From Pochonia chlamydosporia 170 (Eukaryota > Ascomycota > Sordariomycetes > Hypocreales > Clavicipitaceae): a DNA stretch of 64,000 nucleotides. The DNA lies in contig NC_035791.1 of the NCBI RefSeq assembly GCF_001653235.2, positions 6,138,001 through 6,202,000 of the forward strand, written 5' to 3'. The stretch's first letter is position 1. Each line of letters begins with the position of its first letter. Made by a program: the position numbers and the translations under genes. The notes under the pieces were generated by a model that worked only from the letters and a program-made list of their open reading frames with translations, was not told the DNA's origin and ran no database searches. Below are positions 1 to 64,000 of this stretch, in pieces.

Positions 1-813
1 AAAGGCAGAAGTGGCCCAGAAGTGAAGCTGGCCGACCACGTTGCGCAAAACCACAGCCCCCTCCCCCCGCATGGGCTTATCCCACCAGACTTCCTCAAAT
101 ATCTTTCTACCGATTGATTTATGCAGATCCATCATCTGATCCTACAGCTTCTCGTTTCTATCCTGTTTATACAGTAACACGCCCATCATTACTACTTTCT
201 ATCGACAACAACCTGACAATAGCATCACAGCCGCAGCCGGTTCCGCTTCCGCAGGGATTCAAGGGGTTCGCCTCCACACACTGACGATCTGACCCCACAG
301 GGCGGTGCAAGGTCCAAGCCATCTTCTGGCCAGAGAGAACAGCAGGTATCAAATTCTGGGATAAATGAGACGATTCCTTCACTTCAGGAGACAAGTATTC
401 TGCTGTAAAATCCATCGAGACGAAAATTGGCCGCGCTCGACTCTCTGCGGCTCTGCGAATGAGTCACCAAGAAACTCGCTAACCCATGCAGGTAACCCCT
501 TTTCGATATCGCCGATGAGCATTTCGAAACCAAACAGACTATTGTTGGTCCAACCATCCAATCTATCGACACGATTTCAGGCACCACAACGTCCCCACTT
601 CATGCGTTATTGAAGGCTCCATGCCGGACGGCCGTCTGTTGCAAAGAGATCCGGTCGACTAGCGTGGTGCCTTTCTGACTGCACAAGCCAGTCAGCCTCA
701 TCCTGGTCCAGACAATTGTTTAAGACCCACGGCATCCCATCTGTTCTCGGCTGCAACACTTCCAGTTCCTCGATATTCGAGGGCTTCTGTGCCGTTTTCT
801 TTCATCTTCAATC
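1..813. other. 5' flank of the first gene, no gene seen
   Basis: Short open frames occur on both strands, but none resembles a known protein and they overlap one another. The stretch nearest position 814 probably holds the promoter and 5' UTR of the transglutaminase-fold gene. Confidence 0.5.
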
Positions 814-2958
814 ATGGCAGACACAGAGGAGCCTCGATTCAACACTCTCGCCGAGAGGATTGCTGCCCTCAACAAGCAGAAGAACTTCAATGGCAATGGC
901 TCTGCAGAGCCACCACGCAAGCGGCCCCCACCACCAGCACCTCCAGTTCGACCAACAAATCCGAAAAGAAGCGAAACTGCTCCAGTGCCTGCAAATACGG
1001 CCAGCGAATCCCCTCAACCGTCAGTCCCTACAAGGCCAGTAAGAGGAAATGGACCTCCTCCACTACCTCGACGAGATACCCAGACGTCAATCGCCAGCAA
1101 TGAATCCTCAGCGACCAAAGTCGCATCCCTTCCCCCTCCATTGCCAGGAAGAGCAGCAACCTCTCAGACTCCTCCTGCCTTGCCTCGACGGACTTCAACG
1201 CAGTCAAATACATATCTTTCCACGCGCCGGAACTCGGGCTCTTCCGAGATTTCGCAACATTCAACTCTATCAACGTCGTCATTAGGGCGAACGACATCAT
1301 CAAACACAAGCTACACATCCAATGGAAGCGCAACACGAAAGATGATGGCGCCTGCTACTTGCGATCCGGCAAATTTGCCTCCTCTCCCTCCGTCGAAACG
1401 TGAGCTAGAAGCCAAGGCTAAGGAGGCCGCGGCTCAAGAATTCGCAATCAAGGACGCAGCCGCAAAAGACTACAGAGTCAAGCAAGCCGCCAAAGCCCAG
1501 GAAGCCCGAGCTGAGAGTTACACGCCATCTCCAGTACAGCCTGCTCGACCAAGTTTACCACCACGGCTTCCATCAAGACCCGCCAAGCCTCCTACTCCAG
1601 CGTCAGCTCAATCAATTCCTGCCTCAGACGCCGAGGCTGAAGAAGTTAAGCCAGCTCCCCGCAAACTTCCATTCGGCACCATCAAGGGATTCTCTACGGG
1701 GCAAGCAGCGAAAGCGCCGACGCTGCCAAACCAGCGACCACAAATTCCTTCCAGACCATCTGCCGATTCCGAGGTCAACGGGAACGATACGCCGCCTCCG
1801 GTGCCGCTGTCTTCGAGGCCCTCAGCGGCGCAGATCCAAGCTGCGTCAGCCCGGGCTACAACTGCCACAACAAACGGTGAGAACAAGGCCAACAGCACCA
1901 TTGGATGCTGGGTGTGCCGAGATTGGAGTGGTCCAGACACCGTGGCAGCACAGTTTCCACGGCAATCCCTACCTCGTAATGATCCCGTCGGCCATCTTGC
2001 TCGAGGTTTGTGCGATCCATTTCCATCGTATGACGACAAGGCAAGAGCCATTTTTACATGGTGTCATCACAACATATCCTACGATACTGTATCCTTCTTT
2101 GGCAACAATGTGAGGCACATGTCTGTCGAAGACACTATCTTCAGCGGCTTAGCAGTGTGTCAAGGCTACGCAGAGGCATTCAAAGCCGTTGCCAACAGAG
2201 CAGGGCTGGAGTGCGTGGTTGTTGGTGGACATGGGAAGGGCTTTGGCTATGCGCCTTTGAAGAAGGGCGAGCGCCCACCGCCAGCAAAGCCCGACGGACA
2301 CGCTTGGAATGCTGTCCGAGTAGATGGTGGTTTCTGGAAGCTTATCGATGCCTGTTGGGGAGCCGGGCACATATGCGAAGCTGCAAGCTTGTACAAGAAG
2401 GAGTTCTCTCCTCGCGAGTTTACTTTGACTAATGAAAAATTTGGTCTCCGACACTTTCCCCAGGACTCCCGCCTTCAATACAGGGGTGACGGGCGCACAA
2501 TATCCTGGGAAGAGTACTACACTGGAGGGATGGATGGCGAGCCACACCAATGGTATGGCACCGGGAATAACGAGGGCATTGCGGAGGATTCGGTGGAGCC
2601 CAAGGCTCGTGACATTTCTGTGTACAGCGGCCAAATCGTTCGTTTCCAATTCTCCCACGTTTGCGAGCACTGGACCTCAGAGAAGGCTGGGCTGGGTAAG
2701 CCTGCCCTGTTCCTGCTCAGTATCCATGGAGTTGATGGACGGAAAGATGAGACCATCCCGATTGAGACCAACGGCTACTGGAACTGGGTGGATGTCAATG
2801 CCCGAGACCTGGGAGCGCCGGGTCAAACTGTGGAAATTCTCAAACTCGAGACGATGGACAACAGGGATGCTCGGGGCGTCACGGCACAAGAGTTTCAATC
2901 GAAGAAGGGCAGAGTAGGGATGTCGTGGTCCTACATTGCCAAGTGGAATTTGGTATAA
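814..2958 (+). CDS. Transglutaminase-like domain protein, Cyk3-related
   Basis: A single-exon gene of 714 aa beginning at an ATG (MADTEEPRF). The first ~390 residues are low complexity, rich in Pro, Ser and Ala, with several SH3-ligand-like motifs (PPPLPR, PALPRR, LPPRLPSRP). A transglutaminase-like core follows, with its triad visible as Cys449 (AVCQGYA), His496 (DGHAWNAV) and Asp512 (KLIDACW). Yeast Cyk3, which acts in cytokinesis at the septum, has this fold plus an N-terminal SH3 domain. No SH3 domain is visible here, so this protein may be a ligand of SH3 proteins. The triad is intact, so an active thiol enzyme is possible, although cytokinesis members are usually thought to be non-catalytic. 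It is convergent with the MFS gene. The domain is certain; the cellular role is inferred. Confidence 0.88.
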   Translation: MADTEEPRFNTLAERIAALNKQKNFNGNGSAEPPRKRPPPPAPPVRPTNPKRSETAPVPANTASESPQPSVPTRPVRGNGPPPLPRRDTQTSIASNESSATKVASLPPPLPGRAATSQTPPALPRRTSTQSNTYLSTRRNSGSSEISQHSTLSTSSLGRTTSSNTSYTSNGSATRKMMAPATCDPANLPPLPPSKRELEAKAKEAAAQEFAIKDAAAKDYRVKQAAKAQEARAESYTPSPVQPARPSLPPRLPSRPAKPPTPASAQSIPASDAEAEEVKPAPRKLPFGTIKGFSTGQAAKAPTLPNQRPQIPSRPSADSEVNGNDTPPPVPLSSRPSAAQIQAASARATTATTNGENKANSTIGCWVCRDWSGPDTVAAQFPRQSLPRNDPVGHLARGLCDPFPSYDDKARAIFTWCHHNISYDTVSFFGNNVRHMSVEDTIFSGLAVCQGYAEAFKAVANRAGLECVVVGGHGKGFGYAPLKKGERPPPAKPDGHAWNAVRVDGGFWKLIDACWGAGHICEAASLYKKEFSPREFTLTNEKFGLRHFPQDSRLQYRGDGRTISWEEYYTGGMDGEPHQWYGTGNNEGIAEDSVEPKARDISVYSGQIVRFQFSHVCEHWTSEKAGLGKPALFLLSIHGVDGRKDETIPIETNGYWNWVDVNARDLGAPGQTVEILKLETMDNRDARGVTAQEFQSKKGRVGMSWSYIAKWNLV

Positions 2959-3324
2959 TGAGTTATGAACAATTTTACGACGGTCAGCAAACGGTTATTG
3001 GGATTGGGGCAGTATACATACACTTGCTCGCATGGCGTTTGGGGTCCTAAGATGATAGCATTAATACACCTGGGTCCTTGAGTTGGTACAAGATGTGGCG
3101 GGGCTTGATACGACGGCTGGGAGAGGATGTTTCATGCCCATGGTATGCGTCTGATGTAGACTGAATAAAATGACTGCTCTGATATTCAAATTCTTATATT
3201 CCAAATGCAACGCTATGATCTGAATTAGGCGGTACACAAACTCTGACGGGGGAGTAAGTTCAAAGCTTCCTTGCATTCTATGTACCACATGCATAACGAA
3301 GGACTCACTTTTAGGCTCTCAACA
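2959..3324. other. Convergent 3' intergenic region
   Basis: About 370 bp between two converging genes. It is AT-richer than the flanks, as expected for 3' UTRs and poly(A) sites. No gene is seen. Confidence 0.5.
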
Positions 3325-5134
3325 TTACAAATTCAGGGGGAATCGCCTTCTCATCCGCCCACCATATCTATATATCAACGCCGGGATCGGAATCAAGGCT
3401 ATCGAAATGAACCCCAACACCGAGGCACCCCAGCCAACTCCCAGACTCCTAAACATCTGTGGTCCAGCCAGCGGCAAGAAAGCACCAACCGTACTTCTCA
3501 ACACCGAAAACGCAGCGAGTCCCGATGCAGCATACTGCGGATACGCGTCCACAATGTACGCCTGGATGGGCAGCCAAACACCAATAATACCAAAGCCAAA
3601 CGGAACCAGACCAATAATGGGAACGATCCAGTGTGCTGCCTTGTCAGCAGACCACCCGAACCAGAAGAATGTAACAGGCATAGCGAGCGCAAACCAGATA
3701 CAATCCGGGAGCCGCATCTCCGGCTCGTACACCCCATTATTGGCCTTTGTCATTCGCACGACCGTCTTGTCGGAGAGCGTGTAAAAGAGACCCAGGCCGA
3801 ACATGTACCCTACCAGCAGGGAGAGATAGACCAACCCCGTGATGCCAATGGAAAAGTGGTACGTATCCTGGAAGACGGGCGGGATGGTATTGAAGAGGAG
3901 ATAGAGACAGCCATACGCAAAGGCTATATACAGCGAAACGCTAAAGATGATTGCCGAAGTAAAGAGCATTTTGAACGGGCGAACAAGTCCATTCATCAGA
4001 ATCTGGTTCTTCGTCAATGGCGGAGCATCTGGATTGAAGTAGCAGCTCTGTAACTCTGGACGATTCAACTCGACTCGCAGCTTTCGAACCTTGCGCTCAA
4101 TAAGAACCTGGTGATTCGTCTCACGGTTGATAAACACCATGGCAATAACTGTGCTCGTCGCCGGGATGAAGGATATCCAATTCACCCACCGCCACCCAAT
4201 GGTCTGCGAGACAAACGCTCCCACAAGAGGCCCCAACGTCGGGCCAAACATCGGTCCCAGCATCCATATCGTCATCGCACGACCTCGCTCACTCACAGGA
4301 AACATATCCGCGATCAAAGCACCACCGATAGTCGTACACGCCGACCCGCCAATACCACACATGAACCGAAAAAAGATGAGCAGGTCCAGCGACGGGGCGA
4401 GCGCACACCCAATCAGCCACACGCAGAAAAAGGCATTTGCAGAAATGAGGATAACATTGCGGCCGTAGATCTCAGACAGCGGCGACAGAAACAGCGGGCC
4501 AACGGCGTAGCCAAGCACGAAGATGGACACCGGCATAGATCCCTTGGTGATGTCCGTCTCGTGGTATTCTTTTTCTAAGGATCCCAGTGCCGGTGCGAGA
4601 ATGGACGACGCAAACGGCGACATGAACGTGATGATGGAGAGGAGCGCCACGAGCAGCCATTTTCGAAAGGGCGAAAAGTTGAGTGGCATTTCGGGGTCCG
4701 TCTGGCTGTCCCATCCTATGATGCCTTTTGAGAGATCGGTGGTGGGGAGGATGGGCGGAGGGAGTTTCTCGCGGGTTTTGCGTTTGGAGAGTTTGCTGAT
4801 GATGCTGTGCGACTTGTTGCTCGTGGTGGATTTGTGTGTTGGGATTTTGGTAATGGCCGTGGCCTGTGTTGGTTAGTTTCATGTGAATTGTTTAGTTTGG
4901 GACGCTTGAAGGTGCAATTTGTAAGTCAGTACAAAGGGTGTTTATACGTACTGCTTCGATATCTGCGTCGTTTTGGTCCGGTGGTGCAACTTCTGTTTCT
5001 TTAGACGGAGCTCCCGACTCTTTTGCATCCGGGTGAGCATCCTCCGTCACAGTTGAGGAGGAGTCATCTCGGGCTCCGGATCCCATGTATTCCTTCTCTT
5101 CTGCACCGGACACAGGCTTCGTTTCTTGAGCCAT
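3325..5134 (-). CDS. MFS transporter, DHA1 drug:H+ antiporter type
   Basis: Two exons on the minus strand: 5134-4952 and 4863-3325, with an 88-bp intron (GTACGT...CTAAC...ACAG). The product is 573 aa. The start is the ATG of MAQETKP; the frame extends further only through a GTG. The N-terminal ~110 residues are polar and cytoplasmic, ending in a segment like the family's WD...DPENPLNW (here GWDSQTDPEMPLNF). About twelve membrane segments follow. A motif-C-like stretch (MLGPMFGPTLGPLVGAF) sits in the fifth segment, and a central loop separates the two halves. Members of this family (Flu1/Tpo relatives) export drugs, polyamines or fungal metabolites at the plasma membrane. The substrate cannot be read from sequence. 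It stands ~35 kb from the NRPS, so it is probably not part of that cluster. Confidence 0.92.
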
Positions 5135-7270
5135 CGTCACTGCACTAACCACACAATGGATCGTTCCAGGTGTAAGAAGTCACAGTTTATTCAACATTTC
5201 CAGAAACAAACACCCCTCCCAGACCGGTGCCGTGGCTCGCACAACATATTAATGCACGGCAGGGACCATGTCCGCGGGCTGTATCTAGTCCGGATGACAA
5301 TTTCGGGGGATCAGCACTACGCCCTGCCGCGAGCAACGAGCAACGCTGCCGGCCGGACATACTTGTCTAGCGGATTTATCCAAATTGGGGGTGGTTAACT
5401 CCGGCCGCGAGAGTGCACTTCCCTTTATGCATTGGACTGTTTCAACTAGTCAGTTTCTGGTTACGAGTCGTTGGTCGGCGTTTCTCGTTCTTGTATTTGA
5501 TTGAGTGGTCGTGTCACTTTTCGTGTTGGGGGAATGACACGACTGTTGGTTAATTGGTAATATCCATTGGTTTACAATCGCGTGGGACAGACTTATGACT
5601 CTGGGGAAGATTATGTACGATTAGTATCAAGATGTGTGTGAACGGCTGAGTGACATCAAGTGACGGAAAAGTCGCGACACTGAGGATGTACTACGAGCCG
5701 AGTACGGAGTACATTCCGAGCAATTCTCAGGCTCTTCTGAAAACCATCCGGGCGTCAGCTTCATCCAACTGCTTGTTACGCTTATTTTCCGAATCCAAGC
5801 CCGCCAATCCACTGGTAAGACGCAAGGACGGCAAAGGCAGCTTCCGTCTTGGCTACAGGGCCTCATCACATTGTTTCTCGGCCGAAAGCCAGAAATTTGT
5901 CGGCCGTGACACCAAGTTTTGAGACATCAACTTACTGGTAGTCCATTGGAAGTTGCAAACATGTCAAGTGAATTCAGCGACATTTCCCATCCGCGTATTA
6001 TAAATTGAGCTTCCCCGCGTCAATCGGCATCAGCACTAGAAAGTCTGAAGCAGCCAATGCAGCAAGGAGACAAGAGAGCGTTGGTGCAAAAGTCCGCGGA
6101 CAATCCGGCGGGGAATCCCTGAGGCTTGCTCATCAACGCTTATGATCAGGTTGGACAGGGATTGCAAGTAGCGAAGTTGTCGGAAATATTCCATTGAGAT
6201 GCAGATTCCAAATAGACATACAATTTGCATTTGTAGGTGCAGAGTGAGTACAACTGCCGCCGAGGACGACTCACACTGTATAATGAGAGGATAGTTCCAT
6301 GTTCACCATGACCTCCGCAGTAGTGCTAGCTGCGGGCAAGTCGTGTTCAAGCATGTCTTACAGTTCTTTGCTCATTTTAGTCTTTCGTCTAATAAGCCAG
6401 TTGAAACTCGACCTTTCAGAAAAGAGGATAAACAACTCTTAGAGGCCACGAGTTCGCTAAGAGGAAGCTGGTGTAAGCTAATTGGTTGCTAAACAGCTCG
6501 TCCGAGACAGTTTCGGCCAAAAATGGACCAAAATGGACCGGAGATTAATGACCAAACAGGCTATTTGATGGGATTAGCCTGGCGTCTGGAACAAAAGATA
6601 TTTCGGCTTAACATTAACAGATGACATAACCCAGAAGAAGGGACTGACACCCAGATACTTCAGTCAAACAAACGCTCATTACCTCCTGAGTCGAGGACCA
6701 ACATGCGCCGAAGAAGTAACATGTAGATTGTTTCTGTGTGAGATTTTAGGCGAGATATTAATATGTGCACAGCCATAACAATCGTCACGCACGTCGCTAA
6801 AACGCGATATGCTTCACATCATCGCATAAGAGTCAATGTCAAACGTCAAAAAATCCAGACTTAATTACCCAGAATTAGATCGTCAATAAACCCACGCTAA
6901 CCCCTGTCAAGACACGTGCAGCCACACCCGCGTTAATTAGCCCACCGCCACCAAACCTGCGCCAACCTGCCAGCTGCCAAAGCCACCGTGGCAGCTGCAT
7001 CATCATCTTCATCATTTGCAACTTTGTCACAGCCGCATGGGCAAACTCTGCGCCAGTCACTCATTTACCTTTGATTCATCCAACTCTAACTTAGTCTCCT
7101 TCTTTCAATCGCATATAATTCTGTAACAACATTATTTCTTTGTCTTCCGTCCTTCTACGCACCCCCAGCAACCACTCCCGACACAAACAATTGTGATGCG
7201 GTAACTCAACACCATCGACCATCCATCCGTCCCAAATCAATATTCTCGCTCGCAGCCTCCATCGCCCAAC
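5135..7270. other. Gene-free divergent intergenic region (2.1 kb)
   Basis: This lies between the divergent MFS and ALG7 genes and contains only short, unsupported open frames. There is a short direct repeat (AAAATGGACC twice, near 6520-6540) and a GTACGGAGTA motif at ~5702. The 150 bp before ALG7 is rich in C and T, like fungal core promoters. Confidence 0.5.
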
Positions 7271-8686
7271 ATGCGCGCATCATCGCCCCCTACATCACCA
7301 ACATCCCTCTCCCGCCGCGAGACCCTCACCCTCCTCATCCTCTCCGGCGCCTCGCTCTCCATCCTCCTCAACACCTTCCAAGGCGATGGCGAGCCCCTCA
7401 TCGCGTCGCTCGCCCTCTCCATCCTCGCCTTCAGTCTCTGCTACGCCATGATCCGCTGGCTTGGCCCGACTTTTATGCGCGCAGGATTCCGCGGCCGCGA
7501 TCTCTGCAAGACCACGCACGTCGAAATCCCCGAATGCATGGGCGCCGTCTGCGCCGCCGTCTACCTCCTCACCGTCATCGTCTTCATCCCCTTCCCCTTC
7601 TACAAGGATATTGTGGCCGCGACCTCTGGCGGCGGCAATCGCGACGTTGTGCTCGAGCAGGAACACTTCGACGAGGGTCGTTTCCTGCACCGGTTCCCTC
7701 ACAATAAACTTGCCTCCTACCTCGGCGCCATTATATCCCTCCAGACCATCGCCATGCTTGGAATCGGCGACGACCTCTTCGACATTCGATGGCGACACAA
7801 GTGGTGGATTCCAGGACTAGCAAGCATCCCCCTGCTGGTGGTGTACTTTGTCGACTTCAACGTCACGTCCATCGTCATCCCCGTTCAGCTTCAGCCCTAT
7901 CTCGGCGAGCTCTTCGACCTCGGCCCCCTATACTACGTCTACATGGCCTGCATAGCCATGTTCTGCCCCCAAAGCATCAACATGCTCGCCGGCATAAACG
8001 GCATCGAAGTATCCCAATGCCTCGTCATCGCCGTCCTCATCGCCTTCAACGACTGTCTGTACCTGTTCACGCCGTACCCCCATCCCGCCACCGACTCGCA
8101 CCTCTTCTCGCTATACTTCCTCCTGCCCTGGATAGGCGTGTCCGCCGCCCTCCTCTACCACAACTGGTACCCTGCCAAAGTCTTCGTCGGCGACACGTAC
8201 TGCTACTTTTCAGGAATGGTCTTCGCCGTCGTCGGTATACAGGGCCACTTCTCCAAAACCCTAGGTCTCCTCCTGGTACCCCAGTTCTTCAACTTTGCCT
8301 ACTCGGTGCCCCAAGTTTTTGGATTGATTCCCTGTCCGCGCCACCGTCTCCCCAAATTCAACGCCCGAACCGGCCTCGTCGAACCATCCGTCACACCATG
8401 GAGCCCCGACCGCCAACCGCACCCGCTCGTAGCCCAGGGCCTACACATCCTAGGCAAGCTGCGACTGCTGAAAGTAACGACCGACGAAAAGGGCAACTTT
8501 GTCGAGACCAGCAATTTTACCCTGTTAAATCTGTGGCTGGTGTGGAGAGGGCCCCTCAGAGAAGATAGACTGGCCACTGAAATTACGCTGTTGCAGCTCT
8601 TTGTCGGGCTGTTTGGCTTGTTTGTCAGACACAAGTTGGCTCTGTTGGTCTTTAAGGAAGATAACTGGGGTACTACGGCCTATTAG
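7271..8686 (+). CDS. ALG7: UDP-GlcNAc:dolichyl-phosphate GlcNAc-1-P transferase
   Basis: A single-exon gene of 471 aa. The enzyme makes dolichyl-PP-GlcNAc from UDP-GlcNAc and dolichyl phosphate, the first step of N-glycan precursor synthesis at the ER membrane and the target of tunicamycin. About ten hydrophobic segments run along the protein. Family motifs are intact: the Asp-rich GIGDDLFDIRWRHK, the NMLAGINGIE motif that closes the nucleotide site, and PAKVFVGDTYCYFSGM. The C-terminal LALLVFKEDNW tail is also family-like. Codons end strongly in C, which suggests high expression and contrasts with the genes right of 33 kb. The length agrees with fungal homologues (about 450-480 aa). It should be essential. 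Confidence 0.96.
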   Translation: MRASSPPTSPTSLSRRETLTLLILSGASLSILLNTFQGDGEPLIASLALSILAFSLCYAMIRWLGPTFMRAGFRGRDLCKTTHVEIPECMGAVCAAVYLLTVIVFIPFPFYKDIVAATSGGGNRDVVLEQEHFDEGRFLHRFPHNKLASYLGAIISLQTIAMLGIGDDLFDIRWRHKWWIPGLASIPLLVVYFVDFNVTSIVIPVQLQPYLGELFDLGPLYYVYMACIAMFCPQSINMLAGINGIEVSQCLVIAVLIAFNDCLYLFTPYPHPATDSHLFSLYFLLPWIGVSAALLYHNWYPAKVFVGDTYCYFSGMVFAVVGIQGHFSKTLGLLLVPQFFNFAYSVPQVFGLIPCPRHRLPKFNARTGLVEPSVTPWSPDRQPHPLVAQGLHILGKLRLLKVTTDEKGNFVETSNFTLLNLWLVWRGPLREDRLATEITLLQLFVGLFGLFVRHKLALLVFKEDNWGTTAY

Positions 8687-9586
8687 ACCTGTGATACGAA
8701 ATTTGGTACTGAAAGTAGATGAGACGCGATAAAGAGCATATGAGAGCCATTGTATATAGCCAGACTATGTACCTGAATTGATACCCTTGGTGTACATTAT
8801 TCATATCTAACACATATATGCCTCACACTAGTTCGAATTGCAACGTCAACGAACATATCTCACCAATACATGCTGCCAATTCACATGTCATAAACCCAGT
8901 CAGTCAGTACAGCACAGATTATTAAGACCCAAATGTCATCATATAGGAGAGGTTGGATGCTCTCATCCACAAATCCATTCATCTTCTCAACTAGTATCAG
9001 ACGTACCAAGTCCTTCCTATCCGCAAGCAGACATTGCCAGTCCGCACTGTGAACCATACAAATACACGAAGTAGAAAAAGGGATATTATCAAAAAAGGAA
9101 TCGACAAGCCAGTCATGTGTGAGTTGCCCCCAAATAAATAAATAAAAAACGCCCCTTCTCTTGAAAAGAAATAGCCTGCGTTCCTTTCGCACATTGCCAT
9201 CTGTACAGCATGACAAAACTGCATGAACGCGGCATTTCTTGGACCATTCCGAGTTACCACTCCCGTAAACCTAATTTCCCCCTTTGTCCAATTCAACGCC
9301 GGATTTCATTCCTTGTCTCGTCCCCTATAACGCCGTGGTCGATAACGAAAATCCCTGTCTGTGTTTCCCGTCCCCAAAATTGCAAAACAAAATAAGCTTT
9401 TGTAATCGCCAAAATACTCCAGGGTTTTGACGCGCCCCAACGATTCTTTCCTCCGCAACTTGGGTGACCCAAGTTCCAGCATCATGGACAATGCTCTTCT
9501 ATGGCCGGCCATCTGCCAGGTCAGACAGTGAATTCCACATCGAACGGTACTCAACAAATATACATCATACACATCCTATACATAAA
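8687..9586. other. Convergent 3' intergenic region (0.9 kb)
   Basis: An AT-rich spacer between the 3' ends of ALG7 and the SET3-like gene. Open frames here are short and unconvincing; it likely holds two 3' UTRs. Confidence 0.5.
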
Positions 9587-12301
9587 TCAGACTCCGTTCA
9601 CCACTGGTGTCGACTCATCGGTTTTATCTAGAGGCTGCGGCTCCATAGAAATATCGCCTTTGACCTCCTCGGGACTAGAGAGACCTGGCTTCAAGAGAGC
9701 AGACCCTCCCGCAACTTTGCCAGCGGCCTTGTTTAGACGACTCTTGTAATCACTGAGGCTCAATTTCTTCTTGACTGGACTAGGGTTTGCAGTGACGCCA
9801 TTGATAGAACCAATACCGAAAGGATTTGACGCGCTTGTAGTTCCAAATGGTGACATCGCTGTCGAACTTGCGGCCGATAGTGGAGTAGCCGATGCCGATG
9901 CTGCCAGTCCCGAATTGTCAAACGCTGGTACTGGAGGAAGTTGTACACGAAGGTCCGGCGTCCTCAGCTTCCCGGGTTCTGTGTGCGTGGTCCCATTCAA
10001 CCCCAAGCCCTGAGTGGCTTCAGCCATGTTTGTGTCAGTCGTCTGAGAGGTTGGCGAAGTCACATCAGAGCCATTGCTGGCAACTGAAGGTCGGTGCTCT
10101 CCAGTGGGTGAGTCCAGATCCATGGTCGAAACAGTCGACGGCGGGCCAGCCAGGCAGCCTATTTTCCGTTCCTCATCGGTGATGCGGCATCGGTATCGGC
10201 TCGCCATTAGACGCTTCGAGAGTGAGATGATCCTCTTCTTCACCGGGGTGGGATTGCAGGATTCACTTATCCAATGGCCCTCAACTGGATCAGTCTGGAC
10301 AGCCGCATCACAATACGTCGCACGTGGACCCGTCGATGTCTGCCTAGACTCTGGGGCAGACTGATAGGGTTTGCTTGGTATCTTTGGAAACCCGACGCTT
10401 GGAGACCTCGCGCTAGCTGGTGATCCGGACTTGCTTCGAGTCGTGCCTGCATCAACATAATGTCCAGGCGGGCCGGCTGAGCCATTCCTCGACTTTGACT
10501 TTACCGATGAAATTGTGCCATCAGAGACACGCTTCTTCTTCCGCGGTGGTTGCTGTTGTTCCATTCGACGAAATGAATCCTCCACCATGGCCACCTTTCT
10601 CTTGTCCCTATCAGTTGGCTCTGTTAAGATTCCCAGTTGATCAAAGGAACCGACTGGTGTTCGATCTCGGCTCGGAGGTTTGCTACGCGACCCGCCTTCA
10701 ACCTTGACTTCATCAACTACCTCATCAAGATGGCCTTCACTAGCTGCCCTACTGTTGGTGGCATGACCAGTGCTTGTAGGAGAAATGGTGTGATTGCGGC
10801 CCTTTCGCGACTTCTTCTTCCCTGCCTTGGTCTGATGTTTACCAAATAGGTATTGCCGGTGGAACCGAGCAAAGGCACAGTTGTTCTCGAGATCGCAGGC
10901 ACAGCCTCCATATTCGGATAACATCCGATCGATCCAATTGGAGATTGCTGTATATTCGGCCGAGTCCAATTCCGGCTCGTCTTGCGCTGCAGTATCGTCA
11001 TCGCTCAATCCCAGCAAATGCAGCCATCTGTCGCGCACACTCTTCTCAAGTCGGAAATCCCAGGGTAGTGTGATTTGCTCAGCAGCCGGTATGTACCGGT
11101 CGCTGACAAGCCAAAAGTGGTAATCTGAGCCACCAGACAGATAAGTATCCAGTTGCGCATTTGGTTTGCAGCTTCTTCGCACATATCTCGCCAAAGAGCC
11201 TTCTTTTCTTGTGTCAATGTACAGCGGCAGGCTAGGGTGGAAGAAGACAAATGGAAGGGGACTTGAGAGGTCAGCCCAGAAGTTTGAAGGATCCGCGCAA
11301 TAGTCCTTTTGGAAGCCAATTTCGCCATTCAACTCAATCAACGGAACATCCTTTTCGATTGGTGCCGTTGATTCGATACAGCGCCATCGAAGGGTCGTTC
11401 CAGGCTCCACTGTTCGAGATGTGTCCTTGACCTTGAGCTTTGGCTTCGTCTGGTCCACATTTGGTGGTTCGTCTTGGAAGACTTCTGCGCGAGTCCTGCC
11501 CACCTCTTGCTTCATCGCATCGGGATCTCGCAGCCATCTTGACAGCGCAGTGGGAATGGCAAGGCTCGCAAAAGCATTGCTATGTGTATCGGGCACCTCC
11601 TGTTCATTATAGAGTGTATAGAAGCCGGCAGAGTAGTGGTGAATTTGAAAATCGTTGGGAAGGTCAGGAGGTGTTGTGGCGGGGCTCGGAGGATGGGCAG
11701 GGTTCGCTCGGGAGTTTTGGCCGTACGAAGGACTTCGCTTCGACGGTTGGGAGCTGATGGAATGTGAAGGACGGTGGGAGGATTTCGCTTTCTTGGAAGA
11801 AGGGGGAGGAGGGCTGCCTAGTTTGTTGCCATTTTCGGGGTGGCCGTTTATTTGCAAGTCGTTCGGCTTAGGCTTCCTTTTGGCGCCCTTGCTTGGAGGT
11901 CGCTTCGCCTTCTTGTCCAAGGACTCGGGTTGTGTTGCCAGTATGGCGTTGGCATTTCGTAACCGAAGGGTTCGCTCGATGGCTTTTTGTCGGTCTAAGG
12001 GTCGGGGTTTGCATTCTGCGCAGGAGTGGGCAAAGTCCTCCCGGATTGCCTCCTCTCTATTGTCGGGGTAGAAGCAATCAATGTGCTGCCAAGTATCGCA
12101 CGTCTCGCAGTAGATTGTGTTTCCGTCATCGTCAGAGAAGTTGCAAATACACTTGATTGTGTAAGGCTCTTCCTCTACCTGCTCTACGGTCGGGGCAATT
12201 GGTACCGGGTCATTCTTGACCACCACGTCCCCTGGCGCAGCAAGTACAGTCTGACTAGGAAGTGGTGCCTGCGTCGACGGCGGCGCGGGCGTGTCTGTCA
12301 T
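9587..12301 (-). CDS. PHD finger and SET domain protein, SET3/MLL5 type
   Basis: A single-exon gene on the minus strand of 904 aa, starting at the ATG of MTDTPAPP (the frame extends seven codons upstream only to a GTG). A C4HC3 PHD finger lies at about residues 48-100 (CICNFSDDDGNTIYCETC...HSCAEC); this finger reads methylated histone H3 tails. A basic Ser/Pro-rich linker follows, then a SET domain at ~300-450. Its core motif reads RRSCKPNA rather than the NHSC of active methyltransferases, as in yeast Set3 and MLL5, so methylation activity is doubtful. The C-terminal ~450 residues are disordered and Ser/Pro-rich. Yeast Set3 is the scaffold of an Hos2-containing deacetylase complex that represses transcription; the same role is inferred here. 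Set3-type proteins can affect silent metabolite clusters, but no link to the NRPS locus is shown. Confidence 0.9.
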   Translation of the reverse strand: MTDTPAPPSTQAPLPSQTVLAAPGDVVVKNDPVPIAPTVEQVEEEPYTIKCICNFSDDDGNTIYCETCDTWQHIDCFYPDNREEAIREDFAHSCAECKPRPLDRQKAIERTLRLRNANAILATQPESLDKKAKRPPSKGAKRKPKPNDLQINGHPENGNKLGSPPPPSSKKAKSSHRPSHSISSQPSKRSPSYGQNSRANPAHPPSPATTPPDLPNDFQIHHYSAGFYTLYNEQEVPDTHSNAFASLAIPTALSRWLRDPDAMKQEVGRTRAEVFQDEPPNVDQTKPKLKVKDTSRTVEPGTTLRWRCIESTAPIEKDVPLIELNGEIGFQKDYCADPSNFWADLSSPLPFVFFHPSLPLYIDTRKEGSLARYVRRSCKPNAQLDTYLSGGSDYHFWLVSDRYIPAAEQITLPWDFRLEKSVRDRWLHLLGLSDDDTAAQDEPELDSAEYTAISNWIDRMLSEYGGCACDLENNCAFARFHRQYLFGKHQTKAGKKKSRKGRNHTISPTSTGHATNSRAASEGHLDEVVDEVKVEGGSRSKPPSRDRTPVGSFDQLGILTEPTDRDKRKVAMVEDSFRRMEQQQPPRKKKRVSDGTISSVKSKSRNGSAGPPGHYVDAGTTRSKSGSPASARSPSVGFPKIPSKPYQSAPESRQTSTGPRATYCDAAVQTDPVEGHWISESCNPTPVKKRIISLSKRLMASRYRCRITDEERKIGCLAGPPSTVSTMDLDSPTGEHRPSVASNGSDVTSPTSQTTDTNMAEATQGLGLNGTTHTEPGKLRTPDLRVQLPPVPAFDNSGLAASASATPLSAASSTAMSPFGTTSASNPFGIGSINGVTANPSPVKKKLSLSDYKSRLNKAAGKVAGGSALLKPGLSSPEEVKGDISMEPQPLDKTDESTPVVNGV

Positions 12302-13130
12302 AATCTGAAAGGAGATTCTCACGAGGGAGTTGGCGTGGAAAGGCGTGAGCGAGAAGTTAAAAAGATTAGGGTCGCGGTCTTGAGGGCATGACGCCGCCTG
12401 TGTGAAGAGGCGCGCCCGCGGTGTTGTGGAAGGACAGCGCCGCGATGATCAAGATTATGCAGCCTGTCGCGTATATTCTTGTAAGGGCCGTATCCTTGCG
12501 ATCAAGGTGCCGACGATTGAAAGTGAACCCCTGAGTGTGTCAAGCGAATACAGGGTCGACTGGTGTGTCCAGTTCGAGGCGTTGGCAAGAAGGGCAGCAA
12601 CGCAACGGCTTGTCGAGGTGAAAAAGTAGCCGAACTGACCAATCTCGTCGTCGTCTAGAGTGAGGAAGCACCGTCTCTTCAGCCCGTTGAGCGGTGGTGG
12701 TGGACGAGATGCGTCGTAAAAGTCTTTCTCGAACCCGAGGAGGGACTGTCAGGACAGTTTTCGAGGAGGCAACGGCGCGCGGTGTCGATGGCGCGTAGAG
12801 TCAGGGGGTTGCGCAGCGGCGAATATACAAAAGAAAAGCGAGAATTAGGACCAGAAATAACCGCCGAGTAAAATCGAGAGAGTCCGGTTTATTAAATCGC
12901 GTCGTGCAGTCGGGCAAACGAAGGGGACGATGAAGGTGTGTGTGCGAGAGGAAGAGAGGGAGAGACAAATCGTGGGCTGGACAGGGACGAGGATGGGGAT
13001 TTGGGGGGAGGAGCGGATGGGCAATGAAAGGTCTGGTAGCAGGATGGGGAAAGAGCGACCGCCGCAGACCCAAAACACTTGAGCATCTTTTTTGGGGGAA
13101 GGGCGACGGCGGCGCTGGGACAGGAAAATT

Positions 13131-13165
13131 GGCAGATGGCAGATGGCAGATGGCAGATGGCAGAT
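13131..13165. repeat. Heptamer tandem repeat, five copies
   Basis: Five perfect copies of GGCAGAT in a row. It lies outside any supported gene, so slippage here could vary in length between strains. Confidence 0.95.
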
Positions 13166-13430
13166 GGGGACTGGACTGAACACTGGACTTGGCCGCAGAG
13201 GCTCAAGGGCTCTACCATGCTCAGCCAGGCTACCAGCACTAGTTCACTGCTTCCTACTAACCAGGCAGCTGGCCCATGATTGATGGACAGGCGCGGCTGC
13301 TGTTATGGGGGCTGGGCGTGAGGACTCTGCTTGGTATTCACCAAAACGGCACTGGCGGACCCATGAGAAAGGGCAGCTCTGGCGGATGGTGCTGGACCAA
13401 GGCCAGGTCAGGTCATGGTCGCTGCTTGTC

Positions 13431-13450
13431 TGGTCTGGTCTGGTCTGGTC
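13431..13450. repeat. TGGTC tandem repeat, four copies
   Basis: Four perfect copies of the pentamer TGGTC, preceded by a partial copy. It is 270 bp from the GGCAGAT repeat, in the same gene-poor stretch. Confidence 0.9.
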
Positions 13451-13984
13451 AACTGGTCCCAGCCAGTCCAGTTGAGCGAACGTTGAACTTAGCGCAGACT
13501 TGAGGGAGGGACCCAGCCAAGGACATGACGCTACGACATGCCGAGCGCAGAAAAGGCCAGCGAGACACTGGACGAGACCGGCACACTAGACTCATCATGT
13601 GGAAGCATCTGGTCTCACCATGTCTGTTCTTTGAATTTAATTTTGCTTCTTCTTTCGATATTTTTGGCTGGTGTCGGAGGTCATGGAGCTCACTCGACGT
13701 TTGTTCAGAGTCACCAGCCAACAACAAACCACCAGGCTGGAGTAACAGAGCTGCAGGTGCCCAGGATCGGATGCTTGTTTGGTCTTGACAGATCATGAAG
13801 GTTTGCATGGGTACCAAACCAGAGGAAACATCAGAATAGCGAGAGACCTGGTCAATTTACCTGAGCAGCACGGAGTACCATGGGCCAGTTACAGCAGGCA
13901 ATCAACGCCTCCCAGTCGACCTTGCATCACAAGTGCATCAAACACATTAGCAGCCATGATCCCGTTACAGCTCAGCTTGCCATC

Positions 13985-14002
13985 CCAGGTCCAGGTCCAG
14001 GT
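13985..14002. repeat. CCAGGT tandem repeat, three copies
   Basis: Three near-perfect copies of a CCAGGT hexamer (the last copy shifts into CCAGGTT). It is a minor low-complexity tract. Confidence 0.7.
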
Positions 14003-14402
14003 TCGTTACTCCGAAGTCCAGCAGAGTCTGATACGAATATTTACCGAGTGCATTTACAGTGCAGCTGCACATTCAATAAAACGAACCAACATGCACAACA
14101 AAAGCGAGGCAGCATCACGCAGCATGGGACACTGCAAAAGCCCATGTCCCTAACTTGCCTTGCACCACCAAGATCTCTGACTGCCTCCAGGCTCTACCCA
14201 ACACCATCTTGTCATCGCGATGTCATGATATGATCATCCATGTTGCCCACAAAATATCCACAACGGTCAACAGCAAAGCCTGCTCGATTGTGACTGACTA
14301 CGTTCTTCTCCTCGTAATGTACGGAAGCTCGGTACGCCGTCGAGTTGATGTGATCCACGACTCGAGTTGGTGGCCGCAAAAAAAGTGCCGTTCGAGTACC
14401 TA

Positions 14403-14445
14403 TGTGCGTTTGAGTGCGAGTGTGTGCGCGTGTGTGCGTGTCTCT
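14403..14445. repeat. GT-rich low-complexity tract
   Basis: An irregular GTGTG/TGCG-rich run. It produces spurious open frames on both strands. Confidence 0.7.
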
Positions 14446-17400
14446 CTTCGAGATAGGATGGGGTGTGTGCCAGGCCAGCCACCTGCGGAGGCAGGTTCCC
14501 AGGCAAAGCCAACAAATGGAAAGAAGAAGGGAAAGAGTGAGAAGAAAGGGCGAGGAAAAAAAAAACCAGCTGGCAGAGGCGTCGCTGCTGATTGGCGCTA
14601 AGCCTAACTGCGAATGGCGGTGGGCTCATGGACTCGTTATGAGTGGACGCGCAAAGCGGGTCAATGTGCTTATCGTGTTGTTGCCTGAGGTATTAACTGC
14701 AGGCTCACGTTGCCGCGAACGGGGCGAGAGGTGAACTCCAGCCAGACTGGGACTGGACTGGACTCTGACGCACTCCACCATCCCCTGCTCAAGCAAGTCT
14801 TGGTCTTGGCCTCGGTGCTATGAATGTGTCTGGTCCCTCGCTCGCTCTGGCTGACACCAACAGGTCAAGAGTGTCCATGCCGCCATGTCATGTCTTGTGG
14901 CCAGTCACCCGAAAGGTGGAGCTGCATAGCAAGCAGACTCGGAACACGGTAAACCCTCTGCTCCCCTCTGCTGAGATGTCAACGGGCCAAGAAGAGGAGA
15001 GCAATGAGGGCACAATAAATGGGGCCTGCAGGCATGTCCCAGCACCGCATTGCAAGTGGAGTCCGAATGCAGCATTGCGTGTGCCTGGGCTTCAAGAAGC
15101 ACACATCTCAGAACTGCGCACCAACAGCAACAGCTTCTGTTGACAAGGGTCGTGTCTGGGATGCTGCCCTGTGCATTGCTTGTTCTGATGGCTTGCTGGA
15201 GCCGACGACTGGTCGTGTTGGCAATGCACTTGATCACCTCCCCTCTCCCTCATCCCTCATCACTCAGCTCTCTCAATTTCCTCACACCATTTTCCACGAC
15301 CCGTTCGCGACAGTTGCCATTTCTCTACCAAGTTTGCTGACTTCTAGGAACCGAGAGCAATGCTAGGCTGACTATTCCTGTCCTTGTCCGAGTCCGACTT
15401 GAACCCATCGCTACCCTCCGAGTTCGCATTCTGTCCGGTCCTCCAAGAACTCGTGATTTTGGCTACGGGTGAGCCAGCCACCACTTGCTATAACGACACA
15501 CGTCTGATGTACGCCGTGTTACATGGATCATATCGAGTCCGAACGAGATGAAGACCAAGGTTCGAGGCGATAATAGATGAACCAGGAGCACTGCGGACAC
15601 AGTTGTGAACCGATGTTGTTGACCCAAGCCTCTACTATCATTGCGCTCAGTCCACGACTCCATCTCGTAACAAACCAGCCGACCTATCGGCACGTTATAT
15701 TATGAAGTGTTTGTATCTGGCCAAGTTTACTCTAGTAGCGACCCATCAGAGTCAACGCATCTCTTGCCGTATCTTGCCGTGAACCACCGTCTGCAACCTA
15801 GAAAAGTGTCACAGGGAGTCACATGAAACGCGACCTGCGAAAAGCGAAAAAAAAGAAAATTATACCCAAAGTTACAAACATCTTCACAGCGCCGCTTTCC
15901 TAAGAAAGCAGATGCATGTAAATTGACTGTATCTAGGTAGGTACCCAGGTATTAAAATGGCGTGGTAAGAGAAAAGTGCATTGTCAGAACGTAATGCCAA
16001 ATTGTCAGAAGAGCAATCCAGGCCGTCAGCCACCGAGTCCTTGCCATAATCCCCCCATCCTTGTGGTTGGGGTAGTTGCTAGCATTGATACGTCTCAACG
16101 TGAAACCGAAATAACTGTTCTCCTTCATGCCACGGTCAAAGACCGCGCCCACAATGGAAAATCAAAAATTGCGCCCCCAATGGCCCCGAAGGACAATTGA
16201 GCAGAGGACGACTCCGCGATGTGCAATGCAGGCCTCCTTCACTAGTATCCCGTGTTCATGATCTCGGGACACTGGAACAAGGTAAGTATGAAGAAGAAAG
16301 GAAAGAAAAAGATGAAAAAGCGGGAGACGAAGCAGAAATTATATACTGGGAAGCAGGTGGTCAGTGCGTCTTCTCGTCCTGAGAGATCAGGGGCCAAGGC
16401 AGGTACGGCTGAGTGGGTGCCTGCTGCTGCCTGGGGGTGGAAATTGCGCTCAGCGATTTGAATGGTCGAGACTTTCGCTTGCGATTCTGGTCATTTCGTT
16501 TTGTCTTTCTGCTGTCGGATGGATTTCAGTTCACGGGATTGGAGCATGTATGTTTCTGCAGAGTCCGGAAGCACGGCCGTCTGCAGCATCCTGTGCTTAC
16601 AATTTGGTGAATCAGCATTTGGCGTAAAGGCGCTGTCTCTTCATCTGTCTTCTGCCCGGAAGTCTTCCGATCCTCTTGAATCGTTCCGAACAAATCATGG
16701 CATTTCTTTTGGGGTGAATCATGTATGAACGGCTCTGTGCATTTTCAACAATGGCGAGATGAGCAATCTTGCAACTCTGCACGGAATGGACACAGGGGCA
16801 AAGTTCACACAAGAAATGTTCCTCGAGTTGCCTTTCCGGCCGAAATGAGAGTGTTTCTCTGCCGCAGTGCTAGGTGTTTGATGTCAATTGTCGACAAGCC
16901 TACGTCACCGATGCCCTTGCTCTGAAGTCAAGAGTGTCCAAATGTAGAATCCTTTGACAACAATCTCGTCACCGCTGTTATTGCAAGCTAGCAAGGTTGC
17001 AGTACCTCTTCCATGCGTTTGAATGTCAATATTTTTACACGTTGTAATTGGATGAGATTGCCGTCTTCTGTCTGTGAGGCGGGTGAGGCCTGAGAATTGT
17101 AGATTTTCAAACCTTGGTATAGGGTGTGTTGGTTTGAGACACTGTTACACTCTTGAGTATGGTAATTTTTGGGACAAGTCAAGTCGACGGTTCGCCAGGT
17201 AAAGTAAATGAAATTCTACGAGAGCTGTGTCATATTACTACCGAGTTATTCAAGGCGAAGAGCTTGTGGTGTGGTAGTATTTCGTCTTGTACTTCATGTT
17301 GAATGCTCCAGTATGGACGGTTGCCGAAGACTTTTGGTCAGTTGACTGGTGGCGTACGAGTATTGAGTGGAACAGCAAAGCACAGAGCACAAAATCGAAT

Positions 17401-17906
17401 TGTCACATAAGTATGTGATATGAACTCTGTTTGCTTGTATTTAAAAATTTCCAAATAGCTACTTTGCGCAATATATTCGTAGGCGAGGTGTGTCAAGTTG
17501 ATTTATTTCACCAATACTTTGTTCCTGAAGACTGATGAAATGTCATGGACAGCCTCTGAGCTAGAGGCAGAAGCACCAATCAGCATAAAAAAGCGGAGCA
17601 CGGACCCATCATTCACCACACCGGTCCCATGACGCACTGGTTTGCCCCAGCCAAAAACCGCCCTCTGGTCGCCCCAACCGCCCCAGTCCCAGCCCAGTCG
17701 TAGCCACTCGCAGCCAGTCAAGTGCCACCCACTCCAGTCAGACCTCCGCTGCCGTCATCTCTCGCCTTGATCGCAACGAGCCTCGCCAGCGATATTCCAT
17801 CACCGAAGACCGAGCGTACGCTATCAAAAAGAACACATCTGCCGCCTTTCAACGAAGAAAGCGTAGAAGCGGCCGTTTGTCGCCATCGCATCGTCTGCCA
17901 GCAAAA

Positions 17907-18609
17907 ATGAAATTCTCCGTCGCTGTCTTGCCCGCCCTTCTGGCACCGTCGACTGCCCGGAGTATCTTCGGTGGCGATGCCCAAAAGGCCATCACTCATA
18001 ATGACGATTTGAAGATTCCCGGAGAGTCGCCGTTGGAGCACTGTCCCGATAGGAAGAGCGAGGGCTTTATTGAGATTAACAGCGTGGATCTGGTCCCGAA
18101 CCCGCCTGCTGCGTATGTGTTTTCCCCTCACGACTGGTATCCTCCACCGGCCGTCGGTTTGACCAGCCGTATGTAAACAGATAAACTGACTGACATCGTG
18201 TCAATAGTGGCAAGGAACTCGTCATCAAGGCAAACGGAACTGTCAAGAAGACTATCGAGGAAGGCGCATACATCGATCTTGTTGTCAAGTACGGACTCAT
18301 TAGACTGCTCAAGACTAGAGCCGACCTGTGTGAGCAGATGGGAGAAGTCGATCTGAAATGCCCCGTCGAGCCTGGTGACAGAGTCATCACAAAGACTGTT
18401 GAACTTCCCAAGGAGATCCCACCCGTAAGTGTCATGGCTCTCCATTGAATTTGGGACTCTAGTTGGGCTGGGCTTTGCTAACTTGGGGATAGGGCACCTA
18501 TAACGTTGAGGCCGACGTCTTCACCCGTGACGGAGAAAGAATCACCTGCTTGACTGCTAGTGTCAAGTTCAACCTCCCTGGAATGGACTTCCTCGGCGGC
18601 GAGTTGTAA
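17907..18609 (+). CDS. ML-domain phosphatidylglycerol/phosphatidylinositol transfer protein (NPC2-like)
   Basis: Three exons: 17907-18112, 18208-18424 and 18493-18609, giving 179 aa. Introns are GTATGT...CAATAG and GTAAGT...GATAG, and both keep the frame. The start at MKFSVAV opens a signal peptide of ~17 residues. The mature part is one ML (MD-2-related lipid-recognition) domain with the expected cysteines (EHCPD, ADLCEQ, LKCPVE, ITCLTA) and the motifs KYGLIRLL and IPPGTYNV. This family binds sterols or phospholipids in the vacuole lumen or secretory route and hands them to membranes, as NPC2 does with NPC1. The C-terminal tail (MDFLGGEL) is slightly longer than in other fungi I can recall. 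It is convergent with the V-ATPase F gene. Confidence 0.94.
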
Positions 18610-19078
18610 TGGGAGACTGGCAATGTGCCATAATAGACGTTAGTGTGTTACGCGACACTTCGTATGTTATTTGATGATGGGTTTTATTTTGCTTTCCTTC
18701 CATGTCATGCAATCGATTTCCATGCTCTTGTTTTCAGACGGCATCCATTGGTATATCGGGCGATATATTTGACGAGTTTTTATGTTACGGCACTGTTTTG
18801 ATGTTTCATTCGACTTTTTGGCACAACTCCAAGACTGCGGTAATTCTGTTGAATCATAAACCCAAACTGGTACTATTTTTCTGTTGAGGCAAATCAACAA
18901 CGCGGCCATACATCTACCTCTAGCATACAAGCCTTTGCATTCAATACATGATACATCTTAAGCTGTCTAATGCGCAATGTGCAACATGCTCCTCGCTTTC
19001 GTCGCCAGCCTGGCCATATGATCGTGTTCCCAGCTGTACGTAGCCTCTTCCTCTATCCGCCTGCTCTGCGGGTCAGGA
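18610..19078. other. Convergent 3' intergenic region
   Basis: About 470 AT-rich bp between the NPC2-like gene and the V-ATPase subunit gene. No gene is seen. Confidence 0.5.
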
Positions 19079-19637
19079 CTACTCGCCAAACAGGCGACGA
19101 ACCCGTCTCAGTACACTATCTTTCTCTGGATCGTATGGATGGTCCTTGCTCGGAATTTCCAGGACGGTAGGGAAAGCGGCGGTATATGTATCAATTCGGT
19201 GCCGTATCCGGTCCGCAATCTACCACATTATCAGTTGATGGAATGCCAAATGAACATGATCTTGTTTATATAATGTGCTCTACTAACGTGTTGGTTTATC
19301 AAGACGATACCCACGTCCTTTCGATCCTGCGTAAACCGGTCAAAGGCGGATTCGATGGCAGCAGTGTCGGTTTTGCTATCCACGACCAGGAAGTTCTTTT
19401 GGGAATCGGCGCCAGCTGTGACGTGCTATACATGATATTCAGCTTATAGGCTCTCGCTGCCCCGTTGCAACAGACTCCAAACTTACGCCGATACCTGCTA
19501 GTAGCAAGCCCGTCACCGAGTCCTGGCTACGTCAGCCGTGTTTCAATCCAAGGCGATGTGTCTCCGGCATGGGAGCTTACCTCATCGCCGATGACGGCGA
19601 GGAACTCCCGGTTCTTGAAATCTGCTTGGTTGGCCAT
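19079..19637 (-). CDS. VMA7: V-type proton ATPase subunit F
   Basis: Four exons on the minus strand: 19637-19581, 19522-19487, 19425-19288 and 19219-19079. They total 124 codons (123 aa), the usual family length. The gene is easy to miss because its largest exon is only ~140 bp. Splicing gives the hallmark order [20 protein letters not shown], then [10 protein letters not shown], then [19 protein letters not shown], then [20 protein letters not shown] and a RRVRRLFGE end. Every junction is in frame with a GT donor and AG acceptor. Subunit F sits in the V1 central stalk with subunit D and couples ATP hydrolysis to rotation that acidifies vacuoles. It is divergent from NUR1, with which it shares a 564-bp promoter. 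Confidence 0.96.
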
Positions 19638-20201
19638 GTCGACTCTCGGATGACGACTTGACTGTTGCAATGTTGTGCGTTCGTGGTGAAGCTACAGGTT
19701 GGAGTTGACGATGAGTGCATCTCCACTATGATGGCAGCGCAAGCCCAAGGCAGGCGGTCAACTGACTGCATGCGCTTCAGCAGCGACCAGACATTCATGT
19801 TGCTGCCCCGCACAGGTGAGAGCTCCAGGCACTCGCCTGCTGGAACATAGATCACTTCAGACAAGACAGCTGAAAGGCGAGCGGAGCTGTTCAAGGCACT
19901 AGCTTTCCGCCCAGACCCCTGTTGCTGGGCGCTGAGCTCAAGCTGGGAAATTTGACTAAAAAAAGCTCCCAATGTAAACAATCACCCACTTCACAACCAT
20001 CCATCCATCCCTCTTTTCACGCCTTCAACAAAGGGACACTGCGGCGCAAAACACCTGTGCCTTCGCTTCTGCGCGGCGAGACACGGTCGCACGTCTCCAG
20101 AGCCCAGTCGCCATTTAACCGAATCATAGTCGACGCGCTGATTCTGATTCGTTGGCAGTTTCCTCCTGCTGCCTTCCCTGTTGATAGTGAAGCTTGGCAA
20201 C
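19638..20201. promoter_or_regulatory. Shared promoter region of VMA7 and NUR1
   Basis: A 564-bp spacer between two divergent start codons, so it must carry both promoters. I did not identify a specific regulator site. Confidence 0.5.
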
Positions 20202-21716
20202 ATGCCTCGACTTGTGCGACGACGTCCCCTCTGGGATCGCATCACTTCGATGCTGAACCCGATGGATTTTTTACTGTGGCTGTCGGAGGAGATAGAAACG
20301 AGGGACTGGGACTCGGGGCTGGTCGGCACGCAGCTTGGTCTTGGGCTAAACTTTCTGTTCCTCATTGTGCGTGCGAATTCGGGATCGAAGCAGGCAAGTG
20401 ATGATATTTTCGGCGACGACGGCTCATCTGGTTGGTTGTCGATGCTTGTGAGTCCCTCACGTATTAAAAAAAAAAAAAAACCTTGAATTTTCTTGAGACG
20501 GTCTACTGACGGAGTAGGTTCATAGATTTATCCTCTTTCTTGGGGTTTGATTGCTTTCTCCGTCACCAACGCCGTTTACACCGTTTCGCGAACCAGAAAG
20601 TACAGATTATTTCAAGCGAATGTCGAAGTGAAACCGCCTACAGCCTCCGTCCGACGTGTCAAGGTCCAATCTTCTCCGGTTGCTTCATCGCCGCTGCGCT
20701 TCGTTGCCAATTTGGTTTCTTCAGATTCGGCTGAGTCCAGAGCCCATCCTGACAAGAGTCGTGATGTATGGGAACTTTCTATCTGGGATCCCCTCCCTGT
20801 TTGCATTAGGCTTGCTTGCTTGTTTAGTCCCGGGCATGTGCTTGTTTATTTGATCTTCTTGCCTCTGGCACCGTTAGATCCTCGGCCCAGCGTCACGGTG
20901 TTCAACACCTTGATTATGCAAATTGTCTTGTCTCTGCAGATGATTTTACTATCGTCGAGATATTCACAGCAAGCCAAGGATAGCGCCATTGTCCAGAAAG
21001 AGGTTTTCAACGAATATGACACTAAATTTGTTCAGCCGCGCATCCATCCTTTGGTCAGAGACGTGGGAACGCAAATGTCTGAGGACCAGCCTGCGATTTC
21101 GAGGGAGTTTGTTCAAGTTGGCACGCCGACTACACTCATCAGACGATCGTTCATTTCGCACGGCAATCCACACGTTGATTCTGAGGAACCTACACCCTCC
21201 GTATATAGGTCTAACAGTCCCAGTGTGAGCACTGGCAACGTCATGAAGCCGCAAATGTTCACCCCTGCCACTGCCAGCCGACGATCAGAAATGTTCACCC
21301 CTGCAGTAAGCAGTCACCGGTCATCAGGTCTCCGACATAGCTTGCCGGCGGGCTATACGCCAGTGAACAATACTCCTGCAGCTTATACGCCTGCTCCGCC
21401 TTCGACCGCTACCGTGGGCACATCCACAGGCGTGAACCCGAATTTTGGGGGTAATTTCGGCGTTTACTCACACCAAAAGTCGCCGTTAAAAAAGACTATC
21501 AGTATGGGTGACATGAATAGCGACAACTTCTCGCCGAGGAATTCAAGAGAGATGGCCGCGTACGAGCAGCGTGGCCAGGAACCCCCTAGCAGTCCGACGA
21601 AATATTCGGAGCATAGACGACTCACGGGTACGAATATCAATAGCTCACCCCATCCGTTTGCTAACATGGGTAAACACTCTGCAGCAGAAAGGTTTCCCAA
21701 GAGGTGGCGAGGCTAG
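20202..21716 (+). CDS. NUR1: Nuclear rim protein 1 homologue
   Basis: Two exons, 20202-20447 and 20526-21716, giving 478 aa. The 78-bp intron (GTGAGT...CTGAC...CATAG) contains a run of A. The start MPRLVRRRPLWDRI and the segment NPMDFLLWLSEEIETRDWDS match the conserved Nur1 head. Hydrophobic segments are seen at about residues 45-62, 82-100 (LSWGLIAFSVTNAVY), 160-190 and 200-220. The C-terminal ~250 residues are polar, with repeated Ala/Thr/Pro-rich motifs such as AAYTPAP and MFTPA. In yeast, Nur1 with Lem2/Heh1 tethers rDNA and silent chromatin to the inner nuclear membrane; the same place is expected here. The length fits filamentous-fungal homologues. Confidence 0.9.
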
Positions 21717-22282
21717 TTGGCGTCTTCTAATATCGGGGAGGAGGAGTTTGACTGGTTCTCAGCATGGCATTATCTGGCGTTTTTATCTTCAGGTTACGTT
21801 TGGATCGAAGGGGTTGTATTTGCACCGACATATTCTAATAAAATGACCCTTAATTTCAGATGCGAGTGCTAATGGACCCAATGTGAGCATCAGATGCAGT
21901 TCGAGAGCGGATATGTTTGTCGAGAAGGAATAAGCTCTCCATTTGTGTCATCTTCACCGACACCGATCAGGCATCTAGATGAGGCCAAACGCCATGGATG
22001 CACCTGCCCTCTGTGATAATCCATTCGCTCTGCATCCCGAGCAACGGTGAGAGGGGCCATGAAGAATTTCCTTCGCTGGTGCATGTTTTCCAAGCTGACT
22101 GGTGGACTCGTCTCACATTTATTCATTGGTATTACGCCCTTCTTCGTTGTCGTTGTTTTGATTTGTTCCTCGCAGCTGGCAACTGCTGGCATGGTTCACT
22201 GTCAAGTGCCAAGACATGTGGACTCAACAGTCCCCTGAACTCGGCTCGACATTTGGACCGGAATTTCCTCTTCAGCCTGAAC
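21717..22282. other. Intergenic region and probable 5' UTR
   Basis: About 570 bp between NUR1 and the next gene. The reading frame of the downstream gene stays open back to an ATG at 21998, but this part reads like non-coding sequence (Trp/Cys/His-rich, no domain). Confidence 0.45.
21837..21842 (+). promoter_or_regulatory. Candidate poly(A) signal AATAAA for NUR1
   Basis: A canonical AATAAA lies ~120 bp after the NUR1 stop codon. The position is plausible, but fungal poly(A) signals are loose, so this is only suggestive. Confidence 0.35.
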
Positions 22283-25200
22283 ATGTCGCCATTTCTACCT
22301 CCTAAGACGTCCATTCCAATTCTTACGACTCCTGCAACAACCCAGCAATCCCCGCAGACAAAGACAAGAAAGCATTCATCTGCAGATACCCACAGATCCT
22401 CTTCCATAAGCTCGTGGGTGAAGAATATATTACCAAGCCATCGGCCAGAGCGTAGGGGCACATTCCGTCGTCGAGGCTATTGGGAGCAGCAGGAGTTGGG
22501 ACAATCTGCACAACACGAGGCGCACCGTTCCATCCCGGACAAAAGAACCCACAGGAGTGCAACAGTTGGATCAAATCACATCATGGAATGGAATATGGCC
22601 AAAGATCTCTCTGAAAGCGACGACCTTCGCCATCACGCCCAGGGAGGCTTAGCCATGGATGACGAGAGAAAATGGAGTTGGGCTTCTGGGGACGATACCT
22701 CACGACGTCGAAGGGAAATGATAAACAAGAAGCCAAATCAGCAGCCTTTGCTGGAAAATCCAGGCCGAACGAATGTTGCCAGTGCTGGCGTTGAAAGCTC
22801 AGGATCGCAGCTTCTCTCTGCCACGGATCTTCAGTTTATCGAGGCTAAAAGAGAATCACGTCAGCGTCGACGCAACTTGAAAGAGAGCGGTGATTATCTA
22901 GGCGTACAAGGGTTCAACCCCGAAACTGGTGAGCTTGATGTGATAACCCCGTTAGGCAGTGACAGGAGCAGTCTCAGCCAGGAGACTCGACAGAAGCTTC
23001 TTGTCCTGCAGAATGCTTTGAAAGATGCTCGGCATTCATACAAAAGCACAAAAGAAAAGGGCGAGCAGGAGGCCAGGATGATTCTCCTGAAGAATGAAAA
23101 GGAAAAGCTCCGCCGCTTAGAGAAAGGGAAGGACGCAGTCAAAGATATGTGCAAAACTGTCAAGTGGAAAAGGCACACACGCCAGTGGTCGTCAGCCCAA
23201 GAGCCAGATTTGAGTCCTATCGCCCAGTCGATTTTTGCAACTACTGACACATCCTGTTGGTCATCCCTTGCTTCCCATGCGATTTGCGTTGAAATCTTAC
23301 TGAACACGTTCATTTTAGGCAGACAATTAAACGACCATGCATCGAAAACCGAACAGCGTAATTCAATGTCAAGTCTGATTGACATCGAAGTTGACAACTC
23401 TGGCGGGTTTCCCATCCCAGCATCCATGTTGCAATGTGATCTGAAACTGGGACATAGCCCTGACTCAACAACTACGGTGGTCCGAACACCACATCGCCAG
23501 AGTCTTGCTGATTTGGCTGAGCTGGCACCATCAGCCTGGGAACTCTTCGTGAATGGTATAAGTTTCGACAATTCCGACGAACCCACGCCCCCGAAAGACG
23601 TCGAGTCTGAGCTGAAGCCTGAGCCGAAATACAAGAAAAGGACAGTTACGGTGCCATTTGACAACTTCTCAAAGCCACACACAGAGAGCAGACGAGACGA
23701 ATACCCCTCCCATCCTCTCGAAAGCGATAAACCCTATAGAGATTATTGTCAGGCAGCGGGGCAGAAGAACATTCAACCTTTTTTAGACCGGCGTTGCGAG
23801 AGGGAAGAGGACCCTAGAGGGGAGACAGCAATACGGTCTTTGACAAAGCTAACCAACCAAGCCGAGAAACCAATCATAACCTCGCGAAGCGTGGGATTTC
23901 CCCCCAAAAGTATCACCGAGCTATTGAATCAAGACGAGCAAGATCCAACCCAACCAACATCTATGGTTCAAGACCAGAAGTGGAAAGAGTCTGCAATAGC
24001 CACCAGGACCGTGAACGAGGGATTACCATCATGCCAACCAGGGGACATGACGCTCAGAGAACAAAAAGCAGTGAAAGACACAAGCCCGCGAAAGAAACTC
24101 ATGCAGAATTGGGGTCATTGGATTTCAAAAAGGAGAGCATCTCGAGGTTCCCGATCAAGCCAAGACGACACAGCGCACAAGCAAGAATTAAAGCTCCCGC
24201 CAATACCTCACTCCGTTACCGATCTTGGGCCAATCCCCAAGATGTCCGAAAATTGGGGAATGGAGTTAACATCCAGGCTTGGTCAGAAGATTCCCGGCTT
24301 CGGGCAACAGACAAATTCGAGTTTACCTGCCCACGACATGAACCTGCGCCAGGGAATTGGAACCCAAGGGGAGGGCCAACGAGATCGGTCAGTAGCGATC
24401 AAAGAGACAAGAAGAGACGGGACCAAAGACAATTCAGCCCACGTGAAAGGGGTGAATATGACAACACAAAGTACGAACCCGAAGCAGCCAGTTCAGCACA
24501 AGTATGCCTCCACACCCATCATCACCACTACTGGTTACGGCCAACAAGTCTCGCAAGTGAGCTCCCTAGCAAGCGTCAAACAAGAACAAAAGAGCCTTGC
24601 GCCACGGCTACCGAAGAAGGACGCGAAAGGGATGATATCAGGCCTGCCTCTAACCAACAGATCCAAAGGCAACTTGGGGGGCTATGTAATGAAAACCTTG
24701 TGGAATCCATTGCCGAGCATGGACCATGCAAGTTACAGTATCGAAGCAGATACTATGTCGACACAAATCCAGATACCAATGAACCATTGCATCAAGAGGA
24801 GCACCGTGCCCGTACCACCAATTGCCAGAGACGCAACAACGGCAAAGGTGTGGTCAAAACCCACACAACTGGTGGCCCCTTCAACAGACGGCATTGGTCC
24901 CAAGGAGATTGTGCATCACAGCGAAGATGTGTGTCCCAAAACGTTATCCAAGGGCATGAGGGCATGCGATGCAAATGCACACTTAAAGGCGAGGCCGCTA
25001 CTTCGAGAAGGTATCCAGCCCATGGAAGTTCGGCCAAAGCACGACGAGGGAAGCGGCTTGACTCGAGGACCAGGAAGCTTTCCGGATCTATGCCAAGAGG
25101 ACGGCAGGGACATTGGCTGTCAAAGCTCCTCCAGTGGTAGCTCAATCACGACTTGGTGGTCCCATGTTGCATTTATAGAGTACTTGAACATGGTAAGATG

Positions 25201-25369
25201 CCATTTGCTAGCATTCTTTTTGTTGTACTGGGAGATTGTTGGCCCGGTCTTCAGGTCGAAGTCGGAATACTGGGCCAGACACAGGAGGCATGAATCAACT
25301 TTAGCCGACTGCTTTGCTACAATGCTTGCTCTGCCGGGAGCGATTGTCGCCATGATGGTTCTTATTTAG
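22283..25369 (+). CDS. Large uncharacterised protein, coiled and disordered, hydrophobic C-end
   Basis: I do not recognise this protein. It is a single exon of 1028 aa from the ATG of MSPFLPPKTS; an in-frame ATG 95 codons upstream (21998) is possible but less natural. Residues 1-170 are Ser/Arg/His-rich. A charged, helix-prone stretch lies at ~185-300 (LSQETRQKLLVLQNALKDAR, KNEKEKLRRLEKGKDAVKDM) and ends in a compact, less charged part with Cys and Trp. Residues 330-930 are low in hydrophobics and rich in Lys, Pro and Ser, so probably disordered. The last ~80 residues hold two hydrophobic segments (CHLLAFFLLYWEIVGPVF and TMLALPGAIVAMMVLI), suggesting membrane anchoring. A frame open for more than 1000 codons in an otherwise stop-rich region supports real coding. 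Confidence 0.75.
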   Translation: MSPFLPPKTSIPILTTPATTQQSPQTKTRKHSSADTHRSSSISSWVKNILPSHRPERRGTFRRRGYWEQQELGQSAQHEAHRSIPDKRTHRSATVGSNHIMEWNMAKDLSESDDLRHHAQGGLAMDDERKWSWASGDDTSRRRREMINKKPNQQPLLENPGRTNVASAGVESSGSQLLSATDLQFIEAKRESRQRRRNLKESGDYLGVQGFNPETGELDVITPLGSDRSSLSQETRQKLLVLQNALKDARHSYKSTKEKGEQEARMILLKNEKEKLRRLEKGKDAVKDMCKTVKWKRHTRQWSSAQEPDLSPIAQSIFATTDTSCWSSLASHAICVEILLNTFILGRQLNDHASKTEQRNSMSSLIDIEVDNSGGFPIPASMLQCDLKLGHSPDSTTTVVRTPHRQSLADLAELAPSAWELFVNGISFDNSDEPTPPKDVESELKPEPKYKKRTVTVPFDNFSKPHTESRRDEYPSHPLESDKPYRDYCQAAGQKNIQPFLDRRCEREEDPRGETAIRSLTKLTNQAEKPIITSRSVGFPPKSITELLNQDEQDPTQPTSMVQDQKWKESAIATRTVNEGLPSCQPGDMTLREQKAVKDTSPRKKLMQNWGHWISKRRASRGSRSSQDDTAHKQELKLPPIPHSVTDLGPIPKMSENWGMELTSRLGQKIPGFGQQTNSSLPAHDMNLRQGIGTQGEGQRDRSVAIKETRRDGTKDNSAHVKGVNMTTQSTNPKQPVQHKYASTPIITTTGYGQQVSQVSSLASVKQEQKSLAPRLPKKDAKGMISGLPLTNRSKGNLGGYVMKTLWNPLPSMDHASYSIEADTMSTQIQIPMNHCIKRSTVPVPPIARDATTAKVWSKPTQLVAPSTDGIGPKEIVHHSEDVCPKTLSKGMRACDANAHLKARPLLREGIQPMEVRPKHDEGSGLTRGPGSFPDLCQEDGRDIGCQSSSSGSSITTWWSHVAFIEYLNMVRCHLLAFFLLYWEIVGPVFRSKSEYWARHRRHESTLADCFATMLALPGAIVAMMVLI

Positions 25370-27389
25370 GTGATAAGGCTGGCGACTATTTGTGGAGAGA
25401 ACTTTGGATACCTAATGGATTTGACATCTGACATCTTGTCTGCATGGGGTTTCTAATGGCCGTGTGACGATGGGAGCAGTGCCTGATGGCTGTTGGCTTG
25501 CATGTCTTCCCAGTTGCAAGCTGGATGTACGCTATGAAGGAGTCTTACATGTGGGCCAAGCAACATCATCGTTGATGCATATTGCGTGGTGTCGGGATCG
25601 TGGGGCAGCCGTGGGCCGAAGAGTGGCGTTCAACGGATGAGGATCGGGTCGCCGAAAGCGCATGGCGAAGACACGATCGGAGAGCGGTCCAGGAGGGAGC
25701 AGAGGGCGGATTTTGTGGGAAAATTACGAGTATTATGCAATTGTATGGACTACGAGAAGGCTTGCACGGTATTTTCGATGGGGATCCCGATGCGACAGGG
25801 CAACTGATCAAAGCAACATGGGCCGGTTTGTTCGTGATGCATGCATGTTGCAAGCAGAGGAGGATGAAAGTGGTGAAGGCGGAGCTGGCCGGACAGCCAA
25901 TGCCGTGGAGGGTATTGAACATCTGTATGGCAGTTGTTTGGGAAATTGCAGCGAGGCAGACCAAAAAATTGGCCGACAGATCAGCTCATCGGAGATTCAA
26001 CGGCACCAGCAATGTCAGGTAATTAATTGAGCATCACATCACCGCATGTCTGGTTTTGGGCTGTTGCGTTGAAGGTGCCGATCACCGCAAGGGGCTTAAG
26101 GCTGAGGGGCAAAATCGGCGCCGATGGTTGATGAGGTTGCACAGACCACGGAGGAACCAGACAAGGAGGACGGCTGGAGGCTGGATTTGAGTTGAGACCA
26201 GGTTGTGTTCAAATCGCGGTGTTCCTGTCGGTTAATGTGATGATGATGGCTAGTATCCTTATTCACGTGGAAATGGCAGATATTACTGTATCAATTATAC
26301 ATTGCAGCTGAATTGTTTGCTTCGTGCTACGATCAATTGATGTCATATGCACACTTGCAACCAGACACCAGGCTCTTGACTCGGATGTGCATATCAAATG
26401 CCTGCACTGTCAGCAACAACCTACATATACCAAGCCATGCCTGGCGAACCAACGACATCAGGCATGTGTCTCACCCAAAATGCGCATTCCTGACTCTGGT
26501 TTGAAGAAAAGCAAAGACGAGATGGCTCCTTTGTATTTTTACGAGGCCTGTGACGATGTGAGGCCCCAAGTTGAGCCAATCCGCAAATATCATTTAGCAA
26601 TGCTGTGCATCATCAGCGGGGACGCCAATGGCGCTAGCGGGACACTGGGGGGCGAGGTTCAGCGGTATTGACCAGTGACAGGCCGCTCATTTCCGCCTGC
26701 AGAGCCCCCAGTGCCAAATGGTCCAGCGATGTCCCCAAACGCTGGCCACTGGCTCCGAAGAACCAGACATGGCAGGGACGATTTGATTGACCCCGCGCCA
26801 CTAAAAACATGCGAGCGCTCGGCGGTGCAGTGCCTGCCAGTGTGGGGGGAGGGGCATCTGTCCCTTCTCGTTGGCCGGTTCGGAGGCGCATGGCCTGTGG
26901 CTCCGAGTATCGGAGGTCCCGATGCCGGTGCTCTGCAAAATAGGTACTTTGTACTTTGCAATCTTACTCTGCAAAGCATGCTTTGGACAATTCGATAATA
27001 AAACCATCCGGTGGACCATCTTTGTCTTTTCCTTTTACATTTTGGAGATACTCATATATCTGACCTTGCATTGCTGACCAGCGTGGTGATTTAAACACAC
27101 GACATCTACGAAAGCTGAAGGAAGCTTTTGGCCACACCACACCAAGATTCACCCCTCCATCCTCATCTCCATTCGATCTCTGGTCCTTTGCCATACATAT
27201 TTGCTGCAGAAGCTCGGCACTGTTTAGCCCCGGCCAATTGACGACGGCATAACTCAAACCACTCACAGTTCGCAGCTTGCGTCTGGTGTCAGTGGCGTTT
27301 TTGTCTCCCTTGAATCGCTACTTTAACCTTTCTTTTCCTCCTACTTCTTTTTTTGTACATTTCCAACTTTTTGCAAAGAAGCTGTCACA
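25370..27389. other. Gene-poor region upstream of LEU1 (2.0 kb)
   Basis: Several overlapping short frames occur at 25.57-26.03 and 26.63-27.02 kb, with no recognisable domain. The 3' part is the LEU1 promoter. No tRNA could be folded. Confidence 0.5.
27234..27355 (+). promoter_or_regulatory. LEU1 promoter elements: CCAAT box and pyrimidine tract
   Basis: A CCAAT pentamer lies at 27234-27238, about 150 bp before the LEU1 ATG. A long C/T tract follows at ~27327-27355, just upstream of the start. CCAAT boxes bind the HAP/CBC complex in fungi, and CT tracts are common at fungal transcription starts. I looked for a Leu3-type CCG-N4-CGG site and found only an imperfect one (CCGGTTCGG near 26878). 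Confidence 0.4.
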
Positions 27390-29946
27390 ATGCCTGGCAC
27401 TGAGAGGAATCCACAGACCTTGTATGACAAGGTTCTTTCGAATCACATTGTTGATGAGAAGCTCGATGGCACAATTTTGCTGTATATCGGTATGTTGCCT
27501 ATGGACGGGTGCTTGGTTCGCGTGTAAATTGCTGACTCCTGTGGCCGTGTAGACCGACATTTGGTTCATGAGGTGACATCACCTGTATGTTTCTCTGCCC
27601 TACACTATGGACGATGACGGTGAAGTAGCGAAGCGAGATGCTGACTAGTAGTTGTAGCAAGCTTTTGAGGGATTGAAGAATGCCGGCCGAAAAGTTCGTC
27701 GACCAGACTGCACTCTGGCCACGACTGATCACGTATGTTTGGATTGCTGTTCCATGTTCCTCATGGCTGTGGACTGAGTGTTGTGTTTGCTAACGATGAT
27801 GTAGAACGTCCCCACCACTTCAAGAAAAGGCATGAAAGATATTGCCACTTTTATCGAAGAAGACGACTCAAGAACCCAGTGTGTCACCCTGGAAGAAAAC
27901 GTTAAGGACTTTGGCTTGACATATTTCGGCCTCGGCGACAAGCGCCAGGGTATCGTTCACGTCATCGGCCCTGAACAGGGCTTCACTCTGCCCGGAACGA
28001 CGGTCGTCTGCGGCGACAGCCATACCTCCACTCATGGCGCCTTCGGCTCCCTGGCCTTTGGCATTGGTACCAGTGAGGTCGAGCACGTCTTGGCTACTCA
28101 GTGCCTGATTACCAAGCGCAGCAAGAATATGCGAATCCAGGTCGACGGCGAGCTTGCTCCTGGTGTGAGCTCCAAGGACATAATCCTCCACGCTATTGGC
28201 AAGATTGGCACTGCTGGCGGTACCGGTGCCGTTATTGAGTTCTGCGGCTCTGTCATTCGCGGCTTGAGCATGGAAGCTCGCATGTCTATTTGCAACATGT
28301 CGATTGAGGGTGGTGCTCGTGCTGGCATGGTGGCTCCCGATGAGGTCACTTTTGAGTACCTCAAGGGCCGTCCCTTGGCGCCGAAATATGGCTCCGAAGA
28401 GTGGAACAGAGCAACTGCTTACTGGAAGGCTTTGCAGTCCGACCCCGGCGCAAAGTACGACATTGATATCTTTATTGATGGCAAGGACATCATCCCAACT
28501 GTCACCTGGGGAACCTCTCCTGAGGATGTCATCCCCATCACCGGCGTCGTTCCTGATCCCGAGACGTTCGCTACTGAGGCTAAGAAGGTTACTGGCCGAA
28601 GAATGCTCGAGTATATGGGTTTGACTGCCGGCACCCCCATGGAGGAGATTGTGGTTGACAAGGTGTTTATTGGATCTTGCACCAATTCTCGTATTGAGGA
28701 TCTGCGCGCTGCCGCCCACGTCGTCAAGGGCAAGAAGGTTGCTTCCAACATTAAGCGAGCTATGGTTGTTCCAGGCTCTGGACTGGTCAAGACCCAGGCT
28801 GAAGATGAGGGTATCGACCAGGTGTTCATCGATGCCGGATTTGAGTGGCGTGAGGCTGGCTGCAGCATGTGCCTAGGCATGAACCCCGATATCCTCGCCC
28901 CTCAAGAGCGTTGTGCCAGTACTTCCAACCGAAACTTTGAGGGTCGTCAGGGAGCTGGTGGCCGAACTCACCTAATGTCTCCCGTGATGGCTGCCGCTGC
29001 CGCCATTGTTGGCAAGCTTGCTGATGTGCGCAAGTTGTCCAACTACACTGCCAGCCCGCATGTAGAGGCTAGCATTACTCCTTCCACACCGCAAAAGGCA
29101 CATATCGACGAAAGGGTCGCCAACGACGCTCACGAGCGCGAAGTTATTGGGGACCAGCCCGAAGACACGGAGCCTCACACCAACACGTCTGTTTCCGGAT
29201 CAAACGGTAGCTCCGCAAGCGCCGGGCTTCCCAAGTTCCTCAGCCACAAGGGCATTGCCGCGCCCATGGACATGGCTAATGTCGACACCGATGCCATCAT
29301 TCCCAAACAGTTCCTCAAGACCATCAAGCGCACTGGCCTGGGCACCGCTCTCTTCCACGCCTTGCGCTACAACCAAGACGGCTCGGACAATCCCGAGTTT
29401 GTCCTGAACAAGGAGCCGTACCGCAACGCGAAAATCCTCGTCTGCACCGGTCCCAACTTTGGCTGTGGCTCATCGCGAGAACACGCCCCCTGGGCTCTCC
29501 TCGACTTTGGCATCAAGTGTGTCATTGCTCCGTCGTTTGCCGACATCTTCTTCAACAACACCTTCAAGAACGGCATGTTGCCACTCAGAATCGAGAACAA
29601 GAGTGACCTGGACGCGATTGCCGACGAAGCCCGTGCGGGCCGTGAAATCGAAGTCGACCTCCCCAACCAGCTGATCAAGAACTCTGCCGGCGTGACCATC
29701 TGCTCCTTTGACGTGGAGGAGTTCCGCAAGCACTGCCTGGTCAACGGCCTGGATGACATTGGCCTCACCATGCAAATGGAGGACAAGATTGGCGAGTTTG
29801 AGAAGAAGATGACGCAACACACGCCCTGGTTGGATGGCACGGCGTATCTGAAGAGACCTGGTCAGGGGGGGAAATTGGCTGCCAAGGCGGTGCCGGTGCC
29901 CAAGACGAACAGGGGCGAGGAGAAGAAGGAACCGCTGGAGTGGTGA
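27390..29946 (+). CDS. LEU1: 3-isopropylmalate dehydratase, fused large and small subunits
   Basis: Four exons: 27390-27489, 27553-27584, 27658-27732 and 27805-29946, giving 782 aa. All three introns are short and frame-preserving. The enzyme converts 2-isopropylmalate to 3-isopropylmalate, the second step of leucine synthesis. The large-subunit (aconitase) domain comes first, with 4Fe-4S ligands at Cys361 (IGSCTNSR), Cys422 and Cys425 (GCSMCLGMN) and the motif [15 protein letters not shown] ~70-residue polar linker leads to the swivel (LeuD) domain from ~490, with [18 protein letters not shown] and [15 protein letters not shown]. Bacteria split these into LeuC and LeuD; fungi fuse them. The start [19 protein letters not shown] fits the family. 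Confidence 0.97.
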
Positions 29947-30320
29947 GGTTGGTTTAAAGAGCATGGGATGGGACTGGATTCAAAAATTTAAGCGAGTTAA
30001 TGAGTGGGCAATACTCTGGCATCAAAATATGATGAATAGTTGGAATGAATTGATCTATGAACCGACGCTTGGTTTAATATCTATGCTGTATGATTTCTCT
30101 ATCGCCCCTTGTAGTTTCGTGAAACGCCGTGCATGATGACTTGTTGATCGTGAGGTTGCGGATGCGTGTAAGTCGAGAAGTGTTTGAGGTGTCCAGCTAG
30201 CCTTTCGCGCCTAGTTATGCATTAACCTGGGTCCGGTATAAGTGAGATGGTAAATAGAAGGGATTTGACATAAGTCTCCTTACAAATGCAGTGTATTGAA
30301 CTCATCATATCGAAACGCCA
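29947..30320. other. 3' region of LEU1
   Basis: An AT-rich spacer of ~370 bp after the LEU1 stop codon. No gene is seen. Confidence 0.5.
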
Positions 30321-30530
30321 CTATATAGAGTGGCCATTGCGTAATTTCCAACTGGCCACCTCGACGAATATACCGAACGCGGCAACAAAGATAAATATCT
30401 CAATAGCAGCTCTGCGAAGCTGACGCTGGGCCATGGATAGGTTGCTGAGAACATTATGATCAGAGGAACTGGGAGGGATGTAGCCCAACAAGGACGGAAA
30501 CAGAGCCATGGAGAGTTGAGACGAATACAT
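30321..30530 (-). CDS. Possible small single-pass membrane protein
   Basis: A 69-aa minus-strand frame from an ATG (MYSSQLSMALF). It has one clear hydrophobic segment (AAIEIFIFVAAFGIFVEVA) preceded by basic residues (QRQLRR) and followed by WKLRNGH, like a tail-anchored or one-pass organelle protein. A consensus acceptor (TACTTGCAG) lies just upstream. With a donor at ~30.66 kb it could add a 15-codon first exon (MQDQTSSL...) and extend the protein to ~89 aa. I do not recognise the family. It is divergent from the MetAP2 gene. It may be a real short gene or chance. Confidence 0.35.
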   Translation of the reverse strand: MYSSQLSMALFPSLLGYIPPSSSDHNVLSNLSMAQRQLRRAAIEIFIFVAAFGIFVEVASWKLRNGHSI

Positions 30531-31047
30531 AAAACTTGACACTGCAAGTAGTAATGAAGGAAGAATAAGGCTTCAATACGACATGTTAATTCTTTGACAC
30601 ACTGGTATATCATTTGCGACGACGCATAAAATATTTTTTTTGTTGTACTTCATCGTGCTTGTACCACCTTCACTGGGCACCTTGGAACAAAGAGACGAGG
30701 TCTGATCTTGCATGGTTCCTTTTTTTTTATTTGGTCTGATTGGGATGGAGGATGGGTCTGTGAATGAGGATTGCGTAAAATTGGATGTTGGTTGGCAACA
30801 GATTTGTAATAGTTCAGCAAGTGTAGAGATATTTGCAGTGTGTTTGTGATTCACTTGTGTGCCGCACTTATGCTGCTCAAGTCCGAATATGGAGTTATCA
30901 GATTTCACTTGCTGTGTTTCGGATGCTTCCGCTGACAAAGATCACCAGAGCGGAGAAAGACACACGAATCACTTCCGCTTGAGGCGCATCTCCACTTGAA
31001 CCTTCAACACCAACTTTGACGACGCTTCTACCAACGGTCATGCAAGA
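30531..31047. promoter_or_regulatory. Upstream region of the MetAP2 gene
   Basis: About 500 bp before the MetAP2 start. It contains A/T homopolymer runs and may hold the first exon of the small minus-strand gene. An out-of-frame ATG eight bases before the MetAP2 ATG (31040) opens a competing short frame that could dampen translation. Confidence 0.35.
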
Positions 31048-32711
<1,664 letters not shown>

Positions 32712-33386
32712 TGCGTCGATTCGTATGGCGGTCAATTTGCTTGAGAGGATATCATAAGGACGTGATTGAGAATTGGTGCTTGATTCAACACAGCAGGGAA
32801 GGTTCAACAACACAATGACTGGCTTCAACACCGTCACGAATGAGGGTTCAACACCACGAGGAACTTGAAGTGCGCTTGCAGAAACGAAATATTTACTTTC
32901 TATCTCCAGATGGGGACTACGCTCTTTCAATAAATCTCATTTTGCGAAATATGGGAGTCAATGATCGTGAATGAGATGCTGCGATCTATTCTAGTGGATT
33001 GCTACTACTTTTGGCCCTGAAACAGCCCTTACTCTTCGTATAGCTGCCCCATTATTCTAGGCGATACCATTGTGCTCTGAAATTGGGCAAAGAGGACTCT
33101 GTGGACACACCTTGCCGACATTGGCGTATAGACATGGCTGGCAGAGATGAGAATTGAGCATCATTGCCGTTCACTAGTACCTACCGACGTTCCTTAGTCG
33201 TCCATCTCAGGTGGTAATCGCTAACTTTTGAAGCAGCAACATCACAACCAGTACCGAAATATTTGATGGTCGCTTACAAGGATGTGGTCTCGTTCGTTTC
33301 TTCAGAGAGGTGGTCACCCAGAGCGCCTTGCAGCACCAGCTCATCATCCAAGAGACTGCTCGTTGTGTCCATGCCAACAGCTACAA
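32712..33386. other. Convergent intergenic region (0.7 kb)
   Basis: This separates the MetAP2 gene from the transcription-factor gene. No gene is supported. Base composition shifts to lower GC here, which marks the left edge of the accessory-looking part. Confidence 0.5.
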
Positions 33387-35665
33387 TTAGCCCTCGTGAT
33401 AATGCAATGGCGCATAAATAAGATGATCAAAGGAGTAGCTCTCATCACTGTCCACCACTCGATTCTGGACATAGCTAGCAGAAACGGGCACCTCGTCGCC
33501 GGGCTCGAATGCACAATTGCCCACGGTAGTTGAACTGAGTATTCCCGCACCAGATATCAGTTCGTCATCGAAATGATGTGCCGCAGCGAACAAGTCTTCC
33601 GCGCCAGTGGCATGATGAGGCACTGTGGTGTTTGAAGGTCCTGGTTGTTTGAGCCTTGCAGCCCTCGCCTTTCTCAACAATCGGTTCAACAACTTATATT
33701 CGAAGTCACGAAGACCGCCGAATTTAGAGCGATGACCAAACTCAATATCATTTGTCTGAGCATCAGTTTGCGACAGAGTGAAGCAGCAGATGTTCAGGAC
33801 GGCATTGATTGCCCTCCATGCTTGCTCAACTAGATCACCTTCTGATCGGGAACAAAGTTCCGTCAATATATAGGCAATTGCATACCACTGCACGTGGGAG
33901 AAACAAAACCAACTCCATCTGGCTGTTGGTTCGCCAGTATACAAAAGAACCTGGGACTCGACAATCGTGATTGACCTGATGAAGAGGCTGTCCTTGATGT
34001 GATCTGGCAGTCCGCCGCAGGTTTCTAGCCGCAGGGACGGATAGTACGCCATGAGCCACATCTTGCCTAGCATTATGCGCGAAATGATGGCAGTGTACCA
34101 ATAGAAAGGGTCAGATGGGTCGTGGCCCGAGAACAGTTTCTGAAGCATGTCTTGGTATTGTAGTATCATGGTGCTGCGTTGTTCCAGGCTCTCTGTGGTA
34201 TGGAGCTTGCCGCATGGTCCGATTGTTCCTGGCGATAGGTTCTGAAGACTTTGAAACACGATTGTTGCGCGGAATTTGACAATGCTAAACGTCATGATTG
34301 TGAAGCTGGCTTTTGGGGCTGGAAACTCCGTCATGCTGGGGGATAAATCTGTATCATTAACATTGAGTGGCATTTGCGCATCATGGCCGATAGCGTGGAT
34401 GGACGTATTATACCCAGAGTCTTCTGCCGCTCGAGCATCGAGAGCACAGATATTCCACCATAGCCGGCGTCTTGTCTCCGTTGTAAATGGTGAGAGACCA
34501 AAGTGCGTTCCGTCGCGATGGACTCCAGTGTTTTGGGCGAGTCGCACAGCCATGGATGTGAGCGACCACATGAGTCGCAAGTTACAGTAGTTTCGAAGGC
34601 TGCTTAAGAATATCGCAAAGGCTTGTAGGACAATGATTTCGTCTGTTTCGAGGAGATGTGCGCGTGCTAGTGCTTGCTCCGTGCCGGCTTTGTACATGCT
34701 GAGGAGACTGCTCTTTTCGGCACCCAGAGTCTTTGGACATTCTTCATCGGAGAGACTGGCTATGGTGGAAAAGTAAATGGCAAATAGGAGCGCTTCAAGT
34801 CCTCGAGGCAAGCCGTCTAATTGACTCCGGTACTGAAGTACAAGTGGTTCGATTGTTGGTATGTGAAGGATTTTGATGACGGGGTCGCAATTTTCTTTGT
34901 ACAGGCGCCAGTACACCATCACCTTGTCCGGTGTTGGATGAAGCTGACGTAGGCTTGAGTAGCAGGGACTGAGACCCAATAGTGAAGTTGTCACCGACTG
35001 ATCGTGTGTTGCATCCTGCATTCTTGGCTCTTCATGATCTTTCGGATCTGTCAGGTCCTCCAATGTGTCTGCCAAGCCATCTACCTAGTCGACAAGGTTT
35101 TAGTCATGTTGACACAGAAAGAACTCGGTTTAAATACATTGTGTCTGCAGTATCAAGGGTTACTTACCTGTTCAGTCAGGTTGGCCCAAAAGTTGCTGAC
35201 AATGTACCTGCTTCGTCCTTCTCCAATTGCGAGTTGTCCGAATTCTGCCTGCAAATCCGCGACGTCATTCTTGTCACCAAGCCCATCATCTTCAGGGTAC
35301 GCATGGGAAAATGGCCGTGTTTGCCCTCTGTTTGACAACTTGTTGTTCTCATCATTACTGCTTGGCTGTCTCAACTCCAATTCTGCTCGTAGTTGCTGAA
35401 CAACGCCTTCAAGATACTTGACCCGTTCCAAGGCACTGGGACCAGAATATTGCCTGGTCGAAGGCTTTCTTGGAGCAAACACACAGTCTGTCCCCGACTT
35501 GCGACAGTTGACACAAGGATTGGTCCTGTCGCACCTTTTCCTCTTTCTGCGGCAGGATAAACAGGAATAGGGCTGCAATCGAGGCGGTTCAGGTTCGCGG
35601 TCAGGTTCAGGTTCAGCCGCAGTCCTGTCCAGTTTGCTCTCCTTCTGTAGAGTTTCGTGGCTCAT
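33387..35665 (-). CDS. Zn(II)2Cys6 transcription factor, probable cluster regulator
   Basis: Two exons on the minus strand, 35665-35168 and 35084-33387, giving 731 aa. The intron runs from GTAAGT to CTAG, with an ATGACTAAA branch region. The start is the ATG of MSHETLQ; upstream the frame has only a TTG. The zinc cluster lies at ~36-62 with perfect CX2CX6CX5CX2CX6C spacing (CLSC...CDRTNPCVNC...C). A leucine-bearing linker helix (ALERVKYLEGVVQQLRAELE) should drive dimerisation. A fungal-specific middle-homology domain fills the rest (VYWRLYKENCDPVIKILHIP; RRRLWWNICALDARAAEDSG). It is divergent from the YcaC-type hydrolase and is the only regulator seen near the NRPS, so pathway control is inferred. 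Confidence 0.93.
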
Positions 35666-37022
35666 GGACGGCAAACTACAGCAACCGAGAGTATTGCTTG
35701 AGTCTCATCTGTCGGATTCGTGCTGCATGCCTGTATCGAAACCGTCTTGGTCGTGGCCGTAAGCAACCCCAGTAAAGAGCTCTGAAGTGGCTTTGGTAAA
35801 ACCTCGGCTGCCCATAACTTGTCTCAATTCTGTAGTTTGGTAGCATTTACATCACACCCCCCCTTTCAATCACACCAGGAACTAAGGCGTTTCAATTCTC
35901 AATTGTACAGCATTGGGGGGGGGGCTTTTCCTCACTACTTTTCGTTTCGAGATTAGATGTGTGTTGTGGGGGATCAGTTTACGGCGTGGGGATATCGGAC
36001 AACTTACTGAACCGACACATCTTTATAATGAGAAACATTTTCTAGTTTCCCAAAATATCCAAATCAATGGCAAAAGTCATCACTCAGTAGTGTAGCTTTG
36101 AGCAGACAGAAACCTCGAAGTTGGCTTTGTAGAAGTATTGGAGAAACGGTGATGGGTTGGCTGATGCGGGGTGAACATCTGCGATGCGGACAGCAGATAC
36201 ATTGACATGGTAAGGATTCGGCTCTTCTCTCTGAACGAGGGAATTCTTTAATTTAGTCTTTGTAAATTATACAGCTATGCCGAAAAAAAAATGACAACAA
36301 TGTGAAGGTGTAAACTGGTGGGTTGTATGATACGGAACACCATTTAGCTTTGAACACATTCTAGTCACTCTAACAGAATTGAGAGGCGTTCAAGGCAAGC
36401 TAAATTTAAAGGAAGTTGGCAAGGAAACGACGGCCATGCTTACCAGATCTTCTCTTTCACCGGTGCTCTTAGATAAACATGTAGCAAGTACTAGGCAACA
36501 TGACAAACCATTCCAAACGAAGCTCTCATCATCTCTGGCAGGTTTCTCCCCCGCTTACAACCGTCAAAGCGGCGGCCGCTAAGCCAGGGCGGAGTCTTGG
36601 CAAAGTCCGCCTGTGTTGCAAGTCATCAAGTGGAATATTCTGTCAGCTTTGGCGCCCTGCAGATCTCTTTACATAATGTCCGATGCCAAGCTTGATTCGC
36701 CAGATCCATCTGATGTGATGACAGAGCCTCATCTTATTAAGATCTTTGGCTGAGCAGAAGTTCCCGTGGCACCGATTTGAATCATTTAAGCAGTTCAATA
36801 TTGGTGCAAATATGTGTCAGGCTGTATTCCTGCTTGGCTATAAAACCCGTGCTCCCGGTTGTATAGCTGTGTTAAACACAGTATTGACTTGGATATCTTT
36901 GTGTTTATTTTTTAACTACAATACCGTATTTGAACTTTGTTAGACATATCAGCAGTACTCTGAGTTCATCCACTTGCTTAAACAACAAGAAACCGAATTT
37001 ACTCTACCAGCCCATAACCACC
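35666..37022. promoter_or_regulatory. Divergent promoter between regulator and YcaC-type hydrolase (1.36 kb)
   Basis: There is no gene here. A C7 run (35857-35863) and a G10 run (35915-35924) lie ~50 bp apart, so a hairpin could form between them. The spacing from either start is loose. The regulator's binding site cannot be named from one sequence. Confidence 0.45.
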
Positions 37023-37643
37023 ATGACCCAAGCTTCATATCCCGGACGCCTCACTCGAGACAATGCCGCTCTACTCATTGTCGACCACCAAGTCGGCTTG
37101 TATAGTGGCGTCCGCGATATCGAGACTCTAGAACTCAAGCACAACATTGTTGGCCTGACAAAAGCAGCCCTCGCTCTTCGCATTCCCATCATCATAACCA
37201 CAACCACCGAAACTTTGTGGGGACCGACAATCCCAGAGCTTACAGAAGCGGTACCCAACTTTAAGCGCATTGAGCGTACAACAGTGAATGCCTGGGATGA
37301 CCCCCGCGTTGTTGCGGCAGTAAAGGAAACAGGCAGGAAGAATCTCATCATCACCGGCATCTCGACAGATGTATGCCTCGCTTTCCCTGCCATGTCGGCA
37401 CGGGCTGAGGGCTATACAACCTATGCAGTTGTTGATGCTTCTGGTGCCTTCACTAAGCGACAAGCGGAAATGGGACTGATGCGCATGGTTCAAGCTGGTG
37501 TTATACCGGTCTGCTACTCAAATGTTGCGGTGGAAATTCTGGCCGATAATGTTGCTGCTGAGTCAAACGACGTTTACACGGCTCTGAGCATGCCGTTTGC
37601 TAGCATTGTCAACGGCATGAACCAGTTCTTTTCACGCAAATAG
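37023..37643 (+). CDS. Isochorismatase-fold cysteine hydrolase, YcaC type
   Basis: A single-exon gene of 206 aa; the frame is open further upstream, but MTQASYPGRL gives the family length. Asp21 (LLIVDHQVG) and the nucleophile Cys118 (GISTDVCLAFPAM) are the catalytic residues. The stretches NAWDDPRVVAAVKETGRKN and YAVVDASGAFTKRQ match the YcaC branch rather than nicotinamidase or true isochorismatase. Substrates of this branch are poorly known; they hydrolyse amide or ester bonds of small molecules. It is divergent from the Zn2Cys6 gene, so co-regulation is likely. It has no signal peptide, so it is probably cytosolic. A tailoring or detoxifying role is inferred. Confidence 0.9.
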   Translation: MTQASYPGRLTRDNAALLIVDHQVGLYSGVRDIETLELKHNIVGLTKAALALRIPIIITTTTETLWGPTIPELTEAVPNFKRIERTTVNAWDDPRVVAAVKETGRKNLIITGISTDVCLAFPAMSARAEGYTTYAVVDASGAFTKRQAEMGLMRMVQAGVIPVCYSNVAVEILADNVAAESNDVYTALSMPFASIVNGMNQFFSRK

Positions 37644-37897
37644 CGTCGGATTGTGTGCTTGAGGAGATATTTTTGTTGACTTTGTGTCCTCTTTTATGTG
37701 CGGCTATGGATTGTGAAGGGACAACCTCGGCCGCTGGTCGTAGAATGCCGGTAATTGATGAGTTTCAACAAGTAAAGTCCTAAAAATGAAATGAAACTAG
37801 ATGTGGGCGACTATCAAAGCTTTTAGGTTCAACACACGCCCGTTTGATCGTTCCAAATGCTGAGATTGTGCTTATGAATAGCAAGTTCAACACTGTC

Positions 37898-38763
37898 CTA
37901 GTGAGAACCATCGGAAGGCTCAAGACATGACTGTGCAGAAGATTTTGCAAGGGAATCGACAGCATCAGCTGTTTCTTTGAGAGCATTCGCAAAAGGGGCG
38001 TGCGAGGCCTTCTCAATTAGCTTTGTGTTTGTAATGCCGGCCGACCCGCAGAGATACTTTTGCGCCTCGAGGGGGAGAATACGATCGCTTCCACACAGAA
38101 TGTAAGCGCTACGTTCGGCATAGTAAGTGTCTAGTAGCGGCGAGTAAGAAACTGGAGTGTTGATCGAACCGAATGCCTGTGGCTTTGTTGTTGATATCCA
38201 TTTCTCTGCAGTGCCTTCGGGAAGGTCGTGGTACATGTACCTTTCTGCGTGTACAAGCAGAATGCGGTCCGTTGATTCCTATATTGATAATGCAAGGTTA
38301 TACACGATTCTATTATTTAACAGCTGACTGACTCCAGACCTACCTCGTATAAACAATGGGGCGGGAGATTGTCAAGAGTCACTCCAAGAATGTCCATCAA
38401 CGACTTGCCAAGGAACGGCGTGACTGCAGTTACGTAGATGAGACCGACTACACCACCTTGCTGACCCGCGGACTTTCTTTCCAGTTTGCTCAGCCCTTGC
38501 ACAGCATTCGAGCCGTATAAACCGCCGTACGAATGCATGGGAAGGATGATGTCCTTGCCCTGGCTAACTAGCGGCATGAGCACATCCTTCCTAAGAGCGT
38601 CCGAGTCCGAGTCTATCGTCATCTGAGAGGCATCTTCAGAGGCAATTCCAGGCGCGTCGTGACCAACGAATGAATGCCCTCTCTCACGCAGAATAGCAGC
38701 AAGATCATCGAAGCAAGAAGCAGGGTGCCACATGCCAGGCACCCCAACTATGACTGGGAGCAT
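37898..38763 (-). CDS. Alpha/beta hydrolase
   Basis: Two exons on the minus strand, 38763-38344 and 38278-37898, giving 266 aa. The intron runs from GTAGGT to ATATAG. The protein opens at once with the fold's first strand (MLPVIVGVPGMWHPASCFDDL), so it has no signal peptide. The nucleophile elbow is HSYGG, in which the usual first Gly is replaced by His-preceding Met (PMHSYGGLYG). The C-terminal catalytic His is in KASHAPFAN. The cap region carries TYYAERSAYILCGSDRILP, the strand with the acidic residue. Similar fungal hydrolases act on small esters, lactones or thioesters, and some are encoded in metabolite clusters. Its place beside the YcaC-type gene and the NRPS makes a pathway role plausible; the substrate is unknown. 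Confidence 0.88.
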
Positions 38764-39443
38764 GAGAGTAGGGGAGCTCAGATGGATAGCAAGTATAGTT
38801 CTTGAAAAAACACGCCAGACAAAAGGTGTCAACGTCGTTGAGATCTCCGACTGCAGCAAGTATAATGAAGGCAAATGAGTGCGGAGTCGCGATGTAGCCA
38901 CGACTATGCAAGTAGCAGTTGTGCCCTGTTCCCTTACCGGAGCGTGTCATACGCATACAGCGATACTTAACCAAACTTATACAAGGCTAAATGAGAGACG
39001 GAAGAAATGGAAAGAAAAGAACTAGAAGGCCTGTAGCCCCTGTAGTGTAAAAGCTCCACCAGCTGAGTCTGAGTGGCGTTCTTCATCGCTCTTTGCCAAG
39101 ACTCCGCTGTTACAATGGAAATTTTGTTCCGTATACTGCCATGTCTCATCAGGCTAAAGTGAAGATATATCATGAGCTTACTTGCAATCGTCAGCATCGC
39201 TTTCCCTTTGAAGTCTACTGCTGATATTGACTCTTAATGCTTACCACGGTTACAAATGGCAAAGAATAATGGCTATTTTTGGGCTTTGCCTCTCGGTAGG
39301 TTCGGGTGACAGAAGATCTAAATTACTGCTGTTTGTACGAATAGGAAGAAAACTATAAAGCCTCGTAGCTGTTGCAAAATACAACGAGTTGTCATGACAT
39401 TTGTTTACAGCATTGACATTTGAATCCCAAAACTCTCATCAAT
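38764..39443. other. Intergenic region (0.7 kb)
   Basis: Upstream flank of both the alpha/beta hydrolase and the small secreted protein gene, which diverge here. A shared promoter is likely. No other gene is seen. Confidence 0.45.
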
Positions 39444-39903
39444 ATGCATATTAGTACCCTTTTCGTCAGCGCCTTTGCGGCTTCTGCCCTTGCCAATCCC
39501 GTTGGAACAGAGAGTAAGAGGGATACTAGACATGTCTATATCACCACTGATAGGTATGGCTCTACGAAGCTCTTCATCTTTCACCTGCTGATTCATATAG
39601 AAACTGGGGCGGCCAGAACCAAAATCTCGAAGTAGAGAATAATGTTCGCTACGAATGGAACGACAAAGTGAGATGGGCCAACGGTCTAGCTGGTCCAGGT
39701 TCGCTTGGGCCGGATAACGGTATGTTATTTGCTCCATAGCGTCTTATTTTTCGGCAGGACTAATAAGTCTCTTAGGAGTGTGCTGTATTCTGTACGACCA
39801 GAATAATCCTGAAGTGCCTTCCAGCACAATCTGCAATCCTGGAGACTCTGATCTCACAGGTTATTGGCAGTTTCACACCTACCATTTCAAGTGTTGGTGG
39901 TAG
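39444..39903 (+). CDS. Small secreted cysteine-containing protein
   Basis: Three exons: 39444-39553, 39601-39719 and 39776-39903, giving 118 aa. All junctions are in frame with GTATGG/ATAG and GTATGT/TTAG signals. A signal peptide covers residues 1-17 (ending SALA). A Lys-Arg pair at 25-26 (ESKR) looks like a Kex2 site, so a short pro-segment is likely. The mature part has four cysteines (79, 80, 96 and 116), a Trp-rich end (KCWW) and a Gly/Asn/Trp-rich middle (NWGGQ, RWANGLAGPG). I recognise no family. Size, secretion signal, cysteines and intron pattern resemble fungal effectors or antimicrobial proteins, but no activity can be claimed. Confidence 0.72.
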
Positions 39904-40325
39904 ATCTGAGCTATCAATCTAGATTACCGGACGCTACTGGATAACTGGGCAGGAGATCTGTCAAGCTACGAGGAAACATAGAAAGTTCCGTCCTCCAAGA
40001 CGCAGTTTAGTAGAGTGAGACGCTAGCTTATTCAATTACTTTCGAGTCTGATTCATTGCTGCCTTTTAGTTGAAGCTACAGCTCTAACACTGGGCGACTG
40101 TACCATGATGTATTTGCCCCTGAACTATGGATGGCGTACTGTCGAAAAGCTAAAGGGGATTATTGACTCGTTACTAGTGAACAAGAGCTCTTTAATTCGG
40201 ATAAATTGATGATATTACTGAGATTACCTCAACTAGAACATTCAAAGGCTTACAAAAACTACCTCACCTCCTGCTTTATCGACCTTTTAGACCCTTTTCA
40301 CTTTCAAATGCTTCACATACTGTTT
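39904..40325. other. Convergent spacer after the small secreted protein
   Basis: About 420 bp between the secreted-protein gene and the 3' end of the NRPS. No gene is seen. Confidence 0.5.
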
Positions 40326-43300
40326 TCACCTTCTAACATCGCACAGGGAAGCCAAATCTCGAAGAATCGGGTTTTGGAACACATCCTTGACAGTCAGCTG
40401 GGGGACACCATTTTGTCGAGCTAAACCGACGACTTTCATCGCCCCAATAGAGTCGCCACCGATTCGAAAGAAGTTGTCATCGATGCCGACATTGTCGGCA
40501 TTCACATTGATAGCTTCTACCCATAACTTAAGAACCAACTCTTCCGCGTCTGTACTTGGTGGTCGCCGTTCTTGGTGCATATTACTGAACTCTGCCATTT
40601 GCCGACTCGTGAGTTCGCTTCCGACCTTGCGCAACAGTTTGCGATCAACTTTGCCAGTGTGAGTTCTCTGAATGACTTTTTGTGGAATAAAGACTGATGG
40701 AATCATGTAACTGGGCAGAATGAGACTTAAATGTTCATCTAGTCCAGCTGTGGCTCTTTTCGCTGCAACATCATGGTCCTCTTCGTAGTTTTTGAGAGAT
40801 ATAAAGGCGATCAAGAGGCTCTGAGCTGTTTCTCGTGGTTGAATGACTTCCACAACAACTTGCGCATCTCCCAAAGTGGGATCTAGACCCAAGAGAGTGT
40901 TCCTGACCGCTCGTTCAACCTCTTCCAGTTCGATTCTCTGACCCCGGAGCTTTACCTGTGTGTCCTTTCGTCCTAGGAATCGGAGTGATCCATCCGGAAG
41001 GTATTGAACAAGATCACCTGTTCGATATAGCCTGCCACGCCGTCCTGGCCGCTTACCTGGGATGCCGCGTACCAACCATTCCGGGTCTTGGATGAAAGAC
41101 TTGGACGTCATTTCCTCGTCGAACACATAACCGTCACCAACCAAAGGTCCTTCCACCCAGAGCTCACCCGGAGCACCTACTGGCGCAAGCTTACTCTCAT
41201 TGTCAGGATCGACGATCCATGTGCAAACACCTGCTCCATAGCCAAGACCATCGATGGCCTCTGACAAGTTCAATATTGTTGCTGTTGGTGTGCATTCTGC
41301 TGGACCATAAGCACTGATTACCTTTGTATTTTCGCCGGCAAGTTGACGGTCACTTCGGAGAACGACCTCTCCTCCTAAGATCATTGTAGATAATCGTTCC
41401 AACCCCATGAGGTGACGGGCAACCGATGGGGTCAAGTCTGCCAATGTGATGTTGTACTTTTGCAGTGCTCCGGATAAGTCACACTGCCGCTCCTCCGTGG
41501 AAGGGATACACAAGCAAGCACCTAATTCCAGTTAGATCGGATGGGGCATTAGAGTTAATGGCAATGAAGTGGCTTACCAGTTGTCAGAGTATTCATCATG
41601 TTTGACCAAAATACGTCAAAGGCGTACGAAGAAAAGTCGAGTACCCGAGAGTCGCTTTGGTATCCCAGAGCTTTGCTCTGATGTTTAAGGGCACTAGCCA
41701 TATTTCTATGACTGACCATTACGCCCTTGGGAGTCCCAGTTGAACCTGACGTGAAAATAATGTAAAGTAAGTCCGCAGGACTTACTGTTGGCAACTTCTG
41801 GTTCCCGAGTTGTTCAAAAAACAAGTCAGAGCCAACGACGACGACGTGCTCGCTCAGATTGTCCGCAATATGTCTATTGGAGCTGGAGCACAAAATCATG
41901 GGAGCTTTTACAGTTTGTATAATGCAACGTAGCCTTTCTTCGGGCTGTGTTGCCGTGTCTGTGGCTACTGCCGCAGCGCCGGCCTTCATAACAGCGGCCA
42001 CTGCCACAGGCATCCACATGGATTTCTCAAAAAGAAGTGGGATACAGCTCCCAGGACCGATTCCACACCCAGTGAGTTGCATGGCAAGACGAGTAGAAAG
42101 CTCATCTAGTTGAGAATAAGTTAGATTCCCATCCCAGGCGCAAACAGCCTGTGCCTTTGGTTGTGCGCGAGCCCTGTTGGTGATGAGGTCGTGCATACAT
42201 GCCTCCATAGACTGGGGAACGACAGCATTCCAGTTCCATATATCTTCAATATCCTGCGGGCTGACCAGAGTTAGATCATTGAGCTGGGTTATCCTGGAGT
42301 CAGGATCGAGGAGTTGGCGCAAAATAATTCCCAACTGATGAGCAAGACGCAACACTTGCTGGTTATCCAATATGCTGCAGTCATGGCTAAATGTAAGGTT
42401 TGTGTCGGTCTCATTGATATAGCACGAGACAAATAACGCATGATGGCCATGACTTTGAGCTCGAGCTTTTGTTGCCGGTTGTTGCTCCATGTGTATAATA
42501 GTCTGGAATTGAGCAGCCAGAGCAGCTTCCTCACTCATAGACATGATCCGGCAGAGACCAGTGTGCTCAAAGTGACGTAAAGAACGGGATTGGAGCTGAA
42601 TGTCGTAGAGAAAGCCGTCGATGGTCATCTCAGGGGTCAGTGGGATGCGAATTGGAAACTGAGCGGTATTGTTGCTGGCAATAGCACCGAATATTGCTTC
42701 GTTGGAACCAACCATATGTGATGCCAGAATTGCCCACCCTCCCCTAACAATAGTTTCCGCAGAGAACTCTGCTTTGGTTGAGAAATTCAGCCCCGATATT
42801 TTGAAATGCACCTCGTTGTCGATATTTGGTTGGACATCAGCCTCAATAGATGGGAAGTGGGAGTTTTCAATATTTGCAAACTGATCTCCCCAGAACTGTT
42901 GTGTAGAAGCTTCGTCTTGACCAACAGTCTGCTTGAAGAAATTACTAGCGAGAGTAGTTACTTGGTTGTTGTTTTGCGCATCCCCTCTGCCTGTGTCTAG
43001 CAGATGACGGGTGGCCTTCGTGAAAACATTCGCAGCTTCTCGAGCAATATGCTCTGGGACATACGGTTGATGATACTCCATTAATATTCCCATATTGTCT
43101 CCATCGATAAGCGCACTAAGGCCAATATCGAACTCATGGGGATCTTCTCCTCCTTGCGGTTCCATAGTAAGGTTAGGAACTTTTTCCATGTCCATCTTGT
43201 CGGCTCCCCGAATTGACAACGCAGTGTTGAAGAGCCTCTTAGAAAGCCCAAGATGGTGCTGGATATCTGCGAGAGAGATATGTTGGATTGCTAAGTGATT

Positions 43301-46300
43301 TATTGAGTTTTGAGACGTTTGTCGAAGCACTTCCTCAGGAGGGAGACGTAAATTGACGCGACTAATAAGCAGATTGGCCAGAGGACCAACCATGGTGTCT
43401 ACACCTTCGACTGGTATATCTCGCCCATTGCAGAGATATCCGAAACAGACGTCATCGCGGCCTGTAAAATGAGAGAGCACCATGGACCAAGCAACCTGTA
43501 TAAATACAGATCGGGTAATGCCGATATCTCTACAGAACTCTGCGACCCCATCGATAGCACTAGCGGAGATGGAAATTTGCCCAGAGCTCTCTGTGCAAGT
43601 CCTGGTGAGACCTCGCAAAGAGATGGGAAACTCGCAGGGCTGCACTCCTTGGAGCAATTTGGCCCAAGCTGTTATCCTTTGTGTCTTGGAAATGCCAGAC
43701 AAGTACCGAATCATCTCCCTAAATGGTGTTCGAGGAGGAATCTCAATGCCATCATAGCCATACAGAACGTCTCGCACAAGACCAAACATGCTGGAGGCAT
43801 CAACGAGGCTGTGGCTAACATCAAGTCGACAAGATACTTCGCCAGTGGACGATTGACAAATGGTGAGTGCATGATTTGGTTCGTTTTCAGCGAATACCGG
43901 CCGGTGCAACTCGGTCAGGACGTCTGTGGGATTCTGATTCCCGGCGTTGAGAATTGTGACGCGAGGTTTGACATTTCTTAAAACAACTTGGATAAACTCT
44001 CCTGTTTCAGGATGGACAGTGAAGATGGATTGCAAGATTGTGTGGTGGTTTACGGCGTCTTCCCATGCTTGGCGGAACTTTGGCACGAGCACAACACCCG
44101 CGTTGGGAGGTGAGACCAATCGCCAGATCGAAACCGTCTCATAAGACGCATTCTCCTTTTGGAAACTAAGCAGAATTCCCTGCTGCAGTGTCGAGCATCC
44201 GTATATATCAACAACATCGCCAGAGTTGATCCCTATACGGAGCAGTTGTTCATTCAGCAGTGTGTCAAGTCCATCGTACGACATATTGAGAAGGGGGAGG
44301 TCAGATAGTGTCAGAACAGGGCCAGACTTCAATAGCTGGTCAACCGTGGACTCAACTTGACGGTGGAATAGACCCGCCCATCCCTGCAGTCGCTCTTGAT
44401 GTTTCATTTTCTCGTGTACGTCGAAGGACACTAGCAGTTCATCGTCCTGAACAGAGGCTTCAATCTCAATTAATGCGAAGCGCCTCGCTGTGGAAGCCAT
44501 TTCTGTAATAGCGCCTGCGCCGTCGTCCAAGTCCGCATGTTTGAACAGACCATCGTCTTTCTCGAGTTGTTGGAACTTGCCCGTAAAGTTGAGCGATATC
44601 TCAGACACCTCATGGCCCTCAAACATGGTGCGGCCAGATTCACTATGATAGCGACATGAGAAATACGGTTGGCCTTTGCTGGGAACTTTCCGTCTGAAAT
44701 CCTTTGCAAGACGAATAGCATGCAAGGCCGAGGTGTTTTGACACACTGGCAATTGTAAGGGATACTGCGTAGTAAACCAGCCGACGGTGGACGAGACGTC
44801 GCAGTGACTCTCATCAAATGGCTCCCTACCATGTCCCTCCAGCCATATAGTCGCTACCTCCCTTTCTGGGAACATCTGAACGAATGTGTAGGCCAAAGTG
44901 CCGATGATGATGTCAAGGGGCTCGGTTCGCAGCGGCCCATTGCAATCGCCAAAAAGTTTTGCGGTACAAGACTTATCAAACCTTAAACTGTAACTCGTAC
45001 AGCCCGCAAATGTGTTTTCTAGCTGGTCAATCCCCCAGAACCCTACTTGAAGCGGTGGTACGTAGTACGGCAAGACGGACAGAGGAGACAGACTCGCTCC
45101 AACTCGAGCTTGACGTCGGCACCATGCACGAAAAGTCATTGTGGGATGAGACATGAGACGCCCGTGGGATATAAAGTCCTCAATGTCACCCCAGATGATT
45201 CGCCAGGACACCAAATCAACCACTGTATGGTGCGCCGAGAGAAGTACCATCTGCTCTCCGTTCGGAACTCTGTAGATATCGCAGGCAAACACAGGACCTA
45301 ACTGGAGATTCATCGTCTCCTGTCGGTGCTGACCAAGTGTGGCAATCTCGGCATGGTTTTGTACCACATGTTCCGTGAAAGCGAAGGACTGGGGGTCATT
45401 TTCATCACATATTTGCTGCATCCAACGTCCGGTGGCTGGGTCTTTCTGGAAGCGACAGCGTAGCATGTCATGTCGACAGACTACAGCATTCAATGCTCTT
45501 TGAAGGAGCTCGAATGAAACGATGCTACTCAGCTTCAATAGAAAGCTTTGGTTCCAGTGATTAAATCCGTCAGGGTAAGTGTTGAAGAACATTTGTTGTA
45601 CTGGAGAAAGGTCAAACGGACCTTCGGCAATATCGTCCTCGTCTCCCAAGTTTTGGATGTCTTCTATCCCGCGTACCGTACATCGACTGGCCAGCTTTTT
45701 GATCGTCGACGCTTGCAAAAGGTCGCTGATGGTAAACGAGATATTGTGAAGCTTGCACTGAGAGACTATCTGCATTGCGGTGATTGAGTCGCCACCTATT
45801 CTTGTAAAATCCTCGTTGACTCCGACATCCTCGACTGGCAAATCCATGACTGACATCCACGACTGTTGAATAATAGCTTCTATGTTGCTAAGTGGCTCTT
45901 CCGGTTCATTCTGTACGTTGCTGGTCTTAGAGTACCGATGATACAACGATTCTCCCATGATGCGAAGAGACTTTCTGTCGGTTTTACCACTTGTAAGCAT
46001 CGGGGGACTAAACATGGGTATAATGGCTGTCGGCATTAAAAAGCGAGGGATTCTGTCCACCAGACGGGTTCTCAGTCCATCAACAAGATCGGCGACAGCT
46101 AATTCATGCGCGTCCTCAGTCATTTGGGAGGCGTCTTGGCCCTTTAGCGTGATGAACACAACGATTGTAAGGGACTGTGACTTCTTCACTTGAATAACCT
46201 CAGCCGTTATGAGAGCAGATACCCCCTCTGGAAGGGCCAGCAGAACGTGCTGCTCAACTTCGCCAAGCTCAACCCTCTGCCCACGGATTTTGACTTGCGT

Positions 46301-49300
46301 GTCCGTTCGCCCAACGTACTGTAGCGAGCCATCTGGACGATATTGGACCATGTCTCCAGTACGGTAGAGTCTTCCTCGACGACCGTGCACTTTGGCGGCA
46401 CCCATGGTCTTTGATGTGCAGCGAGTGAGCCATTCTGGATCTTCAATGAAGGATTTGCTCGTTGCCGATTCGTTATTCAGATATCCTCGACCAACCAAGG
46501 GGCCCTCAACCCAAAGCTCACCGACTTCGCCGAGTTTGCTGGGAGTGTTCGTTTCAGGATCGATTACCCATGTACACACTCCTGCTCCTCGTCCTATAGC
46601 AATATCACCTGGTTTAATCTCAGAAAATGCTACAACTGGGGTACACTCAGCCGGACCATACACATTGAACATTTTGGTTTCACCGTTGACTAGAAATGTG
46701 TCGCCGGGTAGGACAGGCTCGCCGCCAGTGAGGATTGTAGACATCCGTGATAATGCCTTTTCGCCTACAATTCGTGCCACGGATGGTGTAAAGTCAGCGT
46801 GGTTCACGCCATATCGCTCCAAGCAACCTGCAAGATCATTGTCCCTCTCTTCCTGCGAAGGTATGCAGAGGCACCCTCCGGAAGTAAAAGTTTGAATGAT
46901 ATTAGACCAGGCAGGATCAAATGCATAAGATGAGAAGTTGAAAACTCGTGAGGAGGATGAATAGCCCAGTTGGACCTGTTGATAAGTTACAGCTGATGCG
47001 AAATTTGAATGGGTAATCAAGGCCCCCTTGGGAACGCCGGTACTGCCCGAAGTGAAACAGAGATATAATACGTCTGACGGGTCAACAACAGGAAGCGTTG
47101 ATACTGACGGATTCCAATCCTGGTTTGGTCCGACAAGAATGGTTGTATGATTGCCGAGTTGAAAAGAGAGAGACTCATTCGCAATAGATGATAGAACTAG
47201 TGGTGCCTCTGCTTGTGCGATGATGGATCGCAGGCGCTCGAGTGGTTGCGTTGTGTCCAATGCTAAGCATGCAGCACCTGCTTTCATGACGGCCACGGTG
47301 GCGATGGGCATCCAAGCAGACTTTTCAAATACAAGAGGCACAATCTTCCCCTGAACTCCAGTGCCGCATACATGGAGGGCCAACCGAGTCGACATGACGT
47401 CTAGTTGTTCATATGTGAAGTCTCCGTCCCACGCATTGATGGCCGGACGCAAAGGGTTCATCAATACCCTTCGAGTTATCATGTCATGGATACACTCTAG
47501 CGTCGGTAGTGGTACGGTTTCATTCCAACTGAAAGCTTGGCAGATGTGCCATGGTTCACCGTGGAGTAGTTGTAGACTTTGATGGCCAATGTTGCTATCG
47601 TTGAGATGCCGTAGAGCGGAGACGAAGTCATCGATAACAAAATCCATGTGATCCTGAGCAATAACTGTCGAGTCGAACATAACCCGTAAATCAACTCCGC
47701 TGGAGCCCAAAAAACATTCAACCACCACTGGGTACGTGTCTGAGGTTGACCCGGCCTTGTTATCATGGACTTCAGTTAAGAACAGGGAGTCTTCGTCCTT
47801 GCTACTACCCGTGCTACTTGGCTGTATCACCAGTAGTGTCTGAAAATTGCAACCGGTTGCTGCTTTATCACTCATTCGTGCAATCTTCTGCAGACCGGTG
47901 TGTTCATATGAAATCATATCTGCTGTCTGACCTTGCACCATCTCGAGTAGCTGGTTGATGCTTGTATCCCAATCGAATAAAACTGCTACAGGTATTGTTG
48001 CAATGGTCGGGCCTGCAATCAGCTCGATTCCCTCTAAAGCAGCTTGACGACCGGTAACTGTTAACCCAAAGAGAGCTTCGCAGGAACCAGTCGCGTTTGC
48101 AGTAGCAACCGCCCATGCCGCTTTGAGAAGGGTCGCTGGAGTGAAGTCACTATCCCCCCAGCCCATGTCTGAAATGTGCCGTACTTTTTCGCTGTCTGGC
48201 TGTGTATGATGATTTACCAGTACTGGTGGAAAATGTATGCCCTCACTGTTCTCAAACATTGCCGTCCAGAATCGAAACTCTGTATCCACATCCCGATTTA
48301 GCAAATGCTTGATAAACCGGGACATGGGCTGCAATCCAAGACGTGGTTGACCAAAATAAATGTTTTGCACCTCTTTCAAGATAAGGGGCACAGTCCATCC
48401 ATCAAAGAGAGAGTGATGTACCCTCCATACCAGTCTGGTGTTTCCAGAACGTGTAGACCTTACAAGATTGAATATGGAAAGAGGTGTTCCCAATCCCATG
48501 GCAACATCCGTGGTGGAGTCTTGCGTGGAGTCTTGAATGGAGTCTTGCTCATTGATGGTCGTCCACCACAGTCCCTCATCAACGACGACTTGCACCAGAA
48601 TGTGACCCTCCACATGAGGCAAACTGATGATCCTTGTCCGCAAGATAGCATTGGACTCTACAGTCCGAAGCCACGCGGTTTGAAGTAGATCTGCGTCAAT
48701 GTCTGGTCCAACTTGAAAGGTATGCTCGGTCACATAGTTCTCGGGCCGTATCTCAGTGAGAGCTATGAGTCCCTCCTGGAGAGGTGTACAAGGCAGGATA
48801 TCAACCACCTGAGATATTTGGACACCGCACATCTGAGAACTGGCAGCTATTGCCTGTTGTAAGTTAAGCGACGGAGGCAGTAATGAGTATGGATGAACAT
48901 CCACGACGTCGGGCTGAGGGCCGGCACTCAATTCTTTCGGAGCATTTGATGTTCCAGTAGTGCTTGAAGTGTCAACAATGGAAAGATTGTCATCATTTCC
49001 GGATTCAAGCTTTTCGAAGTCAATAAATTGTGTCTTTCTCTCACTGACTTCATGAATATGCTCAGTTTTAGACGGAAAACTGTCTGAACGATCCCCAGCT
49101 GGGCTCGAATCAGGCTGCTTAAGCTCCCATGAGTCTGAAGCCCCATTAGCCCTGGCAAACAGCGTAGAGCTACTTGGTTTGTGACCATTTCGTCCAGTGC
49201 TGCGAAGCTTGGAGAGCAGGCGCCTTGTCTTCCTAAGTTTCACTCTTTCAGGGCGGAGACGGCTCAGACGAGAAAGGAATCCATCTATATAGCGATATGC

Positions 49301-49405
49301 TGAAAATGACCCTCTCGGCCACCGTCTTGAATGAGGACTACCATGCTTGACGGACTTCTTCGAAACACCAACTGAGTTCTTGGTACCTCGCGGTGATGGG
49401 TCCAT
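40326..49405 (-). CDS. Nonribosomal peptide synthetase, C-A-T-E-C-(half C)-A-T
   Basis: Two exons on the minus strand, 49405-41578 and 41521-40326, with a 56-bp intron inside the second adenylation domain; 3007 aa. The start is MDPSPRG (the open frame runs further only to a GTG). Residues 1-190 are basic and Ser-rich. C1 begins at ~200 (VDILPCTPLQEG) with active site HHSLFDGWT at ~330. A1 spans ~640-1150 (FTSGSTGVPKG). T1 is at ~1200 (GGDSITAM). E spans ~1260-1680 (AHHTVVDLVSW, EGHGRE). C2 spans ~1735-2150 with the variant site SHSLVDASS. A half C domain with no HHxxxDG spans ~2157-2390. A2 spans ~2400-2895 (FTSGSTGTPKG), and T2 is at ~2960 (GGDSIGAM). By eye, specificity positions read D-P-S-D-L-G-V-P-V for A1 and D-V-S-D-L-G-A-P-T for A2, so related substrates are likely. 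There is no terminal C, TE or reductase domain. A product with a D residue from A1 is expected. Confidence 0.96.
48515..48550. repeat. 12-bp in-frame minisatellite within the NRPS
   Basis: Three near-perfect 12-bp copies (unit GGAGTCTTGNNN on the plus strand) encode repeats of Gln-Asp-Ser in the first condensation domain, upstream of its active-site motif. The repeat keeps frame and so could vary in copy number without breaking the gene. Confidence 0.85.
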
Positions 49406-51359
49406 AATGCGACAGTATTTCTTTGTTTCTTCTTTGAGAAAATAATGTAGTATTCTGAACACTATGATAGGTCGTTGTCAAGAGATCAGCCATTCCTCTC
49501 CACTAGCACAGTCCTCGATCAGAACAATTATATATGTTCGACCTCCTCCCACCCGGTAAGGTTTGGTAAAGATGTCTCCGAACTCATCAGTACTTTCTCC
49601 AGCCTTACACACCACCTTCACATGTTTTCTCAATTAGAAAGACAAGGCCGCAGGTTAGCAAGACGATCAACTGTCACTGCCCATCTCTCCCTATCACAAG
49701 ACTGCCGACAGCATCCACCACGGCGTGCGGCCAGAGAAGACCATATGATGGATCGACAACGGTAAGCAGCCTCGCACGGCACATCATGCAATAAATCTTT
49801 TGTATGGTACTTTTTCTTTCGCCCCCACAATATTGGAAGTTAACTCTAGCCCGTGGTGAAGGAGACTTCATTTCAACCGCATACAGAACAGACCAATTTC
49901 TCTTTACGAGCGTATCTTAAGTTTCCCGCAACACGCCACTCTTCGTAAGTGATGGTGAACAAGTTTTAAGTTGCAGGTACGCATCCGAGATGCAACTCAG
50001 CCTTATTTTATGCTACGCATGTGGCCAATGCGGGGGTAACTATATCTCAAGTATACGTTATGTACGGAGTAGCAATGCTTGCTTTCCCTGGACCAGCATT
50101 TAAGAACAAGATATAAGGTTAAATTCGCCAGGAGTCTCGTGTAAACGAAAGACGTGAATCGGCCCGATGAGCTCCACTGCCGCAGCCCTGTGATAAAAAT
50201 AAAGAGCATGAATTATGTAAATGTGGCTCTTCAGCAGGTTATTCTTGGTTTTACCTTTCACGTACATAAAAGTGGCGCTGGGCGAGTGACTATTCTGCAA
50301 TGGAGCTTAGAACAGATAGTGCTTGATGCTGTATGAACATTATAAATGCCTTTGTTACTTGCCGAAACAAAAAAAGGTTTGCTTTGAATATGGCGTACGT
50401 TAGAGTTCAGTCATTTGACAGCCACGTATGTGCCGATTTCCGAGTGTGTTGATGGACAGGGTGGCCTTGGTCCTCGAGCACAGTTATGGCATCCTATGGT
50501 AGGGTATCGCTCGAGCTTCAGTTGCAATTGCTATACGAAGTTCCTAATCAGGCATCGATATAAAGCAGAAAATGCACAACATGCATATCCGCGGGGTGGC
50601 GCATATTTTTTTTTTGGATAACCTGGCACATAGATCGAGACAACGGGACGTGCGGAATTCTCCGTACGAAATGTATAAATCAGGTACATGTACATGCATC
50701 AAACTGGGTGAACGTGACCTAAGAAATCTACATAGACTTGAAATTGGTAAGCATACAGTCACCTACGCTTGACATCATGTTCGATTTGATATAAGTCTCC
50801 CCATGTACCCGTATAGCATCTCGTCTTGAATACATCAGACGCAGTGTACCAGTCAAAAGCATCAAAAATTGAAATTCTCGCTATACTGTACGTTCATTAA
50901 GCCTAGCACGATATACTTCCCCGTCGGTATTGTGCCTGTCGAGTGAAGCGGAGGAGAGTACGCGATAGAATTCCCAAACGGAACAAACTCGGCTTCCTGT
51001 ACCGAAACATTTCGAGTACTTGGAGTTGATCTACATGAGATTGGAGACCAAATACGTGTGAATCGCGTCAGTCTACATTTCAGCTACGCCATCGACGACA
51101 TCATCAGCTGCACCAACTTTCCCCTTTCCCCTTTCCCCTGGTTTGCATCGCTTCTTTCCCACCCAGCTTCCACCCGCGGCACAGCGAATGTGCAATGTAC
51201 TGACTGGCGAGTACGCTTGACACTAAATAACCAATGCTGAAGCAGCTGCACAAAGGGATGCAGAGGCAAGCGTTGCCCACGCTTGAGTTCCAGCCATTCT
51301 AAGATCCCCAGCAACTTGGAAGCAGCCCATTACGCGTGATTATATCTCCGTCATCAAGG
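49406..51359. promoter_or_regulatory. Divergent promoter region of NRPS and ABC exporter (1.95 kb)
   Basis: No gene is supported here. It contains GTACGGAGTA at ~50062, a related TCTCCGTACG on the other strand at ~50660, a GTACATGTACATG tract at ~50691 and three TTTCCCC copies at 51118-51138 near the exporter start. Joint control of synthetase and exporter from this region is inferred from the arrangement. Confidence 0.5.
51118..51138. repeat. TTTCCCC tandem repeat, three copies
   Basis: Three perfect heptamer copies, about 220 bp before the exporter's ATG. Pyrimidine tracts of this kind are common in fungal promoters. Confidence 0.85.
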
Positions 51360-54300
51360 ATGGAATACTCAATGGAAGCTGAGAGGCAATTTGGGCCCGT
51401 TCTATCCAGCCCAAATGATACGACTTTCGACTTTACTCTGTTATTCGAGGAAGTAATCCTCACGGCCCTTCCCCTGGGCATTGCTCGTACGCTGAATCGA
51501 AACAGAAAAGCACCAGTTACGACTGTGATGTGATGCTAACATTACTGCAGTTCTCTGGTCCGTCCAACGCTTGTGGACGCTCCGGCGAGGCGCGCCCAAA
51601 GTTCGACCATCATGGCTGTTGCCTTCTAAAATGGTGTGATGATAACAAACAAGTGCCTTTCAGTTTTGCCGTCTATGCTGACAAGTTTGGAAAAGGTCGC
51701 CTTCATGAGTTATTCGGCATTGCAGATAGCGGTTTTAGTTCTGTGGGAAAGGAGAAGCCCCCCAAATACTGCATTCACGCTTGCATGCCATGTTTTGGCC
51801 ATTGTCGGTTATATCCTGTTGATGCTAGTCTCATTCTTTGAGCACACACGTTCAATTCGTCCATCTACACTTCTCGTCGTCTACATCGGCCTATCCCTTC
51901 TACTTGACATAGCACAAGTCAGAACACTATTCCTAATCCCCCAGCTGGGTGCCATTCCTCAAGTGTCTCTGTCAAGTTTTGTGGTCAAATTCATCATCCT
52001 TATTCTTGAAGCCTTCGAAAAACAGAGAATGATTCTTCCCGAGTGGAAGACTTCGGCCCCCGAAGCGACAGGTAGCGTTATCAACCGCAGCCTGTTCATC
52101 TGGTTGAACAAGCTGCTCGCCAAAGGTTTCAGAACCGTACTCATCGTCGATTCTTTACCACAACTGGACAACGAGATACTTTCGGCCACGACTCCAAACG
52201 CGCTCATGACCAAATGGAGACGGAGTAGGTCAAACCTAACGAAAGTGCCACTCGTTGCTGACTTCTGCCACAGCTGAGAATCCTGGAAAGAACACTCTCT
52301 TTTGGTTGTACATAAAGCACTACAAGATGCCTATATTGGCTGGTGTTTTGCCACGATTGGCGAATATTGGATTCAATTTCTCGCAACCATATCTCATCCA
52401 ACGTGTCCTCGAGGTTGTCGCCGAACCTAATGAACCAAAGAGAAAGGAGATCGGATACGCGCTAGTGGGTGCGTATGCATTAGTGTATATTGGAATGTCT
52501 GTTAGTAGCACCTTTAGTATCCTCGTAAGCTTCATTCTCACAGTTTCATAGATATCATTCACCGTTTACCAGCACAAGACGTATCGGTTGCTCACCCTGT
52601 ATCGTGGTAGTTTAGTTACCATGGTTTACGACAAGGTGCTTCGCATCACCTCTGGGGCAAACAATGCAGAGGCGGTTACATTAATGAGTGCCGATATAGA
52701 TCGTATCACGGGCAGTATGCATCTAGTTCACGAGCTCTATGCAAGTATCATTGAAGTCGGGATTGCCATATGGCTATTGTACGAGTTTCTCGGTATCGCA
52801 ATGGTGGCCCCAATCGCTTGGATGGCACGTATGTTCTGTTCTTCACCCCCAAGGGCTTCTCTCACGCTAATTGCAATATAGTTTGTCTCCTAGCGGGTGT
52901 TCCGATAGCGAAAGCATCTGCTAATGCACAAATCCCTTGGTTGGAGGCCATTGAAGAGAGACTAGCATCCACAGTCAAGTGCTTAGGTGCCATGAAAGGG
53001 ATCAGAATAACAGGTCTGGCAGACATTATCTCTGCCCAGATAACGGATCTTCGAATGGCAGAAATCCGGGCCTCATGGCGTCACCGATTTCTCAATGTTT
53101 TTATCTTTGTACTGAGTAAGTCTGTCTCAGACGGTTGAAGAGCTTGTCAGCTCAATTTGCTAATACATTACCTTCAGCCCTGTCATCGTCGGGGTTGACT
53201 CCTGTCTGGACGTTTATGACATATATCCTGATTGACAAAGCTACAGGTGGCTCTGGAACTCTGTCAGATGGTGTTGCTTTTGCTACGCTCAGTCTTCTTG
53301 AGCTAGTGGAACAGCCGCTGATGTATGTGATTGAAGGCACAGAAGATGTCAAGACTGTCCTCAACTGCTTTGGCCGCATTCAGGGATATCTGTTGTTGCC
53401 CGAGAGACAAGACTATAGGATTTCACATAATCCATCAAAGTCAAGCTTAGGTGCTCCTGAATCGAGTGAAGAAAAGGAACCTAGGGAGCCTTCTGTGTCC
53501 GTGACTGAGAAGCCGAAACCCATCGTTTCGATCAAAGACGTGGCGGCTAAATACGTCGAAGGAGACCACGTCATTGGCAGCAATTGGACATTTGACATCG
53601 AAAGAGGAAAAGTCACCATGATTTACGGAGTAGTAGGTTGCGGGAAATCTACATTGTTGAAGGTCTTGCTTGGGGAGGTGCCCATTGTCAGTGGCTCTGT
53701 GGCTGTAGACTTCTCTACAGTCTCATACTGCCCTCAGGCACCCTGGTCAAATTGGGGAACTATTCGAAGCAATATTCTTGGAATGTCTGATTGGGACGCA
53801 GAATGGTATAATACGGTAACCAACGCTTGTGCACTGCCGGCAGATTTTGATGAACTACCCAACGGGGACCAAACTCATATCGGCTCAAGAGGCTCCAAGC
53901 TAAGCGGCGGGCAACAGATTCGCCTTTCCCTGGCTCGAGCATTGTATTGTCGAAGCTCGATCCTAATTTTAGATGATGTCGTTACTGGTCTAGACAAAAA
54001 CACCGAACATCACATCCTAAACGCTTTGTTTGGGTCCACAGGGCTATTAAAAAAGTCAACATCGACAAGCATTTTGGCAACTAGTTCTGAGCAACACCTT
54101 CGATTCGCCGACAATGTAATCAGACTTACAAAAACCGGCAACTGCAGCGAGGATGGCACGCTTGTAAAATCGAAGTCTTCCGAGAGAGTGGACGAAGACA
54201 CCATTGTTGACAACACTCCGTCTGAGTTGGACACCTCTGATCCGGAGCTCGAGTTACCGCCGGATGTTATTGAAGAACTAGAAGCTGGTGATAGAGTGGA

Positions 54301-56235
54301 AGCTAGTACTAGCCGAAAAACAGGGGAATGGAGGATTTACGCTTATTATGCGAAAGCTGCTGGGTGGTGGCTAACCGTTCTCTATCTCCTGGCGGTTTGT
54401 GTCTTTGTTTTTGGTTCCACATTCCCATGTAAGTAGATTATTCGACCGGACAGTATTGCCTCTGTTGCTAACTATTTCAGCTGTGTGGGTGCAATGGTGG
54501 ACTAATGCCAACGAGCTTAATCCAGATGAGGAGAGTTCAAATCAGAGGCTGGGCTACTGGCTTGGAGTATATGCAGCCCTGGGGGTTTTTACGGTTATAG
54601 CATGTGCGATTGGGGACTGGTAAGTACCACTGGCCATGTCATTTGCGGAATTCTCAACTTAAATAATGATTGCAGTACTTTCAACCTTGTCGTACTACCC
54701 AGGACGTCGAGAAAATTCCACCGGCTGTTGCTAGATACGAGCATGCGGTATGTATTCGGTTCTCTTAGAACCCGGAGACAAGTGATAGGAACCGGGCTAA
54801 CAAGATACCATGTAGGGCTCACACATCATTCTTTACTTCAACAGATGCCGGAATGACCATCAATAGATTTAGCCAGGACCTAGAGCTCATCGACAACGAT
54901 CTTCCGCAGGCACTCGACTCTACCATATTCCAGTTCTTTGCCACCCTTGCGTCTGTAGCGCTGATATTTATCGGTGCCAACTACACGGCAGCGGCTATTC
55001 CTGTCTGCTGTGTTGCACTGTTTTTGGTCCAGCTATTTTATCTTCGTACTTCACGACAGATGCGTATTCTCGACATTCAAGCCAAGGCTCCTCTCTTCTC
55101 GCACTTTATTGATACGGTGCGAGGCGTCGTGCCTCTTCGAGCTTATGGATGGACGCAGCAATACATGAAGCATCACCTTGACGCCCTCAACTGGTCACAG
55201 CGCCCGTATTATCTAATGTTCACCATTCAGAGGTGGCTGATGCTGGTCCTTGATCTTTTCAACGCTGGTTTGGCTATTTTGCTTGTTGCTATAGTCATGT
55301 GTATTCCTAACAGTTCTACCGCTTATCTTGGCGTGGCTCTGTTTAATATCGTATCATTCTCAGCAACTCTGCAGGCTCTAGTGAGTGACTGGATTCAGGT
55401 TGAGACCGCGCTAGGCGCCGTCAGCAGAATCAGAGCATATACCATCAATGTCAAGAGCGAGCACCTCCCTGGCGAGGATGATGATGTGCCCGACGCTTGG
55501 CCGCAAAATGGTGCCATCGTGTTTGATAACGTATCCGCCACTCACAATTCATCTCTGGAGCCGGCTGTCAAAAATATTGACTTGTCCATCCGTGCTGGTG
55601 AGAGAGTTGCGATATGCGGCCGAACAGGCAGCGGCAAATCAACCCTGGCTTACACTTTGATGCGCATGACGGACATCACGGAGGGCAAAATATTAATTGA
55701 TGACATCGATATCAGCACGATACCGCGAGATGAAGTAAGGCAAAGGATCAACGCTTTGCCACAGGAACCCTTCTTCCTCACGGGAAGCGTCCGACAAAAC
55801 CTCGACCCAGGGACATCTGTGAGTGACGAACGTATGATTGAAGCGTTGCGAGAGTTTTCATTGTGGGAACACTTTGAGACTCGAGACGGTCTTGATGGTG
55901 AAATGGATGAGGAAGAACTGTCTCACGGACAGTGCCAGCTCTTCTGCCTTGCTCGAGCTGTTCTGCGACCCGGGAAGATTATGATTCTGGACGAAGCAAC
56001 AAGTAGCATAGACAGTGAAACGGACCACATGGTGCAGCAAGTCCTCGGCAAGGCATTCGAAGGACGTACAGTCATTGCAATCGCACACAAACTGGACACC
56101 ATAATGGAGTTTGATCGAGTCGTCATGATGGATAAGGGCCGCATTGTAGAGATGGGTTCGCCTGGGCAGTTAATGGACACCGAGGACTCAGCATTCCGTG
56201 ACTTGGTTATGCGTGAACTCAATGGGAAGCCTTGA
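51360..56235 (+). CDS. ABC transporter, ABCC (MRP) type full transporter
   Basis: Ten exons: 51360-51486, 51551-51635, 51686-52224, 52274-52500, 52552-52828, 52882-53115, 53178-54428, 54481-54619, 54676-54747 and 54816-56235. They total 1456 aa. The second intron is the least certain border. An N-terminal membrane block (TMD0; FDFTLLFEEVILTALP, SALQIAVLVLW) precedes TMD1, NBD1, TMD2 and NBD2. NBD1 has Walker A GVVGCGKSTLL, signature LSGGQQ and Walker B SILILDDVVTGLD, with Asp where the catalytic Glu normally stands, as is usual for ABCC proteins. NBD2 has GRTGSGKSTL, LSHGQCQ and IMILDEATSSID and should be the hydrolytic site. The motif FTSTDAGMTINRFSQDLELID lies in TMD2. Close fungal relatives export cluster-made metabolites. 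It is divergent from the NRPS, so export of its peptide or self-protection is likely. Confidence 0.95.
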
Positions 56236-56706
56236 GATATTACTATTGAAGCAGATGAATTTTAGATAGATAAAAGAGACTATGTGATGCTTACGAAAAG
56301 TAGTCACTGGACTAGCTATCAGATCCTCTGTTTTGTCACAAAGTCACGGTATAGCCGTCTACAAAGCGAATATGTGCAAATATAACAACAGTTGAGCCCC
56401 TGGCTTGCAGCTGAAACCTCTCGGCCAAATACCTACAACTGCATGATGTGTCAGCATCTGGACAGCATCCTTAAAGTCCTCCCAGGTGACCATTCGTATC
56501 CGTCCCGGCCCAGAAGCGCCACGCGGTGACATGGTGACGCAAGTCTGCTGTTGTCGGGCAGTAAATGGATGTAAATTGCATTTGCTTGGCTCACCCGGGT
56601 GCTGAGAGGGATACACGGGAATTTCTTTTCATTTATAATCTCCCCGAAGCCACTGCTCATCGTCTCCGCGACTTTTCTGACACGGTACTTCACCGTAAAC
56701 TTCGTG
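56236..56706. other. Spacer between exporter and beta-lactamase-fold gene
   Basis: About 470 bp holding the exporter's 3' UTR and the promoter of the next gene on the same strand. No gene is seen. Confidence 0.5.
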
Positions 56707-58380
56707 ATGGAGCTCCTTCAGTCCGCTCAGTTCGCCAACCATGTGCGGAAACTCATGGACCACCACTCAGTGACGGGACTTGCCATTTCTTTGGTGCAGG
56801 ACCAAGAATTAATCTCGCTAGCTGTTGGCAAGGCCTCTCTGGAGCCATCTACAGCTTTCACGCCAGATTCGCTCATCCGTGTTGGTTCTCTTTCAAAATG
56901 CCTTACTGCGGCCGCCGTCGCACTGCTTGTTCACGACAACGAGAGGTACCCTGATGTGCAATACGAGACGCCCATTGCAAGTCTTCTTCCCGGCGATTTT
57001 GTTATGCCTGGGGCGGATCACGACGACGTCACTTTGGAAGACATATTGAATCACCAGACAGGCATGCCCACGTAAGTGCTTCCGTTCTCCAAACAACGCG
57101 GATGAGGTGTTGTAATACGCGTCAGACAAAACGGAATGTGGAAGGAGATACATTTACCACCAGTCGTTTCAACTTGTATTCGTATGCTAATATATTTAAG
57201 CCATGAGCTTGCGCTCTTCGGCCCCAACGCGAAGCATCCAGACAATGCTTGCTCCATTACGAGGAATTTGCGTAACCTCGCCCCAGTGGCTCCTAATCGA
57301 ACAGAATTTATATATTGCAACATGATGTACACCGTGGCTACTCATGTCATCGAGCAGCAAACGAAAACTAAATTTGGGGATTTTCTTGAAGCCCACCTCT
57401 TGCGGCCGTTGCAAATGAACTCAACGGCACTTTTTAAAAGCCGTGTAGAAGCCAACGGGCTACTTGGACGGGTCGCCACCGGATATCTGCGATGCAAAAA
57501 GACAAAAAGTTTCAATGAAGCTGTACATCGCGAAAGTCCCGAGTCACAAGGCGCCTCTGAGATACACTCCAGTGCCTCTGACTATGCCAAGTGGATCAAG
57601 GCATTGATAAACCGCGAAAGTCCCATCACGGACGAGATTTACGAGAGTCTCACAAAGAGGCGTGTAGAACAAGACCGCCTAACTGAAGAACCGTTACACG
57701 AGGCCCAATTAATACACTACACATTTGGTTGGGACGTTGCCAAATACGAAGATTACACCATTCTGTCTCACGAAGGGGGCGACATAGGCTATCACTGTAT
57801 TCAGTTTTTCATGCCGGAGCTCAAATTCGGAGGTGCCATTTTTAGCAACTCAGACCACGCAAGCACATTGATGGGCCGACTCAAATATCGGTTGATCGAT
57901 GAAAGGATCCATGGACCTTGTGCCGAGGACCCGACCAGCGAGGTCAAAGCGGATGATTTGCCTGGCGACAGTGTTTCCGAGGACTCTGAAGATGAGTACT
58001 ACCAAGAGCGTATAGAAGACGTACGACAGGGTATTTGCCCAGGAATCACAGATGTGCTACCACAGGAGCTACCGCTCAGTGTCTACACAGGACAGTACTG
58101 GAACCCTGGATATCGAAGCATCCTGGTCGAAGAGGATAACGGCTCCTTAGTAATCAATGCGCAAGACCGATCTCTGAGATTTACAGTCACTTTTATACAC
58201 GTGTGTGATCAAACAAAATATGTTGCAATTTTACATCTTGGACCAGATCCTGATATCATCACTGAAGCCGAGTTTATTCTTGCAGGAGGCACTGCGACCA
58301 AGGTCGGAATCCATCTGGAGGAGCGTTTGGAGGAGAAGATATGGTTTGAGCGTGTTTACCTGGAAGAAGAGCAAAGATAG
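56707..58380 (+). CDS. Serine beta-lactamase-fold hydrolase or transferase
   Basis: Two exons, 56707-57071 and 57201-58380, giving 514 aa; the intron is GTAAGT...TTTAAG. The start is MELLQSAQF. The penicillin-binding/beta-lactamase (class C-like) fold is clear: nucleophile motif Ser61-Leu-Ser-Lys64 (VGSLSKC), second motif Tyr160-Cys-Asn162 and a third His-Gly motif (LSHEGGDIGYH). DILNHQTGMPTHEL is family-typical. Domain 1 ends at ~390; the last ~120 residues form a beta-rich lipocalin-like extension seen in many fungal members (VYTGQYWNPGYRSILVEE). Relatives include LovD, which moves acyl groups in lovastatin synthesis, and peptide or ester hydrolases. There is no signal peptide. Since the NRPS has no release domain, this is one candidate for product release or acylation (inference). 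Confidence 0.92.
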
Positions 58381-59140
58381 ATTTCCATAACGTATGAGAT
58401 GTGCGGAGGGATAATAAGGTTTAACCGGCTGACAGCATCATGGAGATAAATACGGTGATATAATCGAGAGCTGTACTTCAAAGTGCAAGATACTTTACAG
58501 TCACACCGTGCTATTTTCGTCTTTCAATGGAGAAAAAAAAGAGGGTGTTATTGGTGCAGCCGTGGCGTTTGATGCCATTTGCATGGTCCTCTGAGAGACC
58601 ACGAAGAGAGTCACACGATATTATGCATGTCAGACGGGCGCATAAGCCGGAAGAAATTGCGAAAACACTCTCGTCTGGTCCGAGAGACAGCTGCCTCTGA
58701 GCAGTCTGTGCAATTTTCAATGCAATTCGTTCTCCCTGCGGAAGGAAGGCTAATAAAGCAAGCAGAGTGACACAGCATGACACAAGACTGACGTTCATAG
58801 CAGGTACAGTACTTTAGGGATCTCGCAATACATTGTACTTCTAACATCTCGCTGCTCTTCAGCTTGTGAAGGTGTCGATCCTCCGCTCCGGATGCTTGAA
58901 AAGAGGCTTGATGTTCCCGTCCCACACATCGGATGCCATAACCCAGGTCGTCAGCCACATTCCTGCAGCTGGTGGGCTGGAGGGAAACCGGTATATATTG
59001 TCAAAACGGCCATCACATTTGTGGAAAGAAGTCGTCTGCTGATAATTTAGTTTAATAGAGATGTGACCATGAACCCTGGTATAATCCCACCCACCACTAT
59101 GAGCACTTCTATTGTATAACGAAACAAAGACAACCAATTA
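58381..59140. other. Convergent intergenic region (0.76 kb)
   Basis: Between the beta-lactamase-fold gene and the thioesterase gene. Only short unsupported frames occur. Confidence 0.5.
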
Positions 59141-60109
59141 CTAATGGGTGCCCAAAAGTGAAATCATCGACTGTGAAGGATTAGCATTTCGCAAGTCTGA
59201 TATGTGTTGCACACGAAATCAACCTACGTCTGCAAACTTGGGCTCTACAAACACTGAGGTCGCCTCAGCTACAAGCGCTGCGTTCAACTCTTCCGTACTC
59301 AAACCAGCGTCCTTTGCCATTGCAAGAGCACTCATATCTCCAGTACTGAACTGATCGAAGCTTCGTATTGAGCCTTCAACCCAGGCCTTGCGGCCTTGCT
59401 GCTTGACTACTTCCGCGCGAATTATGCACAGACTCTCTGGAAGACAGGGCTTCCGAAAGTTGATGTTCATATTTGCCGTCATCGCAACGCCGCTGTTGAA
59501 GCCCATGCCGGCACAGAGAGCGAAGATATCATCGAAGAGCACGAATGGTAGACCACCATGGACATATCCCGGATGGCCACAAAGGTGGCTGCCAATGTAA
59601 AACAGAGCAACGATTCGTGGCTTTGGATCCTTTTGCATAAATAACCTTGGATATATAGGTAGTTTTTGTTCACCGAATAGTGAGCCTGCAACGAGGTGTC
59701 TTGAGAATGTGTCTGGGCGCTTGTTGCTGTGCAGGCGAAACTCCTTATATCCTGTGTCAAAGCCGCTCTCAGTCGTGGATGGACAAGACCGAAGGTATCT
59801 AACAAGTGGCAGTGATGAAATTAGCTCTTCAGCGTGTGTTTGTTGCTTTGAGATGCTATCCTCTGCAGAGTTGACTTCCACACTCATGGCTGGGGTTTGT
59901 TCGTATACTGTTGTTTCCGCTGCACTCTGAGAGTGTTTTGGTGATTTATGCATGAATCGTAAAGGAAAAAGGGAACCTAATTGGGACCGATTCGCCCGAA
60001 GAGTGCCAGCGTGGTAACTTCTATGGTTTATGCCTAGCGTTTGTCGTGGTAACACAGTGAGGTGGTTCAGCCTAACTCTGCATATGCAAGCCCATCTTGT
60101 GCGAGGCAT
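59141..60109 (-). CDS. Hot-dog fold acyl-CoA thioesterase, PaaI/THEM4-like
   Basis: The main exon is 60109-59228. A perfect short intron (GTAGGT...TGCTAATCC...TTCACAG) then leads to a last exon 59170-59141 of ten codons, giving 303 aa. If the intron is kept, the frame stops at once and the protein is 295-296 aa. The first ~45 residues are Arg-rich and amphipathic (MPRTRWACICRVRLNH) and look like a mitochondrial presequence. The hot-dog domain holds CGHPGYVHGGLPFVLFDD, with the HGG turn and an acidic residue typical of PaaI/THEM4 thioesterases, followed by ANMNINFRKPCLPES. Such enzymes cleave acyl-CoA. The mitochondrial signal argues for a general lipid role over a role in the NRPS pathway. 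Confidence 0.88.
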
Positions 60110-60676
60110 GGTTTGGCAACTTGGGAACTCGTTTAGCTGGTTCCAACTTATGGTTTAATCCGCGATTTGTCGATATAAACTGCCTTTCGTTTGCTTTGGA
60201 CCGCTCTGTAGCAAGATGTAAGGACGATGTGTGAACCTGAATCTTATTACCGAGGTTAGAAGATATCATCTATCTAGAGGGGAAGTGGAGACAAACTACA
60301 GCACGATGATCTTGGCGACGAAACAGAGGGACATTTTTGAAGTATTGTTTCGATTAGAAGGAGGCTAAGCAGCGGCCGAATGGAATATAATAATCTTCCA
60401 CATGCCTCATGTTCAGGGTTGTAACCGGTAGGGTTACTGGAACCGATGTGAGGACTGAGAGCTAGAGACAACGAGGACCATCATGACTGAGCTACATACA
60501 AGGCTTGGAACTGAGAGAGTTGTCCGACTCCGAAGGCCCCCAAAACTAATGTCACTATAAATGAAACACAATGTTGAAATCGTGGAGCAGACAGATTGTA
60601 ACTGGATGTGCTCCCCATAGTTAGGCACTAACGCGCAAGTGTATTTTTGAGCCCAACAGCATCAACAAGTGCCTCC
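60110..60676. other. Spacer between thioesterase and AAMDC-like gene
   Basis: About 570 bp with the promoter of the thioesterase gene. No gene is seen. Confidence 0.5.
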
Positions 60677-61051
60677 CTAACATGTGGAATGAAAGAGCCC
60701 GCCGACTAACGTGCCGTCCTGAGCTAGTGAATTATAAATGTTGACTGCTTCACGGGTTTCCGCGACATGCACTGTAATGTTCTTTCCTTCGAGGAACTCG
60801 TGAGTTGAAGCATCGACATGCAGTTTCAGGTGCATTCCTCGAGAGAGAACGACCGTAGTGGCGCCTTTGTCGAGAAGTTCTTGTACATCAGCAACCTGGA
60901 TTCCAGGTTGGTGTCTTGTCCCCGTCTCACTCCAATCCCAGGGCCTTGCACCGCCTGGAAAGACTTTGAAGTCCTTGCCTGCGTCTACTCCTTCAATCTC
61001 GATGCTTCCCCATTCAACTGACAGTATTTTGGGCGAGGACTTAGAAGCCAT
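60677..61051 (-). CDS. AAMDC/Mth938-domain protein
   Basis: A single exon of 124 aa from the ATG of MASKSSPKI (the open frame runs three more codons to a GTG). It covers one complete Mth938 domain and little else. The motifs SVEWGSIEIEG, KVFPGGARPWDWSETGT, HQPGIQVADVQELLDKGAT and the end GTLVGGLFHSTC closely follow human AAMDC, which is about the same length. The human protein has been linked to adipogenesis and metabolic control, and the archaeal one has a known structure, but the biochemical role is unclear. It follows the thioesterase gene on the same strand. Whether it belongs to the cluster or is a neighbour is open. Confidence 0.92.
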   Translation of the reverse strand: MASKSSPKILSVEWGSIEIEGVDAGKDFKVFPGGARPWDWSETGTRHQPGIQVADVQELLDKGATTVVLSRGMHLKLHVDASTHEFLEGKNITVHVAETREAVNIYNSLAQDGTLVGGLFHSTC

Positions 61052-62332
61052 GGTAGTCACAACGAAGACTTCTGGTACCCGTATTGCATCGAAGTCAACT
61101 GAGAATGAAAGAAGAGAAAATGGACAGATGCGTCAATTCCCAGATCAGATGAATCATGTCTGCCTGTTGACTGCCTAGTGGCTGAAACTAACGTGCGGGG
61201 GCTGAAAGTTGCCCCCTTCAAGACGTTGCATGAAGCAAAAGAACGTAAGCATTGGGAGCTTCAAGGACGCTTCTGGAGCTGCTCTGCTCTTTTCATCTTC
61301 TGTAGATGTTCTTGCTGAAAGAATTATTTGTAGAAAGTGCTGCAAGAGCCGCAAATTCTCTTATGCGTCCGGTTGACTCCCGATAATCTCACGACGCCGA
61401 AACATATATAGAAAATCCACGCTTGTCCTCTCGTATGTGGCTGCAAAGACAGTTAAATGCATAGCCTTGGGCGAATCTTTGACTCTTGGCCATGACTAGA
61501 ACTTGTATCTGAATTAGCCAAGAAATGTGAGGAGCGTAGCGCCTTCGTCGAAGCATTGCCCAACACTTGAGGCTCTAGAGTGTCGCTCCAATATTGACTT
61601 GCTGATATAAAAAGCAGCCCGCGCATGTTGACTAAAAGCCACCGGAAATCTAGCAGGTAATGCCAAGCTCATTACCAATGCACTTCGAAATGTTGAAAAT
61701 GCATATAACCCTACAAAAGCCAAACATTGGAGGCTTGCTGCTGCGTCCTTATTCGTGGATGTGCACAAAGAAGGCAAGGCTGGTGTCTGCTACATGTAAC
61801 CATGCGACGATGAAAAAGTGTAATTATGGTATTTGGCGTAAAGAGCATAGCGAGAGTACCAAGTACGGCGTTGGACAAGACAGGTATGGTGGTGATACGT
61901 ATCGCCATTGGCATCAAACAAGGCCATGCCAGGACCTTCGGATTCAACAACTACTTCCATCTTTGGGCAACGCGGTTAGTAGAAGAGACAAGGGGGGAGA
62001 CTAAGCTTTCTTATTCCAATTTCAGACCCATTCCATACTAGTGGTGAGCTAATTATGTGTCCAAATATTCAGATGGAGGCCACGGTCAGAGGATCAAGGA
62101 AATTCCCCCGCCACTCCTTGCGCATCGAGTGTGAGATGCTTCCATATTATCCAGTTACATACGCTTAGTTACACCACTAGTGCTGTGAGGACCCAAACGT
62201 TCCTTCTGGACATATTTATTTAAGCCCGGTTTGCACAGGGTCTGGCGTGAGGAATTGAGACTTCCGCACTTGGCCTGCACATACGACAAGAAATCGTAAT
62301 ATACATTGCCATTGACACACCAACGCCCAAAT
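61052..62332. other. Gene-poor region (1.3 kb)
   Basis: Overlapping frames at 61.51-62.04 kb on both strands show no recognisable domain. They could be a decayed gene or chance. The region is AT-richer than the neighbouring genes. Confidence 0.45.
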
Positions 62333-62679
62333 ATGAAGGTATTTATAAACTCAGGCCCTGGAAATGTGTTGCTAACTTCGATGCCCAGTCAACAATCGCT
62401 TTTGCTGCTGTCTCCGTCGTCCCCGTTGTTCTGGGCAGCGCCATCGTACGCGAAGTCCTTATTCCAGCTGTGCAAGACCTGTATCTAACAACGGAATTCA
62501 AGGTTTGTACTCCAAGCAAATGTCGATGTAACCACGTTCAGGAACAGTTTTGTGGTGTCAATGGCATTGGCTCCGACTGCCTCGACGATCGTGTATATCA
62601 ATGCAATCGAAACACAGGGAAGGCCTGTGATTATGGGTACCGGCGCACCTGTGCCCAGTGCGGATCGCTTATCTGTTGA
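62333..62679 (+). CDS. Small secreted protein with ten cysteines
   Basis: Two exons: 62333-62338 (only ATG plus one Lys codon) and 62389-62679, with a 50-bp intron (GTATTT...GCTAAC...CCCAG). The product is 98 aa. A signal peptide of ~19 residues (AAVSVVPVVLGSA) is followed by a hydrophobic/acidic segment and a cysteine-rich domain with ten Cys in the last ~57 residues, in the order CX4CXC, FCG, DCL, QCN, ACD and a closing CAQCGSLIC. The even count fits five disulfides. I recognise no family. The build is like apoplastic effectors or defensin-like antimicrobial proteins of fungi; no activity is claimed. The tiny first exon hides it from ORF-based gene callers. Confidence 0.7.
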
Positions 62680-62971
62680 TAACATTGCGGTGCTTACTTG
62701 TTTACCGCGACATATCAAAGCAGTGCCACAGGAAGCGGACTCGAAACCACGACGAACAGAAGATATATTAGGAGAAATGCTGTGAGGTCATTTGAGATGG
62801 AAGGCAGTCAGCCACCAGTGAAGAGGGTAGTCACTAGGAGCATTTAGCATGATGAGGGGCCAAGTTGTGTTTAGGAATTGCTATGTAGAGCTCAAGATTA
62901 TCTGGAAACAAACCAATAACTCTGTCAATTCACAAGACGCATCCCTACACGATCCTGTAAGATACATGCTC

Positions 62972-64000
62972 TTACAACTGGTCCCACATGATAGACGCCG
63001 GCTGTAAACAGGCCGAATTTTCTTTATCCATGACTTGGGCCAGAGTTGGCTTGTTCTCAGGGAAAAGTTCGATGAGCGTGGCCGTGTTAGGGCGGAACTC
63101 GGACAGTCGGAACTTGTCCCAGAGGCCGCAAGCTGGGCTGCGGATGAACGCGCCGAAAAAGTCCTGTAAGAATTTGGAAGCTTCCCTTGTCGTCGTGTCA
63201 CTTGCGATTGTGCGGTTTGCGCCCAAGAGATTGTATGTGCCCATGAGCAGGGGAACGTCAGCTGCTTGGCAGTAAGTATGATGAACATTGATAGCTTCAT
63301 GGGGTTGGGCTTACTGACCTGCGTGATAGGCTCTCATCCATGGATGAAGTGTGACTTCGGGGAAGACTCCCTTGTAGAGATATCGCCAGACAGGAACCTT
63401 GTTTAGAGCGCGGAATCTTATCCGAGTCAGGTATGCGCGTGAATGTAAAAGAGTTCTGGAGGCCTTACCTAGACTCAAGGGCAACATTGCAATCAAAGAA
63501 GTTCTCGGTGATAAGGTCAGAGAGTGTCTTGTTGATGCCGTTGGCATTCCAACTGACGACGGAGTCGCCCTCGTCCTTTGTCGTGCCCAAAAGAGTTGGC
63601 TGCGACGGCATGGTTTAGTTTCAGTTCAAGATTTCCAGGAATTAGATGTTTCCTTACCACCAACGCGAACTCGCCCGCGTTTCCTCGCCTTTCATACTCT
63701 TCCCTTGTGAACAGAATCTTATTATCCACCATGGGCATCCCCCCGTACGGAGATCCAATCTTGTTCAATTTGGAACTTGAGATTGCGTTCTTTAGCTTCT
63801 GGGCATCTACTTTTCGCATACACTCCAGCTCTGCCTTGCGGTCATCGTTCGCACAGCCTACTTTCTTAGCCACACGCACGAACTCAGAGTCCACGTCGCT
63901 CAGCGGCCGGTTTAGCATTTGCTGTGCCATCTGCACTGTCCCGCTCTGCAGTATAAGACCGGAAACGATGGGATCGCGAGGGTGCGAGTACATCATTGCG
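62972..64000 (-). CDS. Type-B carboxylesterase/lipase, 5' end beyond the window
   Basis: The C-terminal half of a minus-strand gene. Visible exons: (beyond 64000)-63658, 63599-63469, 63416-63319 and 63261-62972, all frame-consistent. The visible part starts just after the expected nucleophile elbow, at HPRDPIVSGLILQSGT, which follows the GESAG motif in this family. Downstream are the acidic segment (PTLLGTTKDEGDSVVSWN) and the catalytic His region (YHAADVPLLMGTYN). The family covers secreted or intracellular esterases, lipases and cholinesterase-like enzymes. Whether it has a signal peptide cannot be told here. It may be a further hydrolase of the metabolite locus or an unrelated neighbour. 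Confidence 0.9.

What the first reader, a model, noticed from the sequence alone, without database searches (positions are those of the whole stretch)
42240..44203. Tandem condensation domains, the second cut in half, between the NRPS modules
Between the epimerisation domain and A2 there is a complete C domain (CSTLQQGILL start, SHSLVDASS site) followed by only the C-terminal half of another (FEHTGLCRIMSMSEEAA...). The half domain resembles the same part of C1 (YEHTGLQKIARMSDKAA), and A2 closely resembles A1. This suggests that a C-A block of module 1 was copied and fused behind an existing C domain. Such a join may act as a linker or may alter gatekeeping.
Basis: partly seen in the sequence, partly recalled or inferred. 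Interest (0 to 1): 0.75.

Follow-up and report, generated by a model that had tools for sequence, protein, structure and literature searches.

The report
Leftover half-domain inside fungal peptide synthetase
A peptide-making enzyme of a nematode-parasitic fungus carries an extra half of a bond-forming domain wedged in front of its second amino-acid-loading domain; the same odd half-domain recurs in related enzymes of many fungi, so it is an old inherited junction rather than a local accident, and it may serve as a mounting plate.

Summary
The minus-strand NRPS gene (first ATG 49405, one 56-nt intron, stop 40326) reads C1-A1-T1-E-C2-hC-A2-T2. C2 is a complete, E-linked condensation domain. hC is only the C-terminal (acceptor) lobe of another: it starts at the lobe junction, lacks the half with the catalytic His motif, and has lost most of the floor-loop/C5 stretch. 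The join is not peculiar to this gene. In 231 listed homologues 94 E-C junctions run into hC and 107 straight into A. Of 194 such C domains, all 92 with hC fall in one clade (local support 99), with one exception inside. C2 and hC come from different C lineages (100/100). In this gene's family hC groups near C1-type lobes and A2 beside A1, so a C-A block was duplicated, but long ago; for a second, tetramodular family this is less clear. hC keeps normal C-A spacing and is predicted to fold alone. Best reading: a non-catalytic acceptor lobe kept as the seat of A2. Its poor conservation leaves a passive relic as a live rival. New variant of a known kind.

The parts
40326..49405 (-). NRPS gene, first ATG to stop, C1-A1-T1-E-C2-hC-A2-T2, one intron
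   Evidence: start codon is the first ATG of the frame, not proven
47564..48826 (-). C1, complete condensation domain (HHSLFDG at 48418-48398)
   Evidence: HMM, coordinates
46013..47494 (-). A1 adenylation domain
45665..45889 (-). T1 carrier domain (GGDSI)
44333..45625 (-).
42980..44233 (-). C2, complete condensation domain of the E-linked type, motif SHSLVDASS at 43816-43790
42275..42949 (-). hC, lone C-terminal (acceptor) lobe of an L-type condensation domain; no N-lobe
   Evidence: model matches SrfA-C C domain residues 181-441
42200..42274 (-). hC-A2 linker of normal C-A length, with WNWNAVVP
41578..42199 (-). A2 adenylation domain, first exon part
41522..41577 (-). 56-nt intron within A2 (GTAAGC ... 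CTAAC ... TAG)
   Evidence: read by eye; reading across it gives TLTTGACLCIP, cf. A1 TFTSGGCLCIP
40683..41521 (-). A2 adenylation domain, second exon part
40329..40553 (-). T2 carrier domain, last domain; no release domain follows in the frame

Best explanation
The stretch is an inherited junction, E-C(E-linked type)-hC-A, of a large clade of ascomycete NRPSs. An ancestral synthetase had a block of L-type C plus A. An epimerase with its own D-specific C domain came to stand in front of that block, and the N-terminal (donor) half of the old C domain was lost. C2 now makes the bond between the D-residue on T1 and the residue on T2. hC makes no bonds; it was kept as the part on which A2 sits through the usual short linker. 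Shown: C2 complete, hC a lone acceptor lobe, different lineages, one clade of hC-linked C2s, normal C-A spacing, loss of the floor loop. Inferred: that C2 is active and D-specific, that hC contacts A2, that A2 needs it, and the order of events.
For: Of 194 E-linked C domains followed by hC or A, all 92 with hC lie in one clade (local support 99) and the label changes twice on the tree. C2 and hC belong to lineages parted at 100/100. Internal halves start at profile 157-164, the lobe junction, in 58 of 68 cases. The hC-A linker (67 cases, median 24, 10th-90th percentile 22-24, one outlier of -66) is like the normal T-C-A linker (80 cases, median 25, 23-27). The floor-loop/C5 stretch is worn: GR in 52 of 52 C1-type rows but 2 of 40 hC rows; 16 or fewer of its 24 columns filled in 30 of 40 hC rows. 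hC is predicted with pLDDT over 90 in 16 of its first 23 ten-residue blocks without any N-lobe, and matches the C-lobe of solved C domains; hC-A2 runs along C-lobe-A of solved modules. C2 keeps H150, D154 and S157 invariant in 37 aligned rows.
Against: hC is the least conserved domain: 40-43% identity to P0004, P0006, P0009 where the other domains have 51-66%, and 27 columns conserved at 80% against 66-70 for the same lobe of C2 and C1 types. Another 102 E-C units feed straight into A, so hC is not needed in general, and P0073 has lost it or is a faulty gene model. In the careful C-lobe tree the hC rows fall in two groups, 26 and 5; one clade is 8.4 log units worse but not rejected (p 0.25), and the A domains behind hC of the second group also stand apart. 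The modelled hC-A2 orientation agrees only loosely with solved C-A pairs (best rmsd 6.5-7.6 over 441-451 residues, others up to 9.8), and no interface confidence was returned.
Confidence: 0.55

Rival explanations
1. hC is a passive relic: a spacer that drifted after the N-lobe was lost and persists because removing it cleanly is hard.
For: Lowest conservation of all domains; one apparent loss, P0073; 102 E-C-A units exist without it (their activity was not tested).
Against: Present in 92 of 93 members of its clade, which by their given names span many ascomycete genera; nearly constant spacing to A; residues invariant in 37 rows, W30, W82, G98, P109 of the hC-A2 fragment; compact predicted fold.
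Confidence: 0.28
2. hC takes part in the reaction: it offers a docking face for T2, or its lobe trades places with that of C2, so that it affects which residue is accepted (gatekeeping).
For: C domains have an acceptor carrier site and act as a second filter on the acceptor residue (review PMC11546977, passages); hC sits between C2 and A2, where T2 must pass (inference).
Against: No active-site half; floor-loop motif lost; C2 has its own complete C-lobe. Nothing here tests carrier docking.
Confidence: 0.13
3. A recent duplication of module 1's C-A block within this gene.
For: hC groups with the C1 type and A2 with the A1 type; A1 and A2 are 52% identical over the first 210 residues.
Against: Each domain is closest to its positional counterpart in other fungi; hC is 26% identical to C1's lobe.
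Confidence: 0.03

Closest known systems
Fungal CT-DCL condensation domain (PLoS Comput Biol 2023, PMC10212144; section 1.4 whole and other passages read)
   Same: C2 stands directly behind an E domain and falls with other E-linked fungal C domains; it keeps an HxxxDxxS motif.
   Different: The parts of the paper read do not mention a half C domain behind CT-DCL. Their own subtype HMMs were not run here.
[quoted passage not shown]
   Same: A truncated C domain held to be inactive. Its place in FmqC was not checked (N-terminal as I recall). Lone-lobe matches directly before A at the N-terminus are also seen here (53 candidates, some weak).
   Different: Here the half domain is internal, behind a complete E-C unit.
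XUC exchange unit, CAsub-A-PCP-CDsub (review PMC11546977, passages read)
   Same: Cuts a C domain into donor and acceptor halves and keeps the acceptor half with its A domain.
   Different: XUC, as I recall it, rebuilds one hybrid C domain; here a whole C domain stands in front of the orphan acceptor half. Artificial versus natural.

Membership tests
Fungal NRPS (C-A-T assembly line) | C, A, T domains in order on one chain | tested here: met
   (A2-T2 partly on a second exon, splice read by eye)
CT-DCL (E-linked fungal C domain), C2 | directly behind an E domain | tested here: met
CT-DCL (E-linked fungal C domain), C2 | subtype-specific C3 motif | tested here: inconclusive
   SHSLVDASS at 43816-43790 fits HxxxDxxS, given for CT domains in PMC11546977; the CT-DCL logo itself (a figure) was not seen, and SHxxxD is given in print for LCL-A
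CT-DCL (E-linked fungal C domain), C2 | falls in a clade with other E-linked C domains, apart from T-linked ones | tested here: met
   (100/100)
CT-DCL (E-linked fungal C domain), C2 | condenses a D-donor with an L-acceptor | not testable with these tools
   needs enzyme assay
Complete condensation domain, hC | N-lobe with HHxxxDG/SHxxxD motif | tested here: not met
   match starts at profile 161, ten residues after C2
Complete condensation domain, hC | C-lobe fold | tested here: met
Complete condensation domain, hC | floor loop / C5 motif | tested here: not met
   window hC has a gap there; GR in 2 of 40 hC rows, 52 of 52 C1-type rows
Canonical C-A platform (hC with A2) | normal linker length and WN motif | tested here: met
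   median 24 vs 25 residues; WNWNAVVP in the window, cf. WNATE named in PMC11546977
Canonical C-A platform (hC with A2) | same interdomain interface | tested here: inconclusive
   best rmsd 6.5-7.6 over 441-451 residues against 6oyf, 6p1j_B, 2vsq; others up to 9.8; no interface confidence

The most novel reading that the evidence does not exclude
The E-C-hC-A junction is nature's own version of splitting a C domain at its lobe boundary: by leaving the acceptor lobe with its A domain as an adaptor, one ancestral event let a ready-made E-C(D) unit be placed before an unrelated A domain, and the orphan lobe has been a functional A-domain seat in many ascomycete lineages ever since.
Probability: 0.33. 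Interest if true: 0.7.

Novelty: new variant of a known kind. Interest (0 to 1): 0.5.

Why it matters
Fungal NRPS genes of this kind look as if they had two C domains in a row after an E domain; the second is only an acceptor lobe, so they should be read as having one condensation step there. If the lobe supports A2, the junction is a natural, long-tested way of joining an epimerising unit to a foreign A domain, which is the kind of join that NRPS engineers try to make. It also gives a clean comparison, since many related synthetases have an E-C unit without the lobe.

Tried and rejected
Two C halves forming one interrupted domain: rejected, C2 covers profile 1-412 alone and hC starts again at 161. 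Frame break as a broken gene: rejected, it has intron signals and reading across it restores the A-domain core (no RNA evidence). An N-terminal A-T upstream of C1, present in relatives such as P0005: tblastn (E up to 0.01) of the N-termini of six relatives against the window hit C1 with the stretch just before it, A1-T1 and A2-T2, and nothing upstream of 49129. Several origins of the lone lobe: the careful C-lobe tree shows hC in two groups, 26 and 5 rows; the AU test does not reject one clade (31 rows, p 0.25); the C2-type tree favours one origin. In the A tree the 35 A domains behind hC do not form one group: 19 sit beside A1 types, 16 elsewhere.

Bias and exceptions: both protein searches were seeded with hC-bearing proteins and list only 120 of 547 and 120 of 438 hits, so 94 to 107 is not a natural frequency. 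11 further E-C units were followed by T. 38 E-C domains that ended their sequence (window and own-genome rows included) were not counted as hC or A; many are nameless gene calls that may be cut by an intron near the end of C2, as the paralogue L009 suggests, where the frame changes there (not proven). Of 123 lone-lobe matches that are not first in their protein, 113 are followed by A and 10 by another C-type match; 29 of the 123 are not behind E-C, mostly in Pes1 relatives, where two lobe matches stand between two A domains with no T detected (not resolved). Two are T-C-hC-A (P0174, P0183, Cercospora), one T-hC-A. The 53 N-terminal lone lobes were counted only if A followed, and many score just 9-30 bits.

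Rows dropped: the C-lobe set was drawn from 55 chosen sequences, window and own-genome pieces included, and filtered for length (153 rows); the careful tree uses 104 of these, after I left out 16 ids (bacterial, long-branched or near-duplicate). hC_P0003_66 is an E-linked-type fragment and was left out of clade tests and counts; hC_P0109_6 was left out. The window's second A2 exon was left out of the A tree, so A2 stands there with 42% of the columns. The tree of 194 C domains is a FastTree tree with warnings about long branches. Structure search with the 894-residue model gave mainly C2 matches, hence the second model. The wording of six paper searches on tandem, truncated or partial C domains in fungi brought no description of this junction in the listings and passages I saw; subscription journals are mostly missing, so this does not prove absence. 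On the second check of this report I corrected the lobe-junction count (58 of 68), limited the A1/A2 claim to this gene's family, and lowered the main odds slightly for that (0.58 to 0.55, novel case 0.35 to 0.33).
Full report
WHERE THIS IS. The 3-isopropylmalate dehydratase encoded at 27832-29946 is 100% identical to that of Pochonia chlamydosporia 170 on a 6,600,061-base contig, the length of the contig C2 on which the window lies; genome size and contig number (44.2 Mb, 49) match the size and scaffold number printed for that strain (PMC13256968, passages). It is a nematode-parasitic fungus of the Hypocreales (order recalled). I know of no product of this gene; one paper search on this species and nonribosomal peptides (listing of 8 of 51) was followed up only in two papers' passages.

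THE GENE. One minus-strand frame of 2640 codons, 49477-41558, is followed after an apparent break by a 401-codon frame ending at 40329. The break carries GTAAGC, CTAAC and TAG; reading across 41577-41522 gives TLTTGACLCIP, the counterpart of TFTSGGCLCIP in A1. Domains: C1-A1-T1-E-C2-hC-A2-T2. The frame ends on T2; no release domain follows.

HOW WIDESPREAD. A search with residues 1600-2340 gave 547 hits, 120 listed. In these 120 proteins 63 E-C units were followed by hC and 19 by A, one of the 19 (P0078) with a gap of 218 residues that hides an undetected lobe. A second search, from a Penicillium relative, gave 438 hits, 120 listed. In all 231 distinct proteins, with an hC profile added, 94 E-C junctions lead to hC, 107 to A and 11 to T; 92 proteins have the first kind, 76 the second, none both. 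By the names the sources give, carriers of E-C-hC include Drechmeria, Tolypocladium, Hirsutella, Ophiocordyceps, Metarhizium, Cladobotryum, Claviceps, Nemania, Daldinia, Pseudogymnoascus, Monilinia, Aspergillus, Penicillium, Trichophyton and Cercospora (names, architectures), that is several classes of the Pezizomycotina (classes recalled). The same genome has two further genes with it, on contigs C10 and C4; in both the junction crosses a change of frame, and in C4 the second lobe is matched only from position 269. The counts are biased towards hC because both queries carry it.

ONE ORIGIN? On a tree of 194 E-linked C domains (92 followed by hC, 102 by A) all 92 lie in one clade with local support 99; the only A-type row inside is P0073. 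This is a FastTree tree with long-branch warnings. On the careful tree of C-lobes (104 of 153 rows) C2-type rows and C1/hC-type rows are parted at 100/100; hC rows fall in two groups of the latter, 26 and 5 (the 5 from tetramodular synthetases and P0011), and one clade is not rejected (p 0.25). In the A tree 19 A domains behind hC, the window's included, form one group (99) beside 20 A domains behind C1 (93 for both together), while 16 further A domains behind hC lie elsewhere. Window hC and A2 are closest to hC and A2 of Drechmeria and Cladobotryum, as C1, A1 and C2 are to theirs.

WHAT hC MAY DO. The spacing from hC to A is much like that of ordinary C-A pairs (medians 24 and 25) and the window's linker keeps a WN motif. 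hC is predicted as a compact fold without its N-lobe. hC-A2 follows C-lobe-A of solved modules, though with a best rmsd of 6.5-7.6 over 441-451 residues the orientation is not established. Lone-lobe matches are also found at N-termini just before A (53 candidates, counted only where A follows, some weak), and a truncated, presumably inactive C domain is noted for FmqC in print (PMC10212144, legend). Of 123 lone-lobe matches inside proteins 113 are followed by A. A lone lobe directly before an A domain fits a seat for A2. Against this, hC is the fastest-changing domain (40-43% to three close relatives, the others 51-66%; 27 well-conserved columns against 66-70), and 102 E-C units do without it.

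LITERATURE. PMC10212144 (section 1.4 whole, other passages) defines the E-linked fungal type CT-DCL, to which C2 fits by position and clade. The review PMC11546977 (passages) describes the XUC unit, which keeps the acceptor half of C with A. The passages seen of PMC2823734 and PMC6737921 do not describe this junction; nor did the searches listed under Tried and rejected. Details of floor loop and lobes come from PMC11186497 (passages) and from recall.

VERDICT. A real, conserved lone acceptor lobe between a complete E-linked C domain and A2, without the catalytic half. Shown: anatomy, lineages, spread, spacing. Inferred: scaffold function. A passive relic remains possible.

Noticed in passing
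window 56599-58380 (+): Beta-lactamase-fold protein in two pieces (PF00144, DUF3471) near an NRPS that ends on a carrier domain; a candidate stand-alone release enzyme, by analogy with penicillin-binding-protein-type thioesterases (recalled).
   Followed up: no
window 51636-56235 (+), 33387-35674 (-), 38317-38901 (-), 36930-37643 (+): ABC transporter pieces, Zn2Cys6 regulator pieces, an alpha/beta hydrolase fragment and an isochorismatase flank the NRPS and may form its cluster.
   Followed up: partly
L011 (own genome C4:929000-938900) and C4:939122-940168: A paralogous synthetase that seems to have two C-hC-A junctions (the first C lies beyond the locus); relatives P0001 and P0025 start with C-hC, the latter behind a piece of E, as if the gene began by fission inside an E-C-hC-A unit.
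   Followed up: partly
P0160, P0165 (Aspergillus, named NRPS1 and Pes1): Between two A domains two lone-lobe matches stand in a row with no carrier domain detected.
   Followed up: no
P0174, P0183 (Cercospora): T-C-hC-A without E: the half lobe may have outlasted the epimerase.
   Followed up: no
own genome C1:412450-439923 (-) and C1:467923-495369 (+): Two open frames of about 10,000 codons with many condensation matches, probably peptaibol-type synthetases (the type is a guess).
   Followed up: no
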